Positions 1 to 64,000 of a stretch of 64,000 nt of DNA are shown in pieces. Each line of letters starts with the position of its first letter. Within the stretch, counting starts at the first letter, position 1. Below the pieces are notes generated by a model. That model saw only the letters and a program-made list of their open reading frames with translations. It made no database searches and was not told where the DNA came from. Both the position numbers and the translations under genes were made by a program. The stretch covers positions 62,001 through 126,000 of the forward strand of contig DUMA01000017.1 of assembly GCA_012840135.1 (NCBI GenBank). The letters are read 5' to 3'. Source of the DNA: Thermoanaerobacterales bacterium. Its GTDB lineage: Bacteria; Bacillota; Thermosediminibacteria; Thermosediminibacterales; Tepidanaerobacteraceae.

Positions 1-1
1 A

Positions 2-1051
2 CTTGAAGCTGCGAAAAAAAGCCTGGCAGAAGGCAGCACTCATTATACGTCGAACGACGGAATGTTTTTGCTGCGGCAAAAACTTTCGGAATATCTCTTG
101 GAAAAGTTTGACCTTCATTATAATTACGACTGCGAGATGATCATAACGATAGGAGCCAGCGAAGCTATGGACATCGCCATTACCGCGCTGATTTCCCCCG
201 GGGACGAGGTGCTCATCCCCGAACCATGTTTCGTATCTTACGCACCCTGCACAATCCTTGCCGGGGGGGTGCCCGTAATGGTCCCCACCCGGTCGGCACA
301 CGGATTTAAAGTTGTGGCAGAAGATCTCGAAAAATACGTCACTCCCCGGACCAGAGCGCTCTTGATGTCCTATCCAAACAACCCCACCGGCGCCGTCATG
401 ACCCGCCGGGAACTTGAGCCCGTGGCCGATTTTGCAAAAAAATACGACCTGGCAGTAATTACCGACGAGGTTTATGCGGAACTGACTTACGGCCGCAGGC
501 ATACAAGCATCGCTGCTCTACCCGGGATGAAAGAGCGGACGTTTTTAGTGGGAGGTTTTTCCAAAGCCTTTGCCATGACCGGCTGGCGCGTAGGCTACCT
601 GTGCGGCCCCTGCGATGCGGTCCAGCAGGCCCGCAAAGTCCACCAGTACAGGGTCATGTGCCCTCCCACCATAAGCCAGGCGGCGGCTCTGGAAGCCCTT
701 TGCAGCGGGGAGCTGGAGGTGAGGCGCATGGTGGCCGAATATGACAGGAGGAGAAAGGTCATGTGCCGCGGCTTGAGGGACCTGGGCTTTGAGGTGCCGG
801 AACCAAGAGGAGCGTTTTACGTTTTCCCTTCGGTGCACCATACGGGCCTTTCCAGCGAAGAATTTGCCGAAAAGCTTCTAGAAAAGGCAAAAGTGGCGAT
901 AGTACCCGGCAGTGCCTTCGGCCCCAGCGGCGAAGGTCACGTCCGTTGCTCCTATGCCACTTCCATCGAAAAAATACATGAAGCTTTGAACCGCATAGAA
1001 ACGTTTCTGGCGGATATTAAAACTTCCAGAACAAATCACATCATGCGTTAG
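2..1051 (+). CDS. PLP-dependent aminotransferase class I/II (5' end outside window)
   Basis: Frame open from base 2 (LEAAKKSLAEGSTHYTSNDGMFLLR); motifs YPNNPTGAV and SKAFAMTGWRVGY (PLP-Lys region). Confidence 0.9.
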   Translation, partial: LEAAKKSLAEGSTHYTSNDGMFLLRQKLSEYLLEKFDLHYNYDCEMIITIGASEAMDIAITALISPGDEVLIPEPCFVSYAPCTILAGGVPVMVPTRSAHGFKVVAEDLEKYVTPRTRALLMSYPNNPTGAVMTRRELEPVADFAKKYDLAVITDEVYAELTYGRRHTSIAALPGMKERTFLVGGFSKAFAMTGWRVGYLCGPCDAVQQARKVHQYRVMCPPTISQAAALEALCSGELEVRRMVAEYDRRRKVMCRGLRDLGFEVPEPRGAFYVFPSVHHTGLSSEEFAEKLLEKAKVAIVPGSAFGPSGEGHVRCSYATSIEKIHEALNRIETFLADIKTSRTNHIMR

Positions 1052-1118
1052 CCGCATGCAATATATGCTGTAAAGTCAACACATCCAGGCGGCCTTTAGA
1101 TTTCATCAGCAATTACAA

Positions 1119-2612
1119 TTATAACATAATATTTTCCCTGTAGTCCTTCTGGAGGTCTTTTTGCAGAAATTCCAGAAAGCGCACCAGCATGGCCGAAGCC
1201 TCCGCCCGGGTCATGACCTTGTTCGGATTTACTCGGTTTTGGCTGTCCCCCTCGATTAAATTTATCTCCCGGGCCACATAGATGCTGTCTTTTGCCCAGT
1301 AAGGTATTTTGTCATCGTCGGAAAAAGATGTCTGATAGCCGGGATTGGGCGCCTTGTTGCCGAAGCCCAGAGCACGCACGAGTATCGTTACTGCCTGGGC
1401 CCTTGTAAGAGGGGCTCCGGGTTTGAAACTATCTTTGGTGACCCCTGTCACTATGCCCTTGTCCAGGCCTTCCTTTATATAGCTATAATCGGGATCTTGA
1501 GGGCTTACATCTTTAAAAGGTGAAACCTCTGGTGCCTGCTTGCGCCGGGTGACGGTCTTTTTTTGAGTATCCATGGATGACCTTATGTTGCAGGCTCTTA
1601 TGATGCCTTTAATGAATTCCTCGCGGGTCATGGGAGCTTCGGGCACAAAAAAGGACGAACTGGTGTCGAATACATCCAGAGAATACAGTTTTTCTATGTA
1701 ATCCTGGGCCCAGTGGCCTTCCACATCCCTGAATTTTGGCACTATCAGCCTTTCAACCCGGGGCACCATCTGTGCCGAAAGGCTTACCGAATCGTTATTC
1801 CTTTTGCTCCCATCGGGAATGTTGCCGTTCATCTTGGGCAGATTGTATTCATATTTTGAAACCATTTCCCTTTCGGTAGTCCTCACATACCCGCCGTTAA
1901 AGCTGGACAGGGTGGCTTCATTGTCATAATAGCTCAGGCTTTTCGTCATGCTGTCGGAAACCTGAACATTCACCGTCCCCTTCCATGAAACCGACTTTTT
2001 TTCATTATTTTGTTCATCCACCACGTATCTTTGTGAGCTTATGGAGAAGACCATGATCTGGGTCTCGGTGCTTCCCCAGAAATTCTCATAGCCCACATCA
2101 CCGCCGGTGATTTCTATCACCACATTCCCCTCATTTTTGTTAATGGTGTAATATTTGCGGCCGTTGAAGTTCCCCGAGTAAAAGTCCGAGGCGGGCCTAT
2201 TGTCTATAACATCGGATTTGGAGAACTGGTAATCCTCCAGATTATACTGATCCCTGCCGATGATTATTCTTTCATTATAGCTCTGCACTTCGGTCTGGGC
2301 TATGGCTTGACCCTTGTCGTTTCTGTTATTATATTGTGTAACATAGGTAACCGTCCTTCTCAACTGGTTTTTTTCCGAAAGGTCCGGAGACGTAAGGTCA
2401 AAACTATAGCTCACCGTCTTTGAATCCTGCTTTTCCCTCTCGCTGATGCTCACGGTGCCGGTGAATTTCAGAGGCTTACCCGTGACAAACACCATCTCTT
2501 CATAAGTATATTCATTGTTGACACCGCCGGAAAACCCTGCGGGGGCCGACAGGGCATATCCCTGATTCATTAAGACTGAAAATATCATGAAAAATATGAG
2601 TAATTTCTTCAT
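1119..2612 (-). CDS. S-layer homology (SLH) domain protein
   Basis: Signal peptide; three C-terminal SLH motifs (FRDVEGHWAQDYIEKL, FKDVSPQDPDYSYIKEG, FSDDDKIPYWAKDSI). Confidence 0.9.
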   Translation of the reverse strand: MKKLLIFFMIFSVLMNQGYALSAPAGFSGGVNNEYTYEEMVFVTGKPLKFTGTVSISEREKQDSKTVSYSFDLTSPDLSEKNQLRRTVTYVTQYNNRNDKGQAIAQTEVQSYNERIIIGRDQYNLEDYQFSKSDVIDNRPASDFYSGNFNGRKYYTINKNEGNVVIEITGGDVGYENFWGSTETQIMVFSISSQRYVVDEQNNEKKSVSWKGTVNVQVSDSMTKSLSYYDNEATLSSFNGGYVRTTEREMVSKYEYNLPKMNGNIPDGSKRNNDSVSLSAQMVPRVERLIVPKFRDVEGHWAQDYIEKLYSLDVFDTSSSFFVPEAPMTREEFIKGIIRACNIRSSMDTQKKTVTRRKQAPEVSPFKDVSPQDPDYSYIKEGLDKGIVTGVTKDSFKPGAPLTRAQAVTILVRALGFGNKAPNPGYQTSFSDDDKIPYWAKDSIYVAREINLIEGDSQNRVNPNKVMTRAEASAMLVRFLEFLQKDLQKDYRENIML

Positions 2613-2627
2613 TCAAAACCCCCCGTG

Positions 2628-4286
2628 CTACTTGACGAATAAAATTTTACAGTAAAAATCGTCCCTTATGCCATAAACTGTATCTCCGGGTCTTATATCC
2701 TCATAAGAAATAACCTTATTCTCTTTTATCACAATGCTTCTATCAATACTCATCCTCACGGGCTGAGTTTTGGGCATCCACTGGTCTTTGCGGCTGCTCC
2801 AATCCCTGGCGTCTTTTACGGTTAGGGTTATTCCAGTCAGAGGATCATCCTCCACGGATTCCACCGTGCCCACAGTAATCCTCTGCGCCAGCAGAGAATC
2901 CATTCTTTTTTTCACGGCCACCGCAACGATGCGGTCACCTTCGGTATACATATAGCCGTACCAGTCCCTCAAACCCTTATCTTTTGCATATTTGCTCGTT
3001 TCATCAACAGCATAATCCTCCGAGTAAAACTCCTTACGGCTGATTTGCCTTTTGTCTTCGAGGTCATAGAAATATGTGTCATCATCGAAATAAAGTTTTT
3101 TATCACCATCAAAGGATTCCCACTCATGTTTGTTTAGTATGAAGAAATCCGTGAGGGTCAATTGATTCTCCACGATCTCGTCAAGCCTTCCGGCTAGCAG
3201 AAAATTCTGGCTTATGCCGGAGTTGTTTATATCCTCATCATATATGTACACAATATCAGCCGTGGATTGACCGCTTGCGCCATCGGCCACTATCAGGGCG
3301 TCGGAGTCAGGATTTATGGAATACTTGTCCACAATCCTGCCATTTTTTATGAATATGGTGCCATCATTAAAGGATATATTCTGCTTGGTGGACAGTTCCA
3401 AGGCTCCGAAATACCAGTTGATATCCTCAATTTTGCCGCTAACCATAGTCTCGCTCTGATTTTTTATGACCATCCTGTAGATGCGGTCATTGCCGAAAAA
3501 ATCCCTGACCGCCAGGTAAGCGGTCTTACCTCTGAAATATTTTAGGTTATTCGGCAGAACTTCATAGCCTGCGGCGGAGATATCAGCCTCATCGGAAAGC
3601 TGGAATTGTGCGACACCGTCCACATCCTTCCATGCCCCATCGGTGAGAACCTTTACATCGCTCAATGTGATTTTCCCGTAAGACCTGTCGGCAGCCTGCA
3701 GCGTGCCCTTATATATGGCTTTCACCTTTATGGAATCGCCCTGGATGCTGATCCTGCTGATTAATGTGGAGTCGTACTCGTCAAAGAAAAGCCTCACGCT
3801 ATCCCCTTCATAAAGGGTGGACAATGGCACGTTGCTGCCGTTTTTCAGCACGATGGTGGCAGGAGTGGTAAAATAGGTTTCTTCCTGGCCGGTAGCGAGC
3901 TTTATAACAATCTGGTTCCTGTCTATCTTTTTGACGACTCCGCTTCGGACCTTGCCGCCGGGTGGTATGTACCCCGGACTTTCGGTAGAATATCCCTCCA
4001 TAAACGTCACATTTTGACCCGACCGGAAAATATAAACCTCCATCCCTGATTTGAAATCATCCCGGGAGACGGGGATACCGTCTATCTTAAAAACGGCGGC
4101 GGGAGCGAAAGAAAGGGTGCTTACTTTTCCGTCATATTCTTCCACTGTGATTTTTTGATCGCTGATGTCCCTTATATATCCCTCAAGGGTTGAGCCGGTT
4201 TGAGCATATGAACCTGCCGGGGATAATCCGGGACTTATCATGAGAACAAAGGCTGTCAGGAAAAGAGTTATTATTTTTTTCAACAT
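2628..4286 (-). CDS. Secreted protein with repeated beta-rich (OB/DUF5666-like) modules
   Basis: Signal peptide MLKKIITLFLTAFVLMISPGLSPAGSYAQ; repeated G-x-I-x-x-I...I-x-V...L-x-x-G-D units. Confidence 0.6.
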   Translation of the reverse strand: MLKKIITLFLTAFVLMISPGLSPAGSYAQTGSTLEGYIRDISDQKITVEEYDGKVSTLSFAPAAVFKIDGIPVSRDDFKSGMEVYIFRSGQNVTFMEGYSTESPGYIPPGGKVRSGVVKKIDRNQIVIKLATGQEETYFTTPATIVLKNGSNVPLSTLYEGDSVRLFFDEYDSTLISRISIQGDSIKVKAIYKGTLQAADRSYGKITLSDVKVLTDGAWKDVDGVAQFQLSDEADISAAGYEVLPNNLKYFRGKTAYLAVRDFFGNDRIYRMVIKNQSETMVSGKIEDINWYFGALELSTKQNISFNDGTIFIKNGRIVDKYSINPDSDALIVADGASGQSTADIVYIYDEDINNSGISQNFLLAGRLDEIVENQLTLTDFFILNKHEWESFDGDKKLYFDDDTYFYDLEDKRQISRKEFYSEDYAVDETSKYAKDKGLRDWYGYMYTEGDRIVAVAVKKRMDSLLAQRITVGTVESVEDDPLTGITLTVKDARDWSSRKDQWMPKTQPVRMSIDRSIVIKENKVISYEDIRPGDTVYGIRDDFYCKILFVK

Positions 4287-4292
4287 ATTGTT

Positions 4293-7200
4293 CTACCTCC
4301 CGCTTCCCATTACCGCAAATCTTCCCAGGCTGTCGACGAGGGCGCTCACCGCAGAGCCCCCGGCGCTTTTTGCAATTTCCTGCCACGTATCCCCGTATTC
4401 ATCGTACCTGCACAGTGCGATGCTGTTGAGCTTCCTCAAACCCGCCCTGGCGATGTCATATTCCAGGGTGATTTGCATGGAAGAATTCAGATATTCCATA
4501 GAGGTGGAGTCCGCTCCCAGATAAAAATCGGCCTTTAATACGTACTGCTGTGACAGCAGTATCCTGCCCTTTGCATCGGTGCTGCCTTTATAAGGAGCGA
4601 CCGAAAATCTCACTCCGGCATCGCTCCTGGTCCTGTATTGATATATCTTCGATGTATTGAATGCGGCGGGATTGAATTTGATGATGAAGTCTTTTCCAGA
4701 AATAATGATATCTGCCGCATCTTTCTTTGTTATCACCTGTACCGGGATACTCACCACAGCTTTTTGGACCCCGGCAAAATCCTGGGAGGTAAGGTCTATC
4801 CTGGTTTCGGTCTTGTAATCATCCAGGCCTATGCTTACATTTTGAGTATCGCCGACAATTTGTTTTTGAGTCTTTTCATCTATACTGCCATCCTCGTCAA
4901 CAGGGCCGGCGGTCCTTCCGGTCCTTACCGTGTTGCTTTCGGCCGAAGGAGGTGAAGAACCGAATTTGCCCAGAGCTTTTACTATGAACTTATATCTGGT
5001 ATTGGCTTCCAGATCGCTGTACATGTAGCTGTTAAGGTCGGTGGAGCCTATAAATTCAATGTCATTGTCATCGATGACCGCGTACACCTCATATTCGCTG
5101 GCTCCGTCTACACTGTTCCAGTTTATTTTTATATAGCGGTCATATACCAGCTCCGCATGAACTTCCAGCGGAGCCGTCAGCTGTGTCAGCTCGTATGTCA
5201 GGTCTCTGTATATATCGGTGGCGCCGCCGTCGGGATTTATCACCATGACTCCGCCGGTTCCCAGCTTGCCCGGAGGCGTTTTTACCGTCAGGGTCTCGGA
5301 ATCTATGAATTTTACGTCTGTACCTTCGGTGCCCGATTCCAGCACATAGGGTATGCCATCGATGTATATGATGGTCCCTGAAGCATTGCTTTCATCTTCC
5401 ACTTTTTTTATAGAGGGATTGAAAAATATCCTCGCTCCTTTTTCAAAACCCGATCCTTTCAGCTTTATTTCCTGGCCGCCTTCGACGGAAATGCGGGTTA
5501 TCCTGGTCGCTTCCGCGGGGTCCGCCGGGTCCACCACTGCCGATATCCTGGGGCTGCTCAGGTATGTGAAGCTGCCGGCAGTGGAAAGTTCACCGTCCGG
5601 GTTTTCCACCCTCACTTCCACTTTTCCGGGCGGGTGGGGCGGCGTAGTTACGATGATGGTCTTATAGTCCACCACTCTTACATTTTCCTGCGGGACGGTC
5701 ACCTCGCCGAAAAACACCTTCAGGCCCTCCCGAAAGTCACTGCCCTCTATCTTTACAGTGGTCCCCCCGGTGGCAGGCCCATGGTCGGGGGTCACCTTCT
5801 TCACTGCGGGAGCTGTTTCACCTTTTACGAACATGATGTAGATGGGTTTGGGGGTGCACTCATCGGATGATGCGATCCCTCCATCTTCATTTATGACAAT
5901 CACCCGGTGAAGTTTGCCCACGGCGCTTTCCGGCACCGCCGGCATGGTAAAGGTGAGTTTTGACGGCAGCATGTAGGTAATGTCTCCGGGCTCCAGGGCA
6001 GCAATATCCGAAATCTGTATCCTGGCGTTTTCCCGGAAGTCGCTGCCGATAATGCTTACCGTGTTGCCGCCTTTATAGGTCATGTAAAGGACTTTTACGT
6101 CCCGGTCGTTTATATTTTCCTCCTGCGGAGAATTCCCTTCCTTTGTGATATTTATGATGACGGGGGAGCTGGCAGGGTTTTTATATTCGAACTGGCCTTT
6201 TGCCATGCCGCCATCGGGATTTATGACCGTGACATCCACTCTGCCGATGGTGTAATAAGCGGGCGTCGTCACCACCAGATGACCGCTGTCCACGTATTCG
6301 ACCTCTGCAGCATAGCCCCGTTCCACAAAAAGTCTCCTGTCCGCTATTTCAAGGCGGACAAGCTCGCCGCCTTTATAATATATATCTCCCGTGCCGCTGT
6401 GGGTCACCAGTTTGTCTGTGGGAAAAAACATTACGCTGCCATCATAATTTATGGGGCCGCTGGTATAGGTCAAGCCCTTTTCGCTTATCTCCAGCATCAC
6501 CTGGCCGCTGGCATATTCCACCTTGAGACCGCCGGCAAGATACACGGTAGTCCTCTGATTGTCGATTCTGCCGGAGTTTTCCTGCTCCCGCGGTATATCC
6601 CTGTTGGTTATATTGCCGAAGCGCACCAGTACTTCAGGCGGGGTCTGGCCACTGTAAACATTTATACTGCTCTTTACAAATCCTGTGCCGAAGATTTCCA
6701 CCCAGTCCCCGCCCTGCTTATTGCCTTCGGCAGGTACTATCCCCGTTATTGCAGGGTTTGAAGACTGGTAAGCAAATTTCACGGTGTTTGAAATTCCCGA
6801 GTCATTGTTTACCACATAAACATCGGCATCTCCTGCCGCGCCGGGTGGTGTGAGGACCTTGAGGTAGCCGTCGGAAAACTCCAGGACCTGGGCCTGCCTG
6901 TTGCCAAAATACACTTTTGGCAGGACCAAAAGGGCATTATTGCCATATTTATCCATATTCTGCTTCAATTCTTCGACAGTCTTTCCCCTGAAATCATCCC
7001 ACTGACCGTTGCCGCTTATATCCTGATACAGTTCGTTTTCATCCCTGGTTTGATTTCTGTTATCATCGCTGAAAGGCTCAAAGAACCGAAAATCCCTTCC
7101 GAATATCTCCACCACTTCCTGCCCCGCAGCACTTCCCTTCTGGGGCATTATCCTGGTAATCTGGGGGTGGCTGGTGGGCACCACGTATGTAAATCCATCC

Positions 7201-10200
7201 TCCTTGCCGGCACTTGCCCCGTCGGGGTTTATCACCACCACTGGGACGGTAACGCGATCGGTGCCCTTTTCCTTGCTCAAATCTCCCGAGAACGGCGGGA
7301 CTTTGACGGTAATCCTGCTGCCGTCCACACTCACAAAAGTATCCTCTTTCCCGATTTCCACACCGTTTATAAAGACCCTGGTTTTATTGATGCCGTCGTC
7401 TTTAAAATCGGAGCCGATGATATCGACGGTGTAGCCTCCGTCGGTGGAACCTTTGTCGGGGACAATTTGAGTAATAGCGGGCTTTGACTGGGGCTGGGTA
7501 TAATAGTAAAATCCCTGTTCATTCATGCGGCTGTCTCTTTTGGTATCCGGGTTCAGCACCGTCAGATCGTACCATCCGTCACCGAGGGTCAAAATGGGCA
7601 CTTTGAATATAATGGTGTTTTTATCCACCACTTTTACAGCATCACCCACGATTTTCCCATTTGCATCAACTTTAAAAGGTGTTTTCAGAATGAGGCGGAC
7701 CTCCGAAGATGCTTCGGAACCTATTACGATCTGCGTGGCACCGTCACTCTGCTGCAAAGTCAGCGGGAAACTAGTGCCGCCGGTCTTGTCGGCGTAAAGC
7801 TTTCCATCTTTGACCGTTACCTTATAGGTGTTATTTACCCCGTCTGAAATCACGGGATTTCCCTGAGGGTCAAGACTTATGACATAAAATTTGTCGTTTT
7901 GCTCATCGTAAAGGACCACGCTGTGCCAGTAATCGGCTACCTTGACATATTCCCCGCCGTCAGGTCTTTGGCCGATATCAATTATCTTATCTTCTTCCGG
8001 TGACACATAATCCCTCAGGCGGATGCTTTTTGTCTCGGGGTCTATATTGTACTGATTGATATCCTGCCCCTCCAGCAGGATTCTTGTCCCTATGAGCTTA
8101 TATATCTCATCGGTTTTGGCCGCAGGATCCGGTGCCAGAAAATTGTCGCCCTTCACCTGCACAAGAGTGCCGGTGTTGCCGGATTTGGGAGCAAAATCTG
8201 TTATCTTGGGATCCGTGTACGTCTTTACATAGTAGAAATCCCTTACCGCCATGCCTCCGCCGGGATTTATCACCGCAAGCTGGGTGCTTCCTTCCCTGCC
8301 GGCAGGAGCCTTGAAGGTTATGGTCCTGCCGTCCCCCGCCCTTGTAATGCCTGATACCTCCCTTCCGTCAATTAAAACTTTCACTCCATCCTGAAAATTG
8401 CTTCCCTTTATGGTTATGGTTTCACCACCATCCACCGTGACCACATCGGGATTGACGCTTTCAATTACGGGTATCTTGTTTTCATTGGGCAAAAGGAATT
8501 TTACGGTTACCGAGTCGTCGGAGGAAAGCCCCGGCTTGGAAGAATTCCTTATGGGGTTTGTCACTATTGCGGGTATGGCGGTATTTGCAAAGGCTTCCGG
8601 CACTTCAGTCCCTTTCGGAATCACCGCCACGATCCTTGTGCCTATCTCGTTTCCCGCAGTGCCATCCAGTATATTTCCGCTGCTGTCTTCCACATAGACC
8701 CGCAGGTCCGGATCAGTGTTCTTATCCAGGACGACCTTATTGGCGGCATTGCTGAACTGGATGATGGGGTAACGGGTTACAAAACCTTCCACTTCGTCAT
8801 TGTATTTATTTATCAGGAAATTTTTCCCGCTGATGGCTATGAGCAGGTCCTGCCCGATCCTGTAACTGCCATCCTGGTCTTTTTCGAGGAATATCTCTTC
8901 AGGAACCACGCTGCTAACTTCGGGTTTTAAGGTGCTCGGGATAAAGGTGTAGGCCTGCGGCAGTTCCGCCCTCTCTGTAAATACAAACTGGCCTGTATCG
9001 TATTTCAGTGTTGTCTCGGTTTCTACGACCACATCCCTTACGTAATTTCCGTCATCTATGGTAATGGGAGAAACGAGGATGCTGAGCTTATCTATTTCCG
9101 GAGAAAAGCTGGAATCATTCCTGAAAGTGGCCATGTTACCTATGATTACGGTAATTTTCTTCGTAATTTCCGTAATATCCCTGCCGTTGTATGACGCCAC
9201 TTTTTGACCGTTTTTCTGCCAGGTCCTCAACAAAAACGGATGGTCCTGCTGTTCATTGTAAATAAAATCGGTAACGATGACATCCGGTTCCATAGCAAGG
9301 TCATCGATATTTAAACTTCCCAGATATCTGCCGGATATTACCGCTGGAGAACCCGTATCGGGGCCAATACTGGGCTGGATAGTGTCGATTCCTGCGCTCC
9401 TGTATCCGTCAATCACAGTAAATTTTTGATCGAGGACTCTTTCTCCCGAAACATAACTCATGGGATCTGCACCGTCGGGCACTTTGTTTGTGATTACCAC
9501 GTAGTATTCTCCCTTTTCCAGGTTCGGGACTTCTACGGTCAATATATCTTTCTCACCTTCAGCATTGTACTTGTATGTGGGGTTCTTGCCCCTGTTTGCT
9601 GTTGTATAAGGGTCTGTGCCATCAATTTTTTTCAGGAAAAAAACATCATAGAGATTCAGGGTATCAGCTTTAAAATATATCCTACTGCCCGCCGATCCTC
9701 TGTTGGGAAACATCTGCAGATCTTCCGATATGTCGAGGTTTTGAACAAGCCTGAACTGGTCGGTATATTTATAAAAAATATCCACGATGACCTTATTCGT
9801 ATGGCTGCTGTTAAAGAATATGTCCTCGGTCTGCCAGCGGCGTTCGATAACTATATCCTGCAGTCCCAGCTCACCGGTGAGATTGTTCAATGTGACGCTG
9901 TTATCAGAGGTAAAAAGGCTGTTGTCAACTTTTGTAAAAGTAATGCCCCTGCCGTAGGTCACCGAAAATTCACCGGAGCTTCCTATCAAATTAAAATCGG
10001 AGCCGTATATTGTAACACTGCCCGTATCCTTCATCACCGTCCTGGGATTGATGCCATTTAAGGCGGGCATGCTTCCCTTGTCTCCTATATTTATCGAAGC
10101 CCCGCCCACCGTAATCTTTGTGATGCCTTTCAGGGCTTCCCAGTCGGAAGGATTGCTAAATTCAAAGTACAATGTATCATTGGTGTTTATCTTGGGATTT

Positions 10201-10460
10201 GTCAGCAATCGGGGTTGACCCGAGACAAAGACCTGGACGCTGGCGTTCTGGATATTCCTGCCCTCTATAGTTATATACATGGAATTTTGTATCTGGCCTG
10301 CATCAAAGGTCTTTCCGATGGTCACATTAGTTACATAAAAATTATCCGGGTCAAAAGCCGAAGCTTTCCTTGCGCTCCATGGAGCCAGAGTAAAAAGCAT
10401 CACGGCGATCAGAGCCAGGGATATGAATTTGTATGCCTTTTTCCGCTTAAATGTACTCAT
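4293..10460 (-). CDS. Giant secreted IPT/TIG-repeat protein with fibronectin III-like module
   Basis: 2055 aa; repeated TIG motifs (VTIYGSDF, TIKGSNF, VQVKGDNF, VDIIGSDF, VEIFGRDF, VEIFGTGF, VSIIGSDF, VKIEGSDF, IKLKGSGF); FN3-like YIKINWNSVDGASEYEVYAV; ATGA overlap with upstream gene. Confidence 0.88.
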   Translation of the reverse strand: MSTFKRKKAYKFISLALIAVMLFTLAPWSARKASAFDPDNFYVTNVTIGKTFDAGQIQNSMYITIEGRNIQNASVQVFVSGQPRLLTNPKINTNDTLYFEFSNPSDWEALKGITKITVGGASINIGDKGSMPALNGINPRTVMKDTGSVTIYGSDFNLIGSSGEFSVTYGRGITFTKVDNSLFTSDNSVTLNNLTGELGLQDIVIERRWQTEDIFFNSSHTNKVIVDIFYKYTDQFRLVQNLDISEDLQMFPNRGSAGSRIYFKADTLNLYDVFFLKKIDGTDPYTTANRGKNPTYKYNAEGEKDILTVEVPNLEKGEYYVVITNKVPDGADPMSYVSGERVLDQKFTVIDGYRSAGIDTIQPSIGPDTGSPAVISGRYLGSLNIDDLAMEPDVIVTDFIYNEQQDHPFLLRTWQKNGQKVASYNGRDITEITKKITVIIGNMATFRNDSSFSPEIDKLSILVSPITIDDGNYVRDVVVETETTLKYDTGQFVFTERAELPQAYTFIPSTLKPEVSSVVPEEIFLEKDQDGSYRIGQDLLIAISGKNFLINKYNDEVEGFVTRYPIIQFSNAANKVVLDKNTDPDLRVYVEDSSGNILDGTAGNEIGTRIVAVIPKGTEVPEAFANTAIPAIVTNPIRNSSKPGLSSDDSVTVKFLLPNENKIPVIESVNPDVVTVDGGETITIKGSNFQDGVKVLIDGREVSGITRAGDGRTITFKAPAGREGSTQLAVINPGGGMAVRDFYYVKTYTDPKITDFAPKSGNTGTLVQVKGDNFLAPDPAAKTDEIYKLIGTRILLEGQDINQYNIDPETKSIRLRDYVSPEEDKIIDIGQRPDGGEYVKVADYWHSVVLYDEQNDKFYVISLDPQGNPVISDGVNNTYKVTVKDGKLYADKTGGTSFPLTLQQSDGATQIVIGSEASSEVRLILKTPFKVDANGKIVGDAVKVVDKNTIIFKVPILTLGDGWYDLTVLNPDTKRDSRMNEQGFYYYTQPQSKPAITQIVPDKGSTDGGYTVDIIGSDFKDDGINKTRVFINGVEIGKEDTFVSVDGSRITVKVPPFSGDLSKEKGTDRVTVPVVVINPDGASAGKEDGFTYVVPTSHPQITRIMPQKGSAAGQEVVEIFGRDFRFFEPFSDDNRNQTRDENELYQDISGNGQWDDFRGKTVEELKQNMDKYGNNALLVLPKVYFGNRQAQVLEFSDGYLKVLTPPGAAGDADVYVVNNDSGISNTVKFAYQSSNPAITGIVPAEGNKQGGDWVEIFGTGFVKSSINVYSGQTPPEVLVRFGNITNRDIPREQENSGRIDNQRTTVYLAGGLKVEYASGQVMLEISEKGLTYTSGPINYDGSVMFFPTDKLVTHSGTGDIYYKGGELVRLEIADRRLFVERGYAAEVEYVDSGHLVVTTPAYYTIGRVDVTVINPDGGMAKGQFEYKNPASSPVIINITKEGNSPQEENINDRDVKVLYMTYKGGNTVSIIGSDFRENARIQISDIAALEPGDITYMLPSKLTFTMPAVPESAVGKLHRVIVINEDGGIASSDECTPKPIYIMFVKGETAPAVKKVTPDHGPATGGTTVKIEGSDFREGLKVFFGEVTVPQENVRVVDYKTIIVTTPPHPPGKVEVRVENPDGELSTAGSFTYLSSPRISAVVDPADPAEATRITRISVEGGQEIKLKGSGFEKGARIFFNPSIKKVEDESNASGTIIYIDGIPYVLESGTEGTDVKFIDSETLTVKTPPGKLGTGGVMVINPDGGATDIYRDLTYELTQLTAPLEVHAELVYDRYIKINWNSVDGASEYEVYAVIDDNDIEFIGSTDLNSYMYSDLEANTRYKFIVKALGKFGSSPPSAESNTVRTGRTAGPVDEDGSIDEKTQKQIVGDTQNVSIGLDDYKTETRIDLTSQDFAGVQKAVVSIPVQVITKKDAADIIISGKDFIIKFNPAAFNTSKIYQYRTRSDAGVRFSVAPYKGSTDAKGRILLSQQYVLKADFYLGADSTSMEYLNSSMQITLEYDIARAGLRKLNSIALCRYDEYGDTWQEIAKSAGGSAVSALVDSLGRFAVMGSGR

Positions 10461-13400
10461 GGGGCTTTACCTCCCTCCACCACTGCGAAAATGCCTGGAT
10501 ATAGGCTCGTTACGGTGACGGTCCCGTCGGGTCTGTTTAGCGTAAAGTGTTCTTCCTGCCAGCTCCTGAGAGCTTCGTCATACCGCAACACCTTGAGACC
10601 ATCACCGCTGGTTTCTTTAAATGGTATTACAACTTTTATGCCGGTGACCTTAAAGTTTTCACCGCTAACCCGGATGAACTCGGATTTTAACCGGCCCATG
10701 CCCAGGTCAGATTTTAATTTCTGGGAGATGGAAGGTTCCACCCTCCCAAGTATTATCTCCACATCCCGGCTCTTTGCCTGCGGGTCCAGGGTTACGTTGT
10801 AAAGGGATATGTCCGCCCATTTTGAAAAGGTGTCCAGAATCCCTATTTTTTCTCCTGAACTTCCCCGGAACTGTATTTTTCTCACCAGCACATCCGTGCC
10901 CATGAGTTCATCCAGGTCAAGCTCAAGATGGCTTTTATCGGTATAATCCCGGTCCAGCACAAGGGTGTCTTCGCTCTTATCATAGCTGCTCCGGACATCC
11001 CCGACACGGCTTTGATTTTTAATTACATATTCTGCCTGGGTCTTAAATTCGCCCTCCCCCACCACGCTGAGCGCACCGTACATCTGGTATTCATGATCAT
11101 TGTCATTGACAATTCTTATGGTATAAATTCCCGGCCCCATGCGGTTGCTTCCCGACGGAAGGTATACTTTCAGCACGGGTGTCCCGTCTTGATCTGTGTC
11201 CGCCTCCACCTTTCGAGCCTTTATATCGTTAAAATACACTCTTATATTCGAGCCGTTGAAATAGTTGCCCTTTAAAATGATGGGCATATCTTCATCGTAG
11301 TTTTCCACCAGGCTGCCACTTTCCACGCCGGTTATCACGGGGTACGCCATGGTGGTAAAACTCCACGTAATCACATCATTCCCCAAAGATTTCCCGTTCG
11401 GGCCGCCGTAGTAGACGATGCCCGCATTTATCATGACGGTGTACGTCGTCTGAGATCTCAGGGGCTTTACGGGTATGTACAGATATGCTTCTTTTGCACT
11501 GCTGTTTTTTATAAATATATAGTCCGATATGAAGGATTTTTTCAATGTCTCATCCTGGATGCTGCTTATATAATTCAGGAATTCGATGTCAATCATGGAA
11601 AGTACGTCTCTACCCTGCGAATAGACGGTGGAAGTCTTGAGCAGGTCAAGGCCGCCGGTTTCATCAAAGGTAAGGCTGCCATCGATATCGAAAAAGGTGA
11701 CTTTTAGAAAGAATCTATCCACGCCGTTGATATTCCTCGGGTTGAGGTTTTTCTCGTTATACCATGCGCCGTCATCGCCCGGGTATGTGGATTTTACCGC
11801 AGGCTTCCCCCTCGGACTTATTTCGAGCCTTGCATCGTCATTTTCTACCGGATCACTTTCCCCTGTAAAATAAAGTTTCACGGCATACGTGCCGCTGCCG
11901 CCATCCCCGCTCAGGAAATTGACCACATTGCTGTCCCTCAGTTTCACTACAATTTCCGTCACGTTCACAAACTCCAGATCCTGCTTTCCTATTGTCAGAG
12001 CTGGACTGCCAGCGGCATTTCCGGCCACCGGCAAAAGTTCCACCTTTTGTACATCTTCGGTAAAGTTGTATCCCATGATGGCAAAGGATGCGCCACCGCT
12101 GTAAATATCCAGAGCATTCAGGGAAGAAGGGGATATGCTGGATATGCCGCGGCTTTCGCCGGATTTTCCCTGTACCACGAATTCCATATTTACGGCGGAA
12201 AGAAATACACCCTGCCTTGTCTCAAATACATCCCCGCTTATGCTCAATTTGTACGCTTTCCCCCACTGCAGCCGTTGTTCTGGGAAAACTTTGATCCTGG
12301 TCTTTTTCACACCACCTTCAAAATAATATTCCAGCCGGACTTTTTCTATCTTTACAAAGACATCGGTATTGTGCCCTTCCGAAAGGTCGATTCTGTCAAA
12401 AGCCGCCGCATCTCCCGCCTTAAATATGACCTCCCCGTCGGTATTTAGGACTATGGGATCGGAATTGCTGTAAGCCGGTGCGCCGTATATCCTCGAAGAA
12501 CTCATCCCCACCCAGTGGACCGCAGAGCTTCCGGCAGCCGGTGCGGTCCAGAAATAAAAATCTATGTCTTTTTCAGGGTTGTATCCGTAACTGTCTTCAA
12601 CGATTCTTTTATCGATAACAAGCTTGTACTGGTTGATATTCATCAAAGGATATTCGGGCTTTATCTCGAGAGTGTCGCCGTTTACTATATTTATATTGCG
12701 GACCAGCACCCTCTGGGATTCATCGGGGTTGACGCCCGGGATGCCCTGCCCGTAGACGTACTCTACCACGCTATCATAGAGCCTTCCTGAAGGGTTATAG
12801 GCAGTCTCCGTCGCCTTCGGAATCTTATATAGCCTCACCGCATCCTGCAGCGCTATTTTATCTTTTTCCCTGTCCCATTTTATATTTCTGTCAAAGCGGA
12901 TGTAAATACTGCCATCGTTGGAGAGCCTCGTGCCCGAAAGGGATGTTATGTCATCTCCGCCATGGGGACTGGAAGAAAAAGCTATAACTTTCGGCCTTTG
13001 ACCCTCTCCGGAGGTAGTAAAACTAATCACCATGTCATCATTTGTTATACTATTATAATCACGGAACCTCACGCAGCCGGCCTCAAGGCGCACAGTGTAG
13101 GGAGTGCTTCTTCTTAATGGATTGGGGTCGTCTCCTATATCAATTGTGAGCATTTTTCCATCGGAAGAAAGACTTATTTCACTTTTATCCAGCACATACT
13201 GTTCTTCACCGGACTTTACGGTTATATAATCCTTATTCAAAATTTCAACAGGAAAAAGGAATATAAATTTTACAGTGGGCTCCACTTCCACGCCTTCCTG
13301 ACCGTCGGATGGATATGTGGAACTGAGCATGTTGTACGTGGTAAAGTCGAAGGCCAAATCTGCATTGTAGACTGTGCTACCGCTGTTTTTGAGCTGTACA

Positions 13401-14158
13401 GCGCCACTTTGAATCGCAATGGTGTAATGGAAAAAATTTTTCAGGGCGGCTCCGTTTTTAGCCTTGAGGACAAGTCTGTTGTCTTCGGTATATATATCAA
13501 AATCGTCCAGAAAAGCCGCTCCCGGCAGGACCAGAAAAGGGTCCAGCGGGACCGCCGTGATAGTCATCCGGTTTCTTAATTCCTGCGGGTTTACGTAAAT
13601 ATCGTCGGCAAATTCCAGAATTACGGAGGATAGGCCCTGATAAACCCTTGCACCTTTTGCAGGGGTTGTGGCCATCAGGATATCCGTCTGGTTCTGTTCA
13701 CCTTTCGTCACAAAATAAAAATTTGCCGCTGGATTTGTCGCACCCTGCGAATTTTTGAAAAGACCGGAGGGGATGTAAATACTGTAGAGGGAAATGGGTC
13801 TCAGCCTGGCGGGATTTAATTGGCCGGGAATCTGCTTTAAATTAAATACGATCCTTCCCGGCACGAAAATGACATCGAACTTGCCGGTTTCATCATAACT
13901 GCCATTGGCGGTAATTTTTATTTCTCCGATGCTCCTTCCGCTGTTTAACTCAAAAGATGGATCAAATTCGATGGATATGGAACCGGCTCCGTAGTCGACA
14001 CCCTTTTGGCCCTGAATTACCTCCGCACCGTCCACATACACTTTCATATCGAAATTGTTTAAAACATCGGCCCGGGCCCTGTCCATTTTCCAGGGTGTTG
14101 CCGTAAATATCAAGGACGCCACCATCAACAAGGCTAAAATTTTTTTTAACCGGTGCAT
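10457..14158 (-). CDS. Large secreted surface protein with Ig-like (SbsA-type) and IPT domains
   Basis: Signal peptide from MHRLKKILALLMVASLIFTATP (ATG 14158 with GGAGGT RBS, preferred over the listed start); Ig-like 'YPSDGQEGVEVEPTVKFIFLFPVE'; TIG-like segments. Confidence 0.85.
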   Translation of the reverse strand: MHRLKKILALLMVASLIFTATPWKMDRARADVLNNFDMKVYVDGAEVIQGQKGVDYGAGSISIEFDPSFELNSGRSIGEIKITANGSYDETGKFDVIFVPGRIVFNLKQIPGQLNPARLRPISLYSIYIPSGLFKNSQGATNPAANFYFVTKGEQNQTDILMATTPAKGARVYQGLSSVILEFADDIYVNPQELRNRMTITAVPLDPFLVLPGAAFLDDFDIYTEDNRLVLKAKNGAALKNFFHYTIAIQSGAVQLKNSGSTVYNADLAFDFTTYNMLSSTYPSDGQEGVEVEPTVKFIFLFPVEILNKDYITVKSGEEQYVLDKSEISLSSDGKMLTIDIGDDPNPLRRSTPYTVRLEAGCVRFRDYNSITNDDMVISFTTSGEGQRPKVIAFSSSPHGGDDITSLSGTRLSNDGSIYIRFDRNIKWDREKDKIALQDAVRLYKIPKATETAYNPSGRLYDSVVEYVYGQGIPGVNPDESQRVLVRNINIVNGDTLEIKPEYPLMNINQYKLVIDKRIVEDSYGYNPEKDIDFYFWTAPAAGSSAVHWVGMSSSRIYGAPAYSNSDPIVLNTDGEVIFKAGDAAAFDRIDLSEGHNTDVFVKIEKVRLEYYFEGGVKKTRIKVFPEQRLQWGKAYKLSISGDVFETRQGVFLSAVNMEFVVQGKSGESRGISSISPSSLNALDIYSGGASFAIMGYNFTEDVQKVELLPVAGNAAGSPALTIGKQDLEFVNVTEIVVKLRDSNVVNFLSGDGGSGTYAVKLYFTGESDPVENDDARLEISPRGKPAVKSTYPGDDGAWYNEKNLNPRNINGVDRFFLKVTFFDIDGSLTFDETGGLDLLKTSTVYSQGRDVLSMIDIEFLNYISSIQDETLKKSFISDYIFIKNSSAKEAYLYIPVKPLRSQTTYTVMINAGIVYYGGPNGKSLGNDVITWSFTTMAYPVITGVESGSLVENYDEDMPIILKGNYFNGSNIRVYFNDIKARKVEADTDQDGTPVLKVYLPSGSNRMGPGIYTIRIVNDNDHEYQMYGALSVVGEGEFKTQAEYVIKNQSRVGDVRSSYDKSEDTLVLDRDYTDKSHLELDLDELMGTDVLVRKIQFRGSSGEKIGILDTFSKWADISLYNVTLDPQAKSRDVEIILGRVEPSISQKLKSDLGMGRLKSEFIRVSGENFKVTGIKVVIPFKETSGDGLKVLRYDEALRSWQEEHFTLNRPDGTVTVTSLYPGIFAVVEGGKAP

Positions 14159-14183
14159 GGCATTACCTCCACACAAGAATATA

Positions 14184-14210
14184 AAATCCTATTCGGGGCG
14201 AATAGGATTT
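14184..14210 (-). terminator. Terminator-like hairpin of riboswitch expression platform
   Basis: Minus strand AAATCCTATTCG-CCC-CGAATAGGATTT followed by TATATTC; 12-bp perfect stem between aptamer and RBS. Confidence 0.65.
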
Positions 14211-14214
14211 ATAT

Positions 14215-14297
14215 AAATCCGCAGCCTGGCAGCCATAGCGGGATGCTTTAGGCCCATGGCTTTGTGCCCCCACCTTTCAGCAGGTTTACCTATTAAT
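14215..14297 (-). promoter_or_regulatory. c-di-GMP-I (GEMM) riboswitch aptamer
   Basis: Minus strand GGTAAACCTGCTGAAAGGTGGGGGCACAAAGCCATGGGCCTAAAG...CTATGGCTGCCAGGCTGC matches GEMM-I landmarks (AAACC, GAAAGGTGGG, GCAAAGCCA, GGGCCTAA, TGGC[A/T]GCCAGG). Confidence 0.9.
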
Positions 14298-14574
14298 TCC
14301 ATATCTGGTTTTTAATTTATAATTCGACATGAAAAACCAAAATCCTCTAATTTTAACACTAATTTAAATTGATTGTGTAAAAGCCTCTTTCGGTGGTTGT
14401 GACGACCTGTCACCTGACCGTTCAGCCAGACGTTCTAAAGCTCGCTCCATCGCTCCACAGGGTTACGCCAGCAATTCGGTGCCCTGCCTCAATGCCGGTC
14501 GGCATGCTTCTGTGCATGTCGACCCTGCACCAAAAGCAAATTCAAATGGCAAACAGTGTTTTTGTCCATAATAT

Positions 14575-14686
14575 TTATCCACAAAGTTATCCACAGGTGT
14601 TAATAAGTTGATGGCTTGTCCTCAAGATGCGTCCTTCTGTCCGGAAGTTGTCCCCAATGGGGATAAGTTATCCACAGTTATCCACA
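14575..14686 (+). promoter_or_regulatory. DnaA-box cluster (4 perfect TTATCCACA)
   Basis: TTATCCACA at 14575-14583, 14587-14595, 14668-14676, 14678-14686; reverse near-match TGGGGATAA at 14658-14666. Confidence 0.75.
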
Positions 14687-14845
14687 GCCATCCCGAATGC
14701 CGTTATAACAAGCATTGACTGGGAAATGCTGCAGTTCCTGTATCGATAGTTGTTTAAAATTTTATGATTCGTAGGTTCTTTTTCCACTGTTCCATGTTTA
14801 CAAAATGTCCCCCATCTATAATTCTATAAATATAATAACATAAAA

Positions 14846-14892
14846 AAGGGGTTGAGATTTTAAAAACATAATATATATCTCAACCCCTGCTC
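14846..14892 (-). terminator. Rho-independent terminator after ubiX copy A
   Basis: Minus strand GGGGTTGAGAT...ATCTCAACCCCTTTTTTATG. Confidence 0.8.
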
Positions 14893-14921
14893 ACTGGCTA
14901 TTTTGAACATTTTTTTAAATA

Positions 14922-15509
14922 TTACCTTTCCTTTACGGCCTCTTTCTGAATCGAAAGATTACCCCATCTCTTCATATTATCAATTTCTATCCCGAATTGG
15001 TCGAGAACCCTTCCTACCGTCTGGTTTATTATGTCATCAATGGTCTCAGGTTTTGTATAAAATGCTGGTACCGGAGGCAAGATGGTAACTCCGATTTGCG
15101 ACAGTTTTAACATGTTTTCAAGATGCATGGGATTCAGCGGTGTCTCTCGCACCATGAGGATTAGTCTTCTCTTTTCTTTTATAGTCACATCAGCTGCCCT
15201 TATGATAAGGTCCTCGGTATAGCCATGGGCTATACCCGACAATGTCTTCATACTGCATGGGGCCACAATCATGCCGTCACATTTGAAAGACCCGCTGGAT
15301 ATGGGGGCGGCCATATCAGTTTCATCGTAGACATAGTCCGCCAGAGCTTCGACTTCCGAAATACTATAGTCAGTTTCGGTTTTTATGGTCTCCTTCCCCC
15401 ATTTGCTTATTATTAGATGAGAAGTCACCTGATTTTTCTTCAATTCTTGTAAAATTTTAATGCCGTATATAACTCCCGATGCTCCAGTTATTGCTACTAT
15501 AATATTCAT
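14922..15509 (-). CDS. ubiX: UbiX-family flavin prenyltransferase (copy A)
   Basis: N-terminal IIVAITGASGVIYGI; CSMKTLSGIAHG; RETPLNPMHLENMLKL. Confidence 0.92.
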   Translation of the reverse strand: MNIIVAITGASGVIYGIKILQELKKNQVTSHLIISKWGKETIKTETDYSISEVEALADYVYDETDMAAPISSGSFKCDGMIVAPCSMKTLSGIAHGYTEDLIIRAADVTIKEKRRLILMVRETPLNPMHLENMLKLSQIGVTILPPVPAFYTKPETIDDIINQTVGRVLDQFGIEIDNMKRWGNLSIQKEAVKER

Positions 15510-15538
15510 TTATTTTCCCCCTTTATCAAATTGTATTT

Positions 15539-16933
15539 TCATATTTTAAACCTCAGACCAATCGCCGGCCAGTAATATTTAGCCATTATAGCAATTATTA
15601 TAATATATGCAATTATTATGAGGAAACCGGCTTTAAATAGATCTTTCGGCTTATAATATCCGTAAGCATAAGTAGCCAGATTGGAGGAGGATTGGGAAGG
15701 GGTAAGTATGCCAAGTTCGCTGGCCAAAACGCAAATCATGCCTGTCCATTGAGGGTTTATACCAAGAGCCCTCGACATAGACGTAAATAATGGGAGTAAA
15801 GTTGCCACTACTCCGGTCATATTGGTCATGCCCAGCCTGACAAAAACAGTAATGAGAATTACCCCTGCTGCAATTACAAACTCATCGGTTATCCCCACAT
15901 TCCCGGCTATATTATTCACAATAAAATCAACAGCCTTTGTTTTAGTTATACTTTGTGCCATAGCCAGGCCTGAACCGAATAATATAACCGTGCCCCATTC
16001 CAGTCTTCTGAATGTTTCTTTCCACTCCATTATGTCAATGCCCGGTACAAACATCAAAGTCCCGGCTATAAACTCCACCGGTACAAAATCATCTATCCCC
16101 TTAAACCATGCTATAAAAAGTATAATGATTATAACAATCAGTTTCCATTCTTTATTAGTTATCTTGCCCAGCTTCTGTATTTCTTCTCTCACCCAATCTA
16201 AATTGTCCGATAATCTACCTTTGAAGGGAAAAAGCTTTACGATAATTATATATATAAAAAACATCGCCATTACATTAATTGGCAAGTTCGTTTTTATCCA
16301 CGAAAGATATGTCCAATTATACCCCAATTCTTTTTGAAAGTAAGCAGCAGCATAAATGGTAGCCGAGGCTCCTACCAGAATGGTACCGCTAGAAATCAGA
16401 GAAACTGCAGGGATGATAATTGAGCAGGCTTTAGCGAAATTCGTATTTTCTCCAGTCTCTATTTTCTGAACAAGTCCCATGCATATTGCTGCCAGAATTG
16501 CAGTCCTTGCAGCCACGGCCGGTACAAGAAATACAAAGATAAATGTCAAAATTTCCATAAGAAAAAGTAAAAAATGTAGGTTTCCCTTTGCCAAACTTAA
16601 TACTTTCAAAGCAACCCTTCGAGCAAAACCCGTTTTTTCCATCCCTATAGTAATAATAAATATTCCTACAAGCCGCCATATAATTGAATCGCCCATTACA
16701 ATAAAAACTTCTTCCGGTGACAGTATTCCCAATATAGGAATTAGACAAAATATGAGCATAGCTGTTATGGTGGAGTGTATCATCTCCGTCATCCATAAGA
16801 ATATAGCGATAAACATAACATCCAGGGCCCTAACCGCCATCATATCCATGCCCATATTCCTAACTAAGAAAACATCTATTAGAAGTAGCGCAACAGTAAA
16901 AGAAATGATTTTTTTTATATTTCCTTTCATCCT
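15539..16933 (-). CDS. SLC13/DASS-family permease
   Basis: Multi-spanning; MTEMIHSTITAMLIF, VGASATIYAAAYF, ASELGILTPSQSSSNLATYAYGYYKPKDLFKAG; MKGNIKK taken as likely start. Confidence 0.75.
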   Translation of the reverse strand, partial: RMKGNIKKIISFTVALLLIDVFLVRNMGMDMMAVRALDVMFIAIFLWMTEMIHSTITAMLIFCLIPILGILSPEEVFIVMGDSIIWRLVGIFIITIGMEKTGFARRVALKVLSLAKGNLHFLLFLMEILTFIFVFLVPAVAARTAILAAICMGLVQKIETGENTNFAKACSIIIPAVSLISSGTILVGASATIYAAAYFQKELGYNWTYLSWIKTNLPINVMAMFFIYIIIVKLFPFKGRLSDNLDWVREEIQKLGKITNKEWKLIVIIIILFIAWFKGIDDFVPVEFIAGTLMFVPGIDIMEWKETFRRLEWGTVILFGSGLAMAQSITKTKAVDFIVNNIAGNVGITDEFVIAAGVILITVFVRLGMTNMTGVVATLLPLFTSMSRALGINPQWTGMICVLASELGILTPSQSSSNLATYAYGYYKPKDLFKAGFLIIIAYIIIIAIMAKYYWPAIGLRFKI

Positions 16934-17126
16934 ACCTCCCCTACCTACAGTGTGGTTTAAATAAAAAAGAGGGGCGGGCAAAAAGCTGATTTACAGGCCC
17001 TTTGCCCTTTTTTATATATAAAACCCCTGCTCACTGGCTTTTTTAATTAATACATCGTACGTAATTCACATATGAATTAAGTTCTACAATGAATCTACTA
17101 CTGAATCTAACATGTTTTCATCAATC

Positions 17127-18542
17127 TTATTTATCTATAAAATCATTTATATCAAATTTATCGGCTCCCATAGCGTGGCTCCGGGTAAAATGATCTCTTG
17201 CATCAGGTTCTGTAAGAGGTGGTTTTGTGGCATCTATACCCATCTTTGAGCCGCGCCGGATCTGCGGGTGGACAAAATCCGGTGTTATCAAGGGCAGTGA
17301 AGCATCCAAATGGTGGCCGTGGGTCCCCGGAATGATAAATACATCCCTTTCCGGGTTTACTCGTGTAGATAAGGACCAAATAAGCTCTTTTTCATCATGT
17401 GGATCTATATCGTCATCCACTACTATTGCTATCTTGGGATGGATATAAGGGCTGGAAAGGGCAGCTAGTGCGACATCTTTTGCTTCTCCCTGGATTTTAG
17501 GAGTAATTTGAACAACAATAATATGACTTCCTCCGGCACATGGAATAGCAACAACATCTTTAACGTCTACAAAACCGCCTACATCTTTTACCCTATTATA
17601 AATAACTACTTCCATTGGCAGCCCGTCAAGAATTTGGGATGAAGCTATTGGTTTTCCACCCTGCAAGGCATAATATATGGCATCTTTTCTCCGGGTAATG
17701 GCTGTTACAATAATATAGGGGTTTTTACCGGCACCGGCTCTGGCATATCCGGTATGCTCGGCAAATGGCCCTTCTTCTTCTCTTTCAAAGGGCGGTACAT
17801 ATCCTTCTATGATGATTTCTGCATCTGCAGGCACTTCAAGATCTACAGTTTCACATTTTACAGTCCTTACAGGTTCTCCTAAAAAAGTCCCAGCCATTTC
17901 AAATTCATCGACGCCAAAGGGGAATGTCCAGCAGCATGTGAGATAATATATGGCATGATGTCCTATCACCAATGCTATAGGCATGGGTTCATTTCTCTCT
18001 TCATATTTTTTATAGATCATATCCATGTGTCTACCGGGGTGCATCAATACCCCCAGTTTGTTTTTGCCTTTCAATTGGTGACGGTGCAGTGATACATTTT
18101 GGATGCCCGTCTCCGGGTCTTTTATTATCGCCATAGCACCACCCATGTAAGGTCCGGCATCAAGATTTGACATGACATGAATGGGAAGCTCATAAAGATT
18201 TACTTCATCACCGGTTTTTATGATTTCTTTCACCGGCCCAGTTTCCACCAATTGCTTTTTTGTAGGCCCTTTTTTCAAAAGTTCATTCATAGTCGGTATG
18301 AATTCCCTCGGGGTTGTACCAACAGCCAATGCAAGTCTTTTTCTGCTGGCTTCCGCATAACTTACTGCCTTCCATCCGGGATAACCTTTAAGATTTTCAA
18401 AAAAAGTTGCCTTTCCTAATTTATTCTCCCCTTGCCATGCAATACCAGCCAGGTTAGTCTTTGGGTCAACCTCTTTTTTAATATTCACTATCTCTCCCGC
18501 TTCTTCCAGTTGTCTTAAGAAAGTTCTAAGATCTTTAGCCAT
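17127..18542 (-). CDS. UbiD-family decarboxylase (1)
   Basis: UbiD architecture; E-G-P-F-A-E-HTGY catalytic motif; DDIDPHDEKELIWSLSTRV. Confidence 0.92.
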   Translation of the reverse strand: MAKDLRTFLRQLEEAGEIVNIKKEVDPKTNLAGIAWQGENKLGKATFFENLKGYPGWKAVSYAEASRKRLALAVGTTPREFIPTMNELLKKGPTKKQLVETGPVKEIIKTGDEVNLYELPIHVMSNLDAGPYMGGAMAIIKDPETGIQNVSLHRHQLKGKNKLGVLMHPGRHMDMIYKKYEERNEPMPIALVIGHHAIYYLTCCWTFPFGVDEFEMAGTFLGEPVRTVKCETVDLEVPADAEIIIEGYVPPFEREEEGPFAEHTGYARAGAGKNPYIIVTAITRRKDAIYYALQGGKPIASSQILDGLPMEVVIYNRVKDVGGFVDVKDVVAIPCAGGSHIIVVQITPKIQGEAKDVALAALSSPYIHPKIAIVVDDDIDPHDEKELIWSLSTRVNPERDVFIIPGTHGHHLDASLPLITPDFVHPQIRRGSKMGIDATKPPLTEPDARDHFTRSHAMGADKFDINDFIDK

Positions 18543-18629
18543 TAATATTCTCCTTCCATAGTTTATTATTTAATTAGTCTTACAAGATTAAATATTTAAC
18601 AGGTCCCCAACTAACCTGACATAAAATCT

Positions 18630-19673
18630 TTATCCCAAAGGATGTTTTTCCAATATATTAACCATTTCTTTCCATCTGTTGTACTCATCTTGGCAGTATT
18701 TTGACCATTCTTCCTGTGTCATAGGCTCTCCGGCAGGTGATTTAACTTCTTTAACCCTGTTTCTGAACTCTTCGCTGCTGGCAGCCTGAACAAGTTTATC
18801 GGCCATAATTTTTACAATGTCATCCGGTGTATTTGGTGGTGCAAATAATCCAATATGGAATTCAATCACAACGTCGTATCCCTGTTCTTTGAAAGTTGGT
18901 ATATCCGGAGCGATGCTGAGCCGTTCATTTTTAGATACCGCAAGTATTTTTGCCTGACCGGCATCTTGAGCCGTAATCGCTGTTACAAGACTTGCCAAAA
19001 TAGCATCTACATGACCTCCTTCAAGTGCTGCTAATGCTTCACCCGAACTACCGTAAGGAACTAAATTGAATTTTACACCTGTGACTTCCGACAACATAGC
19101 ATAAGTCATATGGTCAGTCGAATATGCACCGCCGCTTAATCCCAGCTTCATAGTTTTTGATTTGGCGGCCTCTACAAAATCTTTAAGGGTTTTATAGGGT
19201 GAATCGGCTCTTACTACCAAAGGTGAACAATCGTCATTTACCCATGACGCTACTGGTTTAAACTCATTAAACTTGGCTTTTAGATTGGGAAGAGTCAAAT
19301 CTGTAAAAATCATAGTCGGTATCGGTGCGGCCATGAAAGTGTAACCATCTGGTTTTGCTCCCGCTACATAATTATACCCTACAGACATTCCCCCACCAGG
19401 CCTGTTTTCAACAACAACTGGCTGGCCTAAAGCATCTTGTAAAAACGGCTGTATCGTTCTTGTAGAGGTATCAACGCCGCCTCCAGGGTTATAGGGAACA
19501 ACAATAGTGATCGGTTTTGTTGGGTAATTTACAGCCCCTTCAGAGCTTTGGTTTTCCTCTTTTTTATCGTTGGTTGCACCGCTATTTTGACCACATCCGG
19601 ACAATGAAAAAATTAGTAACCCGACAAGTATTAAAAGTAATCCTTTTTTAAAAAATCCTTTCATGTTAAACAA
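18630..19673 (-). CDS. tctC: Tripartite tricarboxylate transporter substrate-binding protein (TctC-type lipoprotein)
   Basis: Lipobox LSGCGQ; PTKPITIVVPYNPGGGVDTSTR. Confidence 0.92.
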   Translation of the reverse strand: MFNMKGFFKKGLLLILVGLLIFSLSGCGQNSGATNDKKEENQSSEGAVNYPTKPITIVVPYNPGGGVDTSTRTIQPFLQDALGQPVVVENRPGGGMSVGYNYVAGAKPDGYTFMAAPIPTMIFTDLTLPNLKAKFNEFKPVASWVNDDCSPLVVRADSPYKTLKDFVEAAKSKTMKLGLSGGAYSTDHMTYAMLSEVTGVKFNLVPYGSSGEALAALEGGHVDAILASLVTAITAQDAGQAKILAVSKNERLSIAPDIPTFKEQGYDVVIEFHIGLFAPPNTPDDIVKIMADKLVQAASSEEFRNRVKEVKSPAGEPMTQEEWSKYCQDEYNRWKEMVNILEKHPLG

Positions 19674-21165
19674 GCGCCTCCTTCTTATTTTTATTTTTTA
19701 GCTGACGGTAAATGCTCTGGCCAACTGAAGCTATGACAAGGATTATGAATATCCATGATAACGGGCTTACAAAAAGACCCTTTATCGAACCACCAACTGC
19801 AAGCATTGCTCTGTTCATATTCTCTTCCATAATCGGCCCCAACACAAATCCAAGTACAACTGTCACTATAGGATAATCGAGCTTTTTCATGACATATCCA
19901 AGAATGCCTGTTAATACAACTACAACCACATCATTCACACTTACGTTAATAGAAAGTGCCCCTGCAAAACATAGAATTGTAACTATGGGTGCAACTATTC
20001 CTAAAGGCATTACTGTCACTTTTGCCGCAAAAGGCAGAACCGCTAAACCCATGATAATTATAAAAAACCCTGCTACTAAAAGCCCTATGAAAAATGTGTA
20101 AACTAAATCGGCCCTTTGCGAAAGAAGTTGTGGACCGGGCATTATCCCGTGAGCTATCATCCCCGCCAGAATTACCGCTGCGGTATCAGAACCGGGTATG
20201 CCTAATAGGAGTGTAGGTAAAAGTGAACCACCTACTGTAGAGTTGTTGCTAACTTCCGGTGCAATCACCCCCTCTACACTTCCTTTCCCAAAATCTTCTG
20301 GGTGTTTCGAAGTACGTTTGACTTCATTGTAAGCTAACCATGTAGAAATAGAGTATCCTACCCCTGGCATAACGCCTACCAGAAATCCTATTATAAAGGA
20401 TTTTATGGTTGCACCTAAATATTTAAACGGTAGTATCATACCTTCCCAGACACTTCCGCTGAGCTTATTAACTTTTGATATTGATATCTCTTTACCAACC
20501 ATCATACCAATAACTTCAGATACACCGAAAAACCCTATGATTATAGCCACAAGTTCAAGGCCGCTTATCAAATAAAGGCTACCAAATGTATATCTATACG
20601 TCCCTGTTACCAGTTCCTGGCCAACAAAACTCAATAACAGCCCTATACATCCACCGATAAATCCTTTGACCATGCCTGTATCAGATAGGCTTGCTATAAT
20701 GGTAAGCCCTAATACGGTAATCCAGAAGTATTCAGACGATCCCAATGCCAGCATAGGCTTTAACAATACCTGGGCGCCAACTACCAATAGAATGGTGGAA
20801 CCTATACTTCCAATGAAGGATGCTCCAGTACTAATGCCCAGAGCGGTTTTTGCCTGGCCGTTTTTAGCCATCATGTAACCATCCATACAGGTCGCAGCAG
20901 ATCCTGCCGTTCCAGGAACATTTAAAAGGATGGCCGAAAGGCTACCACCGTAAACACATATAGTAAATATTGTGCCCATTATGATCAAGGCGACAGCAGG
21001 ATCAAGATAATAGGTTATGGGGATCAAAAGGGAAATCGTCAAAGCAGCGCCCATTCCGGGCAAAGCCCCTGTTATATAACCGATTACCGAGCTTAGGATT
21101 AACCACCCTATGGTTGATGGTTGAATTAACGCGGTTAATCCCCTAATCCAAAGCGAAAAATCCAC
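19666..21165 (-). CDS. tctA: Tripartite tricarboxylate transporter large permease (TctA)
   Basis: GALPGMGAALTISLLIPITYYLDP; GIPGSDTAAVILAGM. Confidence 0.93.
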   Translation of the reverse strand: MDFSLWIRGLTALIQPSTIGWLILSSVIGYITGALPGMGAALTISLLIPITYYLDPAVALIIMGTIFTICVYGGSLSAILLNVPGTAGSAATCMDGYMMAKNGQAKTALGISTGASFIGSIGSTILLVVGAQVLLKPMLALGSSEYFWITVLGLTIIASLSDTGMVKGFIGGCIGLLLSFVGQELVTGTYRYTFGSLYLISGLELVAIIIGFFGVSEVIGMMVGKEISISKVNKLSGSVWEGMILPFKYLGATIKSFIIGFLVGVMPGVGYSISTWLAYNEVKRTSKHPEDFGKGSVEGVIAPEVSNNSTVGGSLLPTLLLGIPGSDTAAVILAGMIAHGIMPGPQLLSQRADLVYTFFIGLLVAGFFIIIMGLAVLPFAAKVTVMPLGIVAPIVTILCFAGALSINVSVNDVVVVVLTGILGYVMKKLDYPIVTVVLGFVLGPIMEENMNRAMLAVGGSIKGLFVSPLSWIFIILVIASVGQSIYRQLKNKNKKEALV

Positions 21166-21179
21166 TTAAACCACTCCTT

Positions 21180-21662
21180 TTAGAAGCCCCAAGGGCCTTT
21201 TGGAAAGTTTGTTCCTCCAATTACATTGAAAAGATAATAAACTAAGATAGGGGTTATAATTGAAAAAACACTTGTCGTAAACCAGGACTTAACTCCTCTT
21301 AGACGCATCAAATAAACCATGGCCAACAGTGAAGAAACAATAAAACCTAAAAATTTTAATAACAATGGGTAAATAAGAATACAGATGATAGTCATCAATA
21401 ATGGGTTTCTATAAAACGGAACTGTAGCATTAGCACTTATACCTGTGTCTTTATTGCTTTTTTCAAACGTCATTTGCTTCCATGAATTCCAAAATTGAAC
21501 TAAACCCATTATGGTTAGTAGTAATGTCACTGGAATTGGCAGAATCCTTGCTCGAGGTGAGAATCCAAAAGCCATTACGAGGGCAACCAGTCCCAAAATT
21601 GTAACAAAGGCCGCAAAATATAGTTCGTGTTGACTCGAAACTGCTTTTGATTTTTTAGACAT
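21180..21662 (-). CDS. tctB: Tripartite tricarboxylate transporter small permease (TctB)
   Basis: Small four-TM protein adjacent to tctA; GFSPRARILPIPV. Confidence 0.8.
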   Translation of the reverse strand: MSKKSKAVSSQHELYFAAFVTILGLVALVMAFGFSPRARILPIPVTLLLTIMGLVQFWNSWKQMTFEKSNKDTGISANATVPFYRNPLLMTIICILIYPLLLKFLGFIVSSLLAMVYLMRLRGVKSWFTTSVFSIITPILVYYLFNVIGGTNFPKGPWGF

Positions 21663-21767
21663 ATCATGTTCCTCCGCCTAATTTGTATTTGAATATGTTT
21701 TAATGTGTAAAGAAATAAATTTATCACCCCTTTTTTACTAAACTTTTTCTCGCAATATAAAATAAAG

Positions 21768-21797
21768 GACCTATATTAACAATAATATAGGTCCCCA
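21768..21797 (-). terminator. Rho-independent terminator
   Basis: Minus strand GGACCTATATT..AATATAGGTCCTTTATTTT. Confidence 0.75.
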
Positions 21798-21837
21798 ACT
21801 AACCTAAAATAAACTATAAATGTATTTTATTTTTTCT

Positions 21838-22377
21838 TTATACTTCCAAAGCTGCATTTATTAATTCGGCGGCACACATTGGAGTTATTGTACGCGGAAT
21901 TTGAATCAAACTCTTCCCTCTGTTATCACCTTTTTTTACTAATCCTATTAGTTCTTCGGGAATGGCGTATACATCTACATCCATATCCTTCATAGCACTT
22001 ATAGGACCTGCAGAAAATTTATAATCTAAAACTCCTGTCCTTATTATCTCACTCAAAAAATAATTAGCACATCTTAGATGCTCGGCTACTACCCCCATTT
22101 TCTGTCCTTTGGGCACTGCATTGAGCATCCTGACCCCTACTGGCAGGATGGTGAGCTCTGCTCCAATCACTTTTTTATCAGTATTTTTAAACTTTTCCTT
22201 TATAAGAGGAAATCTCATCCCATGGGCATAAGAAATATAAATATCTGCATCGGTTTTGTCAAGATCCTCAAACCAGCATACATCTACCTTTGCGATATCC
22301 TTTAAAATACCACCTACTCGGCGCTGCAGTAAATCAACCGTTCCTATATGCGTTCCAACTACCATAGCTTTAACCAT
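21838..22377 (-). CDS. Uncharacterised 179-aa protein (possible AroM/Asp-Glu racemase-like or PrpR_N-like fold)
   Basis: Intact ORF; alpha/beta pattern GTHIGTVDLLQRRVGGIL...RTITPMCAAELINAAL; family not securely recognised. Confidence 0.5.
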   Translation of the reverse strand: MVKAMVVGTHIGTVDLLQRRVGGILKDIAKVDVCWFEDLDKTDADIYISYAHGMRFPLIKEKFKNTDKKVIGAELTILPVGVRMLNAVPKGQKMGVVAEHLRCANYFLSEIIRTGVLDYKFSAGPISAMKDMDVDVYAIPEELIGLVKKGDNRGKSLIQIPRTITPMCAAELINAALEV

Positions 22378-22535
22378 AACAGCACCTCATAATTATGGTA
22401 TGTTTATTTTATGTAATATAAAATTCGACATCATATTTAAAATTCCTTCTTGTTGTTAATTTTTTTATTGTTTTTTTATACTATATTTTTATAATAGCGG
22501 ATATTGCTTATATCTAAATCTCATTTTGTTTTATT

Positions 22536-23783
22536 TCAACTCTGTATTTCATTATTTTTTATCATTCTTCCATTTACATATATGGCCGCAGCTCCTGCCA
22601 GCATCAAGGCGGCAGTGATCGGGAATATTGATTTTATTCCAATAAGGGCTGCAATTATCCCGCCAATCATCGGCCCGCTGAAATTTCCTATGGCAGTAAT
22701 ACCTGAAGCAACCCCGTATACGCTTCCCCGATTTTCCTCAGGACAGGATTTTGCTATCATGGCATGAGCGCTGGGCAATATTCCTGCATCAAATCCTGCC
22801 GACAAAAATCTCAGCACCGCCAGTTGTAAGATATTATTCGTAAAGACCTGGAAGAATGTAAATAACCCGGAGCCAACGATTGATATCAAAAGTATCTTCT
22901 GATGACCGATTTTATCGCCTAGTTTACCCCAGTATGGTGCCATTATAACCACAGCAACAGAAGATATGGCAAAAATGATTGAGACGGCCGTATTTAGCCT
23001 TGTTCCCCTATAGATGCTTTTTATGAATATGGGCAACATGGCATCCATGCTCTGAAGGCCGAACTGGGAAAGAAATATGGCAAGAAACATAAAGAGTATT
23101 ATTGGAGACTTGTTTATGATTTTTATAGCTTCACCAAAACCGAAATCCTTTTTTTTCGATTTTCCCTTATTATCTGTCGTAATATCTTCATTTACTTTTA
23201 TGACATCATTGCTGAACTTTTCTTCCTTTACCCCAAAGAGTATAAAAGGAAATCCGATTAATGTTATACATCCGGCAATTATGAAACTCCCGCGGTATCC
23301 GAAAATATCTGCAATGATACCGCCGATGGCGGGCCCGAATATGGTACCCCCGGTCCTGCCGGTCTGAAGGACCCCTATGGCGTAGCCCAGATGCTCTACC
23401 GGCGTAGTGGTTGCAATTAGAGCAGTGGCAGCGGCATTAAAACCCGAAAGAGTCCCCATCAAAAATCTGAGCCCAAGCAGCTGATAAGGATTTGTGACCC
23501 CATACATAAAAAGATATGATATGCCGATAGCAAGGATCGTCCTCAGGGACATAAGCTTTCTTCCATATTTATCGCTTAAACTTCCCCACATAGGTGAAAA
23601 AAGGGCCTGGGCCAGAAAATTCACCGAGGACAACAGCCCCGCCCAGAAAGCTATCTTCTCAGGTAGATTAACTCCCAGCTCCTGAAGAAAAAAAGGGAGA
23701 TACGGTTTTATTGTGGTGGTAGATATTCTTATTAAAAATTGTGCGGCAAACAGTATTATTAGGTTCTTTTTCCACTGCTCCAT
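22536..23783 (-). CDS. MFS transporter (multidrug-efflux-like)
   Basis: 12-TM pattern; SPMWGSLSDKYGRK; GVLQTGRTGGTIFGPAIGGIIAD. Confidence 0.88.
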   Translation of the reverse strand: MEQWKKNLIILFAAQFLIRISTTTIKPYLPFFLQELGVNLPEKIAFWAGLLSSVNFLAQALFSPMWGSLSDKYGRKLMSLRTILAIGISYLFMYGVTNPYQLLGLRFLMGTLSGFNAAATALIATTTPVEHLGYAIGVLQTGRTGGTIFGPAIGGIIADIFGYRGSFIIAGCITLIGFPFILFGVKEEKFSNDVIKVNEDITTDNKGKSKKKDFGFGEAIKIINKSPIILFMFLAIFLSQFGLQSMDAMLPIFIKSIYRGTRLNTAVSIIFAISSVAVVIMAPYWGKLGDKIGHQKILLISIVGSGLFTFFQVFTNNILQLAVLRFLSAGFDAGILPSAHAMIAKSCPEENRGSVYGVASGITAIGNFSGPMIGGIIAALIGIKSIFPITAALMLAGAAAIYVNGRMIKNNEIQS

Positions 23784-24505
23784 GTTTACAAAATGTCCCC
23801 CATCTATAATTCTATAAATATAATAACATAAAAAAGGGGTTGAGATTTTAAAAACATAATATATATTTCAACCCCTGCTCACTGGCTATTTTGAACATTT
23901 TTTTATTTAAATATTTTAAATAGTTTTTTCTATACAGCCGCTTTCTCAATGGAAAGATTACCCCATCTTTTCATATTATTAATTTCTATCCCGAATTGGT
24001 CGAGAACCCTTCCTACCGTCTGGTTTATTACGTCATCAAGGGTCTCAGGTTTTGTATAAAATGCGGGTACCGGCGGCATGATGGTAACTCCGATTTGCGA
24101 CAGTTTTAACATGTTTTCAAGATGCATGGGATTCAGCGGCGTCTCTCGCACCATGAGGATTAGTTTTCTTTTTTCTTTTATAGTCACATCGGCTGCCCTT
24201 ATGATAAGGTCCTCGGTATAACCATGGGCTATACCCGACAATGTCTTCATACTGCAGGGAGCCACAATCATGCCATCACATTTGAAAGACCCGCTGGATA
24301 TGGGGGCGGCCATATCATCTTCATCATAGACAAAATCTGCCAAAGATTCGACTTCTTCAACAGTATAGTTAGTTTCTGTTTTTATGGTTTCTTTTCCCCA
24401 TTTACTTATCACAAGATGGGAACTTACGCCTTTTTTATTCAGCTCTTCTAAAATTCTTATACCGTATATTGCACCAGATGCTCCACTTATTGCAACAATA
24501 ATGTT
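23760..24505. repeat. Segmental duplication, copy B
   Basis: Partner of 14772-15509. Confidence 0.9.
23836..23877 (-). terminator. Terminator after ubiX copy B (one stem mismatch relative to copy A)
   Basis: Minus strand GGGGTTGAAAT...ATCTCAACCCCTTTTTTATG. Confidence 0.75.
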
Positions 24506-24508
24506 CAA
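23930..24508 (-). CDS. ubiX: UbiX-family flavin prenyltransferase (copy B; likely TTG start at 24508)
   Basis: Near-identical to copy A; AAGGGG RBS before TTGAACATTATTGTTGC. Confidence 0.9.
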   Translation of the reverse strand: MNIIVAISGASGAIYGIRILEELNKKGVSSHLVISKWGKETIKTETNYTVEEVESLADFVYDEDDMAAPISSGSFKCDGMIVAPCSMKTLSGIAHGYTEDLIIRAADVTIKEKRKLILMVRETPLNPMHLENMLKLSQIGVTIMPPVPAFYTKPETLDDVINQTVGRVLDQFGIEINNMKRWGNLSIEKAAV

Positions 24509-24521
24509 GTTAATGCCCCTT

Positions 24522-25031
24522 TCATTCGAAAAACACGCCACTATATAGCTGGGCTTTCAAAAGAATGATAAACATTACGTATATTCCCGCCCAGGTGCCC
24601 AATGATACGATGATTGAAGTCGATAGCTTTTCTTTCTCTCTAAACATTAAATACAAAAACACAAAAATGGGAATTGCTATTATAAACCCTAATATATATA
24701 TTGAAAGTAACAATCCTATGATCCATAAGGTAATATTTAATTCTCTTGTGATGGGCTCTTTTTTTTCTTCCTTGGTCTGTTTGTTATCCCCCTTTTTCTT
24801 TTTCTCTTCTATTTCAAAAAGTTCCATTTGCTTCATTGTATTTATTTTTTTATCTATAGCAGGAATATAATAACTTGCCAGAAGCAATGCCGATAGAAAA
24901 ATGGCTGGAATACCAATTACTAACGGAGCTACACGTGCTTGTGGATTATAGCCCATTGCAACTCCTGTGAATACCAAAAAAATTATTAAAAGAAGACCTG
25001 AAAATCCTATTTCAATTTTTTTAGAATTCAT
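24522..25031 (-). CDS. tctB: TctB-like small permease subunit
   Basis: Four-TM small subunit, 4-nt overlap with tctA; GYNPQARVAPLVIG. Confidence 0.82.
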   Translation of the reverse strand: MNSKKIEIGFSGLLLIIFLVFTGVAMGYNPQARVAPLVIGIPAIFLSALLLASYYIPAIDKKINTMKQMELFEIEEKKKKGDNKQTKEEKKEPITRELNITLWIIGLLLSIYILGFIIAIPIFVFLYLMFREKEKLSTSIIVSLGTWAGIYVMFIILLKAQLYSGVFFE

Positions 25032-26512
25032 GCCGTTACACCGCCCTTTTGAGTTTTTCCAGTTTTTATAAACGGCATTATTATTGTAACAATTGTTACT
25101 ACTAAAAGTATGAAGGTGATGGGTCGGAACAAAAAGGCACCTTTATACAGCATTAAAGATAGTTGCAAGTTTCTTTCTGCGATATTTCCAAGAACCAATC
25201 CTATTATTAAAACAGCCCTTGAAAAGTTGTATTTTTTCATCTGGTAGCCGATTATACCAAAAATAACAGCAGCTATTACATCACCGAACTTGCCGTCAAC
25301 TGCATAAGCTCCTACCAGCCCTATTACTGATACCATTGGAATAAGTAGTGCCCCTCGGATTTGTGCAATTTTAACCAATTTATTTGCAAAAATAAGCGCT
25401 ATTCCTGTGCCTATTATGTTAGCCAAAGCGACTATCCATACCATTGTAAATGTCAAATCGAGTTTTGTAGTAAGCATTTCAGGCCCCGGTATTATTCCTA
25501 TTATGAGGAATGCACCTAACAATATAGCCATACCAGAACTGCCGGGAATGCCAAAGCCCACTGTAGGAATTAATGCTCCTCCTTCTTTAGCATTATTGGC
25601 ACTTTCGGGAGCAATGACTCCTTCCACTATCCCTGTGCCGAATTTTTCCGGGTGTTTTGATGTTTGGACAGCGTGACCATAGGCTAAAAAGCAAGCCACA
25701 TCTCCACCCAGGCCCGGAATCATGCCTATTACAGTACCAATAGCGCTGCACCTCAATGTTAACCACCAGTGTCTGAATACGTCTTTTATGCCTTCGATTA
25801 CTCCACCTTTTGCCTCTATGGTTTCTCCCTGTATACTCCCGCCTTTAACACCTAATTCGATCATTTCAGCCAATGCGAATAATCCGATGACCACTGGAAC
25901 AAGATCTATTCCATCGTAAAGATACATCGTGCCGAAATTAAATCTCACTATTCCTGTTATTGGGTCATAACCGATTAAAGAAATTAATAAGCCCAAACAT
26001 CCTGCAATTAACGATTTAAAAAGTGACCCTCCGCCAACTACTGCAATAAAAGCAACTCCCAGTAAAGCCATCATGAAAAACTCCGGAGGACCGAAGGCCA
26101 ATACTATCTGTTTCATCACCGGAAGTGAAAGACCTAATATCAGGGCTCCAAAAACTCCTCCCACCGCAGAAGCCATTAAGGAATTGCCTAGTGCCCTTCC
26201 CGCCTGGCCTTTCTGAGTTAATGGGAAACCATCGAGTACAGTAGCGGCATTCATTCCACTTCCTGGTGTATTTAAAAGAACGGCCGTAATAGAGCCTCCT
26301 GTAGCCACCGGTGCATGAGCTCCTAGTAAAAAGCTAAGAGCAAGTCTAGGTTCCATGCCGAATATAAAGGGAATTAATACTGAAAGAGTAAAATTCCCAC
26401 CTAGGCCTGGTACCGCTCCAAAAAATAATCCAAGTAATATCCCTGCCAGCATGTATATAGGTGCAGGCCATATAAAAACATTCAGCAGGCCATGCACCAT
26501 TGCTTCTAACAT
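25028..26512 (-). CDS. tctA: TctA-like large permease
   Basis: GAVPGLGGNFTLSVLIPFIFGMEP; GFGIPGSSGMAILLGAF. Confidence 0.93.
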   Translation of the reverse strand: MLEAMVHGLLNVFIWPAPIYMLAGILLGLFFGAVPGLGGNFTLSVLIPFIFGMEPRLALSFLLGAHAPVATGGSITAVLLNTPGSGMNAATVLDGFPLTQKGQAGRALGNSLMASAVGGVFGALILGLSLPVMKQIVLAFGPPEFFMMALLGVAFIAVVGGGSLFKSLIAGCLGLLISLIGYDPITGIVRFNFGTMYLYDGIDLVPVVIGLFALAEMIELGVKGGSIQGETIEAKGGVIEGIKDVFRHWWLTLRCSAIGTVIGMIPGLGGDVACFLAYGHAVQTSKHPEKFGTGIVEGVIAPESANNAKEGGALIPTVGFGIPGSSGMAILLGAFLIIGIIPGPEMLTTKLDLTFTMVWIVALANIIGTGIALIFANKLVKIAQIRGALLIPMVSVIGLVGAYAVDGKFGDVIAAVIFGIIGYQMKKYNFSRAVLIIGLVLGNIAERNLQLSLMLYKGAFLFRPITFILLVVTIVTIIMPFIKTGKTQKGGVTA

Positions 26513-26543
26513 AATAACCCTCCTCTGCTGCTAAAAATGACTT

Positions 26544-27596
26544 TTACTTTTTCAATGCCTCCTTTAAGATATCTTTTATTCCGTTTGCCTGGGACATTGT
26601 ATCTTTGATCAATGGTTCTATTTCTTCTCCTTTTAAAGGATTGACGGGCCTTTTAGCTTTCTGTGCGGTTTGAACAAACTCCGGATCATTAAGGGCTTTA
26701 TCTAATGCCTCCCTTAATATCTTTGCGATATCCTTCGGCATATCAGGAGGACCTACAATACATCTGTCTAATGTAAAAATGTTTGTTATGGCTTTTACCA
26801 AATCTTTGTTACTACCCTCTACCACATCTTCCGCTGATGGAACGCCTGTTAGTTCTTTAACTTTTTCGTTGGAAAGTTGAAGAATTGGTATTAAATCTTT
26901 CGAGGTTAATAAGCTTTCAACCGTGGAAAGAGTAGCTTGGGTGCCATCTACTTCACCTCTTACTGCGGCAAGGCTTGCCTCATGAGAGCCATTGTATCCC
27001 GCGATGAGATCTAATGGGACATTCAACGCTTTAAAAAGCACGATGGCTCCATAATAGTCATCGCTGCCCACTCCTGTAAAGGATATCTTTACGGGGTTTT
27101 GGGCTTTTTTAAGGGCATCGATGGATTTGTATTCACTTTTACTGTTCATGGCAAGGATATGAGGTTCGGAAGATACCCGGGCCAGCCATGTAAACTTGCC
27201 TAAATCAAACTTTACACCTTCACTTTCTGTCACTTGTGAAAAAACCATACCGGGAACATTGATAATACCGATGGTCAATCCATCAGGTTTTTCAAGATAT
27301 ACCTGATTAGTACCAACAATACTTCCAGCTCCGGGGACATTTTTTACCACCACTGTTACTCCTGAGATATATTTTTGAATAAATGGAGCCAACATACGGG
27401 CATAGGCGTCAAATCCTCCGCCAGCCGTATATGGCACTATAAAAGTAAGGTTCTTATTCTTGAAAAAATCTGCAGCATTTCCCGAATTCTGAGTTGAGCT
27501 TGAAGATTGTTTATTTCCACACCCCGTTAAACTTGTCATTATCAATAAAATTACAATAATCAATATTAGAAATCGGTTATATCTAAGAGAAAACAT
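26544..27596 (-). CDS. tctC: TctC-like substrate-binding lipoprotein
   Basis: Lipobox LTGCGNK; NLTFIVPYTAGGGFDAYARM. Confidence 0.9.
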   Translation of the reverse strand: MFSLRYNRFLILIIVILLIMTSLTGCGNKQSSSSTQNSGNAADFFKNKNLTFIVPYTAGGGFDAYARMLAPFIQKYISGVTVVVKNVPGAGSIVGTNQVYLEKPDGLTIGIINVPGMVFSQVTESEGVKFDLGKFTWLARVSSEPHILAMNSKSEYKSIDALKKAQNPVKISFTGVGSDDYYGAIVLFKALNVPLDLIAGYNGSHEASLAAVRGEVDGTQATLSTVESLLTSKDLIPILQLSNEKVKELTGVPSAEDVVEGSNKDLVKAITNIFTLDRCIVGPPDMPKDIAKILREALDKALNDPEFVQTAQKAKRPVNPLKGEEIEPLIKDTMSQANGIKDILKEALKK

Positions 27597-27659
27597 TATT
27601 TTCCCTCCTTTTTTGGCCAGGGGCGGTAAAATTCCACCCCTGGAATTTAAAATTTAAAA

Positions 27660-27878
27660 TTACTGTGTTTCCTTAACCTCTTTTTTTATCTTTTCAGCCA
27701 GTGCCCTTAAATCTCCAAAGGAAGGTGACCATACGGCATATACATCGGGGCTTTCATCTCTGTAGAAGTATGTTAGACACTGAGGGCACATCAATGGATC
27801 ATTGCGATCCCATAATAGTTTTTCTGCAGTAAATTTGGCCTTGCATTTAGGACAGGTTGACCAGAATATCTGTGGCAT
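27660..27878 (-). CDS. Small zinc-ribbon protein, UbiD-associated (BsdD/VdcD-like)
   Basis: 72 aa, CPKC...CPQC, directly downstream of ubiD. Confidence 0.75.
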   Translation of the reverse strand: MPQIFWSTCPKCKAKFTAEKLLWDRNDPLMCPQCLTYFYRDESPDVYAVWSPSFGDLRALAEKIKKEVKETQ

Positions 27879-27901
27879 TTATATCGCCTCCAAATTTTAA
27901 T

Positions 27902-29353
27902 TTAATACGTCCAGCGATCTCTTACCGGAACTTTGTCAAAAATCTCTTTTGATACGTACTTATCCCAATTGGCTTTTAATCTTTCTTTTGTTTCAGCAGG
28001 AACTGAAACTACTTTTTCGAAGGGCCTATCGACTGGTTCGGTGGCGTCTATGATCATAACAGAACCTTTCATGGGATGAACTGTTGAGGGATCATTGCGA
28101 TTAGATTTTACATTTTTCAAAATCTGTACCCTGTCATCGGGTTGAACTCTCATGGAAATAGCCCAGTACACTTCTCTCAAATCGAAGGGATTAATATCTT
28201 CATCCACAACGATGACATATTTTACATGTTCTCCATAGGCCAAAGCCATATTGGCCACTCTCAAGGGTTCTCCTTCAGCCTTCTTCTTCATGGATATGAT
28301 AGCCCAGGTATGGAAAAGGGAACTGGCAGCAATAACTCTAGGATATTTTGATTTGAGCCATGCCTGAAGCCCTACTGAATGTGCAATATCTTCCAGCATA
28401 TGATAAGATGTCCATATAGCCTGGAAAATGGCGTCTTTTCTCATATTAATAGCTGTGATTCTACCTACCGGCTGGCGAGTCTGGCAGCCATAATAGCGGG
28501 GCCATTCGCCGAACATTCCTTCATTATCCCGTTCACCAGGCCACATTTCGCCTTCCACAACTATTTCTGCATCGGCAGGAATTAAGAACTTATCTCCCCA
28601 CGTAGTAGAAGCAGTAAGCCTTAAAGGCTGACCTAGGACTCCACCCACTTGCTCATATTCATCCATAGCTATGGGTGTCCTAATGGCAGCCCCTTGATAA
28701 AATCCGGGGTGATGGCCTAAAATACATGCAAATGGCAACGGCTGGTTCAATTCCTGAGCCCTGTTATAATACTGGCCTGCATGGAGCTCATGTTCGGGAG
28801 AAATCTTAATGGTCACTCTCTGGGGGCCATGATACAGAGTTCTATGATATGCGAGGTTATACCTGCCGGTATCCGGATGCTTAAAGGCTACTATGGGTGT
28901 AAACCATCCCGGTTTTGCATCTTCAGCAAAATGCATAAGTAAAGGTAATTCTCCCACATCAGCATCCTTGCCAGTCCTCACTACCTCTTTGATGGGAGCT
29001 TCTTTCTCTGATATAATCATCGGTTTTACAGCTACTTGCGCCCTTTTGCCGAGTTCTTCTATTACATCCTTGGAACTGGTCTTATCAAGTTCAAGGCCGA
29101 AAGCTATAGCGGCTCTTCGATAACTACCTGGATCTGCAGAGGTAATGAGGCGACCTTCAAATTTCCCACCATTCAACTTTTCTACATTGTTGAATAATAT
29201 CATGGGAAACTTGCCTTTATCTTTGAAAATATCAAGAAAAGTATTGACCTCATAGTTTGCAGGATAAACTCTTTCATTAATCTCTACCAATTCTTCTGGT
29301 GCCAGCTCTTTTACCTTGTTGATAAAATGTCTTAAATCGTATATTTCGGGCAT
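27902..29353 (-). CDS. UbiD-family decarboxylase (2)
   Basis: UbiD architecture; NEGMFGEWPRYYG variant catalytic motif; DEDINPFDLREVYWAISMRVQPD. Confidence 0.92.
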   Translation of the reverse strand: MPEIYDLRHFINKVKELAPEELVEINERVYPANYEVNTFLDIFKDKGKFPMILFNNVEKLNGGKFEGRLITSADPGSYRRAAIAFGLELDKTSSKDVIEELGKRAQVAVKPMIISEKEAPIKEVVRTGKDADVGELPLLMHFAEDAKPGWFTPIVAFKHPDTGRYNLAYHRTLYHGPQRVTIKISPEHELHAGQYYNRAQELNQPLPFACILGHHPGFYQGAAIRTPIAMDEYEQVGGVLGQPLRLTASTTWGDKFLIPADAEIVVEGEMWPGERDNEGMFGEWPRYYGCQTRQPVGRITAINMRKDAIFQAIWTSYHMLEDIAHSVGLQAWLKSKYPRVIAASSLFHTWAIISMKKKAEGEPLRVANMALAYGEHVKYVIVVDEDINPFDLREVYWAISMRVQPDDRVQILKNVKSNRNDPSTVHPMKGSVMIIDATEPVDRPFEKVVSVPAETKERLKANWDKYVSKEIFDKVPVRDRWTY

Positions 29354-29403
29354 TTAAAATCCTCCCTTTACAAAATTGTTTATTTAATAAATAATTTGCT
29401 TTC

Positions 29404-29565
29404 TTACCCCTGCTCCTCGATTATCTCTTTGGCTTCTTCGTCGATGAATCTTTCTCCGCAGAATGGGCACAGGAGTTTGCACTGTTTTTTATGTCTGAAG
29501 TCGTCCTTTGATGCATAAAATTTCTTTTCGCATTTGGGGCATACCACCCAGAATATCCTGGCCAT
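29404..29565 (-). CDS. Small zinc-ribbon protein, UbiD-associated
   Basis: MARIFWVVCPKCEKKFYA...LLCPFCGERF, start ATG 29565. Confidence 0.72.
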   Translation of the reverse strand: MARIFWVVCPKCEKKFYASKDDFRHKKQCKLLCPFCGERFIDEEAKEIIEEQG

Positions 29566-29567
29566 GT

Positions 29568-30968
29568 CTACACCTCCTGTATCCATTCTTCTAGTTTTAT
29601 CCTGTCCATTACTTCCTGAGGCACTTTTATGCGTTCGGCATAGGGGCGACTTACGGGCTTTGTGGCATCGATGAGCATCTTATCGCCTACGGCGTGTATG
29701 GTGGATGACGGGTCGAGAGACCCTCCCCTAACCTTTTTGATGATATCTACATCCTCGCTGGCCTGGACCCTCGTGGCCACAGCCCAAAGCACTTCTTTCT
29801 CGTTAAAGGGGTCGATGTCGCTGTCAACTACAATCACATGTTTTAATTCATCATGATACGGCAGTGAAGCGATGGCAGCCACTTTTCCCTCTCCATCCAC
29901 TTTTTTGTCTATGGAGATATAGGCGTGGAAGCGGCAGCATCCCGAGATGGGGAAGTGTACTGCCTTTACTCCGGGCACGGATTTTTTCACTTCCTCGTAT
30001 ATGCCGGCTTCTTTGGGGATGCCACCCAGGATAGAGGTATCGGGATGGCCCACCAGTATGTTCATGTAGTAGGCATCTTTTCGGTAAGTTATAGCTTTCA
30101 CTTTCACCACCGGTGACCAGCGCTGGGGCCCGTAGTATCCGGTGAATTCTCCGAAAGGACCTTCCGCGTCCCGGAAGTTGGGGATCACTTCGCCTTCCAC
30201 CACTATCTCGGCATCGGCAGGTACCAGGAGTTTTTCTCCAAAAGCCTCGGATGGCACCAAACGCAGGGGTTCGTTCAATACCCCTCCTATTACCTCATAT
30301 TCGTCGGTTTCCATGCTTACGAGAGCTTCGGAACCGAGATAAAAGCCGGGGTGGTGACCCAGCACGTGGGCTATGGGTAGGGCTTCCCCTTTTTGAGCTG
30401 CTCTCACACAGTAATTCCACAGATGTCTCGGGGACATCCAGAGTCCCAGCTCATCTTTTCCGCGTATCAGCATCCGGTGATGGGAAGAATTGTATACCCC
30501 CGTATCGGGGTCGGGTGCTATGACTGCATCAACCAGGTACGGATATCCATCCATTTCATGATGGGTTAATACCGGCAGCTCCCTCAAATCCACTTCATCG
30601 CCTACTTTTACGACTTCCTTTACCGGAGCTTCATCTTTGCTAACTATGATGGGCTTTATGAGATTTTGGCTTCTCTTGGCAAACTGAAAACTGGTCTCCA
30701 TGCGCCACTGGTCTTTTGAAAGGTCCATGGCCACCGCACATTTTTGTCTTGTGGCAAACATATTTGTAACTACCTTGAAGGGGCTGAGCTCACCCTTCAA
30801 GTTTTTAACCTTCTCAAATATTAAGAGAGGAAATTTGTCCTGATTTTCAAGGTGCTGCTGTATTGCTGTGATTTCGAATTTGGGATCTACTTCTCTTTTC
30901 ACTCTAACTATGTCTTCCGGCATTTGTCTTTCCAAATCCTTTAGAAAAGACCTCAGATCTTTTGACAT
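29568..30968 (-). CDS. UbiD-family decarboxylase (3)
   Basis: AEGPFGEFTGYYGPQRWSP; DSDIDPFNEKEVLWAVATRVQ. Confidence 0.93.
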   Translation of the reverse strand: MSKDLRSFLKDLERQMPEDIVRVKREVDPKFEITAIQQHLENQDKFPLLIFEKVKNLKGELSPFKVVTNMFATRQKCAVAMDLSKDQWRMETSFQFAKRSQNLIKPIIVSKDEAPVKEVVKVGDEVDLRELPVLTHHEMDGYPYLVDAVIAPDPDTGVYNSSHHRMLIRGKDELGLWMSPRHLWNYCVRAAQKGEALPIAHVLGHHPGFYLGSEALVSMETDEYEVIGGVLNEPLRLVPSEAFGEKLLVPADAEIVVEGEVIPNFRDAEGPFGEFTGYYGPQRWSPVVKVKAITYRKDAYYMNILVGHPDTSILGGIPKEAGIYEEVKKSVPGVKAVHFPISGCCRFHAYISIDKKVDGEGKVAAIASLPYHDELKHVIVVDSDIDPFNEKEVLWAVATRVQASEDVDIIKKVRGGSLDPSSTIHAVGDKMLIDATKPVSRPYAERIKVPQEVMDRIKLEEWIQEV

Positions 30969-31249
30969 TTCTTCACCTCTTCGTTGTTGAGAGTTTAATT
31001 AAACGAATAACAAAAAGAAATAAGACCGATTCACCTCTCTTTCAAATATTTACAATTGATTCTTTGTTGATTTATTTTTTTCAATTATTAATTACGACAC
31101 AACTTGACATATTCCCTTGCTACAATTAACTGAAATTGAGGTTTTTCGGTCTTTTTTCAAGACAAATGATTTTTTTTACAAGGAAGAGGCATACATTGTA
31201 AATATGTTTACCGCGTTTTTTACGTCAACGTCGCAATCCGAAAGACTTT

Positions 31250-31723
31250 TCAGCATATTCTAAGACCGCCGCTTTTACTTTTGAATCCCCTTATCAAAAT
31301 ATAGCTCCTGACACTGGTGATCCCGTTTAGAGAATATATGGTTTCAGACAGAAACCTTTCAAGATGCTCCTTGTTCTTTAGTATTGCATGCACGTGGAGG
31401 GTGCTGGGTCCGCTCATTTGATTCACACTCTGCACATATTTTTCTTCCGCCAGGGTCTTTGCCACCGTTTGAAGGTGCCTGGGCTCCACGTCTATTTCAA
31501 AAAAGGCCGACATTTCAAGGCCCATTTTATATGGATTGATGACAATAGTAAACTTTTCAATGATGCCTTTTTCAATCAATATGTTCACTCTTTCCCTGAC
31601 CGCCGAGCGGGACATGTTGAGTTTTCTTCCGAGCTCCGCATAGGATATCTTGCCATCATCCTGCAGGAGGCTTAAAATTTTCATGTCGATGTCATCAATG
31701 TCATTATTGAACATAGTCACCAT
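31250..31723 (-). CDS. Lrp/AsnC-family transcriptional regulator
   Basis: DIDMKILSLLQDDGKISYAELGRKLNMSRSAVRERVNILIEKGII. Confidence 0.92.
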   Translation of the reverse strand: MVTMFNNDIDDIDMKILSLLQDDGKISYAELGRKLNMSRSAVRERVNILIEKGIIEKFTIVINPYKMGLEMSAFFEIDVEPRHLQTVAKTLAEEKYVQSVNQMSGPSTLHVHAILKNKEHLERFLSETIYSLNGITSVRSYILIRGFKSKSGGLRIC

Positions 31724-31869
31724 CCTTTAAAATATATGAGATTTAGGCCGTATCGATATGAATGGTTTTTATTGCATTCATGTGTCAACATCCATAAAAG
31801 CAAAAGATTGAAATTTAAATTCTCATCAAGCAGTGTATTGCAGGGGTCGGTTTTAAAACAGGCCTGCAA

Positions 31870-32244
31870 TTAAAAATGTTCATAAATGTTTTCACACAAT
31901 ATTTTGCAATAATCTTTAAATCTTTGTATATCTTCTATTGTAGCATTATCGATATGCACCCCGGCGGTAACCACCACCGTCTGCTTCAACCTCCTGCACA
32001 ATTCCTCCGCCAGGGGCACGGCAAGGCCATCGTCCTTGTGACCCAGCAAGTTTAAAACCGAAGTGGTGCAGCTTATGCCGCCATCACCTTTGAGGCTGGC
32101 TCGGGGCTGGCTCACGGCTACCGAGCCGATGTGGGGCCTTTCACCGCCTCCAAGGTAAATGTTCACACCTTCTTGCGTAACAGTAACGACCGCTTCCAGA
32201 TAAAACTTGCCTTCCCCAGCTTTTTCGATAAAGACATGATTCAT
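31870..32244 (-). CDS. Candidate LpdD-like prenylated-FMN chaperone
   Basis: GGGERPHIGSVAV and TAGVHIDNAT resemble LpdD (GGxxPHIGxV / TAGIHVxxxT) as recalled; adjacent to ubiD/ubiX island. Confidence 0.65.
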   Translation of the reverse strand: MNHVFIEKAGEGKFYLEAVVTVTQEGVNIYLGGGERPHIGSVAVSQPRASLKGDGGISCTTSVLNLLGHKDDGLAVPLAEELCRRLKQTVVVTAGVHIDNATIEDIQRFKDYCKILCENIYEHF

Positions 32245-32377
32245 ATCATCAGCTCCTTATATGAAATCTCTTATCAATCAATAAATGATTATCTTTTACA
32301 TCATTAGTAATATTCTATGGATAATGGGACTTTCCTTTATAAAATAATATAATTTAAAGACGTAAAATAAATTTAAA

Positions 32378-32406
32378 GGGGCTGCCCTTTCTTCTGGGAC
32401 AGCCCC
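32378..32406 (-). terminator. Terminator after ilvD
   Basis: GGGGCTGtCCC...GGGcAGCCCC followed by TTTAAATTT on minus strand. Confidence 0.7.
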
Positions 32407-32412
32407 GAATCA

Positions 32413-34071
32413 TTATTTCAGCACCGCACCGGTGCAGGCCGATGTTACCATTCTGGCATAGCGCGCAAGATATCCGGTTTTTATCTTTGGCTCCGGCGCC
32501 TGCCATTTTGCACGGCGCTCTACCATTTCTTCGTCGGACAGCAACACATCCAGGCGCCTGTTCTTTATGTCGATCCGTATGATGTCTCCTTCTTCCAGTA
32601 GGGCAATGGGGCCTCCCTCCATGGCTTCAGGGGAGACATGGCCGATGGAGGCGCCGCGGGTGGCCCCGGAAAACCGTCCGTCGGTGATGAGGGCCACGTC
32701 CTTATCCAGACCCATGCCCGCAATGGCGGAAGTGGGTGAAAGCATTTCCCTCATGCCGGGGCCGCCTTTGGGACCTTCGTATCGTATGACTATAACATCA
32801 CCCTTATTTATCTTTTTGGAGAATATGGCGTCAACGGCCTCTTCCTCGGAATTGAATATCCTGGCAGGACCTTCGTGATAGAGCATTTCCGGCGCCACCG
32901 CCGCTTCTTTTACCACCGCGCCGTCGGGAGCCAGGTTGCCCCGGAGGATGGCAAGGCCGCCGGTTTCCCTGTACGGTTTTTCCACAGACTTAATGACTTC
33001 AGGGTTCTGAATGTATGCATCCTTTATGTTCTCACCCACGGTCTTTCCAGTGACGGTGATTATATCCAGGTGCAGCAGGTTTTTCTTTGAAAGTTCCCTC
33101 ATTAGTGCCGGGATTCCGCCGGCTTCATGCAGGTCCTGCATGTGGTGATGGCCGCTGGGGCTCAATTTACAAAGATACGGGGTCCTCTGGCTTATTTTAT
33201 CGAAGATGTCCAGTTCCAGTTCAATTCCGGCTTCATGGGCGATGGCCGGCAGGTGCAGTACGGTATTGGAAGAACCCGCCATGCCCATATCTACGGTGAT
33301 GGCATTTTCAAAGGCTTCTCTTGTGAGTATATCCCTGGGTTTTATATCCCTCCTCACCATTTCCATTACCTGCATGCCCGCCTTTTTGGCCAGAGCGATC
33401 CTGGCGCCGTGGTAGGCAGGTATGGTACCGTTACCCGGCAGGCCTAACCCTAAGGCTTCAGTGAGGCAGTTCATGGAATTGGCGGTGAAAAGGCCGGAGC
33501 AGGAACCGCAACCGGGACATGCCTCATGTTCTATGGCTGAAAGCTCTTCCTCGGTGATTTCACCGGCGCTTAAGGATCCTATCTTCTCGATGCAGGTGGA
33601 AAAGTCCACATCCTGGCCTTTGTAACGCCCAGCGTACATGGGGCCTCCGCTCACCACCACCGCCGGGATGTTGAGCCTGGCGGCGGCCATGAGCATGCCC
33701 GGCACTATCTTGTCGCAGTTGGGTATGAGCACCAGGCCGTCAAAGCCGTGGGCTATGGCCATGGCCTCTATGGAGTCTGCGATGAGCTCGCGGCTGGCCA
33801 GTGGATATTTCATGCCGATGTGCCCCATGGCTATGCCGTCACAGATGCCGATGGCGGGAAATTCTATGGGGGTGCCGCCGGCCATGGCAACACCTATTTT
33901 TGCAGCCTGGGCAATGCGGTCAAGATGCACATGCCCTGCCACGATTTCGTTCTGGGAATTCACTATTCCGATAAGGGGACGGTTTATCTCCTCATCGGTA
34001 AATCCCATGCCGTAAAAAAGCGCCCTGGTGGGAGCCCTCATGGGACCTTTTTTGATACTATCGCTTCTCAT
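32413..34071 (-). CDS. ilvD: Dihydroxy-acid dehydratase
   Basis: [63 protein letters not shown]. Confidence 0.97.
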
Positions 34072-34171
34072 TGGGTTTCTCCTCCTGTATTAATTTTGTA
34101 TCCTGTATTTATATCGGACACCGGAAATCGGAAATGGGAATTATGGAAATTTGCAATTCGCAAATTTCTAC

Positions 34172-34726
34172 TTAATCTGATATCCGACCCCCGTCATCTA
34201 TTATGTCCCTTACGGGGTCCGGTTCGCTATGGATGCTTTCCTTGCCCCGCTGGAGGGCAATGATACCGGTTCTCACACTTTCTATAATACCATAATGTTT
34301 CATCATATTTAAGAAAGCCTTCACCTTGTCCAGGTCTCCGGTGATTTCTATTATAACTGCTTCTGGTTCGATGTCCACCACCTTTGCCCTGAAAGATTCC
34401 ACTATCTGGAATATCTCGGTGCGATTGGAATCCCGGGTATTTACCTTTATCAGCGCCAGTTCCCTCTGTACCGATGCTTTTACGTCCAGTTCCACCACTT
34501 TGATGACGTCCACCAGTTTTTCCACCTGGCTTTTTATCTGTGACAGCTCTCTCTCATCCCCTTCCGCCACTATGGTGATGCGGGAGATTTTTGGGTCTTC
34601 GGTTTCCTCGCCGGTGAAGCTGGTGATATTAAACCCCCGGCGGGTAAAGAGGCCGGAAATCCTTGTAACCACTCCGTACTCATTGTGGACCAGCACCGAA
34701 AAAATGGCCTTTCTCAACAAAAACAC
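34172..34726 (-). CDS. ilvN: Acetolactate synthase small (regulatory) subunit
   Basis: ACT domain: HNEYGVVTRISGLFTRRGFNITSFTGEETEDPKISRITIV. Confidence 0.93.
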   Translation of the reverse strand: MFLLRKAIFSVLVHNEYGVVTRISGLFTRRGFNITSFTGEETEDPKISRITIVAEGDERELSQIKSQVEKLVDVIKVVELDVKASVQRELALIKVNTRDSNRTEIFQIVESFRAKVVDIEPEAVIIEITGDLDKVKAFLNMMKHYGIIESVRTGIIALQRGKESIHSEPDPVRDIIDDGGRISD

Positions 34727-35014
34727 CGCCTTTCAAATATGTTTTTAATTAAAACCTTTTTTGGTATAATAAGTCTAATAAGGTAATACGTTATAAAATA
34801 TATTATTTTTATCGCGGTGTAAAAATGCGCCGATAGTTGTCCGCAAACGGTAAAAGGCACCGTACGGAGAAATCAATTCTTCAGGCCGTGAAAACAACAA
34901 AAATGACCCTTCAAAACCGGCGATATCATAGTTGTACAAATATTAAATTTTATTATAACATACATCACCAAAGTAGGAAACAACTTTTTATTATTTCTGG
35001 GAGGGAAATAAAGA

Positions 35015-36106
35015 ATGGAGGCTAAAGTGAAAAGAATCGGTATCCTTACCGGCGGCGGGGATGCGCCGGGACTGAATGCGGTGATAAGGGCAGTGGCCAA
35101 AGTCGCCGAATCTGCCGGAGCCGAGCTTTACGGTTTTCTTGACGGCTATAGTGGTCTTATCAAGGGAAATTACCGCAAGATGGAAAAGCCGGATATTTCG
35201 GGGCTGCTGCACCGGGGTGGCACGGTGCTTGGGACCAACAACCGGGACAACCCCTTCAATTTCCCTGCACAAGAGGGGGATGAGGTGGTTTACAAAGATA
35301 TGTCAGATGCCGCCCTGGAAAATTTAGAAAAACTTTGCATCGACCGCCTGGTTGTGATCGGGGGCGACGGAAGTCTTGCCATAGCCCGGGAACTTACCCT
35401 GAAGGGAGCCAGAATCATAGGAGTTCCCAAGACCATAGACAATGACATGCAGGGCACCGACCAGACCTTTGGATTTGACACCGCGGTTACCACCGCCACC
35501 GAAGCACTGGACAGACTCCACACCACCGCCGAGTCCCACCATAGGGTGATGGTGCTGGAACTCATGGGAAGGTATGCCGGGTGGATTGCTTTATACAGCG
35601 GAGTGGCCGGCGGCGCCGATGTCATACTGATTCCCGAAATTCCCTGGAAGATGGAAAAAGTGGCGGAAAAAATATTTTCCCGCCAGAAAGAGGGTAAGCC
35701 CTTCAGCATAATCGTTGTAGCCGAGGGGGCAAAAACTCCGGAAGGCGAGAAAATAGTCCGGGAGACCATAAAAGGCAGCGGGGATCCTGTGAGACTGGGA
35801 GGCATAAGTTACAGAATAGCCGACATGGTGGAAAAAACTACAGGGTTTGAAAGCAGAGCCACCATCCTGGGCCATGTGCAGAGGGGCGGCTCTCCCTCGC
35901 CCTTTGACCGGATCCTGGCCACCCGTTATGGAGAGGCTGCGGGGAAGATGGCTCTAGCCGGAGAGTACGGAAAGATGGTATCTTTGAGAAACGGCATTAT
36001 AACATCGGTGGCTTTTGAGGATATACCCCGGGGGTGCAGGACCGTGCCGCCGGACCACCAGCTTATCAAGGCGGCCAGGAGCATAGGGATCAGCTTCGGA
36101 GACTGA
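35015..36106 (+). CDS. pfkA: 6-phosphofructokinase
   Basis: GILTGGGDAPGLNAVIR; VIGGDGSLAIA; GVPKTIDNDMQGTDQTFGFDTA. Confidence 0.95.
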   Translation: MEAKVKRIGILTGGGDAPGLNAVIRAVAKVAESAGAELYGFLDGYSGLIKGNYRKMEKPDISGLLHRGGTVLGTNNRDNPFNFPAQEGDEVVYKDMSDAALENLEKLCIDRLVVIGGDGSLAIARELTLKGARIIGVPKTIDNDMQGTDQTFGFDTAVTTATEALDRLHTTAESHHRVMVLELMGRYAGWIALYSGVAGGADVILIPEIPWKMEKVAEKIFSRQKEGKPFSIIVVAEGAKTPEGEKIVRETIKGSGDPVRLGGISYRIADMVEKTTGFESRATILGHVQRGGSPSPFDRILATRYGEAAGKMALAGEYGKMVSLRNGIITSVAFEDIPRGCRTVPPDHQLIKAARSIGISFGD

Positions 36107-36151
36107 TGGGAATCCTAATGGCTTTACAGCACAAGTCTTTAGGTTTTCCGC

Positions 36152-36715
36152 TCACATTTTTTCAATAAAGTATCTATGGAAGCTCAGGTCATCGGTCAGC
36201 TCGGGATGGAAGGCGGTGGCCAGGAGGTTGCCCTCCCGTGCCGCCACCACCTTGCCATCGATTTCCGAGAGTATTTTGACTCCGGAACCTACTTTTTCCA
36301 CATAAGGTGCTCTGATGAATACCATGGGGATGGGTTTTTCGGAAACGCCTTCCACCCGCTTTTCGGCAATGAAGCTGTCGAGCTGGCTGCCGTAGGCATT
36401 GCGCCGGACCCATATGTCCATGAGGTCAAGATGAGTGTTCTCCTGATTTACGATGTGCTTTGCCAGGAGTATCATGCCGGCGCATGTGCCCCAAACGGGC
36501 ATACCTTCCTTTGCCCGGCGGATTATTTCATCTTTCAGGTTAAATTCTGTCATGAGTTTCCCTATGGTGGTGCTCTCGCCTCCCGGCAGTATGAGGGCAT
36601 CAATTTTTTTGAGTTCATCCCTGGTTTTCACGGCCAAAGGGGTGGCTCCAATCCTTGAAATCATGTTCATGTGTTCCCGAACGGCCCCCTGGAGGGCCAG
36701 GACGCCAACTATCAT
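36152..36715 (-). CDS. pdxT: Pyridoxal 5'-phosphate synthase glutaminase subunit
   Basis: GVLALQGAVREH; LPGGESTTIGKL; WGTCAGMILLA. Confidence 0.96.
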   Translation of the reverse strand: MIVGVLALQGAVREHMNMISRIGATPLAVKTRDELKKIDALILPGGESTTIGKLMTEFNLKDEIIRRAKEGMPVWGTCAGMILLAKHIVNQENTHLDLMDIWVRRNAYGSQLDSFIAEKRVEGVSEKPIPMVFIRAPYVEKVGSGVKILSEIDGKVVAAREGNLLATAFHPELTDDLSFHRYFIEKM

Positions 36716-36730
36716 GCTATCACCTTCATC

Positions 36731-37636
36731 TTACCATCCGCGCTCGGCATAACGGTCCTCAAGTTTATCGATTTCCTGGCTGGGCATTGCTTCTCCCAGG
36801 TCTTCGGAAACCTGCGCCAGGACATCGGGATCGTTGTAATAGGTTACTGCTTTTACTATAGCTTTCGCCCTCTTTTCGGGATTTGATGATTTGAATATGC
36901 CGGAACCCACGAAGACGCCGTCACATCCGAGCTGCATCAAGAGGGCGGCATCGGCGGGAGTGGCCACGCCTCCGGCGGCAAAGTTCACCACAGGGAGCTT
37001 GCCGTTTTCTGCCACATAGAGCACCAGGTCATAAGGCGCCCCCATCTCTTTGGCGGCGGTCATAAGTTCTTCTTTGGGCATGTTCTGTAGTTTCCTGATT
37101 TCGCCCATGACCGTGCGGATGTGCCTTACCGCCTCCACCACATTGCCGGTGCCGGCCTCACCCTTTGTCCTTATCATGGATGCGCCTTCACCTATGCGGC
37201 GCAGGGCTTCTCCCAGGTTTCTGGCTCCGCACACGAAGGGGACTTTGAATTTCTTCTTGTCGATGTGGAAGGATTCATCTGCCGGTGTCAGCACCTCGCT
37301 CTCGTCTATGTAGTCTATTCCGAGGGCTTCAAGGATCTGTGCCTCCACGAAGTGACCTATCCTGCATTTGGCCATGACGGGGATGGTGACTGCCGATTTT
37401 ATTGCTTTTATTATCTTAGGGTCAGACATGCGGGCCACGCCGCCCTGTTTCCTGATGTCGGCCGGTACCCTTTCCAGAGCCATTACAGCCACGGCACCGG
37501 CAGCCTCGGCTATTTTTGCCTGTTCGGGCGTTGTCACATCCATGATGACCCCGCCTTTCAGCATTTCCGCAAGATTCTTGTTGAGGCTGTAACGCTCGGG
37601 GGATGCATTGGTATCCTTAAATTTTTCTTCTGACAT
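36731..37636 (-). CDS. pdxS: Pyridoxal 5'-phosphate synthase synthase subunit
   Basis: [36 protein letters not shown]. Confidence 0.97.
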
Positions 37637-37663
37637 AATGGATTCCTCCTTAAAAATCTAATA

Positions 37664-37705
37664 TTGAAATTTTCCAGCGGTGTGGTATAATTGTATCGTT
37701 ACAAT
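37664..37705 (+). promoter_or_regulatory. Candidate pdxR promoter and overlapping operator
   Basis: TTGAAA-N16-TATAAT; inverted repeat ATTGTA-tcgt-TACAAT at 37690-37705 overlapping the expected start site. Confidence 0.55.
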
Positions 37706-37797
37706 TGGTAGGAGTATGTAATTTTGTATGTATATATTATGTCACTGTATTAATTGTTTGTCAATACACTTATATTTTTTACCGGGAGGAGCTCTCG

Positions 37798-39330
37798 ATG
37801 GATAGATATGTATCGATACATTTAGACAGGAGCCTCGATAAACCCCTTTATGTGCAGGTATTCGAAGGCATCGTCCGCCTCATCGAACAAAAAACAATAT
37901 TGCCCGGGGAAAAGCTGCCGCCCATACGCAAACTGGCAGCGCTTTTAAAAGTAAATACGGTTACGATAGTGAACGCATACAGATTTCTGGAAAAAGAAGG
38001 TTTCGCAGTATCGAAGGTGGGCAGCGGCACCTATGTAAGTCCATCTCTCAAACCGTCAGCGGTCGAGGATTTGAAAAAGGAACCGGTCATGAAAAAAGCC
38101 GGCAAAACAAGCGGTCATGGGCCGTATTTCAATCCGCAGGCTGATTCCGACATCCGTGCAGAGAAAGAACAGGAGGGTAATGTGCGCTATGATTTTGCCA
38201 GTGCTGCCATTTCTCCGGAGTTTTTTCCGGTGGAAGAATTCAAGGAAGTCTTGAACGAGGTGCTGGACCGGGACCGGGGGTATGCCTTCGGGTACCAGGA
38301 AAGCATGGGTTACCCCCCTTTAAGGCAGTCTATATCGGAACTTATGTTCAAAGACTACGACATAAAGCTGCCTGCGGAGGAAATTCAAATCGTATCCGGC
38401 GCCCAGCAGGGCATAGACATCATCGCCAAGGCTTTTTTGAATTATCAGGATACGGTGTATGTGGAAGTGCCGACATATACCGGTGCCATCGATGCCTTCA
38501 AATCCCGGGGGGCAAAAATCGTAGAGATTCCCCTGGATCCCGATGGCATCAATATAGACGAACTCAGGGCGCGCCTTAAAGTAAAGACCCCTGTTCTCTT
38601 TTATACCATGCCCAATTTCCACAACCCTACGGGGTATTCCTATTCGGAACAAAAAAAGAAAGAGCTGATAGCTCTTGCCCGGGAGTACGATTTTTTAATA
38701 GTAGAAGATGATCATATGAACGACCTTTACTTTGAGGAAAAGCCCTCTCCCCTCAAGGCAATGGATGATGACGGGCATGTGCTGTATATTAAAAGTTTCT
38801 CCAAGCTCTTTATGCCCGGACTTCGCCTGGCTTTCATCGCATCGAAAAAAGAATTCGGGATGAGGATAGCTGATGCCAAGTATTACTCCGACATATCTTC
38901 ATCGGGCCTCACCCAGCGGGCCATGGACCTTTTCTTCAGAAAATCCCTGTGGCCCGGCCACGCAAGGCGCATGAGAACAATTTTCCGGGAGAAGTGGCAG
39001 GCCATAAGGCTAGCCATCGAGGAGCATATACCTCGGGACATAAATTGCAAAAGCCCCGGAGGAGGTCTTTTTTTCTGGCTGAACCTTCCCCAGGGCTATT
39101 ATTCCATGAATCTATACAATATGGCGCTGAAACAGGGACTCCTTATAATGCCGGGAGACTTTTTCTATCCCGACCGGCGCCCCTCTACGGGTTTCAGGCT
39201 GAGCTTTGCAGAAATTGCACCCGAAGACATCAAAAGCGGAATAAAACTTCTGGCGGAAACTATAGAAAAGCTCTTTCAAGAATACAGACTGAATCCCCTG
39301 CGAAACAATAATTTCAGGCCACTTCTTTGA
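37798..39330 (+). CDS. pdxR: MocR/PdxR-type GntR-aminotransferase fusion regulator
   Basis: N-terminal GntR wHTH (KLPPIRKLAALLKVNTVTIVNAYRFLEKEGF) plus aminotransferase-like domain; divergent from pdxST; ATG 37798 behind GGGAGGAG. Confidence 0.85.
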   Translation: MDRYVSIHLDRSLDKPLYVQVFEGIVRLIEQKTILPGEKLPPIRKLAALLKVNTVTIVNAYRFLEKEGFAVSKVGSGTYVSPSLKPSAVEDLKKEPVMKKAGKTSGHGPYFNPQADSDIRAEKEQEGNVRYDFASAAISPEFFPVEEFKEVLNEVLDRDRGYAFGYQESMGYPPLRQSISELMFKDYDIKLPAEEIQIVSGAQQGIDIIAKAFLNYQDTVYVEVPTYTGAIDAFKSRGAKIVEIPLDPDGINIDELRARLKVKTPVLFYTMPNFHNPTGYSYSEQKKKELIALAREYDFLIVEDDHMNDLYFEEKPSPLKAMDDDGHVLYIKSFSKLFMPGLRLAFIASKKEFGMRIADAKYYSDISSSGLTQRAMDLFFRKSLWPGHARRMRTIFREKWQAIRLAIEEHIPRDINCKSPGGGLFFWLNLPQGYYSMNLYNMALKQGLLIMPGDFFYPDRRPSTGFRLSFAEIAPEDIKSGIKLLAETIEKLFQEYRLNPLRNNNFRPLL

Positions 39331-39338
39331 CAAAACCT

Positions 39339-40673
39339 CTAAAATACCCCAAGATACTGGTCGAGCTCCCACTTGTGCACCTGAATCCTGTAAATATCCC
39401 ATTCGATGAGCTTTGCCTTTACGAAGTGCTCGTACACATGGGGTCCCAGGGCTTCCTTTATGACTTCATCCTGAGAAAGACAATCCAGGGCTTCTTTAAG
39501 GCTGCCCGGCAACATCTCTATGCCCGCCTCCAGCCTTTCCACCGGTGTCATGTCATAAATATTGTTGAAGGTCTGGGGACCGGGATCCATCTTGTTCTTT
39601 ATGCCGTCGAGACCTGCTTTGAGGATGACCGCCAGAGCAAGATAGGGGTTTGCCGATGGGTCCGGGCTGCGAAGTTCGATGCGGCTGGCATTGCCACGGG
39701 CTGCCGGAACCCTCACCAGAGCGCTGCGGTTTTTGCCCGACCAGGATATATAGACCGGTGCCTCATAGCCAGGTACCAGGCGCTTGTAGGAATTTATGGT
39801 GGGATTCGTTATGGCGGTAAAACCCCTGGCATGGTGCAGTATTCCACCTATAAAATATTTTGCCAACTGTGACAGGCCCGTCTCCTTATCCTTTTCATCA
39901 TAAAAAACATTAACGCCGTCTTTAAAAAGCGAAAGGTGCACATGCATGCCCGATCCATTTTCACCGAAAATAGGCTTGGGCATAAACGTCGCATACAGGC
40001 CGTGCTCCGCGGCGATGGCCTTCGTCACAAATTTGAATGTAACTATATTGTCGGCGGTCCTTATGGCCCGGGTATATTTAAAATCTATCTCGTGCTGGCC
40101 CGGGGCCACCTCGTGATGGGACGTCTCCACCTCAAAACCCATCTCCTGCAGTGCCAGCACTATGTCCCTTCTGGCATTTTCCCCCAGATCCACCGGAGAA
40201 AGGTCGAAATAGCTGCCCTTGTCGTTGGTCTTCACCGTCGGGTTCCCCTCTTCATCGGTCTGAAAAAGGAAAAACTCCGGCTCCGGCCCTGCATGAAGCT
40301 CGTACCCCATCTGGCGGGCTTCCTCCACCACTTTTTTGAGAATACCCCGGGGGCAACCTTCAAAGGGTTCGTTGTTGGAATCGTAGATGTCACACATGAG
40401 CCTGGCCTCCGCGCCTTTCCTGGGTCTCCATGGCAGGATGGCAAAGGTGTCGTAATCGGGTCTCAGATACATGTCAGACTCCTGAATCCTGGTAAAGCCC
40501 TCTATGGACGAGCCGTCAAACATTATCTTTCCATCCAGCGCATCTTCCAACTGGTCCACCGTAATGGTGACATTTTTGATTATCCCCAGAATATCCGTAA
40601 ACTGCAGCCTGATGAATTTTACATCCAGTTCCTGCGCCTTTTGAAGAATATCGCTTTTAGTATACTTTGGCAT
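39339..40673 (-). CDS. glnA: Glutamine synthetase type I (paralog 1)
   Basis: [54 protein letters not shown]. Confidence 0.96.
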
Positions 40674-40784
40674 TTTACCCCTCCCAGAAATGTTCCTTTA
40701 ATATGCTAAATGTTTCCGCAACCACGTATTATAATATAACATTTTTAACAAGAGCAGTCCAGTCAATGTAAAGTTTGAAAAAAA

Positions 40785-40803
40785 GAAGCGGGGATACCGC
40801 TTC
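40785..40803 (-). terminator. Terminator between the two glnA paralogs
   Basis: Minus strand GAAGCGG-tatcC-CCGCTTC TTTTTTT. Confidence 0.8.
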
Positions 40804-40883
40804 ATATATTAGAGGGAGTTTAAGGGTGCCGGGGCCGCTCTCAGAACCCGGCACATCTATGTTAATAGGGAGGTGTTAGCTTT

Positions 40884-42212
40884 TTAGTATACCTCTGCAT
40901 ATTCTTCAAGTTCCCATGAATGCACTTTGGTCCTGTAAGTGTCCCACTCAAGCTTCTTGGCTGTGACAAAGTGTTCATACACATGGGTGCCCAGAGCCTT
41001 CTTTATAACTTCATCCTGTTCCAGAAGTTCCAGGGCTTCCTTGAGGCTGCCGGGGAGACTCTTGATGCCTGCTTTTTCCCTGTCTTCATCGCTCATGTGG
41101 TAAATATTGTCGTACACTTGGTGTCCGGGGTCTATCTTGTTCTTAATGCCGTCCAGCCCCGCCGCCAGCATTACCGCCAGTGCCAGGTAGGGATTTGCCG
41201 AGGGGTCCGGGCTGCGGAGCTCAATGCGGGTCTTTACGCCTCCCGCCGCCGGCACTCTCACGAGAGCACTTCTGTTCTTGGCAGACCAGCATATATATAC
41301 GGGAGCCTCATATCCCGGCACCAATCTCTTGTACGAGTTTACCAGGGGATTGGTGATGGCCGTAAAGCCCGGTGCATGCTTTAAAATGCCGCCTATATAA
41401 TACCTGGCTATTTCGCTCAATCCCGCTTCGCCTTTTTCATCGGCAAAGGCATTCTTGCCATCTACAAACAGTGATTGATGGACGTGCATGCCGGAACCGT
41501 TGATGCCGAATATGGGCTTTGGCATGAAGGTAGCATGCAGGCCGTGCTGTTTTGCTATTATTTTAGTAACAAAGCGGAATGTAGCTATGTTATCCGCGGT
41601 CTTCAACGCATCGGAATATTTGAAATCAATTTCATGCTGGCCCGGGGCTACCTCATGATGGGCTGCCTCTACTTCAAAGCCCATTTCCTCCAGGGTAAGC
41701 ACAATGTCCCTGCGGGCGTTTTCTCCCAGATCAATGGGTGAAAGGTCAAAATAGCCGCCCTTATCGTGGGTCTCAACGGTGGGCTTTCCCTTTTCATCGG
41801 TGGCAAACATGAAAAATTCCGGTTCGGGCCCGGCATACATGGTATACCCCATGGCCTTCGCTTCTTCTATGACATTCTTTAAAATCTGACGGGGGCTTCC
41901 CTGAAAGGGAGTACCGTCGGGATTGTAAATGTCGCAGATCAACCTTGCTTCCGCACCATCCCTGGGCTTCCACGGGAATATCGCAAAAGAATCCAGATCG
42001 GGCTTTAGATACATATCCGATTCCTGAATCCTGGTGAAACCCTCTATAGAAGAACCGTCGAACATGAGCTTCCCGTCCAGCACATCCTCCAGCTGGCTTA
42101 TGGGAATTGCCACATTTTTCACCACTCCGAAAATGTCCACAAACTGAAGCCTGATAAATTTCACCTTGAGTTCTTTAGTAAGACTAATAATGTCATCTTT
42201 TGTGTAACCCAT
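40884..42212 (-). CDS. glnA: Glutamine synthetase type I (paralog 2)
   Basis: [45 protein letters not shown]. Confidence 0.96.
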
Positions 42213-42323
42213 TTTCTCCCCTCCGCATTTCGTAAATTTTATATAAGAATAATAACAGTAAATTTATATTGCGTCAACTAAATGTCAGGTTTTTTTATTT
42301 TAAAATATTAATCTTTACATGTT

Positions 42324-42372
42324 GTTGACATCAAGCCTTCAATATGTTAGTATATTGTTAACATTTTAGGAG
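42324..42372 (+). promoter_or_regulatory. Candidate glnR promoter with imperfect GlnR-box-like dyad
   Basis: TTGACA-N17-TAGTAT; TGTTA-N9-TAACA immediately downstream. Confidence 0.5.
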
Positions 42373-42381
42373 GTGGTTGTA

Positions 42382-42738
42382 ATGGCCGTTTATCCTTCTT
42401 TAAAAGGTATCTATCCCATCGGGATAGTGGAAGAAAAAACGGGACTTACCAGCCGTCAGATCCGGTATTATGAAAATATGGGTTTGATATCTCCCATAAG
42501 GACTCAGGGAAAACAGAGAAGATACACCGAAAAGGATGTCATCAGGCTTTCTAGAATCAAGTACTTAAAGGATAACGGTTTTGACCTGAAAACTATCAGG
42601 GAAAAAATAGAGCTACTCGAAAAGAGCACGAAGGATCTGGACCTCATGATAAACTCGGGTGCCGTTCAGGGGAAGTTAACATCCCTTTATCCGGTATCCA
42701 ACCGGGCGGTGCTGATGAAACTTCTGGAAAAAAATTAA
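42382..42738 (+). CDS. glnR: GlnR-type MerR-family regulator
   Basis: PIGIVEEKTGLTSRQIRYYENMGLISPIRTQGKQRRYTEKDVIRL; divergent from glnA. Confidence 0.88.
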   Translation: MAVYPSLKGIYPIGIVEEKTGLTSRQIRYYENMGLISPIRTQGKQRRYTEKDVIRLSRIKYLKDNGFDLKTIREKIELLEKSTKDLDLMINSGAVQGKLTSLYPVSNRAVLMKLLEKN

Positions 42739-42768
42739 TCCTTGCATTGCGCAAGGATTTTTTTTTAA
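42737..42768 (+). terminator. Terminator after glnR
   Basis: AATCCTTGC-attgc-GCAAGGATT followed by T run. Confidence 0.85.
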
Positions 42769-43436
42769 AAAACTTTGTGGCCTTCCAGATAAGGGCATAA
42801 ATTGGAGCGAGCCCTGTCCACATGGCTTACCATGGCCTTTTCTGCTGCATCCGGGTCGTGAGCTGCAAGAGCATTGTATATGTTGCGGTGCTCTTCCAGA
42901 GAAACCGGAGCCCTGCCGGTGGACTTTATGGAAACGAGTCTTGCCCTCTGGATAAAGTGATGGAAATTGGTCAGCACCGATTCCAGAGGCCTGCTGTCAC
43001 ATGCCCTGAAAATGATGTCGTGAAATTGCGTGTCCAGATCGGAAACCTTGTCTATTTCGCCTTTTTCTGTGTAAAATTCCATGAGGTCCAGCACATCTTT
43101 CATTTCCTTCAGCTGTTCATCGGTTATCTTCTCCGCCGCCCATCTGGCAGCCAGACCTTCGATCATTTTTCTTATGGTGTATATATCTTCTACATCCTCT
43201 TCTGTAACTCCTTCCACCACAACGCCTTTGTTGGGGATGCTCGAAACCAGGCCCTCCAGCTCCAGCTGACGTATAGCCTCCCTTACCGGGGTGCGGCTTA
43301 CGCCCAGTTCTTTGGCCACCTTCAGCTCTATCAGGCTCTCGCCGGGTTTGTACACGCCGTTTAATATGGCATTTTTAAGCTGGTGGTAAATTTTTGTCCT
43401 GAGCGAATATCCGGCATCCTGCAAGTCGGATAACAT
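42765..43436 (-). CDS. GntR-family (FadR/FCD subfamily) transcriptional regulator
   Basis: ILNGVYKPGESLIELKVAKELGVSRTPVREAIRQLELEGLV plus FCD-like C-terminus. Confidence 0.9.
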   Translation of the reverse strand: MLSDLQDAGYSLRTKIYHQLKNAILNGVYKPGESLIELKVAKELGVSRTPVREAIRQLELEGLVSSIPNKGVVVEGVTEEDVEDIYTIRKMIEGLAARWAAEKITDEQLKEMKDVLDLMEFYTEKGEIDKVSDLDTQFHDIIFRACDSRPLESVLTNFHHFIQRARLVSIKSTGRAPVSLEEHRNIYNALAAHDPDAAEKAMVSHVDRARSNLCPYLEGHKVF

Positions 43437-43565
43437 ATATTAAAACCTCCCTGATAAATACGAACCATAGTTATTTCCAATAATATTTTACTATATGTTT
43501 TAAATTTTTGAAAGGGATTTTTTAAGGTCAGTGGATACGCCTCCTTTTCCAGTGATAATATATCA

Positions 43566-43706
43566 GGGGACGCACCTCATTATGGCAGAGGTCGGACTTC
43601 AGAGGTTAGATTAAGTTGGATTTGCCGAAAAGGCAAATCCTTCCATTCCGACCTCCGACTTCTGACTTCTGGCTTCTGATATAAGGGGAGGCGGAGGAAC
43701 GTCCCC
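43566..43706. repeat. REPIN/MITE-like nested palindromic element
   Basis: Ends GGGGACGCACCTC / GAGGAACGTCCCC; nested GAGGTCGGA/TCCGACCTC; central hairpin GGATTTGCC-gaaaa-GGCAAATCC. Confidence 0.65.
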
Positions 43707-43708
43707 AT

Positions 43709-44722
43709 TTAAATATATATTTTTTGCAGAGTTTTGATCATTTTATAGCGGATCGGATTGTCTGTAAACGTCTTTATGATGCTCATGGATTTGTCGAGAT
43801 AATTATTGCACATCAGAATGGAGCGGCTGACGGCACCGGATTTTATACATTTTTCATACAGGGATTTTACCTGCCTCGGGGAGATAATCGGATGTTCGGA
43901 TTCAAGTCTGTTTTCTTTCAAATAAATAACCATAGGCAGGGTGAATATGCCCTGGTGGAGATCACTGGCAGGTTTTTTTAATAAATGTTCATTTTTAAGA
44001 AAATCCAGAATGTCATCTCTTATCTGATATGCCTTCCCGAAATATTCACCGAACCTTACCAGGGCTTTTACTTCTTTTTCCGCCAGTCTTGCCACCCGGG
44101 CTCCGGCAAAACAGCTGAAAGCTGTAAGCGATGCGGTTTTACGGGCTATTCTTGTCAAATAATCCTTTAAACTTATGCCGGTGTCAAAGGCTTCCTCTTT
44201 CTGCTTTACTTCTCCTTCCACCATCCTGGCGATAACCGAAAGCGCCTGCTCCAGAATCGATATGTCGGAGATGTTTGACATAAGGCTCAGAGCGCGGGAA
44301 TAAAAATAGTCACCCAGCAAAAGCGCCATATCGCTGCCGTAAATTGCATTTATGGTGGGCTTGCCGCGCCTCATTTCTGCTCTATCTATGATGTCATCAT
44401 GGACCAGGGCCGACATGTGCAGCATTTCCACACCGGCCGCCGTAAAATACAACTCTTCAAGATCCAATTTTTTGGACCCCTTACATATGAGGCCGCAGGC
44501 CAGAGTCAGGGTCGGCCTCAAGAGCTTTCCCTGGCTTTGTGCAAAATATAAGGCCATTTCTTTAAGGGTTTTCTCCCCGGTGTCAATGCTGTCGCGGATT
44601 ATGGATTTGACATACTGAAGCATGGACTCAAGATCTGTTTCTGGTGGGGAAAGAGCCAGATTTTCATTCACAGTCAAATTATACCTTCCTTTCAGCAAAT
44701 TTCGTATTACTGCCGGTTGCAT
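43709..44722 (-). CDS. Polyprenyl (trans-isoprenyl) diphosphate synthase
   Basis: ALVHDDIIDRAEMRRGKPTIN (first Asp-rich motif); YQIRDDILDFL (second). Confidence 0.93.
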   Translation of the reverse strand: MQPAVIRNLLKGRYNLTVNENLALSPPETDLESMLQYVKSIIRDSIDTGEKTLKEMALYFAQSQGKLLRPTLTLACGLICKGSKKLDLEELYFTAAGVEMLHMSALVHDDIIDRAEMRRGKPTINAIYGSDMALLLGDYFYSRALSLMSNISDISILEQALSVIARMVEGEVKQKEEAFDTGISLKDYLTRIARKTASLTAFSCFAGARVARLAEKEVKALVRFGEYFGKAYQIRDDILDFLKNEHLLKKPASDLHQGIFTLPMVIYLKENRLESEHPIISPRQVKSLYEKCIKSGAVSRSILMCNNYLDKSMSIIKTFTDNPIRYKMIKTLQKIYI

Positions 44723-44762
44723 GCCGCTTTAGCATAAGCCGGAAGTTCTGGCATCTTCTATG

Positions 44763-45692
44763 TCACAGTGTTATATAAATCGTAAAGACCATACTGTTTA
44801 TTATTATCAGTGCCGTTGTAAAAAGCTGCTTCCTGGTTACATCCATTACATCCTGACTCTTTGTGGAAGCTGCCGCAAGAATGCCCAGGATTGCAACAAA
44901 AGCCATCCCCAGGAATACCGGATGTATATAGTAGTATCCCGCTATGCTCAAGACCAGTGCCAGAACAAAGTACATGGCTGATGGCATCATTGCATACTGG
45001 GGGCCCCATCTTAAATAAAAATAAGCTGGGGTAGTGAGCTTCACCGGTGCCGCCGACAGATCTGCGCTTATGTCAGGTACATGGTGCTGCATGAGCCATC
45101 CCAGCACCAGTGTGCTCTGCACCACTCCCGCAAAAAATGGGAAAATATCAAATCCGCCTGTCAGGATAAAGTATGATGCCGTCGAGAGTACCGTTCCGGA
45201 AAGCCACAGGCATATCCACTCGCCCAGGAAGGGCCTGTAAGCCAGGCGAAGCGGAGGACAGGTATAAACCCAGGCCGCAAAAATACCGAAGGCAAGGGCA
45301 ACCAGCACCAGGGGTCCCCGGAATATGTAAAAATAGATACCTATTCCAAGAGAAATGGAAAGGGCCAGGATGACGACTTTGCGCAGATCGGGTTGAGTAA
45401 AAAAACCGTATTTTAATACCTTTGAACCTCCCGACAAAATACCCCGGGAAACCCTGTCCGTTCCCGAGCGCCAGTCCTCTATATCATTCAGAGAATGGGC
45501 CAGCAGGCCGTTTATGGTCAGGGCTCCCGCTGCCAGAATCAAAGCGAAATGAGTAACAGCCACCCCGACCTTTAGCCATGCACAAGCCGCGTTCATCAGT
45601 ACAATACTGCCGCTGAAGGTCATGACCGGCATCAACCGGAAAAGGGTCCATAAGCCCAGGAACTTCCTTGATACCAATTTAATATTTTTCAT
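44763..45692 (-). CDS. UbiA-family prenyltransferase
   Basis: Multi-TM; NGLLAHSLNDIEDWRSGTD (ND..D motif); HHVPDISADLSA. Confidence 0.85.
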   Translation of the reverse strand: MKNIKLVSRKFLGLWTLFRLMPVMTFSGSIVLMNAACAWLKVGVAVTHFALILAAGALTINGLLAHSLNDIEDWRSGTDRVSRGILSGGSKVLKYGFFTQPDLRKVVILALSISLGIGIYFYIFRGPLVLVALAFGIFAAWVYTCPPLRLAYRPFLGEWICLWLSGTVLSTASYFILTGGFDIFPFFAGVVQSTLVLGWLMQHHVPDISADLSAAPVKLTTPAYFYLRWGPQYAMMPSAMYFVLALVLSIAGYYYIHPVFLGMAFVAILGILAAASTKSQDVMDVTRKQLFTTALIIINSMVFTIYITL

Positions 45693-45786
45693 AAAACTCC
45701 TTCTTTAAACTTATTCTCCTATTGTTACCGTAAAAAACATTAAATTCCATCGCTTATTATTTCCATTCATATCCCGGAATATTAAA

Positions 45787-45814
45787 AAATCCTCTTACAG
45801 ATGTAAGAGGATTT
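45787..45814 (-). terminator. Terminator
   Basis: AAATCCTCTTAC-atct-GTAAGAGGATTTTTT on minus strand. Confidence 0.88.
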
Positions 45815-45822
45815 CCGAAATA

Positions 45823-46314
45823 TCATTTTTCTTTACAATACTTTTCATAGACGCCGGTGAAAAGCTTAATATGGTATTCTTCATCCATGATGATACGCTT
45901 TATGACCTCTTTGACAAAAGGATCATCTATATAAGTAAGATGTAGCCTGTACTGCCTTATGGCGGCATATTCGGCATCAATATCCAGAGTTATCTGCTGG
46001 CACATGTTCCGGCCGTATTTTACGAATCCGGCATTCCAGTAGTTTGATTCTACCTCATACCTGGGATCTCCCCCAAGCTTTTTTATCAGAGTTCCCAGCA
46101 TGTGCAAGTGGTGCATTTCAACCCTTGCAATGCACATCATAAGGTCCGACACTTCTTTGTTGCCTATATCCAGGTTGTGATAAACATACTGTGTGATGGC
46201 GGTCATCTCGCTGACCGTACCGGCATAATCCCTGGCAAGGATCTTCGCATAGGTAAGATTCCTCTCGGCCACTTCCATCGGCGGGTAAGGCTCCGGCCTC
46301 CTGCAATTTTCCAT
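45823..46314 (-). CDS. Ferritin-like (di-iron) protein
   Basis: Four-helix pattern with ARVEMHHLHMLG and MDEEYHIKLF. Confidence 0.7.
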   Translation of the reverse strand: MENCRRPEPYPPMEVAERNLTYAKILARDYAGTVSEMTAITQYVYHNLDIGNKEVSDLMMCIARVEMHHLHMLGTLIKKLGGDPRYEVESNYWNAGFVKYGRNMCQQITLDIDAEYAAIRQYRLHLTYIDDPFVKEVIKRIIMDEEYHIKLFTGVYEKYCKEK

Positions 46315-46401
46315 ACCACTTCCCCCTCAAAGCCTTTTTTTATACTAGAAAATTATATGATATCACCATAAACTTTATGAGGGGAAAGGAAATAAATTAA
46401 T

Positions 46402-46917
46402 TTACTGTTCCTCTATATAAACCCCCAGAATCTCCCCGTAATAGAGCACGTGAAAATCCCCGTCCTTATAGGACATGTCTATTATTTCTTTTGGTAGTTT
46501 TTCCGGGTCGAGGGGCTGTTTGTAAAGGATCCTGCACTCCACATGGATGTCGCAGCCTTCGATGACGGGTGTGTCCACTTTCTGCCCGGGCTTTGCCGTA
46601 AGGTTGCACTCCTTGAATTTATCGCGGTCCCGGCCGGATTTTGATCCGCAAAATGCCAGGGCCTCTTTGAACTTGCCGTTTAACGGAACGCTCACCGTAA
46701 AAGTGTCAGCTTTTTCAATAAGTTCATATGTATATCGGGAGTATCTCACCATCACCATGAATACAGGTTTGTTCCACATGCGGCCGAACGTGCCCCAGCC
46801 TATGGTCATGGTATTGAGCTTATCCTGTGCCTTTACGGTGAGGAAAGCCCCTTTAGGAATCTGCTCCAGTATGTCATCAGCCACTTCTCCTATGCGCACC
46901 TGCTTTAATCCGTCCAT
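46402..46917 (-). CDS. Flavin reductase-like (flavoredoxin-type) FMN-binding protein
   Basis: GAFLTVKAQDKLNTMTIGWGTFGRMWNKPVFMVMVRYSRYTYELIEK. Confidence 0.85.
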   Translation of the reverse strand: MDGLKQVRIGEVADDILEQIPKGAFLTVKAQDKLNTMTIGWGTFGRMWNKPVFMVMVRYSRYTYELIEKADTFTVSVPLNGKFKEALAFCGSKSGRDRDKFKECNLTAKPGQKVDTPVIEGCDIHVECRILYKQPLDPEKLPKEIIDMSYKDGDFHVLYYGEILGVYIEEQ

Positions 46918-47184
46918 TTAAAAAATCCCTCCATATTAAAAATTGATTTTGATGCCTTAATCATGTAATAAAAGTGTATTACCTCATAACCAGAGTATAG
47001 CAAAAATAAAAATAAAAAGAAAGACGCAGCGGCAACTTCGCTTTATGGTGATTCCGGCCTCCACTTGTCACCTACGTTAACTTTCCATTCCTGAATCATA
47101 TAATATATTGAAAAAATTAATTAAGCAAAACGTCGTTGCCGCTTTTTAGCGTAAAGCCGAAGTTTTGCAAAGGAGGTGCCTCTT

Positions 47185-47451
47185 GTGCAAAAAAATGAAT
47201 TGAGGTCACTGTTGACTTTCGGCAATTACTTTCTCGGTGTCTTGATTTTTATTTTTTCACTGGGTTTTTTTATTAAAAATAAAGCCCTGGCTCCGTTATT
47301 CATCAGTGCCGCCATCATCATCGTGGGACCCGTCGAAAACATCCTGATGAAAAAGGTATCACCGCAAGACCAATGGATAGTAGACCAGCTCACCAGCATA
47401 GGCATGCTCATTTTTCTACTGTTGGCCGAGCTCCAGTGCCAAAAAAGATAA
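47185..47451 (+). CDS. Small integral membrane protein
   Basis: GTG 47185 behind AGGAGGTG; 2-3 hydrophobic segments. Confidence 0.6.
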   Translation: MQKNELRSLLTFGNYFLGVLIFIFSLGFFIKNKALAPLFISAAIIIVGPVENILMKKVSPQDQWIVDQLTSIGMLIFLLLAELQCQKR

Positions 47452-47513
47452 ATTGCCAGGCGCGGAAATTTCTCCTTTAGCCATGCCCGTTTAAGGTGCA
47501 AATTTTTCCGCCG

Positions 47514-48779
47514 TCAATCGGGTTGAAGGCCTCGTACCGCTTCTTGCGCCCGTGTCGAGCTTTTTTCATCATATTTTTCTGTCAAATACATCATATAAGA
47601 TGCGGCTATAAGCAGGACCACCAGCATCATCCATGCTTTCTGTACGGTGGTATGCATGAGCACCTTGCCCATGACCAGGGGGCTCAAAGTATGGCCCATC
47701 CCCCAAAGTATAGGAATGACAGAACTCATCCTTCCCCGGTGGGAAGCCGGGGTATGGTTGGCTATGAAAGGCGTCAGACTTATGGCGTTGATTATTTCGC
47801 CGAGAGTAAAGATATATGCACCCAGGAAGAACATCGGCATGGTGGTGACAAAACTAAACAGTCCCAGCCCCAGGGCATATAAAAGTCCTCCATAGACCAT
47901 GCGCCTTATGTGTTTCACATTTTCAGCCATCTTTGTTATTACAGGCGTAAAGAGCACCACGGTGAGGCCGTTCAAGCCTGCCACCATGCCGAAGAATTTC
48001 GCACCGTCATCTTTAAAGAGCTCCATAAGCTGCATGGGCAGCATAAAGGACCACTGGGCATAGGCAAAATTGTATGTGAACACAATGATGGCTATATATA
48101 TCAGGATAGGTCTTTTTAAGAGCACCAAAAATATGGACCCCTCTACTTGCCTCTCCAGTGCCCTGCTCTCGTCGGTGATCTTTTCCTTTGTCTTATGTAT
48201 GGTCTCCTTTATCATAAAAGCCACCAGCATAAGTGCTATCAATGCCGTAACCGCATCACCGATAAATACCAGGGGCAGGTAATTTTTATAGAGCATGCCG
48301 CCTATGACAGGCCCCACGGCAAATCCCAAATTGTGGCCCATGTAAGAGAGGGAATAGGCGCCACTGCGGTTTTTCGGATTGGTAAGATCCGCCATGAGGG
48401 AGTCATGGGCCGGAGTTGCGATGGCCATACAAGCACCGGCCATCAATATGAGGTAACCCATTGTCATTGACGGCTTTACAAACCCACATATGATGTAGAA
48501 GATAGCCGCCAGGGTATCAAATATAATTATTATCTTTTTCCTGCCCACAGTATCCGCCAATTTCCCACCTAAAAGAGAAGCGGGCAAAAATACGACTCCC
48601 GCCAGGCTCAGGTATAACCCCGCCGTTTCACTGGAAAGCCCTACTTTTTCGGTGAGGATGATGGTTAAAAGGGGCATGACGAAGCATCCCATGGCATTTA
48701 TGACCCTTGCGATGAAGATTACATATATTTCTTTAGGCAATCCCCTGTAAGGACTGAGAAGTTTTTTTAAAGTCGTCAT
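47514..48779 (-). CDS. MFS transporter
   Basis: 12-TM; LLGGKLADTVGRKKIIIIFD; SYMGHNLGFAVGPVIGG. Confidence 0.88.
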   Translation of the reverse strand: MTTLKKLLSPYRGLPKEIYVIFIARVINAMGCFVMPLLTIILTEKVGLSSETAGLYLSLAGVVFLPASLLGGKLADTVGRKKIIIIFDTLAAIFYIICGFVKPSMTMGYLILMAGACMAIATPAHDSLMADLTNPKNRSGAYSLSYMGHNLGFAVGPVIGGMLYKNYLPLVFIGDAVTALIALMLVAFMIKETIHKTKEKITDESRALERQVEGSIFLVLLKRPILIYIAIIVFTYNFAYAQWSFMLPMQLMELFKDDGAKFFGMVAGLNGLTVVLFTPVITKMAENVKHIRRMVYGGLLYALGLGLFSFVTTMPMFFLGAYIFTLGEIINAISLTPFIANHTPASHRGRMSSVIPILWGMGHTLSPLVMGKVLMHTTVQKAWMMLVVLLIAASYMMYLTEKYDEKSSTRAQEAVRGLQPD

Positions 48780-48892
48780 TTTATCGTTCTCCCTCTATCA
48801 GTATATATATCTTCTTTTATCTTCCGTGCTAAGATAAAGTTTCTTTACGCCTGAGTCTACAAAATCATGCCAATCGGAATTCATAACCACAC

Positions 48893-48940
48893 AAAAAGCC
48901 ATGATTGCCCTTACTTATAAAAGGGCCTCCATGGCCTTTT
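48893..48940 (-). terminator. Bidirectional-looking terminator hairpin upstream of MFS gene
   Basis: GCCATG...CATGGC enclosing GCCCTT...AAGGGC, flanked by AAAAA and TTTT. Confidence 0.75.
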
Positions 48941-48959
48941 AAATGTAAATTTGATAAAA

Positions 48960-49319
48960 CATATAAAAAGCCACGAATCTTTTGCGACCCGTGACAATTT
49001 TATAATTGCTTTTGATTTAAGAAGATATTTCATCAATGGCGCTTGCCGTTAACTTAAACGCCTTAACTTACAATTCCGGTTACATTAACTTGATCGGTTG
49101 AATGTAACGCTAAGCGGGTTGCTGGTAAGTAAAATCTTGCTCGCAGGCCGCCTTATCGATATATTTATTTTTAGCATTACTTTATTTGCAGGATTGGCGA
49201 AAAGTATGCCGACTTTGATACCGCAATCCGATACTGCCGAATTATTCGCCATCAACATATTTTGCGGCCTCCGTTCTTAGCAAGATTTTATATTGTAAAC
49301 TCAAAAAATTTCGTCAAGC
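48960..49319 (-). ncRNA. Candidate structured RNA / regulatory leader (novel)
   Basis: Promoter TTGACA-N17-TATAGT at 49326-49354; nested stems AAAATCTTGCT/AGCAAGATTTT + AGGCCGC/GCGGCCT, ACTTAC/GTAAGT + GTTACATT/AATGTAAC, GGCGAA/TTCGCC; ends in GTCACG..CGTGGC-TTTTT. Confidence 0.6.
49085..49258 (-). CDS. Possible 57-aa small ORF inside structured RNA
   Basis: GGAGG 9 nt before ATG; MLMANNSAVSDCGIKVGILFANPANKVMLKINISIRRPASKILLTSNPLSVTFNRSS*; below the 60-aa cutoff of the ORF track. Confidence 0.3.
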   Translation of the reverse strand: MLMANNSAVSDCGIKVGILFANPANKVMLKINISIRRPASKILLTSNPLSVTFNRSS

Positions 49320-49325
49320 AAAAAT

Positions 49326-49354
49326 ACTATACCACCTGTTGTAAATTTTGTCAA
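49326..49354 (-). promoter_or_regulatory. Sigma-A-type promoter
   Basis: Minus strand TTGACA-AAATTTACAACAGGTGG-TATAGT (17-nt spacer). Confidence 0.8.
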
Positions 49355-49371
49355 TAACTCTTCACCAAGTT

Positions 49372-64000: not shown

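Follow-up and report, generated by a model that had tools for sequence, protein, structure and literature searches.

Three UbiD homologues are encoded together with UbiX flavin prenyltransferases, small zinc-ribbon proteins and several transporters on one strand of the genome of a Thermoanaerobacterales bacterium, and the question raised by this locus is whether these genes constitute one dedicated system or several systems brought side by side. The locus belongs to a window of 64,000 nucleotides (contig DUMA01000017.1), i.e., the whole stretch of DNA that was analyzed. Its most likely function is to take up aromatic or heteroaromatic acids and decarboxylate them.

Eighteen genes, all of them open and on the minus strand, are found between positions 14922 and 32244. 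With gene families verified against Pfam and NCBIfam profiles, their order from 5' to 3' on the minus strand is LpdD, Lrp, UbiD1, ZnR1, UbiD2, ZnR2, TctC_b, TctA_b, TctB_b, UbiX_b and MFS, followed by orf179, TctB_a, TctA_a, TctC_a, UbiD3, DASS and UbiX_a. The profiles matched are PF01977 (three times), TIGR00421 (twice, above cut-off), TctA, TctB and TctC (twice each), PF00939, MFS_1, Lrp/AsnC and PF21758. Every gene named in the original prediction was recovered in the expected family and on the minus strand, but its list, naming or implying 17 genes, had left out one conserved gene of the block, orf179. Neither ring-cleavage genes nor a CoA ligase can be found in the block. Since intergenic gaps within it reach 146-281 bp, it probably comprises several transcription units. 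An inverted repeat of 14 pairs followed by a T-rich tract (21765-21796, minus strand) is located between orf179 and TctB_a and is a candidate terminator or attenuator; the regional total of inverted-repeat matches of this kind is not above that of shuffles.

The GC3 of LpdD, Lrp, UbiD1 and ZnR1 is 0.52-0.54, close to that of the flanking genes (mostly 0.5-0.67), while everything from UbiD2 to UbiX_a (14.9-29.35 kb) has a GC3 of 0.30-0.45, the boundary falling exactly between UbiD1/ZnR1 and UbiD2. Regarding transport, two complete tripartite tricarboxylate-type transporters (TTT) are present, with all components over the cut-offs of PF03401, PF01970 and PF07331, namely TctC_b, TctA_b and TctB_b (24522-27596) and TctB_a, TctA_a and TctC_a (18630-21662). 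TctA, TctB and TctC of set a share 35, 29 and 32% identity with their counterparts of set b, so that the two sets are unrelated and are not duplicates of each other. The only recent copy would be the UbiX pair: UbiX_a (14922-15509) and UbiX_b (23930-24541), scoring 283 and 280 bits with TIGR00421 (cut-off 108.9), are 87.5% identical at the amino acid level and 89.6% at the nucleotide level, and would have arisen by recent duplication or have been held alike by gene conversion. Hence the duplicated transport modules put forward in the original prediction are not supported, and neither is its notion of one dedicated island, in view of the mosaic composition, the mutually unrelated transporters and the duplication of UbiX alone. 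Because of this mosaic GC3 and of the recurrence of each module by itself in other genomes, the block can be considered, with a probability of about two in three, as a composite in which two modules for acid (de)carboxylation, independent of each other, stand beside one orphan enzyme pair, and not as one duplicated system.

The first module, module A, is the native-looking part. It consists of an LpdD homologue of the prFMNH2-binding chaperone family (31870-32244; PF21758, E=2.1e-34), a regulator with Lrp/AsnC domains (31250-31723), the core enzyme UbiD1 (29568-30968; PF01977) and, directly after it, its zinc-ribbon partner ZnR1 (29404-29586, with a likely start at 29565; CPKC-x20-CPFC). The order LpdD-Lrp-UbiD1-ZnR1, which may be continued by a transporter and UbiX, occurs by itself in other Bacillota. 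Both Soudan_17 and BRH_c20a exhibit Lrp-UbiD1-ZnR-TAXI/TRAP permease-UbiX-LpdD, G381 exhibits Lrp-UbiD1-ZnR-TRAP/TAXI-UbiX, and G002, from the family of the window genome, has LpdD-Lrp-UbiD1 at a contig end, where the LpdD copy is 60% identical to that of the window. Orthologues of UbiD1 display 72, 69, 67, 65 and 64% identity; in other genomes they are adjoined by ZnR1 orthologues and, in four of them, directly preceded by Lrp orthologues of 58-60% identity. UbiX_b is 59-64% identical to UbiX proteins from module A in other genomes and 73% identical to the module B UbiX of G425. In relatives, the transporter slot of module A is occupied by TAXI-TRAP, whereas the window harbors the two TTT sets.

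Module B, with the order orf179-TctBAC-UbiD3-UbiX-DASS, is found separately elsewhere in Bacillota. In the window it includes, besides TctBAC_a and UbiX_a, orf179 (21838-22377), the core enzyme UbiD3 (17127-18542; PF01977) and a DASS/sodium:sulfate-symporter-type permease (15539-16981; PF00939, E=2.6e-50). UbiD3 is 85-86% identical to proteins of two species, G381 and G425 (86% in the latter), and 54% identical to one of G044. Elsewhere in the phylum sample no comparable relative was found, none at the 85-86% level in any sampled genome of the window's own order, and a search on plasmids gave no match. This distribution, together with the low GC, fits a horizontal acquisition. In G425 the module reads orf179, isochorismatase-family hydrolase, TctBAC, UbiD3, UbiX and DASS, the last being 54% identical to the window permease. 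The isochorismatase-family hydrolase is also found in module B of G381 and is missing from the window, so that the pathway may differ there. Orthologues of orf179 (57-58% identity) head module B in both G381 and G425; this conserved protein matched neither a Pfam nor an NCBIfam family, and the matches returned by a structure search, Asp/Glu-racemase-like and binding-protein-like, were weak and unspecific, with none reaching E<=0.001. The genes of module B and module A-like genes sit on two different contigs in G381 and each arm occurs alone in other genomes, which supports, more strongly than mere adjacency could, the proposal in the original prediction of at least two parallel substrate arms.

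The orphan pair is formed by UbiD2 (27902-29353), a highly divergent enzyme with 40% identity to UbiD1, and ZnR2 (27660-27878; CPKC-x18-CPQC), which starts 23 bp after it, carries a C-terminal extension and is 35% identical to ZnR1. With TctCAB_b, they represent a third pair, which evolves fast and is of the module A type. The closest relative of UbiD2 anywhere in 399 genomes of the phylum is 42% identical, and UbiD2 alone used as query against the named genomes gave no match. The MFS permease (22536-23783; PF07690, E=9.9e-69) is probably of the efflux type and would be an exporter, its best NCBIfam model being MdtG, a generic multidrug-efflux type, below cut-off.

Comparison with a complete genome of the same genus, G001, whose IlvD is 97% identical to that of the window genome, sheds light on the history of the block. 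At the same site, G001 has IlvD, LpdD (90%), a 98-bp MFS piece (90%) and then the flanking gene. The 98-bp remnant matches the inside of the MFS gene, and the missing stretches on either side are of about 8.0 and 9.1 kb. Because an internal MFS piece stands between two missing stretches, this arrangement is best read as a loss from a block-bearing ancestor. In G007 and G008, from another genus of the same family, IlvD and the flanking gene are present with no island genes between them. If the block were a hotspot in which unrelated genes had piled up by chance and were partly decaying, this could account for the loss of nearly everything but LpdD and the MFS remnant in G001 as well as for the very long branch of UbiD2. 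Such a pile-up is nonetheless very unlikely, given that all large genes of the block are open, that the catalytic residues are intact in all three UbiDs and that the gene order inside each module is conserved across genera.

Do the three UbiDs belong to enzymes of known specificity? All score over the PF01977 cut-off and possess the E-R-E triad and the N/H/E metal-prFMN residues. A careful tree was built with 45 proteins, in which four reference enzymes were placed (HmfF, VdcC, AroY, and UbiD); PhdA, InD, Fdc1, HudA, and Pcd were compared by phmmer score only, outside the tree. UbiD1 and UbiD2 fall in a clade with 18 members, supported at 99/97 (99/96 for the portion that contains the two), while UbiD3 groups with the proteins of G381, G425, and G044 (100/100). 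UbiD2 remains in the clade after removal of the long row L024, its exact neighbor being unsettled because of its very long branch. AroY and VdcC are long-branched and their positions unsure. HmfF, VdcC, AroY and UbiD group with none of the three, and against these four references the original prediction withstood its own refuting condition, namely that all three would fall in characterized clades. With the VdcC model, whose cut-off is 650 bits, UbiD1, UbiD2, and UbiD3 score 312, 220, and 309 bits.

The best-scoring solved structure for UbiD1, UbiD2, and UbiD3 is HmfF (6H6V; 332, 192, and 233 bits by phmmer), with which they have the fold and the ERE triad in common, and UbiD1 could on these grounds be a 2,5-furandicarboxylate decarboxylase. 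This function is highly improbable, however, as HmfF stands in a separate clade (100/99) and the positions H296/R304, conserved as H/R in HmfF and all five HmfF-clade relatives checked, are T/K in UbiD1; they are a gap/H in UbiD2, where a short deletion falls around the place of the HmfF specificity residues, and S/M in UbiD3. The histidine, numbered H297 in PMC7976604, is reported there to be key to furan specificity.

The same residues bear on the possibility of one integrated pathway, in which the three UbiDs would convert related acids, one after another or side by side, and every transporter would serve that pathway. All genes lie on one strand within 17 kb, UbiX_a and UbiX_b are still near-identical, and the genome has no other UbiX genes; a third flavoprotein match, a 401-aa open frame on contig C18, would be of the CoaBC type judging by its length. 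Yet each module is found elsewhere alone or on another contig, the composition is mosaic and the three enzymes carry different residues at the specificity positions, which makes a single pathway unlikely and favors the composite. Of the four UbiD domains in the genome, the one outside the block, also on C18, passes the menaquinone-pathway model TIGR03701, adjoins a UbiA-family gene and joins E. coli UbiD in the tree (100/100). Although at another locus, it is a member of the UbiD family and therefore presumably needs prFMN from the UbiX of the island. G001 keeps this menaquinone-type UbiD (85%) at the syntenic site, and UbiX was not found in the 72% of G001 examined (2.44 of 3.40 Mb).

The clade of UbiD1 and UbiD2 is further distinguished by its zinc ribbons, defined as a small ORF with CxxC-x(18-22)-CxxC directly downstream of a UbiD gene. 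In loci gathered with UbiD1 as bait, a genuine ribbon ORF directly follows 12 of 112 UbiD genes. Counting UbiD1 and UbiD2, a ribbon accompanies 14/20 tree rows of the UbiD1-related clade and 0/97 others, the latter being the other UbiDs so reached, which do not sample the family at random (Fisher 8e-14, relatedness ignored). Ribbon presence requires 5 changes on the tree versus 13.5 in shuffles. A motif match beside L060 (Pseudonocardia) was judged from its sequence to be due to chance and was scored negative; were one positive counted among the outside rows, p would still be 1e-12. The ribbon is not universally required, as L033, L035, and L047 of the clade have none directly downstream; in strain DCMF (L030), whose complete genome has a UbiD1 locus resembling module A, it belongs to the same cluster but is located ~3.8 kb upstream. 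The ribbon-linked clade spans Bacillota, Actinomycetota, and Myxococcota/Deltaproteobacteria, and members in other lineages adjoin xanthine-dehydrogenase-family and CoA-synthetase-like genes (identified from N-termini, except the L030 enzyme). Considering these varied neighbors, the clade probably serves different pathways.

A precedent is offered by the vanillate/4-hydroxybenzoate decarboxylases VdcBCD (ShdBCD, BsdBCD), acid decarboxylase systems which likewise associate UbiD and UbiX with a small two-CxxC protein encoded beside UbiD. VdcD, a zinc ribbon whose CxxC motifs occupy residues 3-6 and 28-31, is indispensable for the activity of VdcC and makes contact with its ERE-triad loops (PMC8379154). 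The VdcD layout, with two CxxC about 21 residues apart beside the C gene, is nearly that of ZnR1 (x20; residues 9-12 and 33-36) and is also found in ZnR2 (x18). Searches of NCBIfam and PDB sequences did not link the ribbons to VdcD, a ribbon profile matched only generic zinc fingers in the PDB, and a structure search with the weak AlphaFold model of ZnR1 (pLDDT 73) retrieved nothing specific and not VdcD. By analogy, the ribbon likely works like VdcD, though sequence kinship was undetected. HmfF-clade genes examined have no adjoining ribbon, and UbiD1, UbiD2, and UbiD3 do not group with ShVdcC. It is conceivable, at slightly less than even odds, that the UbiD1/UbiD2 clade comprises undescribed two-subunit prFMN (de)carboxylases having a dedicated ribbon not detectable as VdcD, supplemented with LpdD in module A and acting on substrates outside those of the four references.

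LpdD binds reduced prFMN and helps to activate UbiD, with a Mn site formed by H35-H61-D63 (PMC10865409). The homologue in the window belongs to PF21758 and aligns H38, H69, and D71 with these three ligands; its kinship to the solved LpdD is remote (E=0.0013). The UbiD that this homologue accompanies possesses a zinc ribbon as well. The gallate decarboxylase LpdB/LpdC/LpdD of Lactobacillus plantarum likewise combines UbiX, UbiD and an LpdD chaperone, while the zinc ribbon and TTT/TRAP carboxylate importers are additions of the window-type systems. A scheme of protein interactions, regulation, reaction direction and export can be inferred, in which UbiX would make reduced prFMN and LpdD would probably carry it to UbiD1, which by itself might load prFMN poorly. 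ZnR1 would probably be a permanent small subunit of UbiD1 holding its ERE loops, as VdcD for VdcC, and stabilizing its active form, and the Lrp protein would probably respond to the substrate or product. In module B, TctCAB would import a carboxylate to be decarboxylated by the ribbon-less UbiD3. The likely net reaction would be carboxylate in, with CO2 formed and the decarboxylated product leaving via DASS and/or MFS.

UbiD reactions being reversible, the enzymes could instead carboxylate an aromatic or heteroaromatic compound with CO2 as the first step of its degradation, a role that has been put forward for benzene and naphthalene carboxylases; relatives include subsurface Bacillota, and the xanthine-dehydrogenase-family and CoA-synthetase-like neighbors of UbiD1-clade loci elsewhere would suit such a pathway. 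This direction is improbable here, where the carboxylate importers TctCAB and DASS adjoin the enzymes, the block is without a CoA ligase, no xanthine-dehydrogenase-family large subunit was found in the genome and the HgdB-type matches of the genome were not resolved into a benzoyl-CoA reductase.

Decarboxylation by the modules of a composite locus remains the preferred reading. The chemistry is known, and what is new is the ribbon-linked UbiD clade and the composite locus. Some UbiD enzymes resist isolation in active form, accessory proteins being suspected as the reason. A UbiD clade tied to a ribbon, some members of which also have LpdD, provides concrete sets of partners for co-expression. 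The clade would help to decide if activation of the VdcD type has multiple origins, and could give access to new substrates for (de)carboxylation.

The genome that holds the window has only two UbiX genes, both of which lie in the island (window 14922-15509 and 23930-24541) and both of which are lost in a sister species. The menaquinone-type UbiD of the same genome is found on contig C18 (L026:8030-9499), with no UbiX near it.

In two other species, module B harbors an isochorismatase-family hydrolase between orf179 and TctB (L136:6475-7173 in G425 and L018:6048-6764 in G381), which is absent from the window. The conserved protein orf179 (window 21838-22377) has no family assignment; its predicted structure displays two alpha/beta halves resembling each other, and three cysteines (C34, C103, and C168) are invariant. 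Regarding UbiD1, its homologue in Candidatus Formimonas warabiya DCMF belongs to a cluster (L030:4815-14507) with a zinc-ribbon protein, a three-subunit xanthine-dehydrogenase-family enzyme, TAXI, a TRAP permease, a PucR regulator, and split TPP-enzyme genes, which looks like a heteroaromatic pathway.

Elsewhere in the window (4293-14176), two adjacent very long genes, of 2055 and 1239 aa, stand beside an SLH-domain protein and probably encode cell-surface proteins. Four genomes of the family share this gene order, although in the complete sister genome G001 the longer gene (2055 aa) is split.

At the island's site, G001 exhibits a deletion scar (L130:16678-17372), where LpdD is kept (90%). 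Next to it lies a 98-bp remnant of the MFS gene; compared with the window, stretches of about 8.0 kb and 9.1 kb are missing on its two sides. In two genomes from another genus of the family, G007 and G008, the same site between IlvD and the flanking gene is occupied by a 188-aa gene (L132:3556-4122 and L133:3319-3885, respectively). The presence of this low-GC gene (0.33-0.34) at the island's site suggests that the site may take in foreign DNA repeatedly.
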